Shown piece by piece: positions 1-64,000 of a stretch of 64,000 nucleotides of DNA. The stretch's first letter is position 1. The number at the start of each line of letters is the position of its first letter. A program made the translations under genes and the position numbers. The notes beneath the pieces are model-generated. The model had not been told where the DNA came from. It saw only the letters and a program-made list of their open reading frames with translations, and made no database searches. The stretch comes from Halobellus captivus (lineage in GTDB: Archaea > Halobacteriota > Halobacteria > Halobacteriales > Haloferacaceae), in the NCBI RefSeq assembly GCF_007655485.1, contig NZ_VJXQ01000003.1:79217-143216 (forward strand), given 5' to 3'.

Positions 1-1
1 T

Positions 2-316
2 CGCCCCGACAAGCTCTCGGACGTCAAACAGGGCCTCGCTGAGATCGGTGCGCCGTCGCTGACGGTGACGAACGTCTCGGGACGGGGCTCCCAGCCCGCG
101 AAGAAGGGACAGTGGCGCGGCGAGGAGTACACGGTTGACCTGCACCAGAAGGTCAAAATCGAGTGCGTCGTCGCCGACATTCCGGCCCAGGACGTCGTCG
201 ACGCCATCGCCGGGGCGGCCCAGACCGGCGAGAAGGGCGACGGAAAGGTGTTCGTCCTCCCTGTCGACTCCGCGCGCCAGATCCGAACCGGGAAGACCGG
301 CCCGGACGCGGTATAG
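2..316 (+). CDS. P-II family nitrogen regulatory protein (partial, 5' end outside window)
   Basis: This is the C-terminal part (104 residues visible) of a GlnB/GlnK-type P-II signalling protein. These trimers sense 2-oxoglutarate, ATP and ADP and regulate ammonium transport and nitrogen assimilation. The reading frame is open from the first full codon. The visible part has the T-loop with the motif WRGEEYTVD, which includes the loop tyrosine, then the VKIECVVAD strand and the C-loop [14 protein letters not shown] followed by the [10 protein letters not shown] tail, all hallmarks of the family. About ten N-terminal residues are missing upstream. An amtB ammonium transporter gene usually precedes such genes, but that region is not in view. 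GlnK or GlnB cannot be told apart from this fragment. Confidence 0.93.
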
Positions 317-426
317 GCCTTCGATACCTCGTTCTCTGCGCTGTTGAGCGCACCCGTCACCGTGACAGCGATCCAGATCGTCATTCGGAGAGAAAAACCA
401 AAGGCAGCGGCCGGTTCTCTTCCGGT

Positions 427-1251
427 GTGCAACTGACGCCGGTCACCGCTGTCGGGCTGTTCGTCGCGCTCGCGGGGTTCACCCTGCTCGATCGAACGCG
501 ACGGGCCCTCGGTTCGGGGGACCGCGATCCGATCGGCCCACGTTCGACGGATCTCCGCGAACACGCCTGGAAATGGGCTGTTCCGACGATCCTGCTCGTT
601 TTCGTCGCCGCGGAAGGCAACTCCCTCGCGTCGATCGGCTGGCGGATCGAATCGGTCGATCGATTCCTCCAGCAGATCGGCCTCGGCTTCCTCGCTCTCA
701 CGGGACTGAACGTCCTCACCGCGCCGCTGTGGGCACGCGTCGGCGACGGCGGCGAGAGCCTCGCGGCCGGAATCGGCTCGTTCGCGTCGCTCTCGATACC
801 CGAGCGACTCTTCGTCGCCTTCACCGCGGGTGCGACCGAGGAGACCGCCTTTCACGGCTACGCGCTCGAACGACTGCTCGCCCTCACCGGGAGCGTTCCG
901 TTCGCCGGTGGGGCCACCTTTCTCGCGTTCACGCTGGGTCACGTCGGCGACACGTGGGACCGGCACGCTGCCCTCCGGATCGCACAGCCCGCGCTGGTGA
1001 CGACGCTTCTGTACCTCTGGTTCCGCTCGCTCCCCGCGCTCATCGCGATTCACGCGCTGAACGACGCGGTGGGGCTGCTCCTCGCGGAGCGGTTCGACGA
1101 CGGGGCTCGCGCAACTGACGGCGACGTGTCCGAGTCCGACACCGACCGTTCGGAATCCGCCACTGACTCTGCTGAATCCATCACTGACCCTGCTGAGTCC
1201 GTGACTGATTCCGCTGAATCCGACTCGGCGGCCCTTTCGTGGCTCCGCTGA
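427..1251 (+). CDS. CPBP family intramembrane metalloprotease
   Basis: A 274-residue membrane protein of the CPBP (CAAX protease / bacteriocin-processing, Abi) family, which are intramembrane glutamic-type proteases. I chose the GTG at 427, because it begins directly with a hydrophobic segment (QLTPVTAVGLFVALAG). Family motifs are present: EETAFHGYALERL, corresponding to the EExxxR/G motif, a later FTLGHVGD histidine, and IHALNDAVGL, the HxxxD/N motif near the end of the membrane core. Several hydrophobic spans lie between residues 1 and about 230. The last 45 residues form a hydrophilic, acidic, imperfectly repeated tail that the family does not normally need. The substrate is unknown. The gene stands alone between the P-II gene and hemL. 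Confidence 0.82.
   Translation: MQLTPVTAVGLFVALAGFTLLDRTRRALGSGDRDPIGPRSTDLREHAWKWAVPTILLVFVAAEGNSLASIGWRIESVDRFLQQIGLGFLALTGLNVLTAPLWARVGDGGESLAAGIGSFASLSIPERLFVAFTAGATEETAFHGYALERLLALTGSVPFAGGATFLAFTLGHVGDTWDRHAALRIAQPALVTTLLYLWFRSLPALIAIHALNDAVGLLLAERFDDGARATDGDVSESDTDRSESATDSAESITDPAESVTDSAESDSAALSWLR
1153..1230 (+). repeat. 21-bp in-frame tandem repeat in the CPBP protease tail
   Basis: Three imperfect copies of a 21-bp unit (1153-1173, 1174-1194, 1195-1215) and a partial fourth follow one another in frame. They encode ESATDSA, ESITDPA and ESVTDSA, then ESDSA. The repeat gives an acidic Ser/Thr-rich tail after the last membrane span. The copies differ at several bases, so this is an old or diverging repeat. 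Confidence 0.8.
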
Positions 1252-1332
1252 GAGTGACCACGCTTCCGACGACACGTCTCGCGGTCCTCGGAAGCGACAA
1301 GGATTTTGCACGCCCCCAACGAAGCGGCGCGT

Positions 1333-2607
1333 ATGAGACACGACGAGTCGCGGGCGCTGTACGACAGAGCGCTCTCGGTGATCCCCGGCGGCGTCAACTC
1401 CTCGGTGCGGGCGACGCGTCCGTACCCGTTCTTCATCGAGCGGGGCGACGGCGCGCACGTCGTCGACGCCGACGGCAACCGCTACCTCGACTACGTGATG
1501 GGCTACGGGCCGCTGCTGTACGGACACGATATGCCCGACCCGGTCCGCGCGGCGGTCCAGTCGTACGCGTCGGAGGGGCCGATGTACGGCGCGCCCACGG
1601 AGGTAGAAGTCGACCTCGCGGAGTTCGTCGCGCGGCACGTTCCGAGCGTCGAGATGATCCGGTTCGTGAACTCCGGGACCGAGGCGACCGTCTCGGCGGT
1701 TCGACTCGCCCGCGGCTACACCGACCGCGACAAGATCGTCGTGATGCAGGGCGGCTACCACGGCGCGCAGGAGTCGACGCTCGTCGAGGGGAGTTTCGAC
1801 CACGCCGAGCCGAGTTCGCCCGGTATCCCGTCGTCGTTCGCCGAGCACACGATCCCCGTGCCGTTCAACGACGTCGCGGCCGCAGAACGCGTCTTCGAGG
1901 AGCACGGCGACGAGATCGCAGCGGTGCTAACCGAGCCGATCCTCGGCAACACGGGCATCGTGCACCCGGACGACGGCTACCACGAGCGCCTCCGCGAGCT
2001 CACCGAGGCTCACGGCTCGCTGCTGATCTTCGACGAGGTCATCACGGGGTTCCGCGTCGGCGGCCTCCAGTGTGCGCAGGGGAAATTCGGCGTGACGCCC
2101 GACGTCACGACGTTCGGCAAGATCGTCGGCGGCGGGTTCCCGGTCGGCGCGATCGGCGGGAAGGCGGAGATCCTCGAACAGTTCACGCCCGCGGGCGACG
2201 TCTTTCAGTCGGGCACCTTCTCCGGCCATCCGGTGACGATGGCGGCGGGCTACGAATCGCTCACCTACGCCGCCGAGAACGACGTCTACGATCACGTGAA
2301 CCACCTCGCCGAGCGCCTCCGCGAGGGGATCTCAGACATCGTCGCCGATCAAGCACCCTCCTACACCGTCGTCGGCACCGACTCGATGTTCAAGACGATC
2401 TTCACGCGCGAGGGACACGTCGCACCGAGGAACGCTGCCGACGTCGCCGACGCCGAGACCGAGCGCTGGGAGCGGATCTTCTGGCAGGAGATGACAGAGC
2501 GGGGGATCTTCCTCACCGCGAACCAGTTCGAATCGCAGTTCGTCTCCTACGCACATACCGACGAGGACATCGAGGAGACGCTCGAAGCGTACAAGGAAGC
2601 GCTCTGA
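1333..2607 (+). CDS. hemL: Glutamate-1-semialdehyde 2,1-aminomutase
   Basis: HemL converts glutamate-1-semialdehyde to 5-aminolevulinate in the C5 pathway of tetrapyrrole synthesis, using pyridoxal phosphate. The 424-residue protein starts at ATG 1333 ([13 protein letters not shown]); an upstream in-frame ATG at 1306 lacks family similarity. It contains the typical start [11 protein letters not shown], the [16 protein letters not shown] motif, the FDEVITGFR aspartate motif and the PLP lysine at residue 263 in [14 protein letters not shown]. Length is normal for the family. The other local tetrapyrrole genes (hemC, cobA, hemD) lie downstream, separated by two unrelated membrane-protein genes, so this is a cluster rather than a single operon. 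Confidence 0.97.
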
Positions 2608-2641
2608 CAGCGTTCGTTCCGATTTCAACCGCGCCCCTCGA

Positions 2642-2647
2642 TTTTTT
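2642..2647 (+). terminator. T-run after hemL
   Basis: A run of six T residues lies about 35 bp after the hemL stop codon, in line with archaeal T-rich termination signals. No strong hairpin precedes it. The same AT-rich patch is about 27 bp before the next ATG (2673), so it could equally be the promoter element of that gene. Confidence 0.4.
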
Positions 2648-2672
2648 GTACGAGAGCGGTAAACGAGAGGGT

Positions 2673-3317
2673 ATGGACAGCCCTCCCCGCGACGATTCGA
2701 TTGACGACGGCGACGCATCCGGAGACAGCGTCGACCGTGACGAGCCGACTGTCGACAGCGACGATTCAGTCTCCGAGACCGGCAATTCGGTCGACGACAG
2801 CAATGATCCAGTCGACAACAGCGACGAGTCGGCCGGGACGCACGACCCCGGAATCGGTCGCCGCGACGCGTCTCGCTCCGAACGCGTCGACCCTCCGAAG
2901 AAGGACTTCGACGACCCGATCGGCGATTTACTCCCCCGCGCGAGCGTCGACTCGCGGTGGTGGTACTGGATCGCGGCGATCCCGCTGTACGTCGTCCTCG
3001 TCGGCTTCCTCGCCGTGTTGTTCCTCGGCGCGTTCATTTTCGATCTGTTCCTGACCGGCGGTATCGCCACTGTCTTCGGCGCGTTCGTGGTGGTTCCGGT
3101 CTTGGGACTGCTCGGACTCGCCCTCTCGGTGATGTATCCGATCGCGACGTACGTCGACGCGCGAGCCATCGCCGAGTCGGACGCGTCGTGGACGCCCGAT
3201 CCGCTCGTCTGGGGACTCGCCGCGCTCGCGACGGAGGTCCTGAGCGCCTTCACCCTCAGCGTCGTGCTCGCGCTGTACTACCTGTATAAGCGCCACGTCG
3301 CCGTCGGGACGCCCTGA
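2673..3317 (+). CDS. Membrane protein with Asp/Ser-rich N-terminal domain
   Basis: A 214-residue protein of unknown function. Residues 1 to about 85 are extremely acidic and low in complexity, with repeated DSDDS, DDSND and DNSDES patterns. Residues about 90-210 hold roughly three or four hydrophobic segments (IAAIPLYVVLVGFLAVLFL, GAFVVVPVLGLLGLAL, AALATEVLSAFTLSVVLALYYLYKR). The C-terminal part resembles the small haloarchaeal membrane domain ending in a YYLYKR-type motif, where the acidic N-terminus probably faces the cytoplasm. Start ATG 2673 is the first in-frame codon after hemL and lies just after an AT-rich patch. I recognise no catalytic motif. Confidence 0.7.
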   Translation: MDSPPRDDSIDDGDASGDSVDRDEPTVDSDDSVSETGNSVDDSNDPVDNSDESAGTHDPGIGRRDASRSERVDPPKKDFDDPIGDLLPRASVDSRWWYWIAAIPLYVVLVGFLAVLFLGAFIFDLFLTGGIATVFGAFVVVPVLGLLGLALSVMYPIATYVDARAIAESDASWTPDPLVWGLAALATEVLSAFTLSVVLALYYLYKRHVAVGTP

Positions 3318-3342
3318 CTCACTTCCGTCCGTCCCCGGCTAC

Positions 3343-3759
3343 TCAGTCGACGGCGAAATACGCCCGGAACCGCCGCCACGTCCGCGGATGCGCGAGCGCG
3401 ACGCCGACACCGAGAGCAGCGATCCAGAGCGCGAGAACCGTCAGGAACGCGTGCCACGAACCTCCGGCGTCGGCGACGCGCTGGACTCCGGAAGCGAGGT
3501 ACAGCGACAGGAACGTCGCCGTCGTCGCCACGCCGACGATGAACCCGCGAACGACGTTCCACGTGGGGTCGTAGTACCGAATAACGCCGACGCCGACCGC
3601 CGCGAGGACGGCCGCATACCAGAACCGGGGTTCCAGTGGAAACGGAAGGGTCGAGACGACAGTATCAACGGGATCGAACGCGGGCTTGAGGACGAACCAC
3701 AACAGCGCGACATGGAGGAACTCGCCGACTTCGTCAACGATGCGGCTAGCGAGGGACAC
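3343..3759 (-). CDS. Hypothetical four-span membrane protein
   Basis: A 138-residue protein read on the minus strand, starting at GTG 3759. It has about four hydrophobic segments: FLHVALLWFVLKPAF, FWYAAVLAAVGVGVI, GFIVGVATTATFLSLYLASGV and AFLTVLALWIAALGVGVALA, ending with the basic sequence PRTWRRFRAYFAVD. It faces the preceding gene and runs opposite to hemC. I do not recognise the family, and no conserved charged residues in the membrane suggest a transporter. Codon use and composition fit the neighbours. Confidence 0.6.
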   Translation of the reverse strand: MSLASRIVDEVGEFLHVALLWFVLKPAFDPVDTVVSTLPFPLEPRFWYAAVLAAVGVGVIRYYDPTWNVVRGFIVGVATTATFLSLYLASGVQRVADAGGSWHAFLTVLALWIAALGVGVALAHPRTWRRFRAYFAVD

Positions 3760-3871
3760 GTCGACGGCGACGCAACCGTTCGGTGAGTGCCTTTCGGAAG
3801 CGGCCGCGCGGGTCGCGTCGTTCGCGACGGAAGTGGTGGCCTTTTCACCCGTGGCCGCCGAGGATTTGCTA

Positions 3872-4987
3872 ATGACTACTCGCGGGACACTCCGACTGGC
3901 GACGCGGGGTTCGGATCTGGCGCTCCGACAGGCGGCGAGCGTTCGGAAGACACTCGAAGACCGCCGTTTCGATGTGGAACTCGTCGAAGTCGAGACGCGC
4001 GGCGATCAGATCAGAGACGAACTCATCCACCGACTCGGTAAGACCGGCGCGTTCGTCCGCGCCCTCGACGAGAAGGTGCTCGACGGCGACGTCGACGCCG
4101 CGGTGCACTCGATGAAAGATATGCCGACCGAGAAGATGGGCGACCTCGTCGTCGCCGGGGTCCCGATGCGCGAGTCGGCCGCGGACCTGCTTCTCACGCC
4201 CGACGGCACCGAACTGGAGAACCTCCCCGCCGGGTCCGTCGTGGGTACGTCCTCGCTCCGTCGGAAGGCGCAGATCCTCGCCACGCGGCCGGATCTGGAG
4301 GTCGAACCGCTGCGCGGGAACGTCGACACGCGGATCGAGAAGCTGCTCGCGCCCGAACTGCAGGCCGAACACGAGCGCCGCGTCGACGCCGATCGCGACG
4401 AGAGGGGCAACGCCGCCGACGCGTCCGCGGAGGGAGAGGAGTACGAGCGTGACTTCGAGGAATCGATCGACGAGTGGTTCGACGGCCTCGCGGAGATCGA
4501 ACGCCGCGCGCTCGAACGCGAACTCGACACCGAGTACGACGCGATCGTCCTCGCCGAGGCGGGGCTCCGTCGCACCGGTCTGCTGCACCACGTCGAGTAC
4601 GCGCGGTTCGACCCGGGGACGTTCGTCCCCGCGCCCGGGCAGGGCGCTATCGCGGTCACCGCGCGCGCCGACGGCGATGTCGCAGAGGAGATCCGATCGG
4701 CGGTCGATCACCCGCGGACCCGCGTCGACACGACCGTCGAGCGGACGGTGCTCGCGGAACTCGGCGGCGGCTGTATCGCCCCGATCGGCGTCCACGCGAA
4801 GCTGCAGGGCGAGTACGTTCACGTGACCGCGCGCGTGCTCTCGGCCGACGGCGAAGACGATATCGAGGCGAGCCGCGACCTCCCGGTCGACGACCACGCC
4901 AACGCGGCCGCGGACTTCGCCGCCGACCTGGCGGACCGCGGGGCCGACGACCTGATAGCCGAGGCGCGCGAAGCCGCGGAGGAATGA
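3872..4987 (+). CDS. hemC: Hydroxymethylbilane synthase (porphobilinogen deaminase)
   Basis: HemC joins four porphobilinogen units into hydroxymethylbilane. Start ATG 3872 gives MTTRGTLRLATRGSDLALRQA, the expected N-terminus, and a protein of 371 residues. Visible motifs are VHSMKDMP, VGTSSLRRKAQ, LRGNVDTRIEKL, PAPGQGAIAVTAR and GGGCIAPIG, where Cys301 should carry the dipyrromethane cofactor. The protein is about 60 residues longer than bacterial enzymes because of an acidic insertion near residues 165-225 after LRGNVDTRIEKLLAPELQ; this looks like a haloarchaeal feature and I see no frameshift. Its stop codon overlaps the cobA start (ATGA), so hemC-cobA-hemD are very likely translationally coupled. 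Confidence 0.97.
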   Translation: MTTRGTLRLATRGSDLALRQAASVRKTLEDRRFDVELVEVETRGDQIRDELIHRLGKTGAFVRALDEKVLDGDVDAAVHSMKDMPTEKMGDLVVAGVPMRESAADLLLTPDGTELENLPAGSVVGTSSLRRKAQILATRPDLEVEPLRGNVDTRIEKLLAPELQAEHERRVDADRDERGNAADASAEGEEYERDFEESIDEWFDGLAEIERRALERELDTEYDAIVLAEAGLRRTGLLHHVEYARFDPGTFVPAPGQGAIAVTARADGDVAEEIRSAVDHPRTRVDTTVERTVLAELGGGCIAPIGVHAKLQGEYVHVTARVLSADGEDDIEASRDLPVDDHANAAADFAADLADRGADDLIAEAREAAEE

Positions 4988-5826
4988 CGATGCGCGACGA
5001 TGAGGCGGACCACGTCGACGAGGTGCGCCCCGACGAGACGGCCCCCTCGAACGCCAGCGGTACCGTTTACCTGATCGGCAGCGGCCCCGGCGACCCGGAA
5101 CTTCTGACCGTGAAGGCGCGTCGGCTCCTCGACGAGGCCGACGTCGTCCTCCACGACAAACTCCCGGGCCCGGAGATTCTCGGGACGATACCCGAGGCGA
5201 AACGAGAGGACGTCGGCAAGCGCGCTGGCGGCGAGTGGACGCCACAGGAGTACACGAACCGCCGACTCGTCGAACTCGCCCGCGAGGGGAGGGACGTGGC
5301 CCGCCTGAAGGGCGGCGACCCCTTCGTCTTCGGTCGCGGCGGCGAGGAGATGGAACACCTCGCGAGCGAGGGAATCCCCTTCGAGGTGGTTCCCGGAATC
5401 ACCTCCGCGATCGCGGGGCCGGGGACGGCTGGCATCCCCGTTACCCACCGCGATCACGCCTCCTCGGTCTCGTTCGTCACGGGCCACGAGGACCCGACGA
5501 AGGACGAATCCGCGGTCGATTGGGACGCGCTCGCGGCGACCGGCGGAACGCTCGTCGTCCTGATGGGCGTCGGAAAACTCCCGGACTACGCCGCCGCGCT
5601 GCGGGAGGCCGGAATGGTACCCGACACGCCCGTCGCGCTCGTCGAGCGCGCGACGTGGCCGGAGATGCGCGTCGCGACCGGGACGCTCGGAACCATCGTC
5701 GACGTTCGCGATGCCGAGGGGATCGAACCGCCCGCGGTCACCGTGATCGGCGAGGTGGCGGCGACCAGAGCGCGCGTCGTCGAGCTCCTCCGCAACCGTA
5801 CGGGAACCGAGGTGTCGACGGAGTGA
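4984..5826 (+). CDS. cobA: Uroporphyrinogen-III C-methyltransferase
   Basis: This SAM-dependent enzyme methylates uroporphyrinogen III at C2 and C7 to form precorrin-2, the entry to siroheme, cobalamin and archaeal alternative heme synthesis. The 280-residue protein starts at ATG 4984, overlapping hemC by 4 bp; a second ATG at 4990 is possible. It has an acidic 25-residue N-terminal extension, then VYLIGSGPGDPELLTVKARRLL, DVVLHDKLPG, the GGDPFVFGRGGEE motif, VVPGITSAIAGPGTAGIPVTHR and LVVLMGVGKL, all typical of SUMT. It is a single-domain form with no CysG-like dehydrogenase part. hemD follows with a GTGA overlap. Confidence 0.95.
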   Translation: MTMRDDEADHVDEVRPDETAPSNASGTVYLIGSGPGDPELLTVKARRLLDEADVVLHDKLPGPEILGTIPEAKREDVGKRAGGEWTPQEYTNRRLVELAREGRDVARLKGGDPFVFGRGGEEMEHLASEGIPFEVVPGITSAIAGPGTAGIPVTHRDHASSVSFVTGHEDPTKDESAVDWDALAATGGTLVVLMGVGKLPDYAAALREAGMVPDTPVALVERATWPEMRVATGTLGTIVDVRDAEGIEPPAVTVIGEVAATRARVVELLRNRTGTEVSTE

Positions 5827-6587
5827 CCCGCGCGGTCCGCGTGGCGGTCTTCCGCCCGGACGACGAGCGGATGGAGCAGGCGGTCGAACTGTTCGACTCG
5901 CTCGGGGCGATTCCCGTCCCCGACCCGATGCTCGCGGTCGACCCGACGGGCGAGATTCCGGGCGAAAAGTCCACCTCGCACAGCGATCCCGACCTCGTCG
6001 TGCTGACGAGCAAGACCGGCGTCGAACTCCTCGAGGCGGCCGCTTGGACGCCGGGAGACGCGCAACTCGCCGCTATCGGTCCGCGAACTGCGGCCGCCGC
6101 CCGCGACGCCGGATGGGACGTCGATATCGTCCCCGAGGAGTACACCTCCACCGGACTCGTCGCAACTCTCGAAGCCGATGTCGACGGCCTGCGCGTGGAG
6201 GTCGCGCGCAGCGACCACGGCAGCGACGTCCTCGTCGACGGACTCCGCGCCGCGGGTGCGGACGTCCACGAGACGGTCCTGTATCGACTCGTGCGGCCCG
6301 AGGGCTCCGGACAGTCGACGGTGATGGCCGCGGGCAGTGAACTCGACGCCGTCTGTTTCACCTCCTCGCTCACGGTCGAGAACTTCCTGGCGGCCGCCGC
6401 CGAGCGCGACGTTCGCGCGGAGGCGATCGCGGGACTGAACCGCGCGGTCGTCGGCGTCATCGGCGCACCGACGCGGGAGACGGCCGAAAGCCACGGGATC
6501 GACGTCGACGTCGTCCCCGAGAACGCGACCTTCGACGAACTCGCGACCGCCGTCGTCGAGGAAGCCGCGCCGACGTACCACGAGTAA
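5823..6587 (+). CDS. hemD: Uroporphyrinogen-III synthase
   Basis: HemD cyclises hydroxymethylbilane to uroporphyrinogen III with inversion of ring D. The 254-residue protein starts at GTG 5823, whose GTGA overlaps the cobA stop. Sequence conservation in the family is low, but the pattern fits: VAVFRPDDERMEQAVELFDSLGA, LVVLTSKTGVELL, LAAIGPRTAAAARDAGWDVDIVP and, in the second domain, VETVLYRLV-type and DAVCFTSSLTVENFL motifs, ending in a TFDELATAVVEEA helix. Position directly after hemC and cobA supports the call strongly. Confidence 0.92.
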   Translation: MTRAVRVAVFRPDDERMEQAVELFDSLGAIPVPDPMLAVDPTGEIPGEKSTSHSDPDLVVLTSKTGVELLEAAAWTPGDAQLAAIGPRTAAAARDAGWDVDIVPEEYTSTGLVATLEADVDGLRVEVARSDHGSDVLVDGLRAAGADVHETVLYRLVRPEGSGQSTVMAAGSELDAVCFTSSLTVENFLAAAAERDVRAEAIAGLNRAVVGVIGAPTRETAESHGIDVDVVPENATFDELATAVVEEAAPTYHE

Positions 6588-6622
6588 GGCCCTACTATCC
6601 TCCGTTTCGGTATGGGCGTGGG

Positions 6623-6629
6623 TTTAAAT
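6623..6629 (+). promoter_or_regulatory. TATA-like box for the DHH phosphoesterase gene
   Basis: TTTAAAT lies about 27 bp before ATG 6653. This spacing is what a leaderless haloarchaeal transcript needs and supports that start codon. Confidence 0.6.
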
Positions 6630-6652
6630 CCGAGAGCGACTCACGGCCGAGT

Positions 6653-8104
6653 ATGAGCGCGGACACGACGCCGAGCGCCGACGGCCCGGTTCCCGAACTC
6701 CGCGAACGGGCCGTCGCCTGCGCGGACCGACTCCGAGCAGCCGATCGCGTCCTCCTGGCCTCGCACATCGACGCCGACGGACTGACGAGCGCCGCCGTCG
6801 CCGCTTCGGCACTCGAGCGCGCCGAAATCCCCTTCGAGACCGTGTTCGCCAAACAACTCGACGAACACGAGGTGGCGCGGATCGCCGCGACCGACTACGA
6901 GACGGTGTTGTTCACGGACTTCGGGAGTGGCCAGTTGGACGCCATCGCGCCGTACGCGGCCGACGGTTCGTTCACCCCAGTCGTCGCTGACCACCACCAG
7001 CCCGCCGAACTTCCGGACGATCACGACGAGCCCGAATATCACCTGAATCCGCTCCTCTTCGGCCTCGACGGCGCGTCGGAACTCTCCGGCGCGGGAGCGA
7101 GTTACGTGCTCGCGCGCGCGCTCGAACCGTCGGACGGCGACAACCGCGATCTCGCCGCGCTCGCGGTGGTCGGTGCGATCGGGGATATGCAGGGAACCGA
7201 CGGCGGCCTCTCCGGCGCGAATCAGGGCATCGTCGACGAGGGCGTCGCCGCCGGTGTCGTCGAGGAGGCCACAGACCTCCTGGTCTACGGACGACAGACG
7301 CGACCGCTCCCGAAGTTCCTCGAATACGCGAGCGACGTCCGCATCCCGGGGATCACGAACGACGCGAACGGCGCGGTCGAGTTCCTCTCGGATCTCGAAC
7401 TCGACCTCAAGGAAGACGGGGAGTGGCGTCGCTGGGTCGATCTCACGATGGCGGAGCGACAGACGGTCGTGAGCGGCCTGTTGAAGCGGGCGATCGCCTC
7501 TGGCGTCCCCGCGAACCGAATCGACGCGCTCGTCGGGACGACCTACACGCTGACCGACGAAGCCCCCGGAACCGAACTCAGAGACGTCAGCGAGTTCTCA
7601 ACGCTCCTGAACGCGACGGCCCGATACGAACGCGCGGACGTCGGACTCGCGGTCTGTCTGGGCGATCGCGCAGACGCGCTCGATCGGGCGCGCGCGTTGC
7701 TCCGGAACCACCGCCGAAACCTCTCGGAAGGTCTCCGGTGGGTCCAAAACGAGGGAACGACGGTCGAAGGCAATATCCAGTGGTTCGATTCCGGGACGCG
7801 AATCAGAGAGACCATCGTCGGTATCGTCGCCGGAATGGCTGTCGGATCGTCCGGAATCCGCGGCGATATCCCGATTCTCGCCTTCGCGGAGAAATCCGAC
7901 GAGGAAGTGAAAGTCAGCGCTCGCGGCACGCACGCGCTCGTCCGCAAGGGATTGGACCTCTCCGCGGTGATGCGCGAGGCGTCGCGTTCGGTCGGTGGCG
8001 ACGGCGGCGGCCACAACGTCGCCGCGGGCGCAACGATCCCGATCGATTCCCGAGACGCGTTCGTCGCCGAAGCGGATCGAATCGTCGGCCAGCAGTTGTC
8101 GTAG
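6653..8104 (+). CDS. DHH/DHHA1 phosphoesterase (RecJ-like nuclease)
   Basis: A 483-residue DHH-superfamily protein, probably a single-strand-specific exonuclease or related nucleic acid phosphoesterase. The DHH core shows HIDADGLTSAA (motif I), VLFTDFGSGQLD (motif II), VVADHHQP (motif III, the DHH signature) and a VVGAIGDMQG motif (IV), which together bind two metal ions. The C-terminal DHHA1 domain ends in SVGGDGGGHNVAAGATIP, the glycine-rich substrate-binding motif (GGGH). The protein is much shorter than bacterial RecJ and resembles archaeal RecJ-like proteins that associate with replication factors; that association is inferred from family, not seen here. The gene is monocistronic with its own TATA-like box. 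Confidence 0.88.
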   Translation: MSADTTPSADGPVPELRERAVACADRLRAADRVLLASHIDADGLTSAAVAASALERAEIPFETVFAKQLDEHEVARIAATDYETVLFTDFGSGQLDAIAPYAADGSFTPVVADHHQPAELPDDHDEPEYHLNPLLFGLDGASELSGAGASYVLARALEPSDGDNRDLAALAVVGAIGDMQGTDGGLSGANQGIVDEGVAAGVVEEATDLLVYGRQTRPLPKFLEYASDVRIPGITNDANGAVEFLSDLELDLKEDGEWRRWVDLTMAERQTVVSGLLKRAIASGVPANRIDALVGTTYTLTDEAPGTELRDVSEFSTLLNATARYERADVGLAVCLGDRADALDRARALLRNHRRNLSEGLRWVQNEGTTVEGNIQWFDSGTRIRETIVGIVAGMAVGSSGIRGDIPILAFAEKSDEEVKVSARGTHALVRKGLDLSAVMREASRSVGGDGGGHNVAAGATIPIDSRDAFVAEADRIVGQQLS

Positions 8105-8607
8105 GCGCTCTGATCGAAGCTCCAGCACACATTCGTATATCGAAATTCAGTTTATCGCTCTAGCCGTCATTGTCTCGCTACACCACCCAGTGGCTGTTCT
8201 GTGCCTGTTGATCGCCTGTGAATCCACTGACAGGGATTGCACCGCCGGAAATCTTCGAGTCGCGTGTGTCAGAACGGGCTGGATTCTGGGTGGTCCGAAC
8301 GGGTCACACCGTCTCGTACTTCACTCACTCTGATCGAGGGCACTCACTGTCGATCGGTCGGGTTTGATACACCAACCGGCGATACACCTCACCCACTGCT
8401 GAAATCGGCGCTGATGGCTAGCATTCCATTCGATAGTCGCACCGATGTCTTCGGGATGAACCGAACGAACAGCTTCACGCGCGCCTACGGGTGGCTGTCA
8501 CCGTGATCACTCATTGGACGTACGAGATATGGGGGATACAGCTCCAGAGACGGATGAAATCGATAGCTGGCATTTTCCGATCAATGCACTCTGTATATCA
8601 CATACTG
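8105..8607. other. 503-bp intergenic region without recognised gene
   Basis: This stretch lies between the ends of two convergent genes. It is lower in GC and has frequent stops. Open frames of about 90-100 codons on the plus strand (for example 8237-8506) have no protein-like composition or known motif. I found no tRNA, hairpin-plus-T-run or repeat. It may hold the 3' ends of both neighbours' transcripts or decayed sequence. Confidence 0.5.
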
Positions 8608-9690
8608 CTACATCGATTGATTCGGTGCACCGCTGTCGTCGGCCTTGACGTCGAGCGGATCTTCGATATCCCCCATCACGGCCTCGAAGGCATCTGTCGC
8701 GGTCAGGAGTCCCACGACGTCTCCCCCCTCGAGAACGAGCGCGAGTTCCTGCTTTTCGACCTGGAACTGATCGACCGCCTCGCTGATGAGGGTCTCCGTC
8801 GATAGCGTCATCGGAGGCGCGGCGATCGCCTCGAACGTCGTCTCTCCCGCTCGGAGTGCGTCGATGTTCGCGACAACTGCGGGCACGTAGATGATGCCGC
8901 GGAAGTCCTCCGGGTGCTCGCCAATGAGTGGCAAGCGAGTGTGCGGGTTCGATCCGAGGCACTCGATGTTCTCCTCGACGGAGCGCTCGGTGGAGAGCAA
9001 CACGACTTCATCGATCGGTGTCATCACCTCGTGGATCGAGTGCTCCCCGATCTCGAGCGCGTTCAGTACTTCCTCACGTCGTTCCTCCGAGAGATCGCCG
9101 CGTTCCAGCACCGAGCCGAGTTTGTGCCGGAGGTCCGCCCGCGACTCGATCGCGTCGGTCTCGGCCTCCAGCCACGCACCCGTCATCTCCACGCCGAACA
9201 GTTTGAGTGTCCACTTTGCCACCCTGTCGCCGATAGAGATGATCGGTGAAATGAGCTTTGCGAACCAGTACAGCGGCGTCGCGCCGTATCGTGCGACGAA
9301 CTTCGAGCGCTCGACACCCAGGTAGGTCGGGGTCTGCTCGCCGTGCGTGAGGTGCAGGAGGTTGATAATCAAGAATGCGAGGATGCCGCCAGCACCGACG
9401 GAGGCTAGGAACGTCGAGCGTACGTACGGCTCGAAGAGAGCCGCGAGCGCCGGTTCGGCGACGATGCCGACGGCGATGCTCGACGCCGTGATTCCGACCT
9501 GACAGCTCGTCAGGTAAATCTCCAGATCGTCGGTCATCTCCCACGCCCTTCTGAGTCCCGGTTCGTCGAACTCCGATTCGGGGTACTGCCGGACCCGCGT
9601 GAGCGCGAACTCGATCGCCACGAAAAAGCCGTTGACGAGGATCAACGAGAGACCGGCCAGTAACCGGACTCCGATTTCGAGGCCGTTCAT
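8608..9690 (-). CDS. CNNM/DUF21 transmembrane protein with CBS pair
   Basis: A 360-residue protein with an N-terminal CNNM (DUF21) membrane domain followed by two CBS domains, the architecture of CorB/YtfL-like magnesium exporters or related ion transporters. Start ATG 9690 gives MNGLEIGVRLLAGLSLILVN; a longer upstream frame has no family similarity. The membrane part includes NGFFVAIEFALTRVR, SCQVGITASSIAVGI and LAFLIINLLHLTHGEQTP, the last matching the GE-P motif region. CBS domains follow from about residue 205 (SIHEVMTPIDEVVLL, FRGIIYVPAVV, PMTLSTETLISEAVDQF, DVVGLLTATDAFEAVMGD). It lacks an obvious C-terminal CorC_HlyC domain. Direction is opposite to its neighbours and the substrate is unproven. 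Confidence 0.85.
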   Translation of the reverse strand: MNGLEIGVRLLAGLSLILVNGFFVAIEFALTRVRQYPESEFDEPGLRRAWEMTDDLEIYLTSCQVGITASSIAVGIVAEPALAALFEPYVRSTFLASVGAGGILAFLIINLLHLTHGEQTPTYLGVERSKFVARYGATPLYWFAKLISPIISIGDRVAKWTLKLFGVEMTGAWLEAETDAIESRADLRHKLGSVLERGDLSEERREEVLNALEIGEHSIHEVMTPIDEVVLLSTERSVEENIECLGSNPHTRLPLIGEHPEDFRGIIYVPAVVANIDALRAGETTFEAIAAPPMTLSTETLISEAVDQFQVEKQELALVLEGGDVVGLLTATDAFEAVMGDIEDPLDVKADDSGAPNQSM

Positions 9691-9828
9691 ACTGAGGTTC
9701 CCGGTCGGACGGACAAATACGTGTGGGCGACTACCACTCAGTGCAACGAACTGTTTTCTAATATGACACTCCCCGGGATCCACGTCCGGACGAAAACCGG
9801 TTTGTACCGTCGATGGCCAAGCGGAAGT

Positions 9829-10146
9829 ATGGCCGATTTCGATCCCGAGAAATTTCAGGACAAGTACGTCAACTACTTCCCCGAACTTCAGCGCGCGTAC
9901 AAGAACGCGTTCGAGACGATGAACGACGAGTACGACTCCGAACTCGTTCACGCTATCGACCAGCAGATCCTCAACGAATCCGAGCCGTTCTACGAGGACG
10001 GGGACTTCCGGATTCAGTTGCCCGACGATCCGGCCGAGCGACTGACTGCGGTCCTCGTCGACGACGAGAAACTCTCGGGCGTACTCGACGCGTACGTCGA
10101 AGAACTCCGCCGACAGCACCGCCGCGTGTTCGGGCTCGAGGAGTGA
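9829..10146 (+). CDS. Small conserved haloarchaeal protein (DUF5783-like)
   Basis: A 105-residue acidic soluble protein starting at ATG 9829 (MADFDPEKFQDKYVNYFPEL). It is predicted to be mostly helical, with the pattern YKNAFETMNDEYDSELVHAIDQQIL and a C-terminal LRRQHRRVFGLEE. From memory this matches a haloarchaea-restricted family (DUF5783); the function is not known. It starts 138 bp from the divergent CNNM gene, so both promoters lie in that gap. It precedes the NifU-like gene in the same direction with a 64-bp gap. Confidence 0.72.
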   Translation: MADFDPEKFQDKYVNYFPELQRAYKNAFETMNDEYDSELVHAIDQQILNESEPFYEDGDFRIQLPDDPAERLTAVLVDDEKLSGVLDAYVEELRRQHRRVFGLEE

Positions 10147-10210
10147 CTCACCTGGCTCTCGCGGACGGGTGAACCAAAGGCCTAAGCCGGTTGACGCCCA
10201 AGCGCTCGGT

Positions 10211-10570
10211 ATGAGCACGGACGCTGCAAGCGGCGACGACGATCTGAAAGAGCGCGTCACGAACTTCCTGCGCCGAAACTTCCCGCAGATCCAGATGCAC
10301 GGCGGTTCTGCGGCGATCCAGAACCTCGACCGAGAGACCGGCGAGGTCACGATTATGCTCGGCGGCGCGTGTTCGGGCTGTGGCATCTCTCCGATGACGA
10401 TTCAGGCGATCAAGAGCCGGATGGTCAAGGAGATCCCCGAGATCGAGATGGTCCACGCCGAGACCGGAATGGGCGGCGGCGGCCACGGCGACGGAATGGC
10501 TCCGTCCTTCCCCGGCGAGGAGGGCGGCGAGACCAGCGACAGCGACGAAGGCCCGCAGGCCCCGTTCTAA
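10211..10570 (+). CDS. NifU C-terminal domain-like Fe-S scaffold/carrier
   Basis: A 119-residue NifU-like protein of the type that binds and transfers a [4Fe-4S] cluster. Residues about 10-85 form the NifU C-terminal domain: LKERVTNFLRRNFPQIQMHGG, TGEVTIMLGGACSGCGISPMT with the cluster-binding CSGC motif, and AIKSRMVKEIPEIEMV. The last 30 residues are a glycine- and acid-rich tail with GMGGGGHGDG. Start ATG 10211 is chosen because the family similarity begins just after it. It stands alone, with no suf or isc genes nearby. Confidence 0.9.
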   Translation: MSTDAASGDDDLKERVTNFLRRNFPQIQMHGGSAAIQNLDRETGEVTIMLGGACSGCGISPMTIQAIKSRMVKEIPEIEMVHAETGMGGGGHGDGMAPSFPGEEGGETSDSDEGPQAPF

Positions 10571-10635
10571 TTGGTTTTACCCCCTGTCGTGTCGGGACCG
10601 GTGGCTCTTTGACGTCTTCGGCGTGAGGGGCTAGT

Positions 10636-12183
10636 ATGACCACCGAATCACCCGAGAACGTTCTCTTCGTGGTGATGGATACGGTTCGGAAGGACCGCCT
10701 AACCCCGTACGGACACAATCGTCAAACGACGCCGAATCTGGAGGCGTTCGCGTCGGAGGCGACGGTATTCGAGCAGGCCGTCGCGCCCGCCCCGTGGACG
10801 CTTCCCGTACACGCGTCGCTCTTTACCGGGATGTACCCCTCGCGGCATGGCGCGGATCAGGAGAACCCCTACCTCGAAGGAGTGACGACTCTCGCGGAGA
10901 CGCTTTCGGCAGCGGGCTACGACACCGCGTGTTACTCCTCGAACGCGTGGATCACGCCGTACACGCACCTCACCGACGGCTTCGACGACCAAGACAACTT
11001 CTTCGAGGTGATGCCTGGCGAGTTCCTCTCGGGGCCGCTCGCCCGCGCGTGGAAGACGATGAACGACAACGACGCGCTTCGAGCCGTGGCGGACAAACTC
11101 GTCAGCCTTGGCAACACGGCGCACGAGTACTTCGCGGGCGGCGGGAGCGCGGACTCGAAAACGCCCGCCGTGATCGACCGAACGAAGGCGTTCATCGAGG
11201 ACTCCGAGCGATCGTTCGCGTTCGTCAACCTCATGGACGCACACCTCCCGTATCACCCGCCGGAGGAGTTCGCCGAGGAGTTCGCTCCCGGGGTCGACTC
11301 GACGGAGGTGTGTCAGAACTCCAAGGAGTTCAACTCCGGTGCGCGCGACATCGCCGACGACGAGTGGGAGGACATCCGCAACCTTTACGACGCCGAAATC
11401 GCCCACATCGACGATCAGCTCGGGCAGCTGTTCGACTGGCTGAAGGCGGAAGGGAAGTGGGACGACACGATGGTCGTCGTCTGTGCGGACCACGGCGAAC
11501 TGCACGGCGAGCACGACCTCTACGGTCACGAGTTCTGCCTGTACGATCCGCTCGTGAACGTCCCGCTGATGGTGAAACACCCCGCCCTCGACGTCGAGCG
11601 CCGCGAGGAGCAGGTCGAGTTGCTGGACCTCTACCACACCGTCCTCGACGCGCTCGACGTCGAGGGGGGAACGCCCGCCGCTCCCGGCGAGGACGTCGTC
11701 GGGCTCGATCGAACGCGTTCGCTGCTCTCGGATTCGTATCGCGCGTTCGACGGTCTCGACGACCAGACGCGCGACCCCGGCCAGCGCGGCGGGGGCGAGT
11801 ACGCCTTCATCGAGTACTCTCGCCCGGTCGTCGAACTGAATCAGTTAGAGGAGAAGGCCGCGTCGGCCGGAATCACGCTTCCCAGCGACTCGCGGTTCTA
11901 CTCGCGGATGCGGGCCGCGCGCCGCGCCGACGCCAAGTACGTTCGCATCGACCGAATCGACGACGAGGCGTATCTGCTCGAGGAGGATCCCGGCGAGAGC
12001 GAGAACGTCGCCGAGGCGGACGACCCCGTCATCGAGGAGACCGACGAGACGCTCGCCGCCTTCGAGTCGGCGGTCGGCGGCGCGTGGACCGACGCACTCG
12101 ACGACGACGTCTCCGACGACACCGTCGACGAGATGGACGACGAGGCGCAGGAGCGGCTTCGCGACCTCGGGTATCTGGAGTAG
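10636..12183 (+). CDS. Sulfatase-like hydrolase (alkaline phosphatase superfamily)
   Basis: A 515-residue protein of the sulfatase/phosphodiesterase branch of the alkaline phosphatase superfamily. The first metal motif is NVLFVVMDTVRKDRL, the nucleophile region is PWTLPVHASLFTGMYPSRHG, and the second metal region is VVVCADHGELHGEHDLYGHEF. A true sulfatase would have Cys or Ser in the position that becomes formylglycine; here the aligned residue is Thr (in WTLPVHAS), so phosphatase, phosphonate hydrolase or transferase activity is possible. There is no signal peptide, so it should act in the cytoplasm. The C-terminal 60 residues are acidic. It is common in haloarchaea next to glycan genes, but none are near here. 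Confidence 0.82.
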   Translation: MTTESPENVLFVVMDTVRKDRLTPYGHNRQTTPNLEAFASEATVFEQAVAPAPWTLPVHASLFTGMYPSRHGADQENPYLEGVTTLAETLSAAGYDTACYSSNAWITPYTHLTDGFDDQDNFFEVMPGEFLSGPLARAWKTMNDNDALRAVADKLVSLGNTAHEYFAGGGSADSKTPAVIDRTKAFIEDSERSFAFVNLMDAHLPYHPPEEFAEEFAPGVDSTEVCQNSKEFNSGARDIADDEWEDIRNLYDAEIAHIDDQLGQLFDWLKAEGKWDDTMVVVCADHGELHGEHDLYGHEFCLYDPLVNVPLMVKHPALDVERREEQVELLDLYHTVLDALDVEGGTPAAPGEDVVGLDRTRSLLSDSYRAFDGLDDQTRDPGQRGGGEYAFIEYSRPVVELNQLEEKAASAGITLPSDSRFYSRMRAARRADAKYVRIDRIDDEAYLLEEDPGESENVAEADDPVIEETDETLAAFESAVGGAWTDALDDDVSDDTVDEMDDEAQERLRDLGYLE

Positions 12184-12492
12184 GGGCGGAGCAGGTTTTC
12201 GGTTGCGACGCCGCCGAGGGATGTCTCTTCGTAATTTGTCCGAAATCCAGTCACTGCGTGGCGTTGCTGGGCTATGTCTACGTAGTGTACGGTCTTGGAC
12301 TCCCCTGTGTTCCACTGATCTTCGCAGGACTCGCTATTGATCACCTTCCCTGGAATTCGGAGAGCCGGTCAGTTCCCTCAGTACTGCGGACGTGTCCGCA
12401 GACTCGCCCTCTGGGGTGATCGATGAACTGCTACACGGTGCTCGTCCTATCGGTTATAAAAAATGTCCGCGCTCTGCTCGGAGAGGACGCGC
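12184..12492. other. 309-bp intergenic region between convergent genes
   Basis: It separates the sulfatase-like gene from the minus-strand PRC-barrel-like gene. The only signal is an A-run at 12458-12463, a T-run on the minus strand. I see no open frame with protein-like composition and no RNA gene. Confidence 0.55.
12458..12463 (-). terminator. T-run terminator of the PRC-barrel-like gene
   Basis: Six T residues on the minus strand, followed by ATA, begin about 30 bp after the stop of the 81-residue gene. This fits archaeal T-rich termination without a required hairpin. Confidence 0.5.
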
Positions 12493-12738
12493 CTAAAAGT
12501 CGTCCTTGAGTCGAACCTCGTCGTCGGTTACTGTGTGTATGCGGTTCCGCTCGAGGGGATAGTCGTCCTGTTCGGCGTCGCCCCAGCCGAGCTTCGAGCG
12601 GATGGTGTCAGCGAGGCCCGGGTCCGCATTCACGTACGCCGTACCGGATCTGACCTCCGTGATCATTCCGATTTTTTCCCCGTGAGAGTCGACTACTGCT
12701 TTGCCCTCGTCGTCATCTGTTACGTGGTCTCGTTCCAT
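12493..12738 (-). CDS. PRC-barrel-like small protein
   Basis: An 81-residue acidic protein starting at ATG 12738 (MERDHVTDDDEGKAVV). The sequence GKAVVDSHGEKIGMITEVRSGTAYVNADPGL has the pattern of a PRC-barrel domain, where a short beta barrel carries a turn G-x-K-I-G. The C-terminal part LERNRIHTVTDDEVRLKDDF also fits the barrel's last strands. A TATA-like TTTATAAC lies about 33 bp upstream on the minus strand near 12773. Haloarchaea have many such small proteins, and their ligands are mostly unknown. An in-frame upstream ATG at 12864 adds 42 residues without similarity and was rejected. Confidence 0.72.
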   Translation of the reverse strand: MERDHVTDDDEGKAVVDSHGEKIGMITEVRSGTAYVNADPGLADTIRSKLGWGDAEQDDYPLERNRIHTVTDDEVRLKDDF

Positions 12739-13023
12739 CGCAACTGGGTGTATCTCTCGTGTGAATATTGTTATAAAGCTGATATCTGATGCGGAGGATC
12801 GGTAAACCCGCGTTACACTGAACCAGCTATTCACACGCAGACATTCGGATTCAGAGATTCGCATACAACCGGCATCTGCAGGGCTCAGACGTATCTGAGG
12901 CAGTCACGAACGGCCGCACTTCTACGGTAGACGGTGGGATGAACGAGGTAATGGTATCGTAGATGGGTATTCGCGTGGACGCCAGTCCCGATTCGATGCC
13001 GTCGCAACGACCGTCCGGACGGG

Positions 13024-13803
13024 CTAGTGATCGCGGACGGCGTCGGTCGAAGTCGGTTCACCCATCGAACTTAGCCGTTCTGCTATCGGGTCGAGGTGGT
13101 GGACACCGACCACGGCGACGGTGTCGCCTTCCTCGCGGAGTTGGGAGAGTCGAGCGGCCATCTCTTCCTCTCTGGCAGCGTCTTCGAGCCGTGAGGCCTG
13201 GGTCCGACTCGCCGTTCGAAACGCGTTCATAAACGAGTGGGACCGACGAACCTGCATACGCTCGTCCCGTGCCTGGTCGTCGGGTGCGTCCGCCCAGTCG
13301 ATGTCGTGTGAGACCGGCGAGTCGACTTCCACTCGGACCGATGTGTGTGCTCCCACAGCCGCCGCGGCGCGGCAGGTGACCGCGTGTTTCGTTGTTTTGA
13401 CGGCGTCCGAGACCACGTTTCGAACCGTCTGTAACGATGGACGTTCCCGAAGCAGGTTCCGCCCCAGCCGTTGGAAGAAGCCACCGGTCGGCCGGTCGAT
13501 GCCGACGGTAGTGTCCGTGGCCGCGGCCTGAATCGCCGCACTCATCTCACCGCCGAAGACGGGCGGGCATCGGTCCGTGTTCGCGTACTGCTCGAACAGC
13601 GGGATCGAAATCGGCGGCAGTTCCAACGCGAGCACTTCCGGATCGAGTTCTTCGACCACCTGCCGGACGCGGTACGTACTCGCCGGATGGTCGTGGACGA
13701 CGCCGACGAGTGTCACCGTTCCGGCGTCATTCGACACCTGACGTATGTACTCGCCAGTCACGCGCGGGTCCGAGTCGATGTCGACGGCTGATAGGGCGTC
13801 CAT
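13024..13803 (-). CDS. TraB/PrgY family protein
   Basis: A 259-residue protein with the N-terminal TraB domain: TVTLVGVVHDHPASTYRVRQVVEELDPEVLALELPP, the pattern L-x-G-x-x-H followed by an x-V-E-L-type strand, and a second family region near the end, DTVAVVGVHHLDPIAERL, with a conserved GxxHL. Bacterial PrgY/TraB limit pheromone activity, and eukaryotic TRABD/TIKI relatives are membrane metalloproteases, but this copy has no clear C-terminal membrane spans, so it is a short soluble form. Start ATG 13803 is supported by a TATA-like box 33-40 bp upstream. Archaeal family members have no settled function. Confidence 0.75.
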   Translation of the reverse strand: MDALSAVDIDSDPRVTGEYIRQVSNDAGTVTLVGVVHDHPASTYRVRQVVEELDPEVLALELPPISIPLFEQYANTDRCPPVFGGEMSAAIQAAATDTTVGIDRPTGGFFQRLGRNLLRERPSLQTVRNVVSDAVKTTKHAVTCRAAAAVGAHTSVRVEVDSPVSHDIDWADAPDDQARDERMQVRRSHSFMNAFRTASRTQASRLEDAAREEEMAARLSQLREEGDTVAVVGVHHLDPIAERLSSMGEPTSTDAVRDH

Positions 13804-13835
13804 TAGAACGGGATTACCATCCCTTAGTGTGTGTC

Positions 13836-13843
13836 TATTTAAA
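13836..13843 (-). promoter_or_regulatory. TATA-like box of the TraB-family gene
   Basis: TTTAAATA on the minus strand, centred about 36 bp before ATG 13803, which implies a very short leader. It argues against the more upstream ATG codons that lie at or before this box. Confidence 0.55.
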
Positions 13844-13973
13844 CTCATCCACAAGCCATCGGCTGACGTACCAACGCTCGATCAGTAAGCATAGCCAATG
13901 CCCCGGCTAATTCATCCTACCTAACCGTGAAACCAATCTAGAAGAGCGGTGTACCTCTCTGTCATTCGTGATC

Positions 13974-14078
13974 GTACCGCGAGCGAGGCCGAAGGCCGAG
14001 CGAGCGGCTTTTTTCGGGCAGATTTTTTGGTCGGGGTCGAGCGCCGACGGAGCCGGCGCGAGGCGCCGGTGAAAAAAG
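13974..14078 (-). terminator. Palindrome- and T-rich region after polC
   Basis: On the minus strand the polC stop (14084-14082) is followed after 4 bp by six T residues (14077-14072). A perfect 7-bp inverted repeat with a 3-base loop (CCGGCGC / GCGCCGG, about 14053-14069) follows. Further on, about 13990-14000, is GGCC-GAA-GGCC, and two T-runs appear on the plus strand (about 14008-14013 and 14022-14027). The block looks like a termination region, possibly active in both directions. It holds no gene. Confidence 0.45.
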
Positions 14079-14081
14079 GTG

Positions 14082-17000
14082 CTACATAAAGTCCGCAAAC
14101 CCGGACTGTTTGTTTTTGTCGTTCTCGAAAACCGATTCGAGACTCTGTTCGAGCACTTCCAAGCGCTGTTTGGTGTACTCGCGGCAGCCGAACTCCTCGG
14201 CGACGTGAATCGCGGTGTCCATGTACTTGTTCACCGACCCCTGATGCACCGTCAGGTTCACGCGGCCGCCGCACTCGCGGCAGTCACCCGTGAGCGGCAT
14301 TCGCCGGTACTTCTCGCCGCAGTCGAGACACCGCGTCTCCTGTCTCGAAAAGGCGCGCAGGTTCCCGATCAGATCCGGGAGGAAGTGGTACTCGATGACT
14401 CGCTCTGCGACGTCGGTCTCGTCGACCGCGCGGAGCTTTCGCGACAGCGCGAGTTGGGCGTCCATCTTGTCCATCATCGAGCCGAGGGTCTTGTACGCCG
14501 AGAGGTCCGGTCCGAGCGCGATGTCGGAGGTGTCGTGGGTGTGGTCGAACCCCCGATACTCGTCATCGGTGCCGAGCGTGTCCTCGCCCAACTGGATCAG
14601 GTCCTCGACGGCCTCGGGGTCCGTGAGTTCGAGCGTGGCCTCGTAGAACTCGCGGGGATACTGCCGCACGATATCCATATTGTGCGCCTCGTCGTCGATC
14701 TCGCTGGGGTCGATGCGCGAGGACATCACGAGGGGAGCGTCCATCTGTCCGCCACGCTTGTCGGGGAGGTACTGCTTCGAGAAGTTCAGGAGGCCGTCCA
14801 TCAGGAGCATCACGCAATCTTCGTCGCCGTCGCACTGGCCCGTGAAAAGGTCGTTCGCGACGAGCGTATTGGTCTCTTCGACAGTCAGACAGTACGTGTG
14901 CTCGACGTCGGACTGAACTGTCTCGACAGACACGACTTCGTCAACCCAGACGTCGCCCCCGTCGCCGAAGAGCCGCTGTGACCGCGTATCGACGTGGTCC
15001 AGCACGTCGGTGAGCGTCCCCTCCTTGCGGTCGAGATGGAAACCGATTCGGTCAGCGAATCGAACGGCGTTCTGCGATGTGACCTTGAGAACCCACGTCT
15101 CGAACGACTGCTCGTCGTCGTAGAATTCGGCTACGACCCCAGTCTTCGGGGTGCGTTGTTCTCGGTAGACTTTCGTAGCGATGCCGAACCGCTTGAGCGC
15201 TGCGGCAAGACCCGACTGCAGGTCGTCGCTCACTGTATGCGCTCGAATTTCTACGCGTTTGCTAGACGTACTCCCGTCTCCCGAAAAGTACGCCGCGAGG
15301 AACGTTCGAAGGACAGACTCCGGTGCGGTGAGTATGCAGTGGGGGACGCGCTTCGTTTCCGCACGACTACCGACGTCGAGGACGTCCGAGAACAGCGTCG
15401 TGACGAGCCGACTGGAGACAGTAATCTTCCACTCGTTCTCCTCGAATGCCTCGACGTTCAGCACGTCGTCGAAGACGTCGATGATTTCGTGGCGTGGCAC
15501 GTCGTCCGGCGTGCAGATGGTCGTCTGGTAGAACGACCCGGCTTTCTGTCGAGTGAACCCTTCAGCAGCGTAGTATCCGAGCATTGTGCCGACGGTCTCG
15601 TCGACTTCAAACTGACGCGATACCGAAGCGCTGTCCCGACGGATACCGAGTGTCACGTCGTTGGAAACGCGTTCGACGGTGGTGTCGCGGTCGAACAGTT
15701 CGATGAGGACACTAGCTGGAATGCTGTCGCGGGACACCCAGTTGTACACTGTCGACTGACTAACATCGAGGAGTTCCGCGACCGGCTTCAGGTAGCTGTC
15801 CGCTTCCGTCGCGTCGTCGAGTAGGTCCTTGAGCCCCGATTCGCCGATCCCCCGGATCATCAAGTCGTCGTTCGGAACCGCGTCCGCGTCGAGGAATTCG
15901 AGCAGCAAGTCGAACGTCGACGTCTGTCCCTCGACGGGAATCTGCTTCGGGGCAGGAACGGAATCACTCGCCTTCAGTTCTCGGGCTTCGACACGTTCGA
16001 TGCCGTCCCCGGTCCACCGACGCATAGAGTGATCTGGGGTCACTGTCAGTTCCCGTCCACTCTTCGTCTCGACCTCGACGAGGTGATCTGGGGCGGGGTG
16101 TTTGGAGACGGCTTCGATCCGCTGGAGCGTATCTTCGCCGTCTTCGGTCACCGAGGGGACGAACACGTCGCCGTCGAGTTCCTGTACGAGCGTCCCAATA
16201 TCGTCCTCGTCGGTCGTCTCGGGATCGAGTCGGCCCTCGACCAGCGTCTCGATGCGGTCGTAGTGCCACGTGTCGGCCTCGTCGCAGTACCAGACCTTCG
16301 TCTCGGGATGGAAACAGTTCCGGCGTTTTGCGGCGTGAAAGTACGGATGCGCGTAGCCGACGGCGGCGGACGTGAAGCCGACGACGCGGCCGACGACCGC
16401 GGCTGACGTGTGCGGGGCCATCCCGAAGACGAGTTCGCCGACGAGGTCCTGCCGTTCCTCGACCTCGTAGAACGCAGGGAGGTCGTAGTACTGCGTTAAG
16501 AGGTCGTCGACGAAGTCCGCGGTCTTGAGCATGTGCTCGGCGGCCCCGTCCGAGAGGACGATGTCCTGCACTTTCAGCTCGATCAGCTGATCGTCGAACG
16601 CCAGCGGCTCGCCGTCGATATCGGTCTCGTAGCCGAGTTCGCGGAAGTCCGCGGCGGTCACATCGAGTTCCGCGGGCCGGACGGCGGTAACTGGGAGGTC
16701 GGTCATATCGTAGCGGACCGTGCCGTCTTTGAACGACGTGACGCCGTTTTTCGCCCGCAGGATTCCCTTCTCCATCGGCTCGGGCGTTTTGTTCGCGGAA
16801 GTGAGTCCCTTCACGCCTTTCAGGATCTCGAAGGCCGCTTCGCGCTCGCCGACGGCGTCGAGCGCGCGGCGGAACTCCTCGCCGACGCCGATCGAGAACC
16901 AATCGGGGCTCGTGACGTCGCGCTCGCACCGCTCGCAGTGGACGCGTCCCGAGTCGTCGGGCTCGATCACCTGCCCGCACTCCTCACACTCGTAGTACGG

Positions 17001-19223
17001 TTCGGTGTGCGTGCCGCAGTCGGGGCACGTCGTCCGGTAGGTGTGCGCGTCGCAGTCGGGGCAGGCGCGGTCGCCCACGCGGACGTCGACGACCCCGCGG
17101 CGGCCTTGTTCGTCGCGGGCGCGCGCGGCGTCGGCGACGTTACGCTGATTGCCGCCGGATTCGCCGATCGGGAAGAGCGTGTGAACCGCCGGAGAGAGGT
17201 CGCGCGATTCGGACTTCTCGGGGCGGCCCATCCGGTTGCCGATGCGCGTCGGCGCGCGCTCGCGGATCTCGAACGGGGCGACTTCGTTGACGGCGTTCAC
17301 CGCGCTCTCGCCGCCGTCCCACTCGCGCGCCGACGGGGAGAGGTCGTCAGGGCCCCACGTTCGTTCGAGCGTTCGCGACTCCGCGCTCTCGACGAAGCCG
17401 AGGGAGCGAACCAACAGCCGCCACTCGGGGATCCGAATCGTCTCCTCGCGCTGGGTGTGCTCGACGAGCAGGTGTTCGAGCGCCTCCGCGATCGGCTCCG
17501 CGTTGGCGAGTTCGAGAACAGCGTCGGTGGCGTCCACCGGACCGTTTCCGACCGCGGACTGCCTCTCGTCGTCGGTCCCGGCGGCCAGCCCGCCGTCGGC
17601 CTCCGCGCCGACGACGCGCCCGGCGTCGACGGCGTCTGCCAGCTCCTCGAACCGCTCGACCGAGATGTCGTGCCAGAGGTACGTATACTCCGGATGCAGC
17701 GGACAGTCGTACTCGGTCGCCCACTTTTCGGCCTCCGTCGGCGTCGGATGTTCGAGGTCGACCGCGGGGTCGTCCGCGAGCGCCCGCACGGGCCCACCGG
17801 CGGCCTCGAAGTCCTGCACCCACCACTCGTAGACGTAGGAGGCGGGCGCGAGCGGGTGGTTGTTCTCGACGAACTCGCCGAAGTTGACGAGGTACTCGCC
17901 GAGGTCGATGATCTTCTCGACACCGTTTCTGACTTCCAGCGCCTCCGCTGGGTCATCGATCCGGCGGACGTCCCCGTTGGCGAGGCGGACCGTCGGTCCC
18001 TCGATGGAATCGACGGGGATGACGCCCGCGGCCTTCCCCGGTCGTTCGGTCTTGATCTGCGTCCCGGTCGCGAGGAAGTCGTCGACGAGGTGCATCGTCG
18101 CCGGGTGGACTCCCGCGGTCGCGAACCCGTGATTGCGCGATCGACCGTAGCGGAGCCGAAACCCGCCCTCCTTGCTCGGATGGCCGAAGACCGGCCGTCC
18201 GGCGATAAGGTCCCGAAGGAACTTCGTCGATGGGTCGAGGCGAGCGGGCCCGGTCTCTGCGCGCCCTTCCGTCTCGTCTCCTTCGTCGCCGTGTTCGTTC
18301 GAGTCGTTGTCCGCCGCCGCCGATCCACCGGTCTCGTCGTCCGCTTCTTTTTCGGCGTCTTCGGCGTCGTCCGCCCCGTCCTTGCCGATCGTTCCGTCGA
18401 TGAGGTCCTGCAGCCACGGCCAGTCGACCTCGTCGAGGCCGCGGGTGTAGCGCTGGATCTTCGGGGCTTTGAGCGCGATTCCTTCCGCGAGGACGAGACA
18501 CATCCCGCCGCGGGCGGAGTTGGTGTCGACGCGTTCGAGGTCGCGAAAGCCCGAGACCTCCTCGTCGCCGGTGGCCTCGCCGTCGAGCATAATCGGCATG
18601 TGCTCGGCGATGAACTTCGTCTCCTTGTCCTTCGGCGAGTACTGGAGCCCGGTCTCCCTGTCGTAGAGCGCGACTTCCTCGGCGTAGCGTTCGACCTCCT
18701 GGGAGCGCGCCTCGTACTCCTCGATCCCGAGCAGCGAGCGCGCGTAGTCGGCGACCAGAACGGAGAGCGCCTGTGCGGTTCCGCCCGCAGAGCGGATCGG
18801 CCCCGCGTAGTAGACGTTCACGAACTCCGTGCCGTCGTCGTTTTCGAGGATTTCGACGCGGTCGATCCCCTCGATCGGCGCGGCGACGACGCCCTCGGTG
18901 AGCAGCGCGACCGCCGTCCGCACCGCGCCCTCGACTTTCCCCGCGCGGCTGTCGTAGTCGCCGACGGTGCCTTCGACGAAGTCGGTGACGAGTTCGAGAG
19001 CGGCCTCCTCGCGAGACATCTGCCCTTCAAGCTCGCGGACCCGTGCGGCGACGCCGTCGATTCCGAGGATGTTTTCCACCCTATCGGCCATATCCTTGGC
19101 GACCGGGATCTCGACCTCCGGTTCGGGGTCGTAGCCCATCCCCTTCGCGCGTCGGGCGCGGTCGAACGCCTCGTCGAGCCGGGATTCGATCCGCTCGAAG
19201 TACCGCTCGTCGTCCTCGTGCAC
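14082..19223 (-). CDS. polC: DNA polymerase II (PolD) large subunit DP2, intein-containing precursor
   Basis: The 1713-residue precursor of the catalytic subunit of archaeal replicative polymerase D; after splicing it would be 1219 residues. Start GTG 19223 (HEDDERYFERIESRLDEAF) gives the usual N-terminus ending in IPVAKDMADRVENILGI. Conserved blocks follow, for example YYAGPIRSAGGTAQALSVL and GGMCLVLAEGIALKAPK. A zinc-binding region lies at about 715-780 (CPDCDAHTYRTTCPDCG, YECEECGQ, CERC), and AHPYFHAAKRRN then precedes the intein. The extein resumes with CDGDEDCVMLLMDGLLNFS, the catalytic aspartate motif, and ends with a C-terminal zinc motif (CLDCGEKYRR, CRECGG) and a basic tail. An acidic linker (about 280-315) is haloarchaeal. 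The DP1 subunit gene is not in the window. Confidence 0.97.
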   Translation of the reverse strand: MHEDDERYFERIESRLDEAFDRARRAKGMGYDPEPEVEIPVAKDMADRVENILGIDGVAARVRELEGQMSREEAALELVTDFVEGTVGDYDSRAGKVEGAVRTAVALLTEGVVAAPIEGIDRVEILENDDGTEFVNVYYAGPIRSAGGTAQALSVLVADYARSLLGIEEYEARSQEVERYAEEVALYDRETGLQYSPKDKETKFIAEHMPIMLDGEATGDEEVSGFRDLERVDTNSARGGMCLVLAEGIALKAPKIQRYTRGLDEVDWPWLQDLIDGTIGKDGADDAEDAEKEADDETGGSAAADNDSNEHGDEGDETEGRAETGPARLDPSTKFLRDLIAGRPVFGHPSKEGGFRLRYGRSRNHGFATAGVHPATMHLVDDFLATGTQIKTERPGKAAGVIPVDSIEGPTVRLANGDVRRIDDPAEALEVRNGVEKIIDLGEYLVNFGEFVENNHPLAPASYVYEWWVQDFEAAGGPVRALADDPAVDLEHPTPTEAEKWATEYDCPLHPEYTYLWHDISVERFEELADAVDAGRVVGAEADGGLAAGTDDERQSAVGNGPVDATDAVLELANAEPIAEALEHLLVEHTQREETIRIPEWRLLVRSLGFVESAESRTLERTWGPDDLSPSAREWDGGESAVNAVNEVAPFEIRERAPTRIGNRMGRPEKSESRDLSPAVHTLFPIGESGGNQRNVADAARARDEQGRRGVVDVRVGDRACPDCDAHTYRTTCPDCGTHTEPYYECEECGQVIEPDDSGRVHCERCERDVTSPDWFSIGVGEEFRRALDAVGEREAAFEILKGVKGLTSANKTPEPMEKGILRAKNGVTSFKDGTVRYDMTDLPVTAVRPAELDVTAADFRELGYETDIDGEPLAFDDQLIELKVQDIVLSDGAAEHMLKTADFVDDLLTQYYDLPAFYEVEERQDLVGELVFGMAPHTSAAVVGRVVGFTSAAVGYAHPYFHAAKRRNCFHPETKVWYCDEADTWHYDRIETLVEGRLDPETTDEDDIGTLVQELDGDVFVPSVTEDGEDTLQRIEAVSKHPAPDHLVEVETKSGRELTVTPDHSMRRWTGDGIERVEARELKASDSVPAPKQIPVEGQTSTFDLLLEFLDADAVPNDDLMIRGIGESGLKDLLDDATEADSYLKPVAELLDVSQSTVYNWVSRDSIPASVLIELFDRDTTVERVSNDVTLGIRRDSASVSRQFEVDETVGTMLGYYAAEGFTRQKAGSFYQTTICTPDDVPRHEIIDVFDDVLNVEAFEENEWKITVSSRLVTTLFSDVLDVGSRAETKRVPHCILTAPESVLRTFLAAYFSGDGSTSSKRVEIRAHTVSDDLQSGLAAALKRFGIATKVYREQRTPKTGVVAEFYDDEQSFETWVLKVTSQNAVRFADRIGFHLDRKEGTLTDVLDHVDTRSQRLFGDGGDVWVDEVVSVETVQSDVEHTYCLTVEETNTLVANDLFTGQCDGDEDCVMLLMDGLLNFSKQYLPDKRGGQMDAPLVMSSRIDPSEIDDEAHNMDIVRQYPREFYEATLELTDPEAVEDLIQLGEDTLGTDDEYRGFDHTHDTSDIALGPDLSAYKTLGSMMDKMDAQLALSRKLRAVDETDVAERVIEYHFLPDLIGNLRAFSRQETRCLDCGEKYRRMPLTGDCRECGGRVNLTVHQGSVNKYMDTAIHVAEEFGCREYTKQRLEVLEQSLESVFENDKNKQSGFADFM
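14835..16316 (-). mobile_element. Intein with LAGLIDADG homing endonuclease inside polC
   Basis: Residues 970-1463 of the precursor (494 aa) form an in-frame intein. It begins with Cys (CFHPETKVWYCDEADTWHY) after KRRN, has the block B motif VTPDHSM with His near residue 1065, and ends with block F/G TYCLTVEETNTLVANDLFTGQ before the +1 Cys of the extein. The last residue is Gln rather than Asn and the penultimate residue Gly rather than His. The endonuclease part shows two LAGLIDADG-type helices, VGTMLGYYAAEGFT and TFLAAYFSGDGST, and a helix-turn-helix-like LLDVSQSTVYNWVSRDSIP that may bind DNA. All blocks look intact, so splicing and homing are plausible. The site lies exactly before the polymerase catalytic motif. 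Confidence 0.95.
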
Positions 19224-19225
19224 GG

Positions 19226-19645
19226 TTACAGCCAGAGGTCCAGATCGGTCACGTCGTCGTGCTCGCGTTCGAGCGGTTCGTCGAACGCGCGGAGGTACAC
19301 CTCGCCAGCAAAGACGGTCGCCGCGTTGAGATGCCCCGCGAGCGCCTGCCCGCTGGGCCGCGAGAGGACCGCGTGAGTGTGTGCGAAGCGTTCGCCGTCG
19401 AGGTCCGCGACGTTACCGACGCAGGTGGCGACCTCCAGCGGCTCGTCGAACGTCACCGATCGGTACTCCTGATCGTCCTGGTCGTAGAACCACACCTCGG
19501 CGTCCTGGACCGCGCCCATCGCTTGGAACCACGCGGCGTCGATCCCTTCGAGATCGGCGAACTCCTCGATCTCCGTTCGCCAGTCGGCCCCGGTTTCGAG
19601 CCGAAGCAGGAACTCCCGGCTCGCGTCGACCTCGCGGTAGTGCAT
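19226..19645 (-). CDS. PPC/DUF296 domain protein
   Basis: A 139-residue single-domain PPC (DUF296) protein, a fold also found in plant AT-hook proteins and in bacterial and archaeal putative DNA-binding proteins. Start ATG 19645 gives MHYREVDASREFLLRLETGAD; a TTG at 19672 is an alternative. The core contains FADLEGIDAAWFQAMGAV, the metal-site pattern AHTHAVLSR and LAGHLNAATVFAGEVYLR, with conserved histidines and Gly. Its stop codon lies 2 bp before the polC GTG, so it is very likely the first gene of a polC transcript. The function in haloarchaea is unknown. Confidence 0.88.
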   Translation of the reverse strand: MHYREVDASREFLLRLETGADWRTEIEEFADLEGIDAAWFQAMGAVQDAEVWFYDQDDQEYRSVTFDEPLEVATCVGNVADLDGERFAHTHAVLSRPSGQALAGHLNAATVFAGEVYLRAFDEPLEREHDDVTDLDLWL

Positions 19646-19877
19646 ACCCGGTTGCTCGGGTGTCGCGGACAAAAATCCTCCTGTCGTCGGGCCGCGGCGA
19701 GACGGCCGCCAATCGATCGCACGATGTGGTCCGTCGACGACGACCGGACTCGGTCACCGGACGATCGTACGGCACGCTCGTCCTTCGAAAGCACGGCACG
19801 ATCGGGCAGTGCGGCCGATACATCGGTACAGGGCGGCGGATACAACAATACAGGGCAGCCGCTCCTCGTCGGCATCG

Positions 19878-19883
19878 AAAAAA
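19878..19883 (-). terminator. T-run after the 55-aa gene
   Basis: Six T residues on the minus strand about 17 bp after the TAA of the 55-residue gene. This is the expected place for an archaeal terminator, and it separates the gene from the PPC-domain gene downstream. Confidence 0.5.
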
Positions 19884-19900
19884 TAGCCGAACCCGCGTGC

Positions 19901-20068
19901 TTACGCCCAGTCTCGGAGCGACGGCGCTTCCGATACCCGCATCGAGAGCCACGCATCATCGCGGGAAACGTCCGCGATAATGAACTCCGCCTGAGCGGGA
20001 GTGGAGTCCACCGAGGCCATCACCTCGGCGCGCGACGCGTCGGACACAGCCGTCGCATTCGGCGTCAT
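19901..20068 (-). CDS. Small conserved haloarchaeal protein (DUF7556-like), 55 aa
   Basis: A short acidic protein starting at ATG 20068: MTPNATAVSDASRAEVMAS, then VDSTPAQAEFIIADVSRDD and AWLSMRVSEAPSLRDWA. The block IIADVSRDDAWLSMR followed by a hydrophobic tryptophan-containing C-terminus matches, from memory, a widespread haloarchaeal small-protein family (DUF7556). Support comes from a TATA-like box 26 bp before the ATG, a T-run just after the stop and a family-like sequence in an otherwise gene-free gap. It is predicted to be soluble, with no known function. Confidence 0.75.
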   Translation of the reverse strand: MTPNATAVSDASRAEVMASVDSTPAQAEFIIADVSRDDAWLSMRVSEAPSLRDWA

Positions 20069-20090
20069 GTTTGTGAGTGTGTCTCATTCA

Positions 20091-20098
20091 TACATAAA
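20091..20098 (-). promoter_or_regulatory. TATA-like box of the 55-aa gene
   Basis: TTTATGTA on the minus strand, centred about 26 bp before ATG 20068, consistent with leaderless transcription of the small gene. Confidence 0.55.
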
Positions 20099-20132
20099 CC
20101 CGTCGGATCGCAGTTGCGTTCGATCTAACGAA

Positions 20133-20177
20133 TGTATATATTTTGCAGCTAGAAACGACACGTCTCTGTATATATTT
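20133..20177 (+). repeat. Pair of TGTATATATTT direct repeats upstream of the CBS gene
   Basis: The 11-bp word TGTATATATTT occurs at 20133-20143 and again at 20167-20177. It lies in an AT-rich island about 180-220 bp before the CBS-domain gene. The copies could be two TATA boxes of a long-leader transcript or a regulator site. No gene is evident between here and 20353. Confidence 0.45.
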
Positions 20178-20352
20178 GATTTCTTCCGATACGTATGGTC
20201 GGTATCGACTGGCATATCGTGCGAGTATGTACCAAGTAACACGACACATCTGCACACACGGTACCGGGTTACGTCCCGTCCCACGAATCCGATCGCAACC
20301 GCGACCCCGGGGCTTCAAAGAGTACAAGAGGTGTGACGCAGTACAACGCCGT

Positions 20353-21198
20353 ATGAACGTAGCCGACGCGATGACGCCCCGCGAGGACGTGGTCACTGTT
20401 GAACTCCCGGGGACCCGCGATGACGTGTTGGAGTACCTCCAAGAGCGCGGTTTCTCCTCGGTCCCGGTCGTCAAGCGAACCGACGGCCGCGAGGAGTACC
20501 GCGGGCTCGTCTCCCGCGAAGAGCTGATCGAGAGCCCCGACGAGAATCAGCTCGCGGTGCTGATGCGGGACGTACCGACCGTCACCGCCGACACGAGCGT
20601 CGAGGAGGCGGCACACCTGATGCTCGACAGCGGGACGCGCCGCGTTCCGGTCGTCGACGGCGAGCTGGAGGGAATCGTCACTGTCACGGACGTCGTGCGC
20701 GCGATCGCCCGCGAGGAGGTCGACGTCGACGCGGCTGCTGGCGACGTCGCGACGAACGACGTCAACACGACGTACCACGCCACGCCGCTGCCGGTCGCCG
20801 AGCGCGAGATCTACTACGCGAACGTTCCCTACGCGGTCTGTCTCGACGACGACGGCCGGATGAACGGCATCCTCACCGAGGTCGACATCATCGAGGTCGC
20901 CCGCGTCGTCGAGGGCGAGGACGACACCGGCGACTCCTTCGCCGGACAGGACGACGAGTGGATGTGGGAGGGGATCAAGGCGATCGGCAAGCGCTACGTC
21001 CCGACCCGGAACGTCGAGATTCCCACCGAACCGGTCTCAAAGTTTATGTCGGATCGCTTGATCACGGTCTCGACGCGCAAATCCGTCGTCGAGGTCGCCC
21101 AGGCGATGATCACCGAAGAGATCGAGCAGATCCCGCTCGTCGCCGGTGACGAACTCATCGGCATCGTCCGCGACGTCGACCTGCTGGAGGCGCTGTAA
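20353..21198 (+). CDS. Four-CBS-domain protein
   Basis: A 281-residue soluble protein built of CBS motifs, which bind adenine nucleotides and act as energy or ligand sensors. I read four units: VADAMTPREDVVTVELPG to about residue 60, LMRDVPTVTADTSVEEAAHLMLDSGTRRVPVVDG, VPYAVCLDDDGRMNGILTEVDIIE (degenerate), and VSKFMSDRLITVSTRKSVVEVAQAMITEEIEQIPLV. Start ATG 20353 is chosen because the first CBS begins there; an upstream in-frame ATG at 20227 adds a non-conserved basic stretch. The stop codon overlaps the glyS start (TAATG), so the two are translationally coupled. No enzymatic domain is fused. Confidence 0.88.
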   Translation: MNVADAMTPREDVVTVELPGTRDDVLEYLQERGFSSVPVVKRTDGREEYRGLVSREELIESPDENQLAVLMRDVPTVTADTSVEEAAHLMLDSGTRRVPVVDGELEGIVTVTDVVRAIAREEVDVDAAAGDVATNDVNTTYHATPLPVAEREIYYANVPYAVCLDDDGRMNGILTEVDIIEVARVVEGEDDTGDSFAGQDDEWMWEGIKAIGKRYVPTRNVEIPTEPVSKFMSDRLITVSTRKSVVEVAQAMITEEIEQIPLVAGDELIGIVRDVDLLEAL

Positions 21199-22997
21199 TG
21201 AGTGCGGACCGAACCGAGGGCGAACGACTCGTCGAACTGGCCAAGCGACGCGGCTACTTCTTCGGCGCGAGCGGCGCGTACGGCGGGGCGTCCGGGTTTT
21301 ACACGTTCGGTCCGCAGGGAGCGGCACTGAAGTCGAACGTCGAAGACGCCTGGCGCGAACGTTTCACCGTCCAAGAGGGCAACTTCGAGATCGAAGCGCC
21401 GACGATAATGCCCGAGCCCGTGTTCGAGGCGTCGGGCCACCTCGACGGCTTCGACGATATGCTCGTCGAATGCCCCGAGTGCGGCACGTCTCACCGAGCC
21501 GATCACCTCATCGAGGACAACACCGACATCGAGGACGCGGAGTCGCTGCCGATTTCGGAGGTCGAAGACCTGATCGCCGACCACGACCTCCAGTGTCCGA
21601 ACTGCGGCGGTCGCCTCTCCGGCGAACCCGTCGAGGACTTCAATCTGATGTTCGAGACGAACATCGGCCCGGGCTCGTCGACGCCGGGGTACCTCCGCCC
21701 CGAGACCGCCCAGGGAATCTTCGTGGAGTTCCCGCGCATCAAGGAGTACGCGCGCAACAGCCTCCCGTTCGGCGCGACGCAGATCGGACGCGCCTACCGC
21801 AACGAGATCTCTCCCAGGAAAAGCATCGTCCGCACGCGGGAGTTCACGCAGGCGGAGTTAGAGCAGTTCGTCGATCCCGAGCGCGACGAACCCGATCTCG
21901 CCGACGTCGCCGACGTCGAGGTGACGCTGTACCCCGCCAGCGAGCAGGCTGACGAAGACGGCTCCTACGTCGAGACGACCGTCGGCGAGGCGGTCGAAGA
22001 CGGAATTGTCGGCGACGCGTGGATCGGCTACTTCCTCGGCATCGCCCAGGAGTGGTACCAGCGCGTCGGCGTCGATATGGACCGGTTCCGCTTCCGACAG
22101 CACCTCGCGGGCGAGCGCGCGCACTACGCCGCGGACTGTTGGGACGCCGAGAGCGAGGTCGACGGCGACTGGATCGAGATCGCCGGATTCGCCTACCGGG
22201 GCGACTACGACCTCTCGAAGCACGGCGAGCACAGCGACGACGACTTCACGATCTTCCGACAGTTCGACGAGCCGAAGACGGTCGAGAAGTCCGTCGTCGA
22301 TCCGGATATGAGCGTTCTCGGCCCCGAGTTCGGTGGAGACGCCGCCGACGTGCAGTCTGCGCTCGAAGAACTGGCCGACCGCGACCCCTCGGCGTTCGAG
22401 GGGGAGACGGTGCGCGTCACGGCCGGTGGCGATACCTACGAGGTCGACGTCGACGTGGCCAACTTCCGCGTGGAGGAACAGACGGTTTCCGGCGAGCATA
22501 TCACCCCGCACGTCATCGAGCCGTCGTTCGGCGTCGACCGGACCGTCTACACGATCCTCGCGCACGCGTACCACGAGGACGAGGTCGACGGCGAGACGCG
22601 GTCGTACCTCTCGCTGTCGCCGACGGTCGCGCCGACGGACGTGGGCGTCTTCCCGCTGGTCTCGAACGTCGAGGAACTCACCGCGCGCGCGGGGGACCTC
22701 GTCGACGACCTCCGGGAATCGGGCTTCAGCGTCGTCTACGACGACTCCGGTAGCATCGGTCGTCGCTACCGCCGCCAGGACGAGGTCGGCACGCCGTTCT
22801 GCGTCACCGTCGACCGCGACGGTCTGGAGGGCGACGGTCCCGACAGCGTCACCGTCCGCGAGCGCGACACCGCCAGACAGGTCCGAATCCCGGTCGAGTC
22901 GCTCGTGACGGAGCTGCGAGCCGTCACGAGCGGCGACCGATCGTTCGACGCGCTCGTCGAGACGTACGACCTCGTCGCACCGGGTACGGACGCGTAA
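21198..22997 (+). CDS. glyS: Glycyl-tRNA synthetase
   Basis: The class II dimeric (archaeal/eukaryotic alpha2 type) enzyme that charges tRNA-Gly, 599 residues, ATG at 21198 within TAATG. It begins RLVELAKRRGYFFGASGAYGGASGFYTFGPQGAALKSN. Motifs include the zinc-like cysteines CPECGTSH and CPNCGGRL in the insertion, the motif 2 region FGATQIGRAYRNEISPRKSIVRTREFTQAELEQF, and motif 3 in THVIEPSFGVDRTVYTIL. The C-terminal anticodon-binding domain starts with LSPTVAPTDVGVFPLV and includes RYRRQDEVGTPFCVTVD. Size and order are normal for archaea. Confidence 0.97.
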   Translation: MSADRTEGERLVELAKRRGYFFGASGAYGGASGFYTFGPQGAALKSNVEDAWRERFTVQEGNFEIEAPTIMPEPVFEASGHLDGFDDMLVECPECGTSHRADHLIEDNTDIEDAESLPISEVEDLIADHDLQCPNCGGRLSGEPVEDFNLMFETNIGPGSSTPGYLRPETAQGIFVEFPRIKEYARNSLPFGATQIGRAYRNEISPRKSIVRTREFTQAELEQFVDPERDEPDLADVADVEVTLYPASEQADEDGSYVETTVGEAVEDGIVGDAWIGYFLGIAQEWYQRVGVDMDRFRFRQHLAGERAHYAADCWDAESEVDGDWIEIAGFAYRGDYDLSKHGEHSDDDFTIFRQFDEPKTVEKSVVDPDMSVLGPEFGGDAADVQSALEELADRDPSAFEGETVRVTAGGDTYEVDVDVANFRVEEQTVSGEHITPHVIEPSFGVDRTVYTILAHAYHEDEVDGETRSYLSLSPTVAPTDVGVFPLVSNVEELTARAGDLVDDLRESGFSVVYDDSGSIGRRYRRQDEVGTPFCVTVDRDGLEGDGPDSVTVRERDTARQVRIPVESLVTELRAVTSGDRSFDALVETYDLVAPGTDA

Positions 22998-23001
22998 GAC
23001 G

Positions 23002-23652
23002 GTGTCCTCTGCTCAGTCGGACGTCGGTGTGCTCTCGGAGGTCTCTGAGAGCGAACTCAAACGGCGGCTCGTCCACGCCAGCGGGACCGGACTGCCGCTG
23101 TTGTACGTCCTCGGATTCGTCTCCTGGGAGCAGTTCGGCCTCGTGATGCTCCTGGTGAGCGCCGTCGCCGCGATTTTAGAGTTCTTCCGGCTCGTCGTCG
23201 GTCTCGACTGGGGCATCTACGACGAGCTCACCCGCTCCTACGAGCAGACGAACGTCGCGGGCTACGCGCTGTATATGTTCAGTATGACCGCCGTCGTCCT
23301 CGTGTTCGCCCCGCATATCGCGATCCCCGCGGCGCTGATGCTGACGATCGGCGATCCCGTCTCCGGTCTCCTCGGGACGACGCGGGAGGCCGACGAGTCG
23401 AAGCGACTGCGAACGCTCGGGGCGATGTTCGCCGTGTGCTTCGCAGTTTCAGCGCCGTTTCTGGTTCCCGCGGCGGGGCCCGTCGGCTGGGCGGCCGCCG
23501 CCGCGGCCGCGCTGGCCGCGACGGCCGCTGACGGGTTCAAACCAGTCATCGCGAGCTACGTCGTCGACGACAACCTCTCGATTCCACCGGCTGCCGCGCT
23601 GGCCGCCAGCGCCGTCCTCGCGGCCACGGGCGCTGCACCCCTATTCGGCTGA
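23002..23652 (+). CDS. Dolichol kinase-like (SEC59/DGK1 family) membrane protein
   Basis: A 216-residue polytopic membrane protein of the CTP-dependent polyprenol kinase family (SEC59/DGK1/VTE5), which in archaea would phosphorylate dolichol for N-glycosylation and lipid recycling. Start GTG 23002. Motifs include SELKRRLVHASGTGLPLLYVLGF at the N-terminus, LMLTIGDPVSGLLGT (the conserved GD-x-x-S/A pattern near the CTP site) and LAATAADGFKPVIASYVVDDNLSIPPAAAL, the C-terminal D-N-hydrophobic-P signature. It has about six hydrophobic spans. It follows glyS by 4 bp and probably shares its transcript. Confidence 0.85.
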   Translation: MSSAQSDVGVLSEVSESELKRRLVHASGTGLPLLYVLGFVSWEQFGLVMLLVSAVAAILEFFRLVVGLDWGIYDELTRSYEQTNVAGYALYMFSMTAVVLVFAPHIAIPAALMLTIGDPVSGLLGTTREADESKRLRTLGAMFAVCFAVSAPFLVPAAGPVGWAAAAAAALAATAADGFKPVIASYVVDDNLSIPPAAALAASAVLAATGAAPLFG

Positions 23653-23774
23653 AACGCCGCCCATCGTCGTCGGCGGCGAGGCACCGCTCGGCGTGCCGCC
23701 CGGCTGAGACGTCGCGTTTCCGCGATCTCGTTCGGATACGACAATTTTTGTACGATCACGACCAACCGCGGAGC

Positions 23775-24260
23775 GTGACGGTCTACGAGAGCGACCTCCC
23801 GGGCGTCGGTAAGAAACACGAGATCGACTTGCCAGACGGCACACAGCTCGTCGTCGTAACCCACAACGAGGGTCGGCGCGAGGTATTCCTGCGCCCGGCG
23901 CCGGACGGTGATTCGGAGAAGCTGTTCGAGCTCTCCGACGACCTTGCCAGACAGGTCGGGACGATTCTGGAGGGCGCGTACTTCCAGCCCGTCAAGTCTC
24001 AGAACATCGAGACGCTTCTCGGCGGCGACACGCTCTTAGAGTGGGTCAGCGTCGACGAAGGCTCGCCGATCGTCGGCCAGACCCTCGGCGAATCCGACCT
24101 CCGCGCGGCGACCGGCGCGTCCGTCATCGCCATCGAACGCGGCGAAAACGTGATCCCCTCACCGGGTGCGGAGACGGAAATTCAGCCCGGCGACACGCTC
24201 ATCGTGGTCGGGACGCGGGAGAACTGTGAGGACTTCGAATCGCGCGTGACTGGTGCATAA
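23775..24260 (+). CDS. TrkA-C domain regulatory subunit of a CPA2 antiporter (KhtT-like)
   Basis: A 161-residue cytoplasmic protein starting at GTG 23775 (TVYESDLPGVGKKHEIDL). The N-terminal half, ending in LARQVGTILEGAYFQP, is a KhtT-type domain, while the C-terminal half (IETLLGGDTLLEWVSVDEGSPIVGQTLGESDLRAATGASVIAIERG, then PGDTLIVVGTRENCEDFE) is a TrkA-C (RCK C-terminal) domain that binds a nucleotide ligand and gates the transporter. Its last bases overlap the antiporter gene start (TAATGG), so the two form a KhtTU-like pair. No Rossmann TrkA-N domain is present. Confidence 0.88.
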   Translation: MTVYESDLPGVGKKHEIDLPDGTQLVVVTHNEGRREVFLRPAPDGDSEKLFELSDDLARQVGTILEGAYFQPVKSQNIETLLGGDTLLEWVSVDEGSPIVGQTLGESDLRAATGASVIAIERGENVIPSPGAETEIQPGDTLIVVGTRENCEDFESRVTGA

Positions 24261-25462
24261 TGGCCGCGGGGCTCTTCGAACTCGGTCAGGTGTTCGCCGT
24301 CCTAGCGGTCGCCGGTGCCATCGCGCTCCGGATCGGACTCTCCGTCATCCCGCTGTACGTGATCGGCGGGATGCTCGCGGGGCCGTTCGTCGCCGGACAG
24401 TTCGGACTTCCGCACGTGCCGGACAGCGAGTTACTCACGATACTCGCGGAGGTCGGGATCGTCCTGCTGCTGTTCTTCCTGGGGCTCGAATTCAGCCTCG
24501 ACCGGCTGTTGGCGGCGCGCTCGCGCATCACTCGCGCGGGCATCATCGACGTCACGATCAACCTGCCGCTCGGCATTGTGATCGGACTCGCGCTCGGTTG
24601 GTCGGTCGTCGAGGCGCTGCTGCTCGGCGGCATCGTCTACATCTCCTCGTCGGCGATCATCACGAAGACGCTGATCGATCTCGGATGGATCGCCAACGAC
24701 GAGGCCGATCCGATCCTCGGGACGCTGGTCTTCGAGGACCTGTTCATCGCGGTCTATCTCGCAATCGTCACCTCGCTCGTCCTCGGCGGCGGCACCGCCG
24801 ACGTCAATGGCCTCGGGCGGTCGCTGGCGGTCGCCTTCGGCTTCCTCGGCGCGCTGTTGCTCGTAGTCCAGTACGGCACTACGTTCTTCTCGCGTATCCT
24901 CGACGTCTCCGACCCGGAGTCGTTCGTCCTCCGCATCTTGGGCATCGTCATCCCGATCGCGGGATTCGCCCTCTCGATCGGCGTGAGCGAGGCCGTCGCG
25001 GCGTTCTTCGTCGGGATGGGATTCTCGACCAGCGGGCACCGCGAGCGGATCGAACGCCAGCTCACGTCCGTTCGAGACGTGTTCGCCGCGGTGTTCTTCT
25101 TCTGGATCGGCGTCGGAACCGATCCGCGACTCCTCGTCGGCGTCGCCGTGCCGCTCGTCGCCGCCGTCGTGTTGACGACGCCAGCGAAGATGCTCTCGGG
25201 CTACCTGGGCGGGCGCGTCTACGACCTCTCCGAGCACCGCGCGATTCGCGTGGGTATCGGGCTGGTGCCCCGAGGCGAGTTCTCGCTCGTCATCGCCGCA
25301 CTCGCCGCGGGCGGGTCGACGCCGGTGATGCGGGAGACGATTCCCGCGCTCGCGGTGGGTTACGTCCTCGTGATGAGCGTTCTCGGAACGCTGTTGATGC
25401 AGCGCTCCGAGGCGGTCGACCGGGCGATTGGTCGAGTGCTCCCCGTCGGGAGCGACGCTTGA
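24260..25462 (+). CDS. CPA2 family cation:proton antiporter
   Basis: A 400-residue Na+/H+ or K+/H+ exchanger of the CPA2 family, with about 12 membrane spans. ATG 24260 overlaps the TrkA-C stop. Visible motifs: VIPLYVIGGMLAGPFVAGQFGLP, LLLFFLGLEFSLDRL (the conserved F-x-G-x-E element) and IISSSAIITK-like VYISSSAIITKTL, and FEDLFIAVYLAIV, where the acidic residues lie in the ion-binding region. The C-terminal part VGLVPRGEFSLVIAALAAGGS matches the RGEFS motif. Pairing with a KhtT-like regulator suggests a K+/H+ antiporter role, which is reasonable for a salt-in haloarchaeon. Confidence 0.92.
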   Translation: MAAGLFELGQVFAVLAVAGAIALRIGLSVIPLYVIGGMLAGPFVAGQFGLPHVPDSELLTILAEVGIVLLLFFLGLEFSLDRLLAARSRITRAGIIDVTINLPLGIVIGLALGWSVVEALLLGGIVYISSSAIITKTLIDLGWIANDEADPILGTLVFEDLFIAVYLAIVTSLVLGGGTADVNGLGRSLAVAFGFLGALLLVVQYGTTFFSRILDVSDPESFVLRILGIVIPIAGFALSIGVSEAVAAFFVGMGFSTSGHRERIERQLTSVRDVFAAVFFFWIGVGTDPRLLVGVAVPLVAAVVLTTPAKMLSGYLGGRVYDLSEHRAIRVGIGLVPRGEFSLVIAALAAGGSTPVMRETIPALAVGYVLVMSVLGTLLMQRSEAVDRAIGRVLPVGSDA

Positions 25463-25535
25463 TCGGTCGTCTCCGGCCCAGCGGCGGGACGGATCCCGAA
25501 AGCGTTTAGTGCTCGCATCGGGTTTCGAACTCTCA

Positions 25536-25667
25536 ATGACGCGGCTCTCTCGGAGAAGCGCCCGCGCCCCCCAGAGAGTCGCGACTCCGGTCGTCTCGGC
25601 CCGTTTCAGCCCGGTTTCGACCGGGGCGACCGACGCCGCGCGGCGACCGCGACGACGGGCCCCTTAG
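25536..25667 (+). CDS. Possible arginine-rich leader peptide (43 codons) before argG
   Basis: The open frame from ATG 25536 encodes 43 residues with 11 arginines (MTRLSRRSARAPQRVATPVV, then the RRPRRRAP end), ending at TAG 25665-25667. The stop falls in the loop of a 5-bp GC hairpin (25657-25671). A TTTAGTG about 30 bp upstream could be its TATA box. Its position, 137 bp before argG, resembles a bacterial attenuator, but attenuation by leader peptides is unusual in archaea and an arginine-rich frame is common by chance in GC-rich DNA. Treat as uncertain. Confidence 0.25.
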   Translation: MTRLSRRSARAPQRVATPVVSARFSPVSTGATDAARRPRRRAP

Positions 25668-25771
25668 GCCCACTATTACCTCACTTCATCGCCGTACCGA
25701 ATCAACTCACAAGCGAGTAGCGTCTCTATAGGCATCTCTGCGGTTTAATTTCCAAACCCCAAACCGTGTAA

Positions 25772-25778
25772 TTTATAC
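25772..25778 (+). promoter_or_regulatory. TATA-like box of argG
   Basis: TTTATAC in the context AATTTATACGG, centred about 30 bp before ATG 25805. This gives a leaderless or nearly leaderless argG transcript. Confidence 0.6.
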
Positions 25779-25804
25779 GGAAGAGCGTCTGATTCGGAGA
25801 TATA

Positions 25805-27019
25805 ATGACAAGCGTGGCACTCGCGTTCTCGGGCGGCCTCGACACGACAGTCTGCGTCTCGCTCCTGCAGGAGGAGTACGGCTACGACGAAGTCGTCGGC
25901 GTGACCGTCGACGTGGGGCAGCCCGAATCCGAGTTCGAGGAAGCACAGGAGACCGCCGACGCACACGGACTGGATCTGCACGTCGTCGACGCGAAAGACG
26001 AGTTCGCGGACCTCTGTTTCGACTCCGTCCGCGCGAACGCGACTTACCAGGGCTACCCGCTCGGCACGGCGCTCGCGCGCCCGGTCATCGCGAACGCGAT
26101 CCTGGAGGTCGCCGAGGCAGAGGGCTGCGACGCGCTCGCACACGGCTGCACCGGCAAGGGCAACGACCAGCTCCGTTTCGAGGTCATCTGGCGCGCCTCC
26201 GACCTGGACGTCATCGCTCCGGTCCGCGAACTGGAACTCACCCGCGAGTGGGAGCAGCAGTACGCCGAAGAGCACGACCTCCCCGTCCAGTCGGGTAACT
26301 CCGGCGTCTGGTCGATCGACACGAACCTCTGGAGCCGCTCGATCGAGGGTGGAAACCTCGAAGACCCCGGCTACGTACCCCCGGAAGACATCTACGAGTG
26401 GACCGACGACCCCGCGAACGCGACGGAGACCGAACTGGTCGAGATCGCGTTCGAGGACGGATACCCCGTCGCGCTCGACGGCGAGGACCTGTCTCCCGCC
26501 GATCTCATCGGCGCGCTGAACGAGCAGGCCGGGAAATACGGTGTCGGCCGCACGGATATGATGGAAGATCGGATGCTCGGGCTGAAGGTCCGCGAGAACT
26601 ACGAGCACCCGGCGGCGACGACGCTCCTGACCGCTCACGAGGCCCTCGAACAGCTCGTACTCACGAAAGACGAGCGCGACTTCAAGCGCTCTATCGACAA
26701 CGAGTGGGCCCAGAAGGGCTATGAAGGCCTCGTCGACCACCCGCTCGTCGGCGCGCTCGAAGGCTTCATCGACGAAACGCAGACGCGCGTCACCGGCACG
26801 GTGACGATCAAGTTCCAGGGCGGGCAGGCGCGCCCGGTCGCCCGCGAGTCGGAGTACGCCGCCTACTCCGAGGACGCCGCCTCGTTCAACACCTCCGGCG
26901 TCGGCGACATCACCCAGCAGGACGCGACGGGCGTCGCGAAGTACCACGGCTTCCAGTCTCGCCTCGCGAACGCCGCGATCGAGGCCGCCGAGGGCGACGA
27001 CGAAGGCGACTGGGAGTGA
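25805..27019 (+). CDS. argG: Argininosuccinate synthase
   Basis: ArgG condenses citrulline and aspartate with ATP to form argininosuccinate. The 404-residue protein begins MTSVALAFSGGLDTTVCVS, with the P-loop-like ATP-binding motif SGGLDTT. Further family features: TAYQG-like ATYQGYPLGTALARPVIA, the AHGCTGKGNDQLRFE motif and SIEGGNLEDPGYVPPEDIY for substrate binding. Length is normal. argH starts 4 bp after the stop, so both share a transcript; the other arg genes follow after a 228-bp gap. Confidence 0.97.
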   Translation: MTSVALAFSGGLDTTVCVSLLQEEYGYDEVVGVTVDVGQPESEFEEAQETADAHGLDLHVVDAKDEFADLCFDSVRANATYQGYPLGTALARPVIANAILEVAEAEGCDALAHGCTGKGNDQLRFEVIWRASDLDVIAPVRELELTREWEQQYAEEHDLPVQSGNSGVWSIDTNLWSRSIEGGNLEDPGYVPPEDIYEWTDDPANATETELVEIAFEDGYPVALDGEDLSPADLIGALNEQAGKYGVGRTDMMEDRMLGLKVRENYEHPAATTLLTAHEALEQLVLTKDERDFKRSIDNEWAQKGYEGLVDHPLVGALEGFIDETQTRVTGTVTIKFQGGQARPVARESEYAAYSEDAASFNTSGVGDITQQDATGVAKYHGFQSRLANAAIEAAEGDDEGDWE

Positions 27020-27022
27020 AAT

Positions 27023-28504
27023 ATGACGGGCGAGGACGATCCATCTCGGGAGGGGGACTCCGGCGTCGTCCGCCGGGACCGCTTCAGCGGCGGCCCAGCG
27101 CGCGGATTTATGTCCAGCCTCGCGGCCGACGAGCGCATCTTCGCCGCCGACCTCGCCGTCGACCGCGCGCACGTGGTGATGCTCGCCGAACAGGGCATCG
27201 TCGCTGACGGCGTCGCGGGCGAGATCCTCGCCGCGCTCGCCGACGTCAAATCGGCAGGGCACGGGGCGCTCCCCGAGGGTGAAGACGTCCACGAGGCGAT
27301 CGAGACGGGCGTCGTCGACCGCGTCGGCCCCGACGGTGGCAAGATGCACACCGCGCGCAGCCGCAACGACGAGGTCGCGACCTGCATCCGCTACCGCCTC
27401 CGCGAGGATCTGCTGAACTCGATCGGGGCGACGCTCGCGCTCCGCGAGGCCCTCACCGAGGCTGCCGCCGAGCACGTCGACACCGTGATGCCCGGCTACA
27501 CGCACCTCCAGCCCGCTCAGCCCACGACGGTCGCGCACTTTCTCCTCTCCTATGAGTCGGCGTTCGCCCGCGACACCGCGCGCCTCGTCGACGCCTACGA
27601 CCGCGTGAACCGCTCGCCGCTCGGCGGGGCCGCGTTCGCGGGGACGCCGTTCGACATCGACCGCGAACGCACGGCCGACCTGCTCGGCTTCGACGGCGTC
27701 GTCTCGAACTCGACGGACGCCTCCGCTGGAAGAGACTTCCTCGCGGAGTCGACCGCGGCGCTCGCGACGCACGCGACGACGCTCTCCGGCCTCGCCGAGG
27801 ATCTCGTGATCTTCGCGAACAAGGGCTTCGTCGACCTCGCCGACGAGTACTCCTCGACGTCATCGATCATGCCGCAGAAGGTGAACCCCGACACCTTAGA
27901 GCTCGTCCGCGCGGTCGCTGGCGACGCGATCGGGGGCCTGACCGGTCTCCTGACGACGCTGAAGGGACTGCCGCGCGCGTACAACCGCGACCTTCAGCGC
28001 GCGACGCCGCACGCGTGGGAGACGGTTGACGCGGTGTCGGAAGCGACCGCGGTCGTCGCGGGCGCGGTCGCCAGCGCCGAGTGGCCCGAAGAGACGCTCG
28101 AAGCGGCGGCCGGAGACGGCTTCTCCACGGCGACCGGCGTCGCCGACGCGCTCGCGATGGCGGGCGTGCCGTTCCGCACGGCCCACGAGGTTCTCGCGGC
28201 GGCGGCCGAGCGCGCTGACGGCGAGACGCCCGATCTCGCAACACTTGACGAGGTCGCAGCGAACGTGCTCGGCGACTCCCTATTCGCCTACGTGAGCCGC
28301 GAGCGCGTCGAAGCCGCGCTCGATCCGGTCGAGAGCGTCGCGAGCCGCGATTCCCTCGGCGGCCCCGCACCGGCGGCGGTCGCGACCCAGCTCGACGACG
28401 CCGAAGCGTCGCTCGCGGCGGATCGCGCGGCCTACGACGACCGCACGAACGCGCTCGACGACGCCGCGGAAACGCTCCGAACGGAGGTCGAGGGCTATGT
28501 GTGA
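27023..28504 (+). CDS. argH: Argininosuccinate lyase
   Basis: ArgH splits argininosuccinate into arginine and fumarate. The 493-residue protein of the fumarase/aspartase superfamily shows TARSRNDEVATCIRYRLR, the MPGYTHLQPAQPTTVAHFLLSYE region with catalytic His, and the superfamily signature SSIMPQKVNPDTLE with the catalytic serine loop. It is a little longer than bacterial ArgH (about 460), because of acidic insertions and an N-terminal leader of about 18 residues. ATG 27023 is used; the core begins around RRDRFSGGPARGFMSSL. Confidence 0.97.
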   Translation: MTGEDDPSREGDSGVVRRDRFSGGPARGFMSSLAADERIFAADLAVDRAHVVMLAEQGIVADGVAGEILAALADVKSAGHGALPEGEDVHEAIETGVVDRVGPDGGKMHTARSRNDEVATCIRYRLREDLLNSIGATLALREALTEAAAEHVDTVMPGYTHLQPAQPTTVAHFLLSYESAFARDTARLVDAYDRVNRSPLGGAAFAGTPFDIDRERTADLLGFDGVVSNSTDASAGRDFLAESTAALATHATTLSGLAEDLVIFANKGFVDLADEYSSTSSIMPQKVNPDTLELVRAVAGDAIGGLTGLLTTLKGLPRAYNRDLQRATPHAWETVDAVSEATAVVAGAVASAEWPEETLEAAAGDGFSTATGVADALAMAGVPFRTAHEVLAAAAERADGETPDLATLDEVAANVLGDSLFAYVSRERVEAALDPVESVASRDSLGGPAPAAVATQLDDAEASLAADRAAYDDRTNALDDAAETLRTEVEGYV

Positions 28505-28579
28505 TTCGGTGCGTCCGCGTCGCCGCGCGCGACAATCGGACCCGCCGTCTCGACTCTGTCGGCGGCCCCGACCGCGACG

Positions 28580-28595
28580 GGTCCCTCCCGGGACC
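28580..28595. terminator. Small hairpin after argH
   Basis: GGTCCC (28580-28585) and GGGACC (28590-28595) form a 6-bp stem with loop TCCC, 75 bp after the argH stop. It is not followed by a T-run, so it may only slow or mark the end of the transcript. Confidence 0.3.
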
Positions 28596-28596
28596 A

Positions 28597-28608
28597 TTCA
28601 TATATGAA
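28597..28608. promoter_or_regulatory. 12-bp perfect palindrome upstream of lysW
   Basis: TTCATATATGAA (28597-28608) is a perfect palindrome in the gap between argH and lysW, about 125 bp before the lysW start. This is a possible dimeric regulator site. A single occurrence cannot prove it. Confidence 0.3.
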
Positions 28609-28702
28609 ATCAGACATCGATTTCACACGGACGGATCGTTCGACTGTTTTTCGTCGGTAGTGGTATCTCAGGTCAGTTAATTTATCCGACAACTTCGATG
28701 GG

Positions 28703-28708
28703 TTTAAG
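28703..28708 (+). promoter_or_regulatory. TATA-like box of lysW
   Basis: TTTAAG in the context GGGTTTAAGTCGG, about 28 bp before ATG 28733. It supports a separate promoter for the lysW-argF genes. Confidence 0.55.
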
Positions 28709-28732
28709 TCGGTTCCTCGCCCATCGACTCGT

Positions 28733-28912
28733 ATGGCAGCAACCATCACCGCAGAAGACCCGCTGACCGGAGAAGAGATCGAGATCCCCGCCGACGTCGA
28801 GGTCGGCGAAATCGTCGACAGCCCCGCGACGGGCGCGGAGTTGGAGGTCGTCTCGGTCGACCCGATCACACTCGAAGAAGCCCCCGAACTCGAAGAAGAC
28901 TGGGGCGAATAA
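28733..28912 (+). CDS. lysW: Amino-group carrier protein LysW (ArgW), cysteine-less form
   Basis: A 59-residue acidic carrier protein whose C-terminal glutamate is linked to the amino group of glutamate; the modified carrier is then the platform for ArgX, ArgB, ArgC and ArgD reactions. The C-terminus is the diagnostic EEDWGE, preceded by GAELEVVSVDPITLEEAPEL. Typical LysW (Thermus, Sulfolobus) has four zinc-binding cysteines; in this protein the aligned positions read DPLTG and DSPATG, so Asp, Thr, Ser and Thr replace them and no zinc site remains. The frame starts at ATG 28733 and lies 1 bp before argX. The protein is too short for many gene finders. Confidence 0.9.
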   Translation: MAATITAEDPLTGEEIEIPADVEVGEIVDSPATGAELEVVSVDPITLEEAPELEEDWGE

Positions 28913-28913
28913 G

Positions 28914-29786
28914 ATGAAGGTTGGGCTGCTCTACTCCCGGATTCGGAGGGACGAGAAGCTCCTCCTCACGGAGTTACGCGAGCGCGGCCACGAGGTGGAG
29001 AAGATCGACGTCCGGGCCGAGCAGTTCAACATCGCCGAACCGCCGGAATCGATCGACGGGGTCGACCTCGTCGTCGATCGCTGTCTGGCGACGAGCCGCA
29101 GCCTCTACACGACGCAGTTCTTGGACGCCTACGACATCCCCGTCGTCAACGGCGCGGAGACGGCCGACATCTGCGCCGACAAGGTGAAAAACAGCCTGGC
29201 GCTCGAACGCGCGGGCGTGCCGACGCCGAACACGGAGATCGCCTACACCGTCGACTCGGCGATGGAGACGATCGAGGAGTTCGGCTATCCCTGCGTCCTC
29301 AAGCCCGTCGTGGGCTCGTGGGGACGCCTGATGGCGAAGGTCGAGACCCCCTCGGCCGCCGAGGCCATCCTCGAACACAAGGCGACGCTCGGGCACTACC
29401 AGCACAAGGTGTTCTACGTCCAGGAGTTCGTCGAGAAGCCCGGCCGCGACATCCGCGTGCTGGCCGTCGACGGCGAACCGATTGCCGCGATGACGCGCTC
29501 CTCCGACCACTGGTTGACGAACGCGGCGAAGGGCGGGACAGTCGAGGAGTTCGAGCTCGACGACCGCGCGAGAGAGCTCGTCGCGGCCGCGTCCGACGCG
29601 GTCGGCGGCGGCCTGCTCGGCGTCGACCTGATGGAGACGGGATCGGATTACACGGTCCACGAGGTCAACCACACCGTCGAGTTCAAGGCGCTGAACGACG
29701 CCGTCGACGTCGACGTTCCCGCGGCGGTCGTCGACTGGCTGGAATCGAAAGCCGAACAAGCCACCGGAACGGAAGCAGCCGTATGA
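28914..29786 (+). CDS. argX: Glutamate--LysW ligase ArgX (ATP-grasp)
   Basis: An ATP-grasp ligase of 290 residues that joins glutamate to the C-terminal Glu of LysW using ATP (RimK/LysX family). The N-terminus MKVGLLYSRIRRDEKLLLTELRERG and the internal PCVLKPVVGSWGRLMAKV (ATP-binding Lys), YVQEFVEKPGRDIRVLAVDG and VHEVNHTVEFKALNDAVDVDVP agree with this family. The substrate could be glutamate (arginine) or aminoadipate (lysine); its position inside a gene set with argF, argG and argH favours glutamate, though bifunctional forms exist. ATG 28914 starts 1 bp after the lysW stop. Confidence 0.92.
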   Translation: MKVGLLYSRIRRDEKLLLTELRERGHEVEKIDVRAEQFNIAEPPESIDGVDLVVDRCLATSRSLYTTQFLDAYDIPVVNGAETADICADKVKNSLALERAGVPTPNTEIAYTVDSAMETIEEFGYPCVLKPVVGSWGRLMAKVETPSAAEAILEHKATLGHYQHKVFYVQEFVEKPGRDIRVLAVDGEPIAAMTRSSDHWLTNAAKGGTVEEFELDDRARELVAAASDAVGGGLLGVDLMETGSDYTVHEVNHTVEFKALNDAVDVDVPAAVVDWLESKAEQATGTEAAV

Positions 29787-30853
29787 GTACTTCCCCCACG
29801 GATGCCGGTGACGACGCAGCCTACACCGCCGCCGTCGTCGGCGGTTCCGGGTTCACCGGCGGCGAACTCCTTCGCCTGCTGTATCAGCACCCCGAGTTCG
29901 ACGTCGTGCAGGCGACCAGCAGATCAAAGGAGCGCAAGACCGTCGGGCACGTTCACCCGAATCTCCGCGAGATGGACCTCCGGTTCACGTCGCCGGAGGA
30001 CCTCGAATCGGTCGACGTGCTCTTCGCGGCGACGCCGCACGGCGTCTCGATGGAGCACATCGACGAGTTCCAAGACGCCGCCGACACGGTCGTCGATCTC
30101 TCGGCGGACTTCCGCCTCGACACCGAGGAGCAGTACGACGAGTGGTACGACGGGCACGTCTGCCCGGAGTACCTGGAGAAATCGGAATACGCGCTGCCAG
30201 AGATCAACCGGGCTAACCTCTCGAACGCGAGCCTCATCGCCTCCGGCGGCTGCAACGCGACCGCAACGATCCTCGGGCTGAAGCCGCTGTTCGACGCCGG
30301 AATCTTGGAGGGCGACGAGCAGGCGGTCGTCGACGTGAAGGTCGGCTCCTCGGAGGGCGGCGCTGGCGGCGGCGACGCCTCCAGCCACCCCGAGCGCTCG
30401 GGTATCGTCCGCCCGTACGCGCCGACCGGCCACCGTCACGAGGCCGAGATCGAGCAGTTCCTCGGCCTCTCGGTCTCGTTCACCGTTCACGCGGTGGATA
30501 TGATCCGCGGCGCGAGCGCGACCTGTCACCTCTTCCCGAGCGCGCCCGTCTCGAAGGGCGACCTCTGGAAAGCCTACCGCGACGCCTACGCCGACGAGCC
30601 GTTTATGCGGACCGTCGCGGGCGGTGGCGGCGTCTACCGCTACCCCGAGCCGAAGGCGGTCGCCGGGACCAATTACGGAGAAGTCGGCTTCGAGATCGAC
30701 CCCGGAAACCGCCGGCTCGTCGTCTTCTCCGCGATCGACAATATGATGAAGGGATCGGCCGGACAGGCCGTCCACGCCGCGAACATCGCGCTCGGTATCG
30801 AGGAGACCGCCGGTCTGGAGTTCACCGGGCTCCACCCCGTCGGCGCACCCTGA
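29783..30853 (+). CDS. argC: N-acetyl- (LysW-)gamma-glutamyl-phosphate reductase
   Basis: ArgC/LysY reduces the LysW-bound glutamyl phosphate to the semialdehyde with NADPH. The 356-residue protein starts at ATG 29783, overlapping argX by 4 bp (ATGA). It has AAVVGGSGFTGGELLRLLYQHP (nucleotide-binding loop), the catalytic cysteine in IASGGCNATATILGLKPL, and VGSSEGGAGGGDASSHPERSG followed by HRHEAEIEQFLG, where a histidine is expected. The rest of the family pattern (GASATCHLFP and PKAVAGTNYGEVGFE) is present, and length is standard. The N-terminal 12 residues are an acidic leader. Confidence 0.95.
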   Translation: MSTSPTDAGDDAAYTAAVVGGSGFTGGELLRLLYQHPEFDVVQATSRSKERKTVGHVHPNLREMDLRFTSPEDLESVDVLFAATPHGVSMEHIDEFQDAADTVVDLSADFRLDTEEQYDEWYDGHVCPEYLEKSEYALPEINRANLSNASLIASGGCNATATILGLKPLFDAGILEGDEQAVVDVKVGSSEGGAGGGDASSHPERSGIVRPYAPTGHRHEAEIEQFLGLSVSFTVHAVDMIRGASATCHLFPSAPVSKGDLWKAYRDAYADEPFMRTVAGGGGVYRYPEPKAVAGTNYGEVGFEIDPGNRRLVVFSAIDNMMKGSAGQAVHAANIALGIEETAGLEFTGLHPVGAP

Positions 30854-30871
30854 GCACCACGAAGCACACGT

Positions 30872-31930
30872 ATGACACCCGAACCCACCGACAACGACGA
30901 CACACGCGACGCGCGCCAGACGCAGCAGTTCGAGACCGGAGCGGCGCGACCGCTTCGCGCCGACGGCGGTCGACCGGCCGACAGCGTCGCCGTCGGTGAC
31001 GCCGCCTTCGGCTGCGACGTCGCGACCGACGGCGGCAGCGACGCGTCCGAGCGCCCGCCGGTCGTCGTCAAGGTCGGCGGCGCGCGCGCGGTCGATCCCG
31101 CGGGCGCGGTCGAAGACGTCGCCGAACTCGTCGCAGCCGGGCGGAAGGTCGTCGTCGTTCACGGCGGCTCGACCGCCGTCGACGACACGCTCGAAGCACT
31201 CGGCGAGGAACCCACCTACGTCGAGACGCCGGGAGGCGTCGTCGGCCGCTTCACCGACGAGCGCACGATGGAGGTGTTCTCGATGGTGATGCCCGGCAAG
31301 CTCAACACCGATCTCACGGTCACGCTCCGCGCTGCTGGCGTCGACGCGCTCGGCCTTTCTGGCGTCGATGGCGGCCTCCTGACCGGCCCGCGCAAGTCGG
31401 CCGTGCGGGTGATCGAGGACGGCAAAAAGAAGATCAAGCGCGGCGACCACTCGGGGAAGATCACCGACGTGAACGGCGGCCTGTTGGAGACGCTCCTCGA
31501 CGGCGGGTACACGCCCGTCGTCACCGTGCCGATGCTCGCAGACGACGGCGTCGCGGTCAACGCCGACGCCGACCGCGCGGCCGCGGCCGTCGCTGGCGCG
31601 GTCGGCGGAGAGTTGGTCGTCCTCACGGACGTCTCCGGCGTCTACGCCGACCCCGACGACGCGTCGACCCTGATCGAGGCCGTCGAAACCCCCGCGGATT
31701 TCGATGCACTGAACCACGCCGCGGAAGGGTTTATGACGAAGAAAGTGATGGCCGCGAAGGAGGCGCTCGATGGCGGCGCAGTGACCGTCATCGTCGCCGA
31801 CGCCAATGCGGACGATCCGATCCTCTCGGCGCTCGACGGCGGCGGCACGCACATCCACGCCAGCGCGGTCTCTGATTCGGCGGACGAGACTGACGCGGGC
31901 GACGCCGACGAGACGGAGGTGACACAATGA
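30872..31930 (+). CDS. argB: Acetylglutamate/LysW-glutamate kinase with N-terminal extension
   Basis: This amino acid kinase phosphorylates the LysW-bound glutamate. The kinase domain begins near residue 66 with PVVVKVGGARAVDP and includes VVVHGGSTAVDDTLEALG, GLSGVDGGLLTGPRKSA and TVPMLADDGVAVNADADRAA, AVETPADFDALNHAAEGFMTKKVMAAKEAL near the end. Without the first 65 residues the size is ordinary (about 285). The extension (TPEPTDNDDTRDARQTQQFE, RADGGRPADSVAVGDAAFGC) is acidic and unlike the core, so either it is a lineage-specific tail or translation starts later, although no good internal ATG is visible. The last 15 residues are also acidic. Confidence 0.92.
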   Translation: MTPEPTDNDDTRDARQTQQFETGAARPLRADGGRPADSVAVGDAAFGCDVATDGGSDASERPPVVVKVGGARAVDPAGAVEDVAELVAAGRKVVVVHGGSTAVDDTLEALGEEPTYVETPGGVVGRFTDERTMEVFSMVMPGKLNTDLTVTLRAAGVDALGLSGVDGGLLTGPRKSAVRVIEDGKKKIKRGDHSGKITDVNGGLLETLLDGGYTPVVTVPMLADDGVAVNADADRAAAAVAGAVGGELVVLTDVSGVYADPDDASTLIEAVETPADFDALNHAAEGFMTKKVMAAKEALDGGAVTVIVADANADDPILSALDGGGTHIHASAVSDSADETDAGDADETEVTQ

Positions 31931-33066
31931 GCGGCGGTTTCGTCTTCTCGGAGAAGCCGATTCAGATCGAATCCGGGGAGGGCGCGTACCTCTATGGGGC
32001 CGACGGGACGGAGTACCTCGACTTCGGGGCCTCCTACGCCGTCGCCTCGCTCGGACACTCTCATCCCGCCGTGACCGACGCGGTCCAGGAGCAGGCGGCG
32101 AAACTGACCTACGTGCAGGCGTCGTATCCGGTCGACGTCCGCACGGAGTTGTACGACAAACTGGCAACGCTCGCGCCGGGCGACGCCGACAACGTCTGGC
32201 TCTGTAACTCCGGGACCGAGGCGAACGAGGCGGCGATGAAGTTCGCCCGTGCGGCGACCGGCCGCTCGAAGATCGTCGCGACCAAGCGCGGCTTCCACGG
32301 CCGCACGATGGGCGCGCTCGCGATGACGTGGAAGGACAAGTACAAACAGCCGTTCGAGCCGCTGGCGGGCGGCGTCGAGTTCGTCCCCTACGGAGACGGC
32401 GAGGCGCTCGCGGAGGCCGTCGACGAGGATACGGCGGCGCTCTTCTTGGAACCGGTCCAGGGCGAGGGCGGGATTCACCCCGCATCCGCAGAGTACCTCC
32501 GGCACGCCCGCGAGGTGACGGAAGCGGCGGGCGCGGCGCTCGTCTTCGACGAGATCCAGACTGGCGTCGGGCGCACGGGCGATCTGTGGGCCTGCGAGGG
32601 CGTCGGCGTCGAGCCCGACATCCTCACGTCGGCGAAGGGAATCGCCAACGGCCTCCCGCTGGGTGCGACACTCGTGAAAGACTGGATCGCGGAGAACCCG
32701 GGCGATCACGGGTCGACCTTTTCGGGCGGCCCGGTCGTCGCCGCCGCGGCGAACGCCACGCTCGATACGATCGTCGACGAGGACGTGCCCGGAAACGCCG
32801 CGCACGTCGGCGAGTACCTCCGGAGCGAGTTGGAGACGGCGGCCGACGAGCGCGACCTGCCCGTCCGCGAGGTGCGCGGCGTCGGCCTGATGATCGGTAT
32901 TCAAGTCAAGCGCGGCGCGAACCGCGTGCTGAAGAACCTCGCGCTCTCGGAGCAGGTCCTCGCGCTCCCGGCGGGGCGGACGGTCGTCCGCCTGCTCCCC
33001 CCGCTCGTGATCGACGAGTCCCACGCCGACCAGTTCGTCGAGTCGTTCGCGGAGGTGCTGGGATGA
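31927..33066 (+). CDS. argD: Acetylornithine/LysW-ornithine aminotransferase
   Basis: A PLP enzyme of 379 residues that converts the LysW-linked semialdehyde to LysW-ornithine (LysJ/ArgD type). ATG 31927 overlaps argB (ATGA). Visible features: YLDFGASYAVASLGHSHPAV, the LCNSGTEANEAAMKFARAATGR motif, FDEIQTGVGRTG and the Schiff-base lysine in TSAKGIANGLPLG. The TFSGGPVVAAAANATL region follows. Length and motif order are normal for class III aminotransferases. argE starts in the last bases with another ATGA overlap. Confidence 0.95.
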   Translation: MSGGFVFSEKPIQIESGEGAYLYGADGTEYLDFGASYAVASLGHSHPAVTDAVQEQAAKLTYVQASYPVDVRTELYDKLATLAPGDADNVWLCNSGTEANEAAMKFARAATGRSKIVATKRGFHGRTMGALAMTWKDKYKQPFEPLAGGVEFVPYGDGEALAEAVDEDTAALFLEPVQGEGGIHPASAEYLRHAREVTEAAGAALVFDEIQTGVGRTGDLWACEGVGVEPDILTSAKGIANGLPLGATLVKDWIAENPGDHGSTFSGGPVVAAAANATLDTIVDEDVPGNAAHVGEYLRSELETAADERDLPVREVRGVGLMIGIQVKRGANRVLKNLALSEQVLALPAGRTVVRLLPPLVIDESHADQFVESFAEVLG

Positions 33067-34211
33067 GCGCCGAACTGGACGACGAGGACGTCGCGGCCGC
33101 CGAGGGCGAACCGGGTGCGGCGAGCGAGGGCAACGCCGTCGGCTTCGCGATGAACCACGGCGTCTTCGACGTGCAGGAGAACCTCACCGAGGGCCTGAGC
33201 GGGGCGCAGACGCTGCTCGTGGATCTCGTCTCGATCCCGTCACCCTCCGGCGAGGAGGCGGCGGCCGCAGAGCGCCTGAAGGCCTTCTTCGAGGCGCACG
33301 ACCGCGAGGTGTGGATCGACGACGTCGGCAACGTCCGCGCGCCCGCCGACGACTCGGTCCTTCTCACCTCGCACATCGACACCGTCCCCGGCGACGTGCC
33401 GGTGAAGATCGAAAACGGCGTGCTCTGGGGTCGCGGCAGCGTCGACGCTACCGGCCCGCTGGCAGCGATGGCCGTCGCGGCCGTCGAGACCGGCGTCTCC
33501 TTCGCAGGCGTGGTCCGCGAGGAGACCGGCTCCAACGGCGCGTGGCACCTCGTCGAGGACCGCGAGCAGCCCGCGGCCGTGATCAACGGCGAGCCCTCCG
33601 GGTGGGACGGGATCACGCTGGGATACCGCGGGTTCCTCGCCGGGACGTACGTCTCGACGAGCGAACTCGGGCACTCCTCCCGCCCCGAGGACAACGCGAT
33701 CCAGTCGGCGGTGAACTGGTGGTCGAGCGTCGCCGAGTTCTTCGACGAGGACGAATCCGACGGCGTCTTCGACACCGTGACGACGAAGCCGGTCCGCTTC
33801 GACGGCGGCCCCACGGAGGACGGCCTCGCCGTCGAGGCGACCGTCGACGTGCAGTTCCGCGTCCCCCCGAAGTACACGATCGAAGACATCAGGGAGGTCG
33901 CCGAGGGTGAACTCACGCGCGGCGGTGTCCACTGGGAGAAGCCGATTCCGCCGGTGATGACGAGCCCGCGCACTGAGGTCGCCCGCGCGTTCCGCGTTGC
34001 GATCCGGCAGGCGGGCGGGGAACCGAGATTACTCAGGAAGACCGGAACCAGCGATATGAACATCTACGCCGGGACGTGGGACTGCCCGATGGCGACGTAC
34101 GGTCCCGGCGACTCGGACCTGGATCACGCGCCGAACGAACACCTCGACCTCGCGGAGTACGACAGCTCGATCGACGTGCTGGTCGACGTCTGCGAGCGCC
34201 TGCAGGAGTGA
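33063..34211 (+). CDS. argE: LysW-ornithine hydrolase (LysK/ArgE, M20 family)
   Basis: A metallopeptidase-like enzyme of 382 residues that releases ornithine from the LysW carrier. ATG 33063 overlaps argD. The M20 fold shows LLTSHIDTVPGDVP (metal His and Asp region), GRGSVDATGPLAAMAVAAVE (second Asp), VVREETGSNGAWHLVED with the catalytic Glu pair, NGEPSGWDGITLGYRG and the C-terminal YGPGDSDLDHAPNEHLDLAEY with the last metal His. About 50 N-terminal acidic residues (AELDDEDVAAAEGEPG) are lineage-typical leader. Role is assigned from operon context: substrate is a carrier-bound amino acid, not a free acetyl ester. Confidence 0.92.
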   Translation: MSAELDDEDVAAAEGEPGAASEGNAVGFAMNHGVFDVQENLTEGLSGAQTLLVDLVSIPSPSGEEAAAAERLKAFFEAHDREVWIDDVGNVRAPADDSVLLTSHIDTVPGDVPVKIENGVLWGRGSVDATGPLAAMAVAAVETGVSFAGVVREETGSNGAWHLVEDREQPAAVINGEPSGWDGITLGYRGFLAGTYVSTSELGHSSRPEDNAIQSAVNWWSSVAEFFDEDESDGVFDTVTTKPVRFDGGPTEDGLAVEATVDVQFRVPPKYTIEDIREVAEGELTRGGVHWEKPIPPVMTSPRTEVARAFRVAIRQAGGEPRLLRKTGTSDMNIYAGTWDCPMATYGPGDSDLDHAPNEHLDLAEYDSSIDVLVDVCERLQE

Positions 34212-34217
34212 GATTGG

Positions 34218-35117
34218 ATGCTCGAAACCGACCACTTTCTCGACATCGACGACCTGACGACAGACGAACTGCAGACCGTCCTCGACCGCGCGGCGGCGAT
34301 CAAATCCGGCGAGGACGACGCGCAACTGCCCGATCAGACGCTGGGGATGCTCTTCGAGAAACCCAGCACCAGAACGCGGATCTCCTTCGAGACCGGGATG
34401 ACTCAGCTCGGCGGCCACGCCATCTTCCTCGGCCCCGAGGACATCCAACTCGGCCACGGCGAGCCGCTGTCGGACACTTCCCGCGTGCTCTCGCGGTACG
34501 TCGACGCCGTGATGGCGCGGCTGTTCGATCACGAGGACCTGCTCGAAATCGCCGAGTACTCGGACGTACCGGTGGTCAACGGCCTCACCGACGACGCCCA
34601 CCCCTGCCAGACGCTCGCGGACCTGCTGACGATCGACGAGGCCTTCGGCGGCTTCGACGGCGTGCAGGCCGCGTGGGTCGGCGACGGCAACAACGTCGGT
34701 CAGTCGTTCGTCATCGGCGCGGCGATGGTCGGGCTCGACCTGACGGTCGCGACGCCAGATACCTACGGGATGGACGACGCCGTCCTCGAACAAGCGGCCG
34801 AGCTGGGCCACGAGCCGACGGTCGTCGACGATCCGAAAGACGCCGTCGACGACGCGGACGTCGTCTACACCGACGTCTGGATCTCGATGGGCCAGGAGAA
34901 CCAGCGCCACGAGAAGCTGGCGGCCTTCGACGGCTACCAGGTGAACGAGCGACTGCTCGCTGACTCCGACGCGAAGGTGATGCACTGTCTGCCCGCCCAC
35001 CGCGGCGAGGAGATCACCGACGACGTGTTGGAGTCCGATCGCGCGCTCGTGTGGGATCAGGCGGAGAACCGCCTACACGCCCAGAAGGGGCTGCTCGCCG
35101 AACTGCTCGACGCCTAA
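34218..35117 (+). CDS. argF: Ornithine carbamoyltransferase
   Basis: ArgF makes citrulline from ornithine and carbamoyl phosphate. The 299-residue protein starts at ATG 34218, 6 bp after argE. It shows the carbamoyl phosphate motif EKPSTRTRISFE, the HPCQTLADLLT motif, and the ornithine-binding MHCLPAHRGEEI near the end. It closes the set of genes needed from glutamate to arginine, with argG and argH located upstream. Its convergent neighbour (CaCA exchanger) begins 104 bp later. Confidence 0.97.
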   Translation: MLETDHFLDIDDLTTDELQTVLDRAAAIKSGEDDAQLPDQTLGMLFEKPSTRTRISFETGMTQLGGHAIFLGPEDIQLGHGEPLSDTSRVLSRYVDAVMARLFDHEDLLEIAEYSDVPVVNGLTDDAHPCQTLADLLTIDEAFGGFDGVQAAWVGDGNNVGQSFVIGAAMVGLDLTVATPDTYGMDDAVLEQAAELGHEPTVVDDPKDAVDDADVVYTDVWISMGQENQRHEKLAAFDGYQVNERLLADSDAKVMHCLPAHRGEEITDDVLESDRALVWDQAENRLHAQKGLLAELLDA

Positions 35118-35220
35118 AACGGCCCCGCGGTCGTCGCCGATCCCGCGGCGTGAGCGTGGTCGCGGAGCTGTTTTCCGCCTCGTCGGCCTTCGTCGGCGGC
35201 TGACGCCGCCCGCCGAGTTC

Positions 35221-36204
35221 TCACCCGATCGCGCCGAGCAGGCCGAGCACCCAACGGACGACCTCCGAGCCCGCGAGCAGCCCGCCTTCGAGGCGGGAGA
35301 GCGCTCGGCCGGTCCACAACGCGGCGACCAGTACGACCGTGATCGCGACCAGCCACGCCAGCGTTTCGAGCGCGGCGGGGCTCGTTTCGAGGGGACGAAC
35401 GAGCGCCGCGGCCCCCAGAATACCGGTGACGTTGAGGACGTTGCTCCCGAGGACGTTCCCGACCGAAACGCCGACGCTCCCCCTCGTGACGGCCACGATC
35501 GAGACGGCGAACTCCGGGGTCGAGGTCCCCGCCGCGACGATCGTCCCGCCGATGATCCACTCGGAGATGCCAGCGCTGCGGGCCAACTCAGAGGCGGATA
35601 AAACCAGGAAATCCCCGCTCACGAGCACGATCGCTAGCCCGACGACGAACGTGATCGCGTCCCGACCGCGAACCGACGCTCGATCAGTTGCGAGCGGAAT
35701 CGCCTCGCCCGGCTCTCGTGGTCGATTCTCCGCCGCAGACCCGTCCCGCGCCGTCCGAAGCAGATAGCTCGTGTACGCGACGAACGCGAGCGCGAGTACG
35801 GCCCCCTCGAGTCTCGTGACCCGCAGGTCGGATATGAGGACCGCGCCGAGGAGCGTGCTCACCAGCAGCGCCGCACCGTCGCGTCGAACGAGTGAGTCGG
35901 TGACCGAAAGCACCTCGACCATCGCGAGGGCGCCCAGAATGAACGCCACGTTGTAGATGTTCGATCCGAGGACGTTCCCCACGGCGATGTCGCCCGTCCC
36001 TTTGAGCGCGGCGTCGACCGAGACCGCCAGTTCCGGCATCGATGTCCCAAGCGCCACGACCGTCAACCCGACCGTGAGTTCCGAGAGGCCGAAGTGCCGG
36101 GCCAAGCGGATACCGGCGTCGGTGAGGAGCCGCGCCCCGATCCACAGCCCCAGCACCGTCAGGAGAATCACGCAGGCCTGTGCGGCGGGGATCCCGCTGA
36201 TCAT
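35221..36204 (-). CDS. Calcium/sodium antiporter (CaCA family, YrbG-like)
   Basis: A 327-residue membrane exchanger with two repeated halves. Each has an alpha-repeat: VGLTVVALGTSMPELAVSVDAALKGTGDIAVGNVLGSNIYNV and IIGGTIVAAGTSTPEFAVSIVAVTRG followed by VSVGNVLGSNVLNV, with the conserved TS/TPE and GNVLGSN ion-binding motifs. Start ATG 36204 (MISGIPAAQACVILLTVL) fits the first hydrophobic span; a TTG at 36231 is less likely. The central loop PREPGEAIPLATDRASV is hydrophilic. Alternative metal or proton coupling is possible. Confidence 0.9.
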   Translation of the reverse strand: MISGIPAAQACVILLTVLGLWIGARLLTDAGIRLARHFGLSELTVGLTVVALGTSMPELAVSVDAALKGTGDIAVGNVLGSNIYNVAFILGALAMVEVLSVTDSLVRRDGAALLVSTLLGAVLISDLRVTRLEGAVLALAFVAYTSYLLRTARDGSAAENRPREPGEAIPLATDRASVRGRDAITFVVGLAIVLVSGDFLVLSASELARSAGISEWIIGGTIVAAGTSTPEFAVSIVAVTRGSVGVSVGNVLGSNVLNVTGILGAAALVRPLETSPAALETLAWLVAITVVLVAALWTGRALSRLEGGLLAGSEVVRWVLGLLGAIG

Positions 36205-36231
36205 CGTTCCGACAGAGCGGCGACTGCACAA

Positions 36232-38403
36232 TCAATGTTCGGTGGCGTCGTCTCGGTCGGCCCTGTGGGCGCGGACCGCGGCTGCGGCCCCGGTCGCGAG
36301 GACGCCCGCGATTCCGCTCATCGCCTCGAAGCCAGGTGTGCTGGCATCGGTCCCTCCCCCGACGGACTCAGTGACCGTCACTTTCAGCGGTTCCACAGGC
36401 CCGTTCTTGACGCTGAAGGCGTAGATTCCCGGCTCGTCCAAGCGGACGTCGGCTTCGACCGTCGAGGACTCTCCAGCGTCGAGCCGGACCGTTCGCGTCT
36501 CGAACGTGGTGCCGTTCCGGGTGAGCGCGAGGTCGGCCTCGCCGGGATAGTCGGCGTCGTTTTCCACGGCCGCCGAGAGTCCGACGGATCCGCCTGCGGG
36601 CAGGGTGGTCCGGTTCGCCGTCAGGTTCGAGACTCGCGACGTCGCCGGTTCGCGGACGTCGACGCGGAGGGTCGCCTCGCCGACGGAGAGGGAGTAGACG
36701 CCCGTTCGATCGAACGCGTGCTCGAACGTCAGCGTCGCCGACTCGTCGGAGTCGAGTCGTCCCGCCTGCGCCGCCACCGGCTCGTCGTTCACGCGGAGCG
36801 TCGCCTCGTAGCCGCCGCTCCCACCGACGTTGGTCGCGACGACGTCGAAACTGAGTCGCTCGCTGGGTACGAGCGTGAGCGCGTCGGCATCGACCGAACG
36901 GTTTCGATACGCGCCGGAGACGGACACGGCGTCGGGTTCCGACGAGCGCTCGTACGTGACCCGCGTCGGGACCGACCCGTCGCCGAACGCCTCGCGGTGT
37001 TCGTCTGCGCTCCACGTCGTCGGCCGGACCGTCGTGGTCGTGTACCGCTCACCGAGTCGCGCGACGTCGTCGCCGCCGGTCGCTCGGAGGGATGAGCGGA
37101 ACTCGGCCGCCGTGACGGTTCCGCCGTCCGCGTTCATCCGGCGGAACACCGCTTCCAACGACGTCTCGCCGTCGGTCGCCAGGCGGATCTGGCGGTCGAG
37201 TTCGGCCGCGACGAGCGCGCCGACGTAGTAGTTCGCGTTCCGCTGCCACGTGTCCGGTTCGGCCATCACCGAGCCGTCGTAGTCGCCCTCGCCGTATGCC
37301 AGCCGCTCGCGGAACGCCTCGTAACCGATCCGTTCTCCTTCGAGCGCGAGAAGCGCGGCGTAGTACACGGCGCTCGCCTCGGTGAACCACCTCGCGTCGT
37401 CGGCCGCGACGTACCCCTGTCTGGTGTGGACGTACTCGTGGAGCCAGACGTTGTTCGCCTCGTCGAGACGCTCGAAGTCGCGGACCCACATATCCGACCC
37501 GCCGGTGTGCAGGCCGCGGACGCCCCAGGTGAGCCCGTCCGGCGTCGGCGCGGCGACGACGAAGACGGTCTCGTCGCGGTCGCCGACGCGAAGCTGATCG
37601 GAGGCATCCGAGAACGCCGCGAACAACTCCTCGGGCGGTTCTTCGAGATCGGCGGCCTCGGGAACGATCAGCCGGAACTCCTGGCCGTGTGCCGTGTGAG
37701 TGTATTCCTCGTGAGCTCCGAGAAACGCGATCGTCGTGCCGGTCGCGCCCTCCGCGGCTTCCATCGAACGATCGAGGTCGACGTCTTCCGACCCCGACCA
37801 CGACCAACTGTGTGACGTTCCCGGTCGGGTGACGAGCGCCCACTCGCCGACATCGACGAACGTCAGTCGGCCGGGGCCGCCGATCGGCCCGGTCTGATCG
37901 ACGGTGCGGTTCGCCGCCATCCGGTATTCGATCCTCGGTCGCTCGGTCGACCCGTCCCACTCGTACGTCCGCTCCTCTTTCCTGACGAAGCCGGTCGCGG
38001 AGACGACAGTCGATTCCGCGGGGAGCCTCACGTCGAGCCCGCGGAGTTGGTCTGGCAGTCGGTACCTGTGCGTGACGCCGTAGACCCCCGGTTGGTCGGG
38101 GACGAGCCGCAAGCGCTGGGTGAGTCCGATGTTCGAGCCGCCACTTGCAGCGTTTGCGCCCGCCGTTCCCGGCTGTGAAGCGTCGAAGTCGGCCGACACG
38201 AGATTGGTTGCATCGCGGGCCACCTCCGCTGTCGAGTTCTCTATCGTACCGTTCGATACGCCGACATCGGGGCCGTCGGCTCGGACCTCCGTCGCAACCG
38301 TCGGAGCGACCCCCGCTCCGAATACCAGCCCGAAAACGCTAACGGTCAGAAGTAGTCTCCGCAGGACCCCACCCATAATCCCGTCGACGGTGGTGAGTGC
38401 CAT
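36232..38403 (-). CDS. Secreted HEXXH metallopeptidase-like protein with PGF-CTERM-like anchor
   Basis: A 723-residue exported protein. The N-terminus has a Sec signal-like segment (MGGVLRRLLLTVSVFGLVFG) at ATG 38376 or, with nine extra residues, ATG 38403. A gluzincin motif VWLHEYVHTRQG (HEXXH) at about residue 315 and a downstream Glu in DARWFTEASAVYYAALLAL suggest an M1/M61-type zinc peptidase. The region after residue 450 has beta-rich CARDB-like repeats (RLSFDVVATNVGGSGGY, NLTANRTTLPAGGSVGLSA). The C-terminus STPGFEAMSGIAGVLATGAAAA followed by RAHR is a PGF-CTERM-like sorting signal for archaeosortase. Surface-located; the substrate is unknown. Confidence 0.8.
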   Translation of the reverse strand: MALTTVDGIMGGVLRRLLLTVSVFGLVFGAGVAPTVATEVRADGPDVGVSNGTIENSTAEVARDATNLVSADFDASQPGTAGANAASGGSNIGLTQRLRLVPDQPGVYGVTHRYRLPDQLRGLDVRLPAESTVVSATGFVRKEERTYEWDGSTERPRIEYRMAANRTVDQTGPIGGPGRLTFVDVGEWALVTRPGTSHSWSWSGSEDVDLDRSMEAAEGATGTTIAFLGAHEEYTHTAHGQEFRLIVPEAADLEEPPEELFAAFSDASDQLRVGDRDETVFVVAAPTPDGLTWGVRGLHTGGSDMWVRDFERLDEANNVWLHEYVHTRQGYVAADDARWFTEASAVYYAALLALEGERIGYEAFRERLAYGEGDYDGSVMAEPDTWQRNANYYVGALVAAELDRQIRLATDGETSLEAVFRRMNADGGTVTAAEFRSSLRATGGDDVARLGERYTTTTVRPTTWSADEHREAFGDGSVPTRVTYERSSEPDAVSVSGAYRNRSVDADALTLVPSERLSFDVVATNVGGSGGYEATLRVNDEPVAAQAGRLDSDESATLTFEHAFDRTGVYSLSVGEATLRVDVREPATSRVSNLTANRTTLPAGGSVGLSAAVENDADYPGEADLALTRNGTTFETRTVRLDAGESSTVEADVRLDEPGIYAFSVKNGPVEPLKVTVTESVGGGTDASTPGFEAMSGIAGVLATGAAAAVRAHRADRDDATEH

Positions 38404-38595
38404 TATCCTGTCGGACGCGACGTTTCGAGAACGCCGTCCGTATGACGTCTTCTCGGCACTTCCATCCGCCAGTACAGAGCGATTCGGAGCCGAAGACAAC
38501 CAGCCAACCGTATACAACTGGTGGACCACTGCCGAGCACGGCCCCAAGAGACATACTTATGCGTGTCGTCGGACTTGCTCTCCTACGTACGTGAA

Positions 38596-39477
38596 ATGGA
38601 TTCCGTAGTTCTTCTTTCCGTTATTTTCGGGACTATCGCCGTCTTCTTTTACGCCCTTTCGGCGATCTTTATCCGGGCGGGGATTCGGGATGCGAGTCCG
38701 ATCGCCGCGATGTTCGTCAGCCTCACGGTGAACCTGGTCGCGCTGTGGGTCGTCGTACTCGCGTTTACTGACTTCCGCGTGGATCTCTGGCGGTGGCGAT
38801 ATTTCATCCTTGCCGGTCTGATGGCACCAGGTCTCGCTCGTCTGTTCAACTACGCCGGGATCGAACGCCTCGGCGTGAACGTGAATGCACCCATCGTCTA
38901 TGCGAACCCCCTCGTCTCCGTGGCGGGTGCCATCGTCGTACTCGACGAGCGTCTCTCCGCGATCGGTCTCGCTGGCGGCGTTCTCGTCATTTGCGGCGGT
39001 GCGTACGTCGGTTCTGCACGGGGTGACGGGGCCACGTCGTTCGACCGACGGCACCTGATATTCCCGGTCGTCGCCGCCCTCGTGTACGGTTTCTCGCACC
39101 TCTTCAGGAAGGTCGGCATCGACCTCGTTCAGTCACCGTTGATCGCCGCGGCAGTGACGATCACGACCTCCTGGCTTCTAGCCGCGGGATACGTGTTCGG
39201 CACTGGCGTCACTATCGACCTGAACCGTCGGCAATGGCTCTCGTTTTCGCTCTCGGGGCTCTCCAGCAGCGTCGCGATTCCGATGCTTTACCTGGCGTTC
39301 GAGGTGGGTCTCGTCGTCGTCGTCTCGCCGCTGATGAACCTGGCGCCACTGTTCGTTATCGCCATCTCCTATTTTGCGTTCCGGCAGGAGGAACTGTTCT
39401 CCCACCGCATCGTGCTCGGGACGGTCATCATCGTCTGCGGGATTACCCTTCTCACCGTGTTCGGATCGGCTTCTTAG
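38596..39477 (+). CDS. EamA/DMT family transporter
   Basis: A 293-residue drug/metabolite transporter with ten predicted spans in two EamA repeats. The first repeat includes VVLLSVIFGTIAVFFYALSA and APIVYANPLVSVAGAIVVLDERL; the second includes FPVVAALVYGFSHLFRKVG and VVVVSPLMNLAPLFVIAISYFAFRQEELF, the usual E-containing end of the DMT fold. ATG 38596 is used; the divergent peptidase gene starts 193 bp upstream. It is the first gene of the accessory catabolic region, so it may export or import a pathway compound, but no direct evidence links it. Confidence 0.82.
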   Translation: MDSVVLLSVIFGTIAVFFYALSAIFIRAGIRDASPIAAMFVSLTVNLVALWVVVLAFTDFRVDLWRWRYFILAGLMAPGLARLFNYAGIERLGVNVNAPIVYANPLVSVAGAIVVLDERLSAIGLAGGVLVICGGAYVGSARGDGATSFDRRHLIFPVVAALVYGFSHLFRKVGIDLVQSPLIAAAVTITTSWLLAAGYVFGTGVTIDLNRRQWLSFSLSGLSSSVAIPMLYLAFEVGLVVVVSPLMNLAPLFVIAISYFAFRQEELFSHRIVLGTVIIVCGITLLTVFGSAS

Positions 39478-39546
39478 CTCGTTCGGCAGAATCGGATTGT
39501 TGTCCGCGCTATCGGCGCTATCTGCACGGTTCAGCGGCTTGGAGCG

Positions 39547-40920
39547 TTAGAGGTCCTCTCTATCAGTCACGTAGGGTGCGGATGCGACGGTCGCTCGAAT
39601 TTCCGTCTCCTTATGGCGTTCGACGCTCGGCTTCGACGACCCCTCCTCGCCCCATACGAGCGTTACTTCGGTCCCGGGATCGCCGTATTCACGGTCGATA
39701 ACACCCAGCGAGAGCATCTCCCGATGATTGTAGTCGTATCCCGAAAATATCGACGTGCCGACGACCGCGCCGTCCTTCCGTATCTCGTCGAAGTGGCCGA
39801 GGTCCCACTGTTGATAAATATCGGGCATCTGAATGAATTTGTCCGTCTCTCCCTCTCGGAAGAGCGAGGCGTAGACGTCGACGATGTCGTCGGCATCCCA
39901 GACGAACGTGACCTTCGTTCGCTTGGAATCGTCCATTTTGGCCGCGATGGCTTCCTTGCCGACGAAGTCGTGTTCCATATGGATAAAGCGGTCATAACCG
40001 AGTTCGACCGGATCGAGGTAGAAGTCGGTAATGTCGTCGGAGGTGAAGCTTCCGCCGAGCGACCAGTTCGCTTCGATGCAGTCGTCGTCCAGCCACTCTC
40101 GGTACCCCTGCATCTCCTCGGAGTCGTAAACCGCCGGGAGGCCCGGCGGAAGCCACCCCGTCGTGAGCGTCGCCGTCTTGTAGGCCTTCGATCCCAACTC
40201 GCGGATTCCGTACTCTTCGCCAGCCTCGAGGATCAGGTTCTTGAACTCGTCGTGGTACTCGTACGGCCCGAATATCTCGTACCCCGGTACGCTCGCCATC
40301 CCGTGGCCTAACACGTAGAGATCGACTCCCTCGATGGAGAGTTCATCCATCCCGAAGAACGACAGTTCCGGGAACGAGCCGTCGATCACCTCCTCCAGAA
40401 TCGCCCTCGCGTGGGGACCCTGGATCTCGAACCGGAAGTCTACCGGGGGACTGTCTCCGTACGGACTGTACATATCGCTGAGTGTCGCGTCGTAGTCACC
40501 GGTTTCGAGGTTGTAGTGGATCCACTTCTGGGCGTGGCCGCGGTTGCCCGTGACGACGACCTTCTCCGCTCCCAGATAAAACAGGATGGGGTCGCCGATG
40601 ATGTACCCCTCGGGACTGCAAACCGGGTGTTGCTTGGCTCGGGGGGCATCTTCGGGGTCTAAGTCGTCGAAGCGGTTGATTCCCAGATCCGCGTTCAACC
40701 GGAGCGCGTCCGGCCCCTCGATGTAGTAATTAGCGAGGTGATACGACTGGTCCATAAGGATGCAGCTCTCTTTCCAGGCTCGCTGCTCTTCGATCCAGTT
40801 CGTGTACTCCTCGTGGTAGGCGTCCATGTGGCTGCCGCCCTTCGAGAGATCCGTCTCTCTGAACGTCTCAATTATGTTGTCAGAAGACCGTAAAACATCC
40901 TCGAGACTTCGTGTACTCAT
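39547..40920 (-). CDS. LigM/DesA-like THF-dependent O-demethylase homologue (copy A)
   Basis: A 457-residue GcvT-fold protein (folate aminomethyltransferase superfamily). Length and motif layout fit the vanillate/syringate O-demethylases LigM and DesA of Sphingobium, which move an aromatic methoxy methyl group to tetrahydrofolate, better than GcvT (about 370 residues) or DmdA. Shared blocks are EYTNWIEEQRAWKES, MDQSYHLANYYIEGPDAL, FEIQGPHARAILEEVI, GHGMASVPGYEIFGPYEY, GSKAYKTATLTTGWLPPGLP, MQGYREWL, DITDFYLDPVELGY and VDVYASLF. Start ATG 40920 is supported by TTAAGATAA about 25 bp upstream. Haloarchaea use folate, so the cofactor is plausible. The exact substrate is not shown. Confidence 0.82.
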   Translation of the reverse strand: MSTRSLEDVLRSSDNIIETFRETDLSKGGSHMDAYHEEYTNWIEEQRAWKESCILMDQSYHLANYYIEGPDALRLNADLGINRFDDLDPEDAPRAKQHPVCSPEGYIIGDPILFYLGAEKVVVTGNRGHAQKWIHYNLETGDYDATLSDMYSPYGDSPPVDFRFEIQGPHARAILEEVIDGSFPELSFFGMDELSIEGVDLYVLGHGMASVPGYEIFGPYEYHDEFKNLILEAGEEYGIRELGSKAYKTATLTTGWLPPGLPAVYDSEEMQGYREWLDDDCIEANWSLGGSFTSDDITDFYLDPVELGYDRFIHMEHDFVGKEAIAAKMDDSKRTKVTFVWDADDIVDVYASLFREGETDKFIQMPDIYQQWDLGHFDEIRKDGAVVGTSIFSGYDYNHREMLSLGVIDREYGDPGTEVTLVWGEEGSSKPSVERHKETEIRATVASAPYVTDREDL

Positions 40921-40940
40921 AGGTCTATAGTGAAAATACA

Positions 40941-40949
40941 TTATCTTAA
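40941..40949 (-). promoter_or_regulatory. TATA-like box of LigM-like copy A
   Basis: TTAAGATAA on the minus strand, about 25 bp before ATG 40920, fits leaderless transcription. Confidence 0.5.
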
Positions 40950-41122
40950 GCGTATGGGAGAGAGTCACTCACGCAGCACATTTCGGTCGCTAGCATAATG
41001 ATGCTTCTCTGATGGTAATTGTTTCAAACGCACCGTGAATCAAATCCCATCCAACGAACACGAATCGACGTGAGTGATTCGAAAACGTCGCTTACCGGAC
41101 CGCTCCCGGCCTGAGCCACCGC

Positions 41123-41132
41123 TATTATTATA
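41123..41132 (+). promoter_or_regulatory. TATA-like box of class II aldolase copy A
   Basis: TATTATTATA, centred about 27 bp before ATG 41156, fits leaderless transcription. Confidence 0.55.
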
Positions 41133-41155
41133 CTCTGCTGATCGAAGGAACCACT

Positions 41156-41860
41156 ATGTCCCAGTCTCTGACTGAGCAACTGGTCACGGCGAACCGGATC
41201 GTCGCGAACGAGGGCATCATCAGCGGGTTCGGTCACGTGAGCGTCCGTGACCCGGATTCTGATACCGTTTTGATCTCGCAGTCACGGAGTCCGGCGTTCG
41301 TGACGAAAGACGATATTCTCGAGCTCTCCCTCGACGGCGAGGTGCTCCGAGGCGACGACCGCAGTCCGTATCTCGAGAACGTAATCCACCGGGCGATCTA
41401 CCGGGCGCGGCCGGACGTCAACGCCGTCGTCCACCACCACGCCGCGCCGATCATCCCCTTCGCGGTTACGGACGTCAACATTCGACCGGCGTACCATCTC
41501 GGGATGCTGTTCCACGACGGCGTGCCGAAGTTCGACGATTACGATCCCGACTACGGATGGCTCGTCGTCACCGAGGATGAAGGAGCCCGGATGGCTGAAA
41601 ACCTCGGCGACCACCGTGCGCAACTCCTCGTGGGACACGGCGCAAACAACGTCGGATCGAGCCTTAAGGAGGCGCTCGTCACCACGTATCACTTCGTCAC
41701 GAACGCGCAGTATCAGCTCTCGGCTATGGGCCTCGGCGAGCTCACGTTCGCGGCCGACGATGAGGAGATGGCTCGCTCGACGGTCGAAGACGTGATGCTC
41801 TCGGATTTGGTCGTCGACAGGCTCTGGAACTACCTCCGAGACCGCCTCCCCGACTCGTAG
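41156..41860 (+). CDS. Class II aldolase/adducin family protein (copy A)
   Basis: A 234-residue metal-dependent aldolase-fold protein. Members include fuculose-phosphate aldolase and several aromatic-acid decarboxylases, for example the 3,4-dihydroxyphthalate decarboxylase of actinobacteria. The metal-binding motif is VNAVVHHHAAPIIPFAV and a third ligand is in LLVGHGANNVGSSLKEAL. The N-terminal acidic residue region LVTANRIVANEGIISGFGHVSVRDPD is the usual substrate-binding part. It is very close in sequence to the gene at 43311-44018 (50 of the first 60 aligned residues are identical by eye), so the two are duplicates. Function as a decarboxylase is inferred from context. Confidence 0.85.
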   Translation: MSQSLTEQLVTANRIVANEGIISGFGHVSVRDPDSDTVLISQSRSPAFVTKDDILELSLDGEVLRGDDRSPYLENVIHRAIYRARPDVNAVVHHHAAPIIPFAVTDVNIRPAYHLGMLFHDGVPKFDDYDPDYGWLVVTEDEGARMAENLGDHRAQLLVGHGANNVGSSLKEALVTTYHFVTNAQYQLSAMGLGELTFAADDEEMARSTVEDVMLSDLVVDRLWNYLRDRLPDS

Positions 41861-41995
41861 CGTTCTACGCGCTCGACCGCCGGGATTGTGGGTGACGAAC
41901 TTCCGTCCGGAAACGACCCTCGTCGTTCGCTGGGATGGCCGTCCCCCACCGACGCTGACGTCGGATATACTCCCCGTTTCGACGCCGGGGAAGAG

Positions 41996-42003
41996 TATAT
42001 ATG
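41996..42003 (+). promoter_or_regulatory. TATA-like box overlapping a possible upstream ATG
   Basis: TATATATG, about 25-27 bp before GTG 42025. It overlaps the ATG at 42001, so that codon is unlikely to be translated and the GTG is the better start of the following gene. Confidence 0.6.
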
Positions 42004-42024
42004 CCGGTTTTGCCTTGGTACGCT

Positions 42025-43011
42025 GTGTCAAAACCAGAAATCGCCCTCGCGTGTGATCTGAACGATCGGACGCGTGATTTAGCAACGGGAGCGGTGGAAC
42101 CGACCGGGATCGATCTGAATTTTCTTCCGTTCGAGGTGGAGGAGACGTTCTGGCGGATGCTCAAGCACCAGGAGTTCCAGGCGGCAGAGATGTCGATGTC
42201 CTCGTATCTGATGGCGAGAGACCAGGGTTGGCCCGAACTCATTGCCATCCCCGCGTTCCCCTCGCGCTTCTTCCGTCACTCGTGCGTTTTCATCAACCCC
42301 GATTCGGGGATCGAGGAACCGGCCGACCTCGAAGGGAAGAACGTCGGTGTTCCGGAGTACCAGATGACCGCTTCGCTGATGGTCCGGGGGATGCTCCAGG
42401 ATCAGTACGGGGTTTGCCCGGAGGATATGGTCTGGTACCATGGCGGCGAGGAGGAGGGCGGTCGCGAGGAGAAGCTTACCCTCGACCTCCCCGAACAGAT
42501 CGAACTCCACAGCATCCCGGAGGACCGAACGCTGAGCGGAATGCTTGACGCGGGCGACCTTGACGCACTCGTTTCCGCCCGGGCGCCGTCCTCATTTTAC
42601 GAGGGATCCGTCGAGCGGCTGTTTCCCGATTTCAAACGCGTCGAGAAGGAGTACTATCAGGAGACGGGATTCTTCCCGATAATGCACGCCGTGGTCCTTC
42701 GTCAGGACGTGTACGACGAACACCCATGGATCGCAAAGGAACTGTACAAGGCCTTCGAGCGCTCGAAGCAGAACTTCCTCGAGCGGATCGGAAAGATGAA
42801 CGAACTCCAGGTCGGCCTTCCGTGGCTGATCGACGAACTCGAAGAGACGCGCGACCTGATGGGGTGGGACTATTGGCCATACGGCGTCGAGCAGAACCGA
42901 GAGCTGTTGGATACGATGACGAGGTACTCCCACCAGCAGGGGTTGACGAAGGAGAAACTGGATGTCGACGAACTGTTCGCGCCGAACACGTACGCGGATT
43001 TCAAAGTTTGA
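42025..43011 (+). CDS. 4,5-Dihydroxyphthalate decarboxylase-like protein (Pht5 family)
   Basis: A 328-residue protein with a periplasmic-binding-protein-like fold, but without signal peptide, resembling Pht5, the cytoplasmic 4,5-dihydroxyphthalate decarboxylase of Pseudomonas. The match is in order: LACDLNDRTRDLATG, LPFEVEETFWRMLKHQEF, AAEMSMSSYLMARDQG, IPAFPSRFFRHSCVFI, LEGKNVGVPEYQMTASLMVRGML, DMVWYHGGEEEGGREEKL, LSGMLDAGDLDALVSARAPSSF and TGFFPIMHAVVLRQDVY. GTG 42025 is used as the start (SKPEIALACD), because the upstream ATG lies in the TATA box. NMT1/THI5-like annotation would come from the fold only. The natural substrate may be a related dihydroxybenzoate. Confidence 0.83.
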   Translation: MSKPEIALACDLNDRTRDLATGAVEPTGIDLNFLPFEVEETFWRMLKHQEFQAAEMSMSSYLMARDQGWPELIAIPAFPSRFFRHSCVFINPDSGIEEPADLEGKNVGVPEYQMTASLMVRGMLQDQYGVCPEDMVWYHGGEEEGGREEKLTLDLPEQIELHSIPEDRTLSGMLDAGDLDALVSARAPSSFYEGSVERLFPDFKRVEKEYYQETGFFPIMHAVVLRQDVYDEHPWIAKELYKAFERSKQNFLERIGKMNELQVGLPWLIDELEETRDLMGWDYWPYGVEQNRELLDTMTRYSHQQGLTKEKLDVDELFAPNTYADFKV

Positions 43012-43310
43012 TTCGGCACCCGGAAAGGGCGATTTCTACTCCGCTGTCGACTCACCCTCTCCCCGCACAGGACCGAACGAAAAACGTCTTCTACGTTGAC
43101 CGTCGCGTCTTTGCGAACTTCAGCGTTCAGCGCGTTTCCGCGTGAACAGCCCTTCGTCTCCCTCCTCGATAACGTACGCGACGTCCCACTTCCGGGGGTA
43201 CCGAACTCCACCGAGAGCCGATCGAGCGCCTGCTCGCCCTAACGGACGCGTTTACGACCCGTAGACTCCCCTTTTTCGTCGGCTAGGGACTGATGCTGCT
43301 CAGAACGTTC
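43012..43310. other. 299-bp gap between convergent catabolic genes
   Basis: No intact gene. A minus-strand frame ending at 43120 reads YPRKWDVAYVIEEGDEGLF followed by TRKRAER, which looks protein-like but has no start codon and only about 43 codons, so it may be a gene remnant. A T-run is at about 43270-43275. Confidence 0.4.
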
Positions 43311-44018
43311 TCACTTGGACCGCTCCGGAAGTTGCCGGGACAGGTACTCCCACAGTCGCTCCACCACGCCATCCGACAGCTCCGCTTCCTCGACGGTGGT
43401 TCGCACCATCGATTCGCTCTCCGGCGCGAACGTGATCTCGCCGAGGCTCTCTCCGTCGAGTTGGTTCCGCGCGTTGAGAACGAAGTTGTACGTCACGCAG
43501 ATCGCTTCCTTCAACGACCCACCGACGGTGTTCGCGCCGTGGCCAGCAAGCAGTTGCGCGCGGTGGTCACCGAGGTTCTCGGCCATCCGCTCGCCCTCGG
43601 CTTCAGTGGCGATGAGGTAGCCGCGCTCCTCGTCGTAATCGTCGAACTTGGGGACGCCGTCGTAGAACATCATCCCCTTGTGCGTGACGGGGCGCATCTC
43701 GACGTCGGTAATCGCGAAGGGGATGACCGATTCGGCGTGGTGGTGGACGACGGCGTTGACGTCCGGCCGCGCCCGATAGATCGCCCGGTGGATCACGTTC
43801 TCCAAGTAGGTTGTTCGATCATCGTCGAGAACTTCTCCGTCAAGAGTGAGTTCGAGGATGTCGCCTTCGGTGACGAACGCGGGACTTCGCGACTGCGAGA
43901 TCAGCACCGTCTCCGTCTCGGGGTCTCGAACGCTCACGTGACCGAAGCCTCGGATGATCCCCTCGTTGGCGAGGATCCGATTCGCCGTCACCAGTTGGTC
44001 CACGAGTCGGCGTCTCAT
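43311..44018 (-). CDS. Class II aldolase/adducin family protein (copy B)
   Basis: A 235-residue duplicate of the protein at 41156-41860, read on the other strand. It has the same metal site VNAVVHHHAESVIPFAI and third ligand LLAGHGANTVGGSLKEAI. Start ATG 44018 gives RRRLVDQLVTANRILANEG; the long open frame upstream is not protein-like. A T-rich TATA-like patch lies about 28 bp upstream. The two copies flank the Pht5-like gene, and differences are spread over the whole length, so they are older than a recent tandem copy. Probably acts on a related substrate. Confidence 0.84.
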   Translation of the reverse strand: MRRRLVDQLVTANRILANEGIIRGFGHVSVRDPETETVLISQSRSPAFVTEGDILELTLDGEVLDDDRTTYLENVIHRAIYRARPDVNAVVHHHAESVIPFAITDVEMRPVTHKGMMFYDGVPKFDDYDEERGYLIATEAEGERMAENLGDHRAQLLAGHGANTVGGSLKEAICVTYNFVLNARNQLDGESLGEITFAPESESMVRTTVEEAELSDGVVERLWEYLSRQLPERSK

Positions 44019-44184
44019 ACTCGTCTGACTTCGGGAGATCAAAAAAGCATACCGGACACTCAACTCCTCGTTGACAATAACTCTCTGAAGAGGTTCGGAC
44101 GGTAGAGGCTCTAAATCGCGCAAACGCGTGACTTTTTGGGCAACGGATTTATTGACCTCTCCCCTACAGTAGCGGTAGCAGACT

Positions 44185-45498
44185 ATGGACGAGGTATCAC
44201 GTGACACGGCGGCGAGAGAATACGTCGAACGGATGCGCGAGGAACCGGGGTACATCCATCCCGGGTGGGGCCAGTCCGAGTATACCAACTGGATCGACGA
44301 GCAGCTCGCCTGGAAGGAGACCTGCTACATCGGGGACTGGTCGTTCATCTCTGATCTCGAGGTCTCGGGACCCGAGGCGATCGATCTGCTCGCGGACCTT
44401 TCGGTGAATTCGTTCGAGAACTTCGCCGTCGGGCGGGGGAAACATATTGTCCAGTGTAACGAGGACGGAAAGGTACTCGCCGAAGGAGTCGTCCGACGGA
44501 CCAGTGAGGAGGCGTTCATCCTCCACAGCACGCCGAGCTACTGGACGGAGTTCAATCTGCAACGAGGAGACTACGACGCGACCTGCCGCGAGCTCGACCT
44601 GTTCAAGTTCCAAGTGCAGGGTCCGACGTCGCTGTCGGTTCTCGAAGCCGTCGCCGACGGGTCGCTTCGAGATATCGAATTCATTCACTTCGGACCGATC
44701 GATATCGAGGGCCACGAGGTCACGGCGTTCCGGATGGGAATGGCGGGCGAACTCGGGTTCGAACTGCAGGGGCCCCAAGAACACGCCGACGAAATATGGG
44801 ACGCGATCGTCGAGGCGGGAGGGGAATTCGGGCTCCGACGTTTGGGAGGCCGGACCGCCACAATAAACCACCTAGAAGCGTGTTTCCCGCCGCGAGGGCG
44901 GGTGTTCATCCCGGCCATCGTCGACCCCGAAATGGACGAGTACCAGCAGTGGCTCTTAGAGGATATGGACCGCGTTTCGCGGGACATCCTCAGTTATCCG
45001 ATCGAGGGGAGTTTCGAGGCCGACGACATCAGCGCGTGGTTCCGAAGCCCGGTCGAGCTCGGGTGGGAGAACCGGATCGCCTTCGATCACGACTTCGTCG
45101 GCAGAGAAGCGCTCGAGGCGGAAGTCGAGAACCCTCGTCGGACGATGGTCACGCTCGTGTGGGACGACGCCGATGTCGTCGACGTCTACGCCTCGCTATT
45201 CGAGGAAGGGGAGCCGTACAAGTTTATGGAGATGCCAAACAAGCAGCAGTGGAAGATGGAGTCCGACGACGTTCTCGTCGACGAGGAACCCGTCGGCGTC
45301 TCGACGTTCCGGGGGTACAGTTACTACTTCCGCGAGATGCTCTCACTGTGCACGATCGAAGTCGAGCACCGGGAACCGGGAACTGAGGTGACGGTGGTGT
45401 GGGGCGAACCCGGCGGGCCGCAGAAGGAAATTGCCGCTACTGTCGCTCCCGCTCCGTACAAAACTGACAACCGTTTCGGGAATCTAAATAGTGTCTGA
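44185..45498 (+). CDS. LigM/DesA-like THF-dependent O-demethylase homologue (copy B)
   Basis: A 437-residue GcvT-fold protein related to copies A and C. Conserved blocks: YTNWIDEQLAWKETCYIGDWSF, FQVQGPTSLSVLEAVADG, RMGMAGELGFELQGPQEH, GLRRLGGRTATINHLEACFP, MDEYQQWLLEDM and VELGWENRIAFDHDFVG, then VDVYASLFEEGEPYKF. It diverges in the middle: the usual GSKAYxxxxLxxGW segment is replaced by LGGRTATINHLEACFPPRGR, and the metal- or substrate-side residues may differ. It could therefore serve a different methyl donor from copy A. ATG 44185 is the first start after a weak AT-rich patch near 44150. The neighbour upstream is the divergent aldolase copy B. Confidence 0.8.
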   Translation: MDEVSRDTAAREYVERMREEPGYIHPGWGQSEYTNWIDEQLAWKETCYIGDWSFISDLEVSGPEAIDLLADLSVNSFENFAVGRGKHIVQCNEDGKVLAEGVVRRTSEEAFILHSTPSYWTEFNLQRGDYDATCRELDLFKFQVQGPTSLSVLEAVADGSLRDIEFIHFGPIDIEGHEVTAFRMGMAGELGFELQGPQEHADEIWDAIVEAGGEFGLRRLGGRTATINHLEACFPPRGRVFIPAIVDPEMDEYQQWLLEDMDRVSRDILSYPIEGSFEADDISAWFRSPVELGWENRIAFDHDFVGREALEAEVENPRRTMVTLVWDDADVVDVYASLFEEGEPYKFMEMPNKQQWKMESDDVLVDEEPVGVSTFRGYSYYFREMLSLCTIEVEHREPGTEVTVVWGEPGGPQKEIAATVAPAPYKTDNRFGNLNSV

Positions 45499-45661
45499 GA
45501 GTTGGCGTAACGGTCGACGCCGATACGCGGACTCACGCTCTCGCGGTTAACGGCACGGTCCCACCCTAGACGAATCGTCTCACTCGTCTCCCGACTCTAG
45601 CTGCGGGTCTACAAAACCCGCGTAATTGATTGTTCTATTACATACCTTTCGGGGGGTTAAG

Positions 45662-45669
45662 TTTATATT
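45662..45669 (+). promoter_or_regulatory. TATA-like box of tctB
   Basis: TTTATATT, about 25 bp before ATG 45691. It supports 45691 rather than the ATG at 45678 as start. Confidence 0.55.
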
Positions 45670-45690
45670 CACAAACTATGACCAACAACT

Positions 45691-46251
45691 ATGACGATCA
45701 CACCGGGATCCATAGATCCGATCTTCGAGCGGCTCTCGTCGGTGGACAGCCGCCTCTGGTCGGGAATATTCTTCGGCATTCTGGGTCTCTATACGCTCGC
45801 CGTCGTCCTCGAGGCGAGGACGTACAGCAGCGATGCCCGGTTATTTCCGCTTATCGTCGGCGTTCCGTTCCTCGGGTTAGTTGTGTTGAAACTGGTGCTT
45901 ATGGCGGCATCCGGAAGGCTGTCGCTGGGGTCGTTCGAAGTCATCGACTTGGCTGACGGAATGGGAGAGACGGCCGCTGTCGACGTAACGCCAGCCGTTC
46001 GCTATCGACGTGAGTTCGCGATGATTCTCTGGATTGTCGTCTTGTCCGCGTTACTCTGGGCGTTCGGATTCCTATTCGCGCTACTTGTATTCCTATTCTC
46101 ATTCGTTCTGCTGTACGAACGGAAGCCGATCCGGGCAGCCCTCGTCGGCGTCGGGACCTTCTCTTTCGTGTACGTGTTTTTCATCCGATTGCTCGGCGCG
46201 AACATCTACGAGGGGGCGTACCCGATCGCCGTCTTGGGAGCCCTACTATGA
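45691..46251 (+). CDS. tctB: Tripartite tricarboxylate transporter small permease, TctB family
   Basis: A 186-residue protein with four hydrophobic segments: LWSGIFFGILGLYTLAVVLEA, FPLIVGVPFLGLVVLKLVLM, LWIVVLSALLWAFGFLFALLVFLFSF and AALVGVGTFSFVYVFFIRLLG. This is the layout of TctB, the small subunit of the tripartite tricarboxylate transporter. The N-terminal residues (TITPGSIDPIFERL) form a hydrophilic leader. tctA follows about 110 bp later in the same direction. TTT systems often import aromatic and tricarboxylic acids with the help of a TctC receptor, which is present nearby. Confidence 0.83.
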   Translation: MTITPGSIDPIFERLSSVDSRLWSGIFFGILGLYTLAVVLEARTYSSDARLFPLIVGVPFLGLVVLKLVLMAASGRLSLGSFEVIDLADGMGETAAVDVTPAVRYRREFAMILWIVVLSALLWAFGFLFALLVFLFSFVLLYERKPIRAALVGVGTFSFVYVFFIRLLGANIYEGAYPIAVLGALL

Positions 46252-46363
46252 GGACGCTGGGAACTACGACCACTCACCGGGTCCGCTGTGACCGCACGAC
46301 GTCCGCCGCCGAACGGCGAACCCGGTGGGAGAGGCGAGAGCAGGAACCCTCGGAGGTCGTTCG

Positions 46364-47899
46364 ATGACGGAACTATTCACGGCGATCGACCTGTTGCTCC
46401 CGCTCCAGCAGACGGGGGATCCGACCGAGGCGATACGGATCGCTATCGACACGGTGCTCACTCCGAGAAACCTCGTCTACATTTTGCTCGCGACGCTCCT
46501 CGGATTAGTCGCGGGGATGTTTCCCGGTCTGGGTGGGCCCGTTGCGCTCGCGCTGCTCATTCCGATCACGTACCCGCTCCCGGCGAACGTGGCGCTGATG
46601 ATCCTCGCGGCTAACCTCGGCGGAACGGCGTTTGGGGGTTCGATCACGGCGATCCTCCTGAACACTCCCGGTGACGCGCCGAACGCGGCCACCGTGTTCG
46701 ACGGATATCCGCTAACTCGACAGGGGAGGGCTGGCGAAGCCATTGGGGCGAGTGCGACCGCATCCGCCCTCGGCGCTATCCTGGGCGTTATTCTCCTCGT
46801 TGCGACGATTCCGTTCATCCGACAGCTGTCGGTTGCGTTCCACTCTGTCGATATTTTCTGGCTCGCTCTCCTCGGTTTGGCGACGATTGCGGTCGTCACC
46901 CGGGGGTCGGTGATCTCGGACCTGATCGCTGGCGGGTTTGGGCTGATACTGGCCTTCCACGGGCTCAATCCGGTGACCGGAAGCGCTCGGTTCACGTGGG
47001 ACTTCGATTACCTCCTGTCAGGGGTGCCGCTCGTCCCGCTGATCATCGGCGTATTCGCGATCGCGGAGATGATCAAGCTGATGGGCGAGCGATCGACCAT
47101 TTCGCAGGAGGAGCCGGACATCAAAGGTGTCCTCGTCGGCGTCAAATCCGTCTTCAGAAACTGGAAGGTGTTTCTCCGAAGCTCCTCGTTGGGTTGGATC
47201 ATCGGGACGGTTCCGGGCGCTGGCGGCACTGTGGCGAACTTTTTGGCGTATCTCCAGGCGAAGCAGACCGACCCCGACCCGGACTCGTTCGGAAAGGGTA
47301 ACATCAACGGCGTCATCGCCAGCGAGGCGGCGAACGACGCCAAAGATGGCGGGTCAATGGTGCCGACGCTGGGGTTAGGAATCCCCGGATCGGCCTCGAC
47401 AGCGGTTCTCATCGGCGCATTCGTGATCAACGGGGTCAGTCCCGGTCCGCTGCTGTTCCGAGAGAACCTTCAAATCGTGTTCATCATCGTCTTCGCGCTG
47501 ATTATCTCGAACGTCCTCACGTCGATCGTCGGCCTCGCGTCGGCGAAGTACCTCATCAAGGTGACACAGATCAACGTGACGACGCTGGTTCCGATCGTCG
47601 TCATCGTCGGTCTCATCGGATCGTTTGTCATCCGCGGACAGTTCAGTGACGTCCTCCTGACCGTCGGATTCGGCGTGATCGGATTCTTTATGGTGAAGTT
47701 CGGCCTCTCCCGGGTCGCGCTGATCGTCGCCCTAGTCCTCGGACCGCTTGCGGAGCAGAACTTCCACCGGGCGTTCCAGATCTCCAGGGGCGACCCTTCG
47801 ATCCTGTACAACCGACCGCTGTCGCTCCTGCTGATCCTCGGAATCGTCTTAGTTCTCGCCATCCCGCTGTACCGCAGTCGAAGGGCGTCCCGTACCTGA
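46364..47899 (+). CDS. tctA: Tripartite tricarboxylate transporter large permease, TctA family
   Basis: A 511-residue permease with about 11-12 membrane spans. Family signatures are GLVAGMFPGLGGPVALALLIP, then NLGGTAFGGSITAILLNTPGD and FDGYPLTRQGRAGEAIGAS, with GTVPGAGGTVANFLAYLQAK and KDGGSMVPTLGLGIPGSASTA in the second half. ATG 46364 is preferred over GTG 46325, which adds a hydrophilic leader. With TctB and the Tat lipoprotein receptor at 48169 it forms a full TTT importer. The substrate cannot be read from sequence but the location among aromatic-acid genes suggests an aromatic carboxylate. Confidence 0.92.
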   Translation: MTELFTAIDLLLPLQQTGDPTEAIRIAIDTVLTPRNLVYILLATLLGLVAGMFPGLGGPVALALLIPITYPLPANVALMILAANLGGTAFGGSITAILLNTPGDAPNAATVFDGYPLTRQGRAGEAIGASATASALGAILGVILLVATIPFIRQLSVAFHSVDIFWLALLGLATIAVVTRGSVISDLIAGGFGLILAFHGLNPVTGSARFTWDFDYLLSGVPLVPLIIGVFAIAEMIKLMGERSTISQEEPDIKGVLVGVKSVFRNWKVFLRSSSLGWIIGTVPGAGGTVANFLAYLQAKQTDPDPDSFGKGNINGVIASEAANDAKDGGSMVPTLGLGIPGSASTAVLIGAFVINGVSPGPLLFRENLQIVFIIVFALIISNVLTSIVGLASAKYLIKVTQINVTTLVPIVVIVGLIGSFVIRGQFSDVLLTVGFGVIGFFMVKFGLSRVALIVALVLGPLAEQNFHRAFQISRGDPSILYNRPLSLLLILGIVLVLAIPLYRSRRASRT

Positions 47900-48168
47900 G
47901 GCGCTGAAATCAGAGGTCGCGGAGCCTAAACACCCGCTCGCCCGCCGCCCGCTTCGGTAGTCTCCGACCAGAACGGCCCTCTCGCCGCGGTCGTCTTTTC
48001 TGCTGGCTCTGCGGGTCAGTCAACGGCTACGCGCTACCGTCGGAGATCTCCGGTGAATCGCCTCGTGAATCCCTCACGTTTCCGTCGCAGGCCGGTCGAC
48101 TATCCGTCTGCGACCGGTGAAAAACGAGGCGCAGCGAAAGTACCGACTCGAAAAGAGGCGTTGCTACA

Positions 48169-49335
48169 TCAGCTACTGAACGCGTCCCGAATCAGCCCCG
48201 CGTACGGCTCCTCAGAGAGGGTATCGAACGTCGTGTCGATCGCCTCACTGACCCGCTCCTCGCCCGCTTCGGGGTCGATGATGGGTCGTGCCGCCTCCCG
48301 GGCCTCCTGGACGAACTCCTCGTTCGAGGTGATCGTCTCGAAGGCCCCGACCAGCCGTTGGTGGACGTCGTCCGGGACGCCCGGCGGCGCCGCGATGAAC
48401 CGCCGGAACACCGTGAGTTCGTTGTACTCGACGATGTTGTCGATGTCGAGATCTGTCGAGTGGTGCATAACCTCGATGCCCTGGTCCTCGAGGTACTCGT
48501 TGACGGAGTGGTCCGGCGATTCGAACAGCACAAACATCTCCGCGGCGAGCGCGTTCACCACTTTCGCCGCCGAGGAGGCGGTTCCGACGGTGAAGGCGTT
48601 GCCTTCGCCCGACTCCAGGCCGGCAAGCGCCGCGCCTGTCCCTTCGTAGTGCACGAAGTTCGGTGCGTCGACGTCGAACTCGCCGGTCATCCCTCCGAGC
48701 AGGACCGTCAACATATGCGCGGACGAACCGCGACCCTGGGTGACGAAGTTCAAGTCCGGCACGGCGTCGATGAACTGATCCCACGTGTCGATGTTCGCCG
48801 ACTCCATAAGGACGAGTTCGTTCGGGTCCTGCGTGACATATCCGATTTTGGTCCAATCGCGCACGTCGAACTCGACGTCGAGGCCGATCTGTTTGTACGC
48901 GGCCTCCTTCGGCGCCCAGATAATCAGCGTATGACCGTCGGGTTCGGCGTTCGCCGCCTGCGTCGCGCCGACGACCCCGCCGCCCCCGGTGACGTTCTGT
49001 ACGTTCACCGTCGTCCCCAACTCCTCCTCCAGGTACGGTGCCATTAACCGGGCATACGCATCGAATCCACCCCCGGTGGAGTACGGAACGATGAGGTCGA
49101 TGTTTCCGGACGGGAAGTCCGACCCCGACTCAGTGGTAGTCTGGTCATCTCCCCCGTCCTCACTGCTGTCACCGCCGCTATCGCCACCGCTGTCCCCACC
49201 GCTGTCACCGGTGTCCGACCCACCTCCGCCTCCGAGACACCCCGCTACCGTCCCAACGAACGCCGCGCCTCCGGCTGTTTTGAGAAACCGACGTCGGTTC
49301 GCTACTGCCCGTTGGTATTTGTCACCGTTTACCAT
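48169..49335 (-). CDS. tctC: TTT receptor lipoprotein, TctC/Bug family, Tat exported
   Basis: A 388-residue substrate-binding protein. The N-terminus carries a Tat motif (NRRRFLKTAG), a hydrophobic stretch and a lipobox VAGC, followed by an acidic Gly/Ser linker with repeated GGDS units. The mature TctC domain shows IDLIVPYSTGGGFDAYARLMAP, VNVQNVTGGGGVVGATQAA and LNFVTQGRGSSAHMLTVLL, with a Cys-anchored lipid facing outward. It starts at ATG 49335 and is transcribed toward tctA on the opposite strand from tctBA. A TATA-like box is about 26 bp upstream (49358-49365). It should bind the substrate for TctBA. Confidence 0.92.
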   Translation of the reverse strand: MVNGDKYQRAVANRRRFLKTAGGAAFVGTVAGCLGGGGGSDTGDSGGDSGGDSGGDSSEDGGDDQTTTESGSDFPSGNIDLIVPYSTGGGFDAYARLMAPYLEEELGTTVNVQNVTGGGGVVGATQAANAEPDGHTLIIWAPKEAAYKQIGLDVEFDVRDWTKIGYVTQDPNELVLMESANIDTWDQFIDAVPDLNFVTQGRGSSAHMLTVLLGGMTGEFDVDAPNFVHYEGTGAALAGLESGEGNAFTVGTASSAAKVVNALAAEMFVLFESPDHSVNEYLEDQGIEVMHHSTDLDIDNIVEYNELTVFRRFIAAPPGVPDDVHQRLVGAFETITSNEEFVQEAREAARPIIDPEAGEERVSEAIDTTFDTLSEEPYAGLIRDAFSS

Positions 49336-49357
49336 ACAGAAATCAAAGCGTCCAGCT

Positions 49358-49365
49358 TACTTAAA
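49358..49365 (-). promoter_or_regulatory. TATA-like box of tctC
   Basis: TTTAAGTA on the minus strand, about 26 bp before ATG 49335, supports leaderless transcription. Confidence 0.55.
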
Positions 49366-49532
49366 CCTGTATTATTATTCATTCCATATCTGATGGCTAT
49401 GGCGTCCGGTGGTCCGAACTCGCACAGTTATGAACTGAACGTATGCGGACAGTTCACCGTCTGTGCCGTCTCCGGCTCGAAACGGAAACGAACTCTCGTT
49501 TCGGGCTCTCTACCGACACTCTCGGAGACCCT

Positions 49533-50762
49533 TCATTCGGTCGGGTTCGGTTCCGGACCCAGTCTCACCGCGAGCGTCACGGCGTACGCCATCGCAGCGA
49601 TTGCAGCGAACGCGAACGCACCCTTGAAGCTGACCAGGCCGATGAGAACGCCCATCAGCAGCGGTGCGAGCGTGAGCGCCCCGCTCTTGAAGAACTGTAG
49701 GCCGCTCATAATTCCCGCCCGTTGTTCCTCGTCGGCGAACGCGGCGACCGCGTCGTTGACCACCGGATTGAGCACCGCCTCCCCTAGCGCGTAGAATACG
49801 GTGGCAACGACCAACATCCAGACATTCGGCGAAAACGGGAGCACCGCGGTGCCGACGATCGCGAGAACAATACCCGCGAGCATCGTGTTTTTTCGCCCCA
49901 GTCTGAGGAGCACAGAGCCCGAAATGGGAGAGACGATGACACGAATGCCGCCGTACACGCCGAGGACCGTCCCCGCAACGGTGGCTGGCGATTCGAGCTC
50001 CGAGACGACGAACACGGGGAGGAAGGTTGTGAAACTGGCCTTGAGGAAAAACAAGGTGAATCCCCCAGCGATGAAGAGAGCAAGTCGACCGTTCGCCGCG
50101 GCCAAGATGGTTCGGACGTACGCGCGGAGTTCCGCGACGACGACTCCGCGTTGGAGATCTGGACCGTCGCAGTCGAGCGGTTCCGGGTAGTACCAGTATA
50201 CGAGCAACGCGACCGGGAGTGCCAGAGCGAACATGACGAACGGCAGTTGCCACGCGATTATCACGAGAACGCCAGCCACGATGGGTGCGACCGCGCTGGC
50301 GAGTCCGTTGATGCCCGATCGTATTCCCTGCGCAGCTGATCCCTCGGCACCGGTGTAGAGGTCTCCGGCAAGCGTGGCAGATAGCGGTAACACGCCCGCG
50401 AACGCCGCACCCTGCACGGCGCGTAGCCCCAGTAGCACCGGATAGGTCGTTGCCCAGAGCGTCGCGATTCCTGAGACACCGAACAGGACGAGCGAGGGGA
50501 TCAATATGGTCCGTCTCCCGTAGATGTCTGCGCCCACGCCGACCAGCGGGACTGCGAGCATCTGCGTGAAAAAGAACATACTCATTACCAAACCGATCTC
50601 CGATTCGGTGAGCGCGAACTCGCTTCCGATGTCCGGGAGCGCGACGGGCGCGGCGTTAAGTCCGAGCGCCGCGACGCCACTCGAGAGAAACACCACCAGC
50701 AGGGCTGAATCCGTCAACAGCGTCCGGTAGGAAACGCCGGTGGCGTCCGAGGAGGCGGTCAT
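49533..50762 (-). CDS. MFS transporter
   Basis: A 409-residue major facilitator with about 12 hydrophobic spans. It starts at ATG 50762 (TASSDATGVSYRTLLTDSAL). The loop 2-3 motif is VPLVGVGADIYGRRTILIPS (GxxxDxxGRR-like), and a related motif is SPISGSVLLRLGRKNTMLAG in the second half. The N-terminal half resembles drug-proton antiporters (AGVLPLSATLAGDLY, the type motif C region is not perfect). It could move an aromatic acid or its product. The gene sits between the tctC receptor and the amidohydrolase gene in the same accessory cluster. A TATA-like ACATATATACG is about 30 bp upstream. Confidence 0.83.
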   Translation of the reverse strand: MTASSDATGVSYRTLLTDSALLVVFLSSGVAALGLNAAPVALPDIGSEFALTESEIGLVMSMFFFTQMLAVPLVGVGADIYGRRTILIPSLVLFGVSGIATLWATTYPVLLGLRAVQGAAFAGVLPLSATLAGDLYTGAEGSAAQGIRSGINGLASAVAPIVAGVLVIIAWQLPFVMFALALPVALLVYWYYPEPLDCDGPDLQRGVVVAELRAYVRTILAAANGRLALFIAGGFTLFFLKASFTTFLPVFVVSELESPATVAGTVLGVYGGIRVIVSPISGSVLLRLGRKNTMLAGIVLAIVGTAVLPFSPNVWMLVVATVFYALGEAVLNPVVNDAVAAFADEEQRAGIMSGLQFFKSGALTLAPLLMGVLIGLVSFKGAFAFAAIAAMAYAVTLAVRLGPEPNPTE

Positions 50763-50787
50763 TATCGAACCGGTACTCCCACGGGTC

Positions 50788-50797
50788 GTATATATGT
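50788..50797 (-). promoter_or_regulatory. TATA-like box of the MFS gene
   Basis: CATATATACG on the minus strand, centred about 30 bp before ATG 50762. Confidence 0.5.
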
Positions 50798-50895
50798 AGT
50801 CCAGGGTGATTCGCGATGACGGTAATGCGGTCCGTCACCCGAGGAGCACAAATTCCCCTTTGACAAGGCATTTCGACGTCGCTCTGCGGACCTAC

Positions 50896-50904
50896 AAATT
50901 TATG
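50896..50904 (+). promoter_or_regulatory. TATA-like box of the amidohydrolase gene
   Basis: AAATTTATG, about 29 bp before ATG 50929. The ATG within it is excluded as a start, since translation from it would add a non-conserved leader to the protein. Confidence 0.55.
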
Positions 50905-50928
50905 CTGCAACCTCCCTATTCCTCATCT

Positions 50929-52074
50929 ATGTCCGTTAAAAAATTCCAGCCGGCGGACAGGCCGGAAATCCCGGAAGCGGTCCGCGAGGCGTTCATCGTC
51001 GATATCGACGTGCACCTCTCGATCAAAATGCTCGACGACCTCTTCCCGTATATGGACGATCGGATCGTCGACAAACTCGATCGGCCGTGGGGGAAATACC
51101 AGTTCGAGGCCATCGACTGGCTCCCCACCTGGGCGAACGACGCTGGCGGGATCGGCGTCGACAGCCACGGAACGGCGAAGACCGGCGAGGATATCTTGGC
51201 GATGATGGAGTCGATGGGGACGGACGTCCCAATCGTCACGCCCGGATTTCAGAGCCTCCCGCAGGTCGCGTACCCGCGGATGAAAGAGGAGGTGTGCCGC
51301 GCGTACAACGACTACGTGTTAGAACACGTCACTTCGGCTCACGACAACATCCACGCGCAGATCCTCCTCCCGCTCTGGGACCCCGAGCAAGCGGTGGCGG
51401 AACTCGACCGCGTTGGCAGCGAGCCCGACTTCGCGGCCGCCTACGGGTGGTTCGGGAAGTTCTGGCGGCTCGGCAATCCGGAGTACGATCAGCTGTACGA
51501 CAAACTGACTGAACTGGATCTCCCGCTCTCTCTCCACCTCGACGTCGCCTCCTACGCCGACAAGGCGACGCCGGAGGGAGACGCGATCCGGACGTGGATC
51601 GAGGCCATCGGCTTCGATCCGGCGACGCACGCGATTATGAACACGGTGAATATGATCGTCACGGGCGTCTTCGACAAGTATCCGGATCTGAACGTGGTGT
51701 ACCAGGAGGGCGGCGTGCACTGGCTGCCTTTCGTCGCCTACCGGATGGACGAGTTCTATCAGCACACGCCGGAGGACGTCCAACTGGCGGAACGAATGTA
51801 CGATCAGAACAAGAAGTACCTCGATAAACTCCCCAGTGAGTACCTCTGGGAGAACGTCAAATTCTCCACCCAACCCGTCTGTCTCCCCGACAATCCGAAG
51901 CACTACGAGTGGCTGTTGGAGATGGAACATGCGGAAAACACGCTGATGTTCGCTACCGACTGGCCGCACAGCACGAACGACCCGCCGACGTGGATCTTCG
52001 AACATCCTCACATCGACGAGCCGATGCGCGAGCGCATACTCCACGAGACTGCGGAGGAGGTCTACCGGCTGTGA
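50929..52074 (+). CDS. Amidohydrolase 2 family protein (putative aromatic acid decarboxylase)
   Basis: A 381-residue protein of PF04909, the group of ACMS, gamma-resorcylate and 5-carboxyvanillate decarboxylases and related hydrolases. The first metal motif reads FIVDIDVHLSIKMLDD, with a single clear histidine; the barrel centre is LSLHLDVASYADKA and the next histidine region VVYQEGGVHWLPFV, and the C-terminal aspartate motif is LMFATDWPHSTNDPP. Start ATG 50929 (SVKKFQPADRPEIPEAV) fits leaderless transcription. It lies just before a Rieske protein gene (16 bp) and probably shares its transcript. Decarboxylase or hydrolase activity cannot be separated by reading. Confidence 0.82.
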   Translation: MSVKKFQPADRPEIPEAVREAFIVDIDVHLSIKMLDDLFPYMDDRIVDKLDRPWGKYQFEAIDWLPTWANDAGGIGVDSHGTAKTGEDILAMMESMGTDVPIVTPGFQSLPQVAYPRMKEEVCRAYNDYVLEHVTSAHDNIHAQILLPLWDPEQAVAELDRVGSEPDFAAAYGWFGKFWRLGNPEYDQLYDKLTELDLPLSLHLDVASYADKATPEGDAIRTWIEAIGFDPATHAIMNTVNMIVTGVFDKYPDLNVVYQEGGVHWLPFVAYRMDEFYQHTPEDVQLAERMYDQNKKYLDKLPSEYLWENVKFSTQPVCLPDNPKHYEWLLEMEHAENTLMFATDWPHSTNDPPTWIFEHPHIDEPMRERILHETAEEVYRL

Positions 52075-52089
52075 AGGGGGAGTAAAGGG

Positions 52090-52443
52090 ATGACAGAACA
52101 CATCGTGGGGTCCGTCGACGAGGTACCGGACGGCGGCGTGATCGGTGTCGAGGTCGACGGCCTAGAGATCGCGATCTTCAACTGCGACGGAGATTTCTAT
52201 GCGATGCAGAACCGCTGTATCCACAGGAGAGCGGCGCTCCACCGGATCGACGAGGAGCGGATCGGCGAGGATGACTGCCTGACCGAGGGACCGGGCGACA
52301 TCGACTGCGAAAAACGGGTCACGGCCTGCCCGTGGCACGGCTGGAAGTTCGAATTGGAGACGGGACAGCACCAGACGACCGAAAAGCGGATGCGAACGTT
52401 CCCGGTGATAGTCGACGGCGACGAACTGCGAGTCGACGTATAA
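52090..52443 (+). CDS. Rieske [2Fe-2S] ferredoxin
   Basis: A 117-residue stand-alone Rieske protein. Cluster ligands are in NRCIHRRAAL (CxH) and ACPWHGWKFELETG (CxxH), separated by a long insert with two more cysteines (DDCLTEGPGDIDCEKR) that is typical of haloarchaeal Rieske ferredoxins. It would deliver electrons to an oxygenase or reductase partner. It follows the amidohydrolase by 16 bp, with a purine-rich AGGGGGAG-like sequence before ATG 52090. No terminal oxygenase alpha subunit is found in this window, so the partner is encoded elsewhere or the protein has another role. Confidence 0.88.
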   Translation: MTEHIVGSVDEVPDGGVIGVEVDGLEIAIFNCDGDFYAMQNRCIHRRAALHRIDEERIGEDDCLTEGPGDIDCEKRVTACPWHGWKFELETGQHQTTEKRMRTFPVIVDGDELRVDV

Positions 52444-52593
52444 CTCTGGCCGCGGGATCGCCGTCAAAACGGTCGGTCATTTTCCCTCACTTCGCTTCCG
52501 TGCACCGTGAGAGCCGACGCGGTTTCTCAAAAAAACGGGACCGTACCGGCAGTACCGAACGACGAGATCGAGGGTCGACCTCGAAAGGCCGCT

Positions 52594-53958
52594 TCACGCC
52601 TTCCGGAGGTCCTCGGTATACGGTACCGGGGCGACGGTCGCGGAGACTTCCGTCGGCTCGTGATCCTCGACTCGCGGGTTGATCGAGTCGCTTCCCTCTC
52701 CCCAGTGGACGGTCACTTCGGTCCCGGGTTCGCTGTATTCCAGATCGACGACGGCGAGCGAGGCGATGCCGCGGATATCTGGTTCGTACGACCGACGGCG
52801 GGAAAGGCCGACGAGGCTGCCGTCTTTCGTCACGCTGTCGAACGCCGAGTTCCCCCACCGGGACCGCGGAAGCTCGAAGTACTTATTGGGGGTACCGTCA
52901 CCGTACAGCGATGCGTACACATCGACCATATCATCGTCGTCCCAGAGCAACGAGACGAACTCTCGCTGCTGATTGTCGAGTTGCTCTCTGAGCGCTTCTT
53001 TCCCGACGTAGTCGTGATCGAAGTCGACGAGGCCACCGAAGCCGTACTCCACTGGCGTCATATAGTAGTCCGTGATGTCCTCTGAGTCGTAGCTCCCCTC
53101 GATAGAGAACGACGCCTCGCGGCGATCCGTTCCCAGCCACTTCCTGAAGCCCTCCATCTCTTCGCCGTCGTAGACCGGCGGCGGACCCGCACCGATCCAT
53201 CCGAGTCGGACTGACTGTGAGTTATAAGCTTTCGATCCGAGGTGTCTGATCCCGAACTCCTCGCCTGCCTCGAGAATCGCGCTTTTCACCTCATCGGCGT
53301 ACTCGAACGGCCCGTGGAACTCGAATCCCGGTTGCGTGGACATCCCGTGACCGAACGCCCGAACCTGCTTGCCCGCTAGGGTGATCTCTCTGAACTTGTA
53401 GAAACCAATGTCTTTGATGTCTGCGTCGGTTATTTTCGACAGTGTAGCGTACGCGTCCGGTCCCTGAACTTGGATGATGAAACTCTCGGGATCGCCGCCG
53501 TCTTTCTTGGCAGTCGGCGGATCGAAGGATGCCGTCGCGTCGTAGTCGCCGGTTTCGAGTTGATACTCCAGCCAGTTTTCGGCACCCCACGGGACACCCC
53601 AGAACTCCTCTTCACCCAATCGAAGCAGCGGTCCGTCACCGATGAGATGACCACGGGCGTTGCAGAGGACGATATGCTTTCCGTCGCCGATCTCGAAGTT
53701 CTCGAAGCTGTTGACCGAGAAATCCTTAAAGAACTGGAAGGCATCCGGCCCCTCGGCGTGAATCTCCGTCATATGGTGGGACAGATCGCCGAGTGCAACC
53801 GATTCAATGATTGCCCGCTGTTCTTCGATCCAGTTCGTTATCTCGTTCGGGATCGCCGGAAAATGTTCGCCGAGGGTGAACGCGGTGGCGTTTCCCCGCA
53901 GCATTTCGACGATATTGTCCGATTCCCGGACTAACTCGTCGACGTTGTTAGCGCACAT
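52594..53958 (-). CDS. LigM/DesA-like THF-dependent O-demethylase homologue (copy C)
   Basis: A 454-residue GcvT-fold protein most similar in length and pattern to LigM. Blocks in order: SDNIVEMLRGNATAF, TNWIEEQRAIIESVALGDLSHH, FIIQVQGPDAYATLSKI, GHGMSTQPGFEFHGPFEY, LEAGEEFGIRHLGSKAYNSQ, VYDGEEMEGFRKWL, DITDYYMTPVEYGFGG and DMVDVYASLYGDGTPNKYF, and a C-terminal RPRVEDHEPTEV-like tail. Start ATG 53958; a GTG at 53964 adds two residues. Upstream the DNA is very AT-rich with TATTAATA about 31 bp before the start. It lies just past the Rieske gene but on the other strand, so it is separately transcribed. Confidence 0.82.
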   Translation of the reverse strand: MCANNVDELVRESDNIVEMLRGNATAFTLGEHFPAIPNEITNWIEEQRAIIESVALGDLSHHMTEIHAEGPDAFQFFKDFSVNSFENFEIGDGKHIVLCNARGHLIGDGPLLRLGEEEFWGVPWGAENWLEYQLETGDYDATASFDPPTAKKDGGDPESFIIQVQGPDAYATLSKITDADIKDIGFYKFREITLAGKQVRAFGHGMSTQPGFEFHGPFEYADEVKSAILEAGEEFGIRHLGSKAYNSQSVRLGWIGAGPPPVYDGEEMEGFRKWLGTDRREASFSIEGSYDSEDITDYYMTPVEYGFGGLVDFDHDYVGKEALREQLDNQQREFVSLLWDDDDMVDVYASLYGDGTPNKYFELPRSRWGNSAFDSVTKDGSLVGLSRRRSYEPDIRGIASLAVVDLEYSEPGTEVTVHWGEGSDSINPRVEDHEPTEVSATVAPVPYTEDLRKA

Positions 53959-53985
53959 TGGCACCTGATGATCCTCTCTATTTTG

Positions 53986-53993
53986 TATTAATA
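53986..53993 (-). promoter_or_regulatory. TATA-like box of LigM-like copy C
   Basis: TATTAATA, about 31 bp before ATG 53958, sits in an AT-rich stretch (about 53975-54030) that stands out in this GC-rich window. Confidence 0.55.
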
Positions 53994-54071
53994 TTTCCTA
54001 CTAAATAATTTATATTATATTACATTTATACGCTCCCCGCCAACTCACCCGCTCACTGGAGGATACAGGCT

Positions 54072-54095
54072 GATATCTCTGAGACCAGAGATATC
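54072..54095. repeat. Perfect 10-bp inverted repeat with 4-base loop
   Basis: GATATCTCTG (54072-54081), loop AGAC, and CAGAGATATC (54086-54095) are exact reverse complements. The element lies in the gap between LigM-like copy C and the DUF6789-like gene (stop at 54212). It has no T-run after it on the minus strand. It could be an operator or a structured end of the upstream transcript. Confidence 0.6.
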
Positions 54096-54211
54096 GCTCT
54101 TTGCTCGATACGTACTACTCCCTCGCCCTCCTCTACAGTGAGTGAAATCATCGTACCGAGAGTGACTCTCGAATCCACGTTTCACAGTCTGTTCCGACCG
54201 TCGTTCTCCGA

Positions 54212-54673
54212 CTACTGCCGCCACAACACTGCGTACACACCGCCGAGGACCGCCCCGTAGACAACGTGACCGACGAGACTCATGACGTTCACGTTCGGCA
54301 GCGACGGGTTCGCTGGCGAGCCGACGGCCGAGAGCCAAATCGGCATCACCAGAACGGCCAGAACGACCCACAGGACCACGCCGTAGCCGACGCCGTACGC
54401 GATGGCTTTCGCGGTCGTCAGGTCGGTCTGCGTCGCCGCGAACGCGGCGAAGACCACACCCAATACGGCACCGTGGGCGACGTGGATGGTGAACCCCGCG
54501 GCACCCCCCATCAGGAAGTACATCGACGGGATTGCGACTTCGATGACCGGCCGCATCTGCATCACCATCAACGCGCCCATCACGATGGCCGCGATGGCAC
54601 CGGCGATGACGCCGTACTGCCACGCGTTGTCTTCCGTCTGTGCTGCCCTCGTCGTGCTGGTTTCAGTCGCCAT
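54212..54673 (-). CDS. Haloarchaeal membrane protein (DUF6789-like)
   Basis: A 153-residue protein with four hydrophobic segments: YGVIAGAIAAIVMGALMVMQM, GAVLGVVFAAFAATQT, YGVVLWVVLAVLVMPIWLSAV and LVGHVVYGAVLGGVYAVLW. The conserved HxxHGAVLG pattern (FTIHVAHGAVLGV) and the proline-rich loop SPANPSLPNVN match, from memory, a haloarchaeal family called DUF6789. No function is known. ATG 54673 begins with an acidic leader. Direction is the same as LigM-like copy C, but a 250-bp gap with the inverted repeat separates them. Confidence 0.75.
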   Translation of the reverse strand: MATETSTTRAAQTEDNAWQYGVIAGAIAAIVMGALMVMQMRPVIEVAIPSMYFLMGGAAGFTIHVAHGAVLGVVFAAFAATQTDLTTAKAIAYGVGYGVVLWVVLAVLVMPIWLSAVGSPANPSLPNVNVMSLVGHVVYGAVLGGVYAVLWRQ

Positions 54674-54836
54674 ACCGGACGGTACTCAGTCATCCGGAAT
54701 AACGGCGTCTCGGCGGGGTGACTCAGGCGCACGAGGCCAGTAGAATTATGTTGGTTGATACCGTCCCTCACTAAGGACTGATTCCGCCCTGTCGACCGTC
54801 CGAGCCTTTTACTTCGAGGAGGGCGGAGAGACCACC

Positions 54837-57014
54837 GTGTCGACGACCGGCGAATATGAGCGGTTCTTCCCGTACGAGGAGCCGTATCCGAATCAGCGCT
54901 CGGCGATGGCGGAAATCGCCGACGCGCTCGACGACGAGTGCGACGTCCTCTTAGAGGGTGCGCCGGGCACCGGAAAGACGCTCTCAGCGCTCGTTCCGGC
55001 CCTGGAGTACGCCCGACGGACGGACAAGACGGTCGTCATCACCACGAACGTCCATCAGCAGATGCGACAGTTCGTCTCCGACGCCCGCGCGATCACGCGC
55101 GAGGAGCCGCTCCGCGCGGTCGTGTTCAAGGGGAAGTCGTCGATGTGCCACATCGACGTCGAGTACCAGGAGTGTCAGACGCTCCGGGACACGACGAGAA
55201 CGCTCGTCGAGAAGGAGCAGGAGCGGGCGGAACTGACCGATCAGGCCGACGCCCTCCTCGATCGGCTTCGGGAGGGCGAAGACGGTGCGGGCGAGGCCCG
55301 GACCGCCGTGACCGACGAGCTCGACGCGGTCGAATCCGAACTCGACGAACTCCGCGACGGGAACGTCTGTGAGCACTACTACAACAACCTCGTCTCGGGC
55401 ACCGAGGAGTTCTTCGAGTGGCTCTTCGACGACGTGCGAACGCCCGAGGAGATCTACGCGTACGCCGACGAGCGACAGCTCTGCGGGTACGAACTCCTCA
55501 AGGAGGGGATGGAAGCCGTGGACCTGGTCGTTTGCAACTACCACCACCTGCTCGATCCGGCGATACGAGAGCAGTTCTTCCGGTGGCTCGGACGCGAACC
55601 GGAGGACGTCGTCACCGTCTTCGACGAGGCGCACAACATCGAGTCTGCCGCGCGCGACCACGCCAGCCGGGCGCTCACCGAGAACACGCTCGAAGAGGCG
55701 CTCTCGGAACTGGAGGACGTCGACGACTCCCGCGCCGAGTCAGCGACCAACGTCGTTTCGGCGTTTCTCGGCGCGTTGCGCGCGACCTACGACGACGCGC
55801 TCGGTTTCGGCGAGCGCGAGCAGGTCGGCGAGGACTGGCACGACCTCACGATCGCCAACAGCGACCGGCGCGACAATCTGACGCTCGCGTTTCTGGACCG
55901 GTACGAGGGCCGCGGCATCGACACCGAAGTCGACCTCGCGCTGCAACTCGGCCGGACGCTTGACCGGGAGTACGAGGAGGCGTACCGCGAGGGGCGAACG
56001 ACGACCCGATCGGAGTGTCAGACGCTCTCGGTCGCGGAGTTCATCGCCGCGTGGATGGCCGACGGCGGAAAGCTCGGGCAACATCCGATGTGTTCGGTGC
56101 GTCGCGACGGCGGCACCGACGAGGTGTACGGCCGCGCGGAGTTGTACACCTGCATCCCGCGGGAGGTGACCGAGGCGCTGTTCGCGGAGGTCCACGCGAG
56201 CGTGCTGATGTCGGCGACGCTGCGCCCCTTCGACGTCGTTGCGGACGTGCTGGGACTCGACGACCCCGTGACGATGGCCTACGGGCTGGAGTACCCCGAG
56301 GAGCGACGTCGGACGCTTGCGGTGGAGGCACCCGCCCTGTTCAGCTCCGAGCGATCCGATCCGGAGACGCAGGCCGCGATCGCGGACGTCCTCACTGACG
56401 CGGTGCGCTTCACCCCGGGGAACACGCTGCTCTTTTTCCCCTCGTACGCCGAGGCCGAGCGGTATCACGACCGCCTCCGTAGCCGCGCGGACGTGACGAG
56501 CGACCTCCTGCTCGACGGCTCCGACGTCGACACGGAGTCGCTGCGGCAGTCGTTCGTCGGAAGCGGCGACGCGACGCTCTTTACTTCTCTCTGGGGCACG
56601 CTCGCGGAGGGTGTGAGTTTCGACGGTGACGACGCGCGAACCGTGGCGGTCGTTGGCGTGCCGTACCCGCACCTCTCCGAGCGGATGGAAGCGATCCAGA
56701 ACGCCTACGACCGCGCGTACGACGATCGGTCGGAGGCGGGCTGGCGCTACGCGGTGGAAATTCCGACGATCCGGAAGACGCGACAGGCGCTCGGGCGCGT
56801 GATCCGCGCGCCGGACGACTACGGCGTCCGGCTCCTCGTGGACAAGCGCTACACCCAGAAGAGCGTCGAGATGGGGAAGTACGGCGTCCGCGAGAGCTTC
56901 CCGCGCGAGGAGCGCGCGGAACTCGTCGACGTCGCCCCCGGAAAATTGAAGTTCTCGATGCTGAACTTCTACGCCGATCTCGACGCCTATCCGGGCGAGC
57001 CCCCGCGGCCGTAG
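54837..57014 (+). CDS. XPD/DinG-type superfamily 2 DNA helicase with Fe-S cluster
   Basis: A 725-residue 5'-3' helicase. Walker A is EGAPGTGKTLSAL, the Walker B DEAH is FDEAHNIES, and the C-terminal motif VI region is QALGRVIRAPDDYGVRLLVDKRY. Four cysteines, in SSMCHIDVEYQECQ, NVCEHYYNN and RQLCGYELL, are placed as in the Fe-S domain of XPD. An acidic insert separates the second and third cysteines. Start GTG 54837 (STTGEYERFFPYEEPYPNQR) lies about 28 bp after a TTTTACTT patch. Roles include nucleotide excision repair or other DNA transactions; uvrB is also found 6 kb downstream. Confidence 0.92.
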   Translation: MSTTGEYERFFPYEEPYPNQRSAMAEIADALDDECDVLLEGAPGTGKTLSALVPALEYARRTDKTVVITTNVHQQMRQFVSDARAITREEPLRAVVFKGKSSMCHIDVEYQECQTLRDTTRTLVEKEQERAELTDQADALLDRLREGEDGAGEARTAVTDELDAVESELDELRDGNVCEHYYNNLVSGTEEFFEWLFDDVRTPEEIYAYADERQLCGYELLKEGMEAVDLVVCNYHHLLDPAIREQFFRWLGREPEDVVTVFDEAHNIESAARDHASRALTENTLEEALSELEDVDDSRAESATNVVSAFLGALRATYDDALGFGEREQVGEDWHDLTIANSDRRDNLTLAFLDRYEGRGIDTEVDLALQLGRTLDREYEEAYREGRTTTRSECQTLSVAEFIAAWMADGGKLGQHPMCSVRRDGGTDEVYGRAELYTCIPREVTEALFAEVHASVLMSATLRPFDVVADVLGLDDPVTMAYGLEYPEERRRTLAVEAPALFSSERSDPETQAAIADVLTDAVRFTPGNTLLFFPSYAEAERYHDRLRSRADVTSDLLLDGSDVDTESLRQSFVGSGDATLFTSLWGTLAEGVSFDGDDARTVAVVGVPYPHLSERMEAIQNAYDRAYDDRSEAGWRYAVEIPTIRKTRQALGRVIRAPDDYGVRLLVDKRYTQKSVEMGKYGVRESFPREERAELVDVAPGKLKFSMLNFYADLDAYPGEPPRP

Positions 57015-57038
57015 GTGCGCGCCGGACGCATCGAACGC

Positions 57039-57560
57039 TCACCGCAGCGGGATCCGCGCGGCGGCCTCGCGGTACCGCGAGTCCCAGACGTGCAGCTCCG
57101 TGGCCGTCCACTCGATCGGTTCGAGGCCCCGCCCCGCGACCACCTCGCGCGCATCGTCGATGCGGCCGCCCCGCGCGAGCGTGACGTGCGGGACGTAGTC
57201 GTCGCCTTCGATCCCCGCGACCGTCCCGAACGACTCGCAGAGTCTGCGGTGCAGTCGGTGCAGATCCGGGCTCTCGACGGTGAGATAGACGACCGGTCCA
57301 GTCCCCCGCGCGGGCGTCTCGAAGTAGTCCAGACCGGTCACTCGGAGGTCGAGACCGCCCGAAACGTGTCGCCGGAGTGACGGCCGCAGCCGCTCGCGAA
57401 GCCGCGGTAGCGAGTCCGCGTCGTCGTCGAGGGAGGTGTCGAAGCGCTTCGCGACAAGCGTGTGGCGCTCGCGGATCCGCTCGAAGCGCGTGAGTGCGGG
57501 ATGAAGCTCCGACGCGACGCGTTTGAGCTCCCCCGGAACGGGGACGTTCAGGCTGAACAC
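57039..57560 (-). CDS. 2H phosphoesterase (LigT/2'-5' RNA ligase-like)
   Basis: A 173-residue protein of the two-histidine phosphoesterase superfamily. The two H-x-T/S-type motifs are RERHTLVAKRF and YVPHVTLARGG, each with a central His as in LigT/ThpR, which act on 2',3'-cyclic or 2'-5' linkages. Start GTG 57560 (FSLNVPVPGELKRVASEL) begins the domain; the longer frame to 57671 includes an unlikely leader. It is convergent with the helicase gene, ending 24 bp from its stop. The RNA substrate is unknown. Confidence 0.82.
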   Translation of the reverse strand: MFSLNVPVPGELKRVASELHPALTRFERIRERHTLVAKRFDTSLDDDADSLPRLRERLRPSLRRHVSGGLDLRVTGLDYFETPARGTGPVVYLTVESPDLHRLHRRLCESFGTVAGIEGDDYVPHVTLARGGRIDDAREVVAGRGLEPIEWTATELHVWDSRYREAAARIPLR

Positions 57561-57674
57561 GGTCGAGGGTGTGGTTCCAGTGGGCAAGAAGCCGTCGAGA
57601 CTGTGGGCAAGGGGCCGTCGAGACGTGACCCAGGTCGCCGTGACCGTTATCGGCCGCGCCCGTGATATCATCGT

Positions 57675-58256
57675 ATGGGACGCACGCCACGGTATTTTCG
57701 GCGGACTCTGCTCTTGGCGTTGTCGAGTGCGTCTGCGATCGGTCTGCTGGCTGGCTGTAGCGGAACGCCTGGGGAGAACGGTGGACGTGACAGTCCTGCC
57801 AGCGGGTCACGGTCACCATCGAACGCGGACGACAGCGGCAGTGATGAGACGCGGGCGAACGACGCCGACTCGGGAGGCCGGTCGGAGCTGGATCTTCGGG
57901 AGGCGAACGTCGTCGACGTTGTGATCGACGGCAGCGACGGCGAGTACTCCTTCGACGTCACGCTGCACCACGACGACGAGGGAGAAGACGGCTACGCCGA
58001 CTGGTGGCAGGTCGAACGTCTCGACGGGACGCGGATCGGCCGTCGCGATCTACTCCACGCGCACGCGCAGCAACCCTTCACCCGGTCGGACACGTTCGAG
58101 ATCCCCTCGGACGTGCGCTGCGTCGCAGTGAGGGGTCACGATCAGACGCACGGATACGGCGGGAGAATGATGGTCGTGAACGTGGCATCCGCGGCGACAC
58201 GGGCCGTCGACCAGGGCGCGGACCGACAGCCCGTCGACGAGAGCGACTGCCCATAG
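57675..58256 (+). CDS. Lipoprotein of unknown function
   Basis: A 193-residue exported lipoprotein. The N-terminus MGRTPRYFRRTLLLALSSAS is followed by the lipobox LLAGC and an Asn/Asp/Ser-rich linker (residues about 30-75). The mature domain has a small beta-rich pattern VVIDGSDGEYSFDVTLHHDDEG, with VERLDGTRIGRRDLLHAHAQQPFTRS, HDQTHGYGGRMMVV and a C-terminal DESDCP. Several histidines and acidic residues might bind metal; I do not recognise the family. It runs divergently from the LigT-like gene with a 114-bp gap. Confidence 0.75.
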   Translation: MGRTPRYFRRTLLLALSSASAIGLLAGCSGTPGENGGRDSPASGSRSPSNADDSGSDETRANDADSGGRSELDLREANVVDVVIDGSDGEYSFDVTLHHDDEGEDGYADWWQVERLDGTRIGRRDLLHAHAQQPFTRSDTFEIPSDVRCVAVRGHDQTHGYGGRMMVVNVASAATRAVDQGADRQPVDESDCP

Positions 58257-58326
58257 CGGAGCGACTCTCCGAAACCGAAAGGGACTGCCGCGGAGAAACG
58301 GGGACGGTTCGTGGGCGACGAACCGA

Positions 58327-58536
58327 TCAGATCCGATCCAGCAACCACAGCACAATGAGGCTGATGACGGCAAGTCCCAGCAGGGGTCGGAGTGGTCCGA
58401 GAAGCTCTCCGAGGATACCGAGAACTCCGCCGATGACTTCGAGGACGAGCCAGATCACGACGAGCACGAGGACGATCTTCAGAAGGTCCTCGACTTCCAG
58501 TGCTCCGCGGTCCGAACCGGGTATCGGTAAGCGCAT
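58327..58536 (-). CDS. Small two-span membrane protein (DUF7554-like)
   Basis: A 69-residue protein starting at ATG 58536 (RLPIPGSDRGALEVEDLLKI). Two hydrophobic helices, VLVLVVIWLVLEVIGGVLGI and PLLGLAVISLIVLWLLDRI, lie after a short amphipathic start. From memory it resembles a haloarchaeal family (DUF7554). A TTG start at 58563 would add nine residues. It is convergent with the lipoprotein gene. Function is unknown. Confidence 0.7.
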   Translation of the reverse strand: MRLPIPGSDRGALEVEDLLKIVLVLVVIWLVLEVIGGVLGILGELLGPLRPLLGLAVISLIVLWLLDRI

Positions 58537-58673
58537 AGCTGCCACCTCGTCGTCGACCCCCAAGTGCCTTCGGGTGGTTTCACGGGTACGTTTCGAATCG
58601 ACAGAGTCGACCGCGTGCTGCGAACTACTGCCTCTCCCCGGTCGCTCCCGAGCCTACAAGTAGTGACGGAGCG

Positions 58674-59141
58674 ATGGGTATCGCCGAGGCACTGATGATC
58701 CTCGAAGAGACGACGGTGGTGGAGGCGTCCCCGGGTGCCGTGTTTCACTTCTTCGAGACGATGGAGGAGCACTACACGCGATGGCACCCGGATCACGTCG
58801 CGTTCCGTTGGATCGACGGAAACGGACTGGAAGCGGGTGCGACGGCCTATTTCGAGGAGGAGATCGCCGGAAAGACGCAGCGGAAAACGGTCCGGTTCAC
58901 GCGGGTGGATCCGGATCGATACATCGAGTTCGAGCCGACGTCACGGCTCGTCCGGCTTCTGATGCCCCACATCAGCTTCGCGATCAGTTCCCACCCGGGC
59001 GGGTGTGAGCTCACACAACGCATCAGCGTTCGGACCGGACCGATCGGCGCGTGGCTCAATCGTCGGGAGTTCGACGCCGTTCGGGAACATATGCGGGAGG
59101 AGGGCGAAAACCTGAACCGCATCCTCGAAGACGATTCGTGA
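58674..59141 (+). CDS. SRPBCC/START-like domain protein
   Basis: A 155-residue soluble protein of the SRPBCC (Bet v1/polyketide cyclase) fold, which binds hydrophobic ligands. Features: LEETTVVEASPGAVFHFFETMEEHYTRWHPDHVAFRWID at the start, and RFTRVDPDRYIEFEP in the middle, with an amphipathic C-terminal helix REFDAVREHMREEGENLNRILE. Start ATG 58674 is used (58695 is possible). The ligand is unknown. It precedes the stomatin-like gene by 60 bp. Confidence 0.8.
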   Translation: MGIAEALMILEETTVVEASPGAVFHFFETMEEHYTRWHPDHVAFRWIDGNGLEAGATAYFEEEIAGKTQRKTVRFTRVDPDRYIEFEPTSRLVRLLMPHISFAISSHPGGCELTQRISVRTGPIGAWLNRREFDAVREHMREEGENLNRILEDDS

Positions 59142-59201
59142 CCACGCGGCGTTCTGACTGGTTGCGAACCCGCGGGACACCCTTAATGCGACAGCCTCAC
59201 A

Positions 59202-60392
59202 ATGTCAGCTATGGCGAACCTCTTTCGCGAACTCGGCCGCCTCTCGGCGCACGGGCCACCGGGGTGGCTCCTCCCTGCTGCGGCCGTCGCCGTCGCCCTC
59301 CTCGTCGCGGGTGTCCTCTTCGGCGGCAATCCGCTGGCCGTCGTCGGTTTCGTCGTCCTCGCGCAGGCGATCGCTGCCGTCTACAGCGCCGTCGAGATCG
59401 TGAACGCCTACGAGAAGGCGACGCTGACGGTGTTCGGCGAGTACCGGAAGCTGCTCGAACCCGGGTTCAACGTGATTCCGCCGTTTATCTCGAAGACGTA
59501 CGCGTTCGACATGCGGACGCAGACGCTCGACGTCCCCAAACAGGAGGCGATCACTCGCGACAACTCCCCCGTCACTGCGGACGCCGTCGTCTACATCAAG
59601 GTGATGGACGCCAAGCGGGCGTTTCTGGAGGTCGACGACTACGAGCGCGCGGTCTCGAACCTCGCACAGACGACGTTGCGGGCGGTCCTCGGCGATATGG
59701 AACTCGACGAGACGCTCTCCGAGCGCGAGAAGATCAACCGACGCATCAACGAAGAACTCGACGAGCCGACGGACGAGTGGGGCATCCGCGTCGAGAGCGT
59801 CGAGGTCAGAAGCGTCAAACCCAGCGCGGCCGTCGAGACCGCGATGGAAGACCAGTCCTCCGCGGAGCGCCGCCGCCGCGCGATGATCCTCGAAGCACAG
59901 GGTTCGCGACGCGCCGCCGTCGAGACCGCCGAGGGTGACAAGCAGGCGAACATCATCCGCGCGCAGGGCGAAAAGCAGAGCCAGATCCTCGAAGCGCAGG
60001 GTGACGCCATCTCGACGGTACTGCGCGCGAAATCCGCCGAATCGATGGGCGAGCGCGCGATGATCGACCGCGGCTTCGACGCGCTCACTCGAATCGGCAC
60101 GTCGCCGTCGACGACGTACGTCCTCCCCCAGGAACTCACGAGTTTGCTGGGTCGGTACGGTCGCGGGCTGACCGGCGCTGCCGTGCAGGAATCCGCCGGG
60201 TTGGAGAGCCTCGATTTCGATGCCGAGACGCGCGAACTGCTCGGAATCGACGACGTCGACGAGATTCTCGCGGCGGTCGACGGAGTCGAGAGCGCCGAGT
60301 CCGTCGGCGAACTCGCCGCCCGTGGCGACGACGACGCCGCCCAGACCGACGTCGACTTGAACCTCGAAGGGGCCTACGATGCGGAGAGATAG
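59202..60392 (+). CDS. SPFH/band 7 (stomatin/prohibitin-like) membrane protein
   Basis: A 396-residue protein with two N-terminal hydrophobic segments (LLPAAAVAVALLVAGVLFGG and AVVGFVVLAQAIAAVYSAV) and then the SPFH domain: EKATLTVFGEYRKLLEPGFNVIPPFISKTYAFDMRTQTLDVP and VTADAVVYIKVMDAKRAFLEVDDYERAVSNLAQTTLRAV. The coiled coil region is AEGDKQANIIRAQGEKQSQILEAQGDAIS. The C-terminus has acidic residues. ATG 59202 or 59211 is possible. Stomatins form oligomers in membranes and often pair with NfeD-type proteins; none is next to it here. Function in archaea is unclear. Confidence 0.92.
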   Translation: MSAMANLFRELGRLSAHGPPGWLLPAAAVAVALLVAGVLFGGNPLAVVGFVVLAQAIAAVYSAVEIVNAYEKATLTVFGEYRKLLEPGFNVIPPFISKTYAFDMRTQTLDVPKQEAITRDNSPVTADAVVYIKVMDAKRAFLEVDDYERAVSNLAQTTLRAVLGDMELDETLSEREKINRRINEELDEPTDEWGIRVESVEVRSVKPSAAVETAMEDQSSAERRRRAMILEAQGSRRAAVETAEGDKQANIIRAQGEKQSQILEAQGDAISTVLRAKSAESMGERAMIDRGFDALTRIGTSPSTTYVLPQELTSLLGRYGRGLTGAAVQESAGLESLDFDAETRELLGIDDVDEILAAVDGVESAESVGELAARGDDDAAQTDVDLNLEGAYDAER

Positions 60393-60428
60393 AAGCTGTT
60401 AGGTGGATGCGTTCTGTCAATCGTGACG

Positions 60429-60575
60429 ATGACAGCACTGCTTCACCTCGGACTCGAACACCCCTCGATCTTATGGCTCGTCGGCGTCGGCTTCCTCGCG
60501 TTCGTCGCGGGACTCGTCGTCAATCTGTACCGCTCGCGTCGGTCGAACGCCTCTCCCGACGCCACCGACCGGTAG
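60429..60575 (+). CDS. Small single-span membrane peptide, 48 aa
   Basis: MTALLHLGLEHPSILWLVGV continues into a hydrophobic GFLAFVAGLVVNLYRSRR helix and a polar tail (SNASPDATDR). It has one transmembrane helix with positive residues on the inner side. It starts at ATG 60429 (or GTG 60423), 36 bp after the SPFH gene, and ends 12 bp before the convergent uvrB stop. Position and composition suggest a real short gene cotranscribed with the stomatin-like gene. No function is known. Confidence 0.6.
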   Translation: MTALLHLGLEHPSILWLVGVGFLAFVAGLVVNLYRSRRSNASPDATDR

Positions 60576-60587
60576 CGCTCACCTCAG

Positions 60588-62705
60588 TTACGTTTCAGTA
60601 TCGGGCTCACCGACCGCCACGTCGTCGAGCGGATCGACACCGGGGTCGACCCCTTCGGCTCGATCTCCCGATCCGCCCTCGTCCGGGCTGATATCGAACT
60701 CCTGTCGGAGCCCGCGGATCCGGTCGCGGATGTCGGCCGCGAGCTCGAATTCGAGGTTGTCGGCGGCATCCTGCATTTTCTCCACCAGGTAGTCGATCTG
60801 CTCGCGCGCCTCCTCGGCGTCGTCCGGATCGTCGGTCGCGGACTTCGCCGAACGCTTGCCGCTTCCGGGGAGGTTCGTCTCGCCGACCGCCTTCTCGATC
60901 GTCTTCGGCTCGAAGCCGTGCTCCTCGTTGTACTTCTGCTGGATCCGGCGTCGACGGCGCGTCTCCTCGATCGCGGCGGCCATCGAATCGGTCGTCTCGT
61001 CGGCGTAGAGGATCACCTCGCCCTCGACGTTTCGCGCCGCCCGTCCCATCGTCTGGACGAGCGTGGTCTCCGAGCGGAGGAAGCCTTCCTGATCCGCGTC
61101 GAGGATGGCGACGAGCGAGACCTCGGGGATGTCGAGTCCCTCCCGCAGGAGGTTGATACCGACGAGCACGTCGATAGTGCCCAAGCGAAGGTCGCGGATC
61201 AGCTCGTGGCGCTCCAGCGTGTCGGTCTCGTCGTGCATGTACGCGACGTCGACGCCGGACTCCTCGAGGTACTCGGTGAGGTCCTCGGACATCCGCTTCG
61301 TGAGCGTCGTGACGAGCACGCGCTCCTCGCGCTCGATCCGCTCGTCGATCCGGTGCATCAGGTCGTCGACCTGCCCGGTGGCATCTTCGACCTCGATCGC
61401 GGGATCGACCAGATGGGTGGGGCGGACGATCTGCTCGACGATCCGCTCGCTTCGTTCGCGCTCGTAGTCGCCCGGCGTCGCCGACACGTACAGCGTTCGG
61501 TCGGTCTTCTCCTCGAACTCCTCGAACGTGAGCGGGCGGTTGTCGTACGCCGTCGGGAGCCGGAAGCCGTTCTCGACGAGCGAGTCCTTCCGAGACTTAT
61601 CGCCCGCGAACTGCCCGCGGATCTGCGGTAAGGTCTGGTGGGACTCGTCGACGACGGTCAGGAAGTCCTCGGGGAAGTAATCGAGCAGCGTGTACGGCGC
61701 TTCGCCGGACTCGCGGTCGGACATATGAACTGCGTAATTCTCGATGCCCGAGCAGTAGCCCGTCTCTCTGAGCATCTCGATGTCGAACGTCGTACGCTCC
61801 TCGATCCGCTGGGCGGCCACGAGGTCGCCCTGCCGCTCGAAGTACTTCACGCGGTCTTCCATCAGCGCCTCGATCTCACCGATCGCCTCCTCCAACTGGT
61901 CTTCGGGGATCGAGTAGTGCTCTGCGGGGTGCACGAGGACGGCGGGTTCCTCGGAGACGACCTCCCCGGTGAGCGGATCGAGTTTCATCAGTCGGTCGAC
62001 CTCGTCGCCCCAGAACTCGACCCGAACCGCGTAGCGGCCGTACATCGGGTACACCTCGACGGTGTCCCCGCGGACGCGGAACGTCCCCTGCTGGAAGTCG
62101 ACGTCGTTGCGCTCGTAGTTCAGATCGACGAGGCGCGCGAGCAACTCGTCGCGGTCGAGGCGGTCGTCGCGCTCGACGCGGAGGGCCATCTCCGTGTAGT
62201 TCTTCGGATCGCCGAGCCCGTAGATCGCCGAGACGCTCGCGACGACGATGACGTCGTCGCGGGTGAGAAGCGAGCGCGTCGCCGAGTGGCGAAGTCGATC
62301 GATCTCCTCGTTGATCGACATGTCCTTGTCGATGTAGGTGTCGGTCTGTTCGACGTAGGCCTCTGGCTGGTAGTAGTCGTAGTAGGAGACGAAGTACTCG
62401 ACCGCGTTGTCCGGGAACAGGTTGCGGAACTCCTCGTACAGCTGCGCGGCGAGCGTCTTGTTGTGGGCGAGCACGAGAGTGGGCTGCTGGAACTCCTCGA
62501 CGACCCACGAGACGGTGTTGGTCTTGCCCGATCCGGTCACGCCGAGCAGCGTCTGCTCGTTCATCCCCGACGCGTATCCCTCGGCGAGCCGCTCGATGGC
62601 CTCGGGCTGATCGCCCGCGGGGTCGAACGGGGCGTCGACGCGGAACTCCCGCTCTGCGGTCGGTCTGTCGGGCGAGAGCGGACTCGACCCGGAGGTGTCG
62701 CTCAT
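60588..62705 (-). CDS. uvrB: UvrABC excinuclease subunit B
   Basis: UvrB is the damage-verifying helicase-like subunit of bacterial-type nucleotide excision repair, also present in haloarchaea. The 705-residue protein starts at ATG 62705 ([15 protein letters not shown]). Motifs: [19 protein letters not shown] (Walker A), the beta-hairpin [35 protein letters not shown] (Walker B), [31 protein letters not shown]-like [20 protein letters not shown] and [21 protein letters not shown]-terminal UVR domain ([18 protein letters not shown]) binds UvrC. Length is normal, and uvrA and uvrC are not in view. Confidence 0.97.
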
Positions 62706-62840
62706 CGGGGGTTCTTGGAAGCACAGACACTTGAGACGGTCGGTCGGAGTGGAACAAGGCGCGCCGATTGACGCGAGATGTCCGAGCGACCCGGCCGACG
62801 GAGGCGAAGCGTTTTCAAACTGCTGAGTGTACGCTCGCGT

Positions 62841-63110
62841 ATGGCACACGAACTCCTCGAAGCGGCGAGCCAGCGACTCCGCGACGCGGCGGAGGCCGCC
62901 GACGGCGACGCACGGAAGCGAATCTACGACCAATCGGACGCGCTCGCGACGCTCGCGGCGCGAGAGCGCACCCCCGACCACGGTCGGCTGGCCCGGCATA
63001 TGAACGTCCTCGCCGAACTCGCGGAGGAGACCGACGGAGCGGCCCACGAGGCCGTCGTCGACGCCCGATCGAGCGTCTCGGAGTTCCGTGAGGGCGTCGC
63101 GGGCGTCTGA
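62841..63110 (+). CDS. Small haloarchaeal helical protein (DUF7553-like)
   Basis: An 89-residue protein starting at ATG 62841 ([20 protein letters not shown]). The patterns [32 protein letters not shown] and [13 protein letters not shown] match, from memory, a conserved haloarchaeal family (DUF7553) of predicted all-helical proteins. A TTTTCAAAC patch lies about 27 bp before the ATG. It is divergent from uvrB with a 135-bp gap. Function is unknown. Confidence 0.78.
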
Positions 63111-63382
63111 CGCGCGACTGACACACGTCATCTCGTTGTCAGCCGTTTCAGCGCCTGAACCCCCCTATTTCGGGTGGAGATGTGGTACCGACTCCCGTCC
63201 GCTGAGGAGGTCGACCCCGCCTCACCCCGGTGGAATCGGTCACTCCCTCCCCCTCAATTCGGTGATCGCCGCTCCGTAGTGTCTGCGACCAACGGGACAC
63301 AGATGCGGCCGATTCTCCGAGACGCCCCCGGCGAGGTCTCGGCTCGGGCTCCGACTATTGTCGACCGACGGTTACAGTCCGT

Positions 63383-64000
63383 TCAACAGACGTTCTTCGG
63401 CTTGATTCCCATCGATTCCAGCGTCTTGACGTAGTCGTCGTAGGCGGCTTCGACGACTGCATCGGCGGCCTCCCGGGCGGCTTTCCAGTCGTCGTCGGAG
63501 TCGCAGGCACCGTCGAGCGCCGCGAGGACGCGATCACGCTCTGCTTCCAGTTCCGATCGGTAGCCGCGGAAGTCGTCGGCGGCCATCGGATCCGCGTCGC
63601 CGATGAAGAAGCCGACCATCTGTCCGGCGTGTTCGAGCGCGACGAGGTAGCGGCCGAGCAGTCCGCCGAGCCGGGCCGGTATCGACTCGAACGTCGCGAG
63701 CGCCTCATAGCGGCTCGGTCCGTCTCCGTCCGACGGATCGTCCGCGACGTCGGCGGCCCGATCGCGGGCGGCGGACGCGAGGTCCGCGAACAGGTCGGCC
63801 TCTCCGTCTCCGCCCCCACCGTCGGACTCGGCCCACGATTCGAGCACGTCCGCGAGCGCCAGCGCGTCACTCGCCGCCGCCGCACGGATGCTGTCCCCGT
63901 CCATCTCGCCGCCGGTGACTGCGTACATCGCTTTCGAGGAGCCGAGCCGAGAGAACGCCGTCTCGTGTTCGTCCTGTAGCTCCGCCGTGAGGTCGCTGCC
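63383..64000 (-). CDS. Rubrerythrin-like helical protein (partial, N-terminus outside window)
   Basis: A protein with 205 visible residues, truncated at the right window edge: the frame is open up to base 64000, with GSDLTAELQDEHETAFSRLG in front of the first internal Met. It is a helical bundle with acidic and alanine-rich segments (SDALALADVLESWAES, YLVALEHAGQMVGFFIGDAD, DDYVKTLESMGIKPKNVC at the end). From memory this resembles haloarchaeal proteins labelled rubrerythrin family or transcription antitermination-like, but the EXXH iron ligands are not clear in the visible part. The gene may begin just upstream of the window. Confidence 0.55.
   Translation of the reverse strand, partial: GSDLTAELQDEHETAFSRLGSSKAMYAVTGGEMDGDSIRAAAASDALALADVLESWAESDGGGGDGEADLFADLASAARDRAADVADDPSDGDGPSRYEALATFESIPARLGGLLGRYLVALEHAGQMVGFFIGDADPMAADDFRGYRSELEAERDRVLAALDGACDSDDDWKAAREAADAVVEAAYDDYVKTLESMGIKPKNVC

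Follow-up and report, generated by a model that had tools for sequence, protein, structure and literature searches.

A candidate island for folate-dependent demethylation and decarboxylation of aromatic acids in the haloarchaeon Halobellus captivus

To our knowledge, methoxy groups of lignin-derived aromatics are removed in Archaea only by anaerobes that possess corrinoid enzymes. Corrinoid Mto/Mtg O-demethylation has been described for Methermicoccus, Archaeoglobus and Bathyarchaeia (PMC8630106, PMC8359953, PMC10989822). These systems employ MT1, a corrinoid protein, MT2, H4MPT or CoM, and anoxia, whereas the Halobellus captivus locus presented here, for which aryl methoxy removal is likewise predicted from the genes, would combine a single-protein LigM-type folate route with O2-dependent enzymes. 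With LigM/DesA of Sphingobium sp. SYK-6 (which act with MetF and LigH), our locus shares LigM-clade proteins, two of which carry the catalytic Tyr, and its genome shares MTHFR (methylenetetrahydrofolate reductase), a formate-THF ligase (FTHFS) and ring cleavage. In contrast to SYK-6 LigM, the proteins are archaeal (35–40% identical), have 15 paralogs in the genome and do not conserve R122; they are joined to Pht5, an amidohydrolase-related monooxygenase (ARO) and TctABC instead of lig genes. The ARO resembles SfbO and AibH2 in its six ligand positions, its small adjacent Rieske ferredoxin and its top fold matches, but differs from them in its linkage to LigM, aldolase and TctABC. SfbO carries out O2-dependent N-dealkylation (PMC10811679), and haloarchaeal ARO members are already included in the tree of PMC10401708. 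A search of open-licence papers returned no relevant paper on a haloarchaeal LigM or vanillate demethylase, nor any match in haloarchaea to this combination of genes, which the initial annotation had regarded as undescribed.

We analysed a window of 64,000 nucleotides from this genome. The conserved Halobellus genes that flank the island (Table 1) are 16.06 kb apart here versus 0.25–0.47 kb in three other Halobellus genomes (G219, G349 and G392), all of which carry an empty site at this position. The GC content of the insertion is 0.598 versus 0.661. The island is an accessory insertion, probably gained recently and by horizontal transfer. No direct repeats of the transposon kind were found at either end, and the genes are split over several divergent transcription units. 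Profile searches recovered every gene listed in the initial annotation (three GCV_T, two Aldolase_II, the Pht5-like gene, TctA, TctB, TctC, Amidohydro_2 and Rieske) close to where it had been placed, and in addition an MFS permease. The extent of 14.4 kb with ordinary flanks has to be enlarged to ∼38.15–54.21 kb, which takes in the EamA permease, and the importer, proposed to be complete, indeed contains all three Tct components.

Table 1. Features of the island (window coordinates)
Feature	Coordinates	Strand	Basis
Accessory insertion, ∼15.8 kb	38145..54209		between conserved Halobellus genes; flank comparison and GC
EamA-type permease	38596..39477 (ORF from 38521)	+	PF00892; within low-GC insertion
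LigM_A, LigM/DesA-type THF-dependent O-demethylase-like	39547..40920 (ORF from 40968)	-	NF047633 444 bits; 5tl4 E 3e-108; Tyr247, Trp256; tree
Ald1, class II aldolase-fold decarboxylase-like	41156..41860	+	PF00596; 2z7b Mlr6791 E 1e-37; NF053537 PhtC 79.5 bits, below cut-off
Pht5-like 4,5-dihydroxyphthalate decarboxylase	42001..43011	+	9jp7 E 5.8e-77; bacterial Pht5-type proteins
Ald2, second class II aldolase-fold protein	43311..44018	-	PF00596; inverted paralogue of Ald1
LigM_B, LigM-clade protein without catalytic Tyr (Ala), Phe at 256	44185..45498	+	profiles, residues, tree
TctB	45691..46251	+	PF07331 34.1 bits
TctA	46364..47899 (ORF from 46325)	+	PF01970 430 bits
TctC substrate-binding protein	48169..49335	-	PF03401 54 bits
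MFS permease	49533..50762	-	PF07690 187 bits
ARO, amidohydrolase-related dinuclear monooxygenase-like	50929..52074 (ORF from 50806)	+	8sm7/8sm9/8sm6/AibH2; six ligand positions D,H,H,E,D,H
Rieske [2Fe-2S] ferredoxin	52090..52443	+	PF00355; dioxygenase ferredoxin matches
LigM_C, LigM/DesA-type protein	52594..53958	-	NF047633 403 bits; Tyr247, Trp256; tree

As originally suggested, all three proteins with a GcvT fold are members of the LigM/DesA family. Their best NCBIfam matches are SyrngDmethDesA and VanMgalDeMLigM (LigM_A 444/404, LigM_B 306/272 and LigM_C 403/377 bits), compared with 35–55 bits for DmdA and 40–55 bits for TIGRFAM gcvT. Since the equivalog cut-offs of the LigM/DesA profiles are 800 or 580 bits, scores of 306–444 bits indicate a shared family and not an equivalog. 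When placed in a tree alongside GcvT, one YgfZ-like protein and two further GCV_T proteins, all three fall within the LigM clade (support 100/99), in three different subclades. Tree and profile scores together rule out GcvT; DmdA, of which the tree contains no sequence, is ruled out by profile scores. We take Tyr247 (LigM numbering) to be the residue that transfers the methyl group, with Trp256. Equivalents of both and of Glu215 are present in the alignment of LigM_A and LigM_C. The proposed role as demethylases is supported for these two but not for LigM_B, which has no such Tyr. A catalytic Tyr has been confirmed (PMC9296663). Arg122, which holds the vanillate carboxylate in LigM, is not conserved among the haloarchaeal proteins aligned.

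The assignment of the decarboxylase gene to Pht5 is upheld by full-length similarity to the solved Pht5 structure 9jp7 (residues 11–335 aligned), and identity to bacterial Pht5-type proteins reaches 52–55%. Unlike the bacterial phthalate pathway, the island contains no phthalate dioxygenase or Pht4-type dehydrogenase gene detectable by profiles; one ring-hydroxylating alpha subunit is encoded elsewhere in the genome. Pht5 relatives in the genome contigs were recovered by an alignment-based scan (a single-protein scan gave none), and LigM was found in none of 79 neighbourhoods of bacterial Pht5 (flanks ≤10 kb, many of them limited by contig ends). Ald1 and Ald2 are identical at 166 of 233 amino acids and their genes form inverted repeats of 80–84%.

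The amidohydrolase-2 protein, which might be taken for a decarboxylase-type enzyme, is reinterpreted here as an ARO-type monooxygenase with its ferredoxin. Its best sequence and fold matches are 8sm7, 8sm9, 8sm6 and AibH2 (the SfbO/AibH2 group), and its ligand positions comprise three carboxylates and three His, as inferred from the alignment with SfbO and AibH2 and the ligand count in PMC10811679. At the beta-6 position, the ARO has Glu where the other amidohydrolases of the genome have His. Ligand pattern and fold matches rule out a PF04909 mononuclear decarboxylase of the ACMSD or LigW type. The Rieske ferredoxin gene starts 15 bp downstream of the ARO gene, and its product is likely the electron donor of the ARO.

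A second cluster in the same genome contains LigM, ARO, Rieske ferredoxin, aldolase, TctABC and MFS genes, with Pht5 missing, and its LigM shares a clade with LigM_C. In view of this recurrence, the empty sites and the GC shift, the gene set is not a chance assembly. About 15 LigM-type paralogs are scattered over the genome, and each of its three AROs has a LigM within 5 kb. Ring cleavage, expected from genes outside the island, is encoded by a meta-cleavage operon at C1:367-376 kb. In other Halobacteria, LigM is tightly linked to MTHFR. A related form of the core is present in another genus, and in H. inordinatus (L056/L159) the Pht5-Ald-Tct-ARO-Rieske core is found without LigM. Demethylation therefore looks like an added module.

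Among 392 Halobacteria genomes, MTHFR is present in 102 and FTHFS in 152, and both are widespread also where LigM is missing. This survey rules out the idea that the pair is special to this genome, Haloferax volcanii having neither. Because both are common across the class, only the association with LigM counts: MTHFR is found in 21 of 22 LigM-positive and 81 of 370 other genomes (Fisher p = 2e-12), and the association extends outside the genus (p = 7e-7). Of the 14 contigs compared, 11 have the two genes less than 1 kb apart; the linkage concerns LigM copies other than those inside the island. Bacterial relatives also adjoin MTHFR. The genome encodes FTHFS and a formate-dehydrogenase-like gene.

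We give an even chance to the reading that the island encodes the breakdown of a methoxylated aromatic (di)carboxylic acid, with reactions, order and substrate that we infer from sequence. A methoxylated aromatic acid such as dimethoxyphthalate fits best as candidate substrate, and with one of the hemipinate type every island enzyme would have a role. The acid would be imported by TctABC and the MFS permease, and its aryl-O-methyl groups would pass to tetrahydrofolate via the conserved Tyr of LigM_A and LigM_C; methyl-THF would be recycled by MTHFR and formate-THF ligase encoded elsewhere. The ARO, supplied by the Rieske ferredoxin, may hydroxylate the acid itself or an intermediate. Pht5 together with Ald1 and Ald2 would decarboxylate a vicinal dihydroxy acid to a protocatechuate- or catechol-type product, which the meta-cleavage operon would open. 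Of the import, demethylation and decarboxylation originally envisaged, the families, the Tyr of LigM_A and LigM_C, TctABC and Pht5 stand; a decarboxylase role of the amidohydrolase and a demethylase role of LigM_B are not supported. Several observations speak against the methoxy-aromatic reading: the LigM-free core of H. inordinatus and the related core in another genus, the 19 ARO loci of other genomes, none of which has a LigM in the roughly 20 kb read at each, the divergent R122, the missing Tyr of LigM_B, the split into divergent transcription units, and the wide occurrence of MTHFR and FTHFS in genomes that have no LigM.

A less probable but serious competitor is that two modules are combined: a Pht5-Ald-TctABC-ARO-Rieske core degrading a non-methoxylated, phthalate-like dicarboxylate, hydroxylated by the ARO, and three LigMs that were added later and act on other substrates. 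The LigM-free core of H. inordinatus, a related core (L055) beside a ring-hydroxylating and an extradiol dioxygenase, the three subclades of the island LigMs and the dispersal of the 15 paralogs all speak for it. Nevertheless, the second locus again unites LigM with ARO, Rieske, aldolase and TctABC, its LigM groups with LigM_C, and each ARO of the genome has a LigM nearby.

We consider it unlikely that the LigM-like proteins use THF to demethylate non-aromatic N-, S- or alkyl-O-methyl compounds and that the island degrades a non-aromatic acid. The divergent R122, the missing Tyr of LigM_B, the scores below equivalog cut-offs and the breadth of the Tct and class II aldolase families would fit such a function, but no other families come as close as LigM/DesA, two proteins keep the catalytic Tyr, the island contains Pht5, and LigM adjoins an extradiol cleavage operon at L021/L073. 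Less likely still, the ARO-Rieske pair itself might O-demethylate by methyl hydroxylation, leaving other positions or intermediates to the LigMs. The chemistry of SfbO (PMC10811679) provides a precedent; however, this chemistry already has a direct candidate in LigM, and other signs of demethylation are missing at most haloarchaeal ARO loci.

With a little less than even confidence, we suggest that members of the genus Halobellus are haloarchaea specialised in the aerobic use of methoxy-aromatics, in which a THF-dependent LigM system without corrinoid (15 paralogs here) works together with Mn/Fe-type ARO monooxygenases. Since known archaeal O-demethylation is corrinoid-based, a folate-dependent route would be a new form of it; if correct, Archaea would have their first example of folate-type aryl O-demethylation, and a haloarchaeal ARO could for the first time be given a substrate from its pathway context. 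We know of natural substrates for only a minority of the ARO monooxygenase family, for which the island supplies concrete candidates. Were aerobic haloarchaea to use a folate route, Archaea would have a second mechanism of demethylation, and carbon from lignin or humic matter would be indicated as a food source in salterns and salt lakes.

The island is an insertion in a 3.35-Mb haloarchaeal genome. Its flanks (the window up to ∼38,145 and from ∼54,209–54,231) lie 16.06 kb apart here versus 0.25–0.47 kb in three other Halobellus genomes, and its GC content is 0.598 compared with 0.661 outside; terminal repeats were searched for at the island ends, and none was found. All gene families that the initial annotation had listed between ordinary genes are present, and the flanks are conserved in the three other genomes. 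The DNA of the two inverted aldolase genes is 80–84% identical where the arms align, which suggests that the duplication happened fairly recently.

Features of the island and of related loci (positions without prefix refer to the window; C, contigs of the same genome; L, loci read)
Feature	Position	Remarks
Island	∼38.15–54.21 kb	EamA permease, three GcvT-fold proteins, two class II aldolase-fold proteins, Pht5 (4,5-dihydroxyphthalate decarboxylase)-like protein, TctA, TctB, TctC, MFS permease, Amidohydro_2 protein, Rieske ferredoxin
Aldolase-fold genes	41156–41860 and 43311–44018	Inverted paralogs
Second cluster	C12:483–502 kb; 1973–15039 of L016 (C12:483000–502500)	LigM, amidohydrolase-related protein (ARO), Rieske ferredoxin, aldolase, TctA, TctB, TctC-type receptor, MFS, IclR regulator; Pht5 absent
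LigM, MTHFR and AMP ligase cluster	L013:7056–15585; also L145, L152, L153, L154	Conserved in haloarchaea
Meta-cleavage operon	C1:367–376 kb	∼7–8 kb from another LigM
Ring-hydroxylating oxygenase and extradiol-type enzyme	End of C20	

The three GcvT-fold proteins, LigM_A (39547–40920), LigM_B (44185–45498) and LigM_C (52594–53958), score 306–444 bits with a syringate O-demethylase model, under its cut-off of 800, and just 35–55 bits with the DmdA model. In a maximum-likelihood tree, they fall into the Sphingobium LigM clade with support of 100/99, whereas GcvT of this genome, a YgfZ-like protein and two further GCV_T proteins lie outside it. They are thus separate from GcvT by phylogeny and from DmdA by profile score, and the LigM/DesA-like nature first proposed for them stands. 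In the alignment, LigM_A and LigM_C keep the equivalents of Tyr247, Trp256 and Glu215 of LigM; LigM_B has Ala and Phe at the Tyr247 and Trp256 positions and clusters with two other Tyr-less paralogs. A catalytic Tyr and aromatic-binding residues are confirmed in the literature (PMC9296663). The genome has 21 GCV_T matches, of which 15 belong to the LigM clade, and the Tyr is kept in 11. Arg122, the LigM residue contacting the vanillate carboxylate, is not conserved among the haloarchaeal LigM-like proteins aligned, and vanillate itself is therefore probably not their substrate.

One LigM paralogue (L022:9468–10809) is broken into two neighbouring ORFs of 349 and 92 aa, a probable frameshift or assembly error. 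Two near-alike GCV_T proteins (L012:3830–5260 and L023:8913–10280) belong to a different subfamily, one lying near methylenetetrahydrofolate reductase (MTHFR), and H. limi plasmid NZ_CP031313 (L142, L143) carries six LigM-like matches within 208 kb.

SfbO, its "TruffO" relatives and AibH1H2 are the best PDB matches of the Amidohydro_2 protein (ARO, 50929–52074), both by sequence and by predicted fold (mean pLDDT 75.6), where they make up the top 20. All belong to the amidohydrolase-related dinuclear oxygenases, whose partner is a small Rieske ferredoxin encoded next to them (PMC10811679, PMC10401708). Six positions, D, H, H, E, D and H, which we infer to be metal ligands, are kept in the window ARO, its two paralogs and the remaining haloarchaeal relatives in the alignment; the beta-6 site is His in the genome's other amidohydrolases, unlike the window ARO. 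Judged by these matches and the six positions, ARO and its ferredoxin most likely constitute a monooxygenase. Both proteins are present as annotated; the ligand pattern and the SfbO/AibH1H2 matches argue against a decarboxylating role for ARO. Relatives of the window ARO occur in 30 of 392 Halobacteria, with a Rieske ferredoxin alongside at most loci read.

That LigM and the remaining catabolic genes form a single functional module is favoured by the second cluster, which repeats LigM, ARO, Rieske ferredoxin, aldolase, TctABC and MFS, and by a third locus, where LigM is paired with ARO, Rieske and IclR. Each of this genome's three AROs has a LigM within 5 kb, an arrangement that arose in 0 of 20,000 random placements, a test that is weakened if whole clusters were duplicated; three LigMs within 14 kb (p about 0.02) are by themselves weak evidence. 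However, H. inordinatus keeps Pht5, aldolase, TctABC, ARO and Rieske together without LigM, and no LigM was found beside ARO at 19 loci from other genomes (stretches of roughly 20 kb) or beside Pht5 at 79 bacterial loci (flanks up to 10 kb, many contig-limited).

LigM-like proteins occur in 22 of 392 Halobacteria and MTHFR (of the type adjoining LigM in L013) in 102; 21 of the 22 LigM-positive genomes have MTHFR (Fisher p 2e-12; outside the genus, p 7e-7). MTHFR lies <1 kb from LigM in 11 of 14 contigs compared, the genomes coming from three families (f1, f2 and f4), and the conserved cluster includes an AMP-forming ligase, often plus other catabolic genes. Thioesterase, dehydrogenase, IclR and branched-chain ABC importer genes often accompany it. 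Bacterial relatives also adjoin MTHFR, in one case with FolD and PurU, and the window's genome encodes formate–tetrahydrofolate (THF) ligase and a formate-dehydrogenase-like protein; the island itself lacks MTHFR. The LigM–MTHFR linkage, the bacterial neighbours and formate–THF ligase support methyl transfer to folate at the level of the family.

Ring cleavage is, as had been supposed, encoded outside the island. The operon on C1 comprises a catechol 2,3-dioxygenase-type enzyme, hydratase, 4-hydroxy-2-oxovalerate aldolase, acetaldehyde dehydrogenase, a semialdehyde dehydrogenase-type enzyme and a decarboxylase-type amidohydrolase. Another haloarchaeal locus (L055, genome G098) combines ring-hydroxylating dioxygenase, dihydrodiol dehydrogenase, extradiol dioxygenase, DapA-family aldolase, Pht5, TctA/C and ARO, a set reminiscent of a pathway for phthalate or an aromatic hydrocarbon. 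Distant Pht5-like proteins of other Halobacteria (L059–L070; ∼30–43% identical), often in 2–3 copies beside ABC importer genes, probably have a different function.

In the pathway that we infer for the island, TctABC would import the substrate, LigM_A and LigM_C would move methoxy methyls onto THF, and ARO with its ferredoxin would hydroxylate; Pht5 and an aldolase-fold enzyme would decarboxylate vicinal dihydroxy acids, and the product would enter meta-cleavage. Pht5 and PhtC-type enzymes act on 4,5- and 3,4-dihydroxyphthalate, and dimethoxyphthalates would fit as candidate substrates because their demethylation yields one or the other. No description of a haloarchaeal LigM was found in the open-licence literature. 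Known archaeal aryl O-demethylation is corrinoid-based (PMC8630106, PMC8359953, PMC10989822), whereas the LigM-type proteins of the island are candidates for a folate route.
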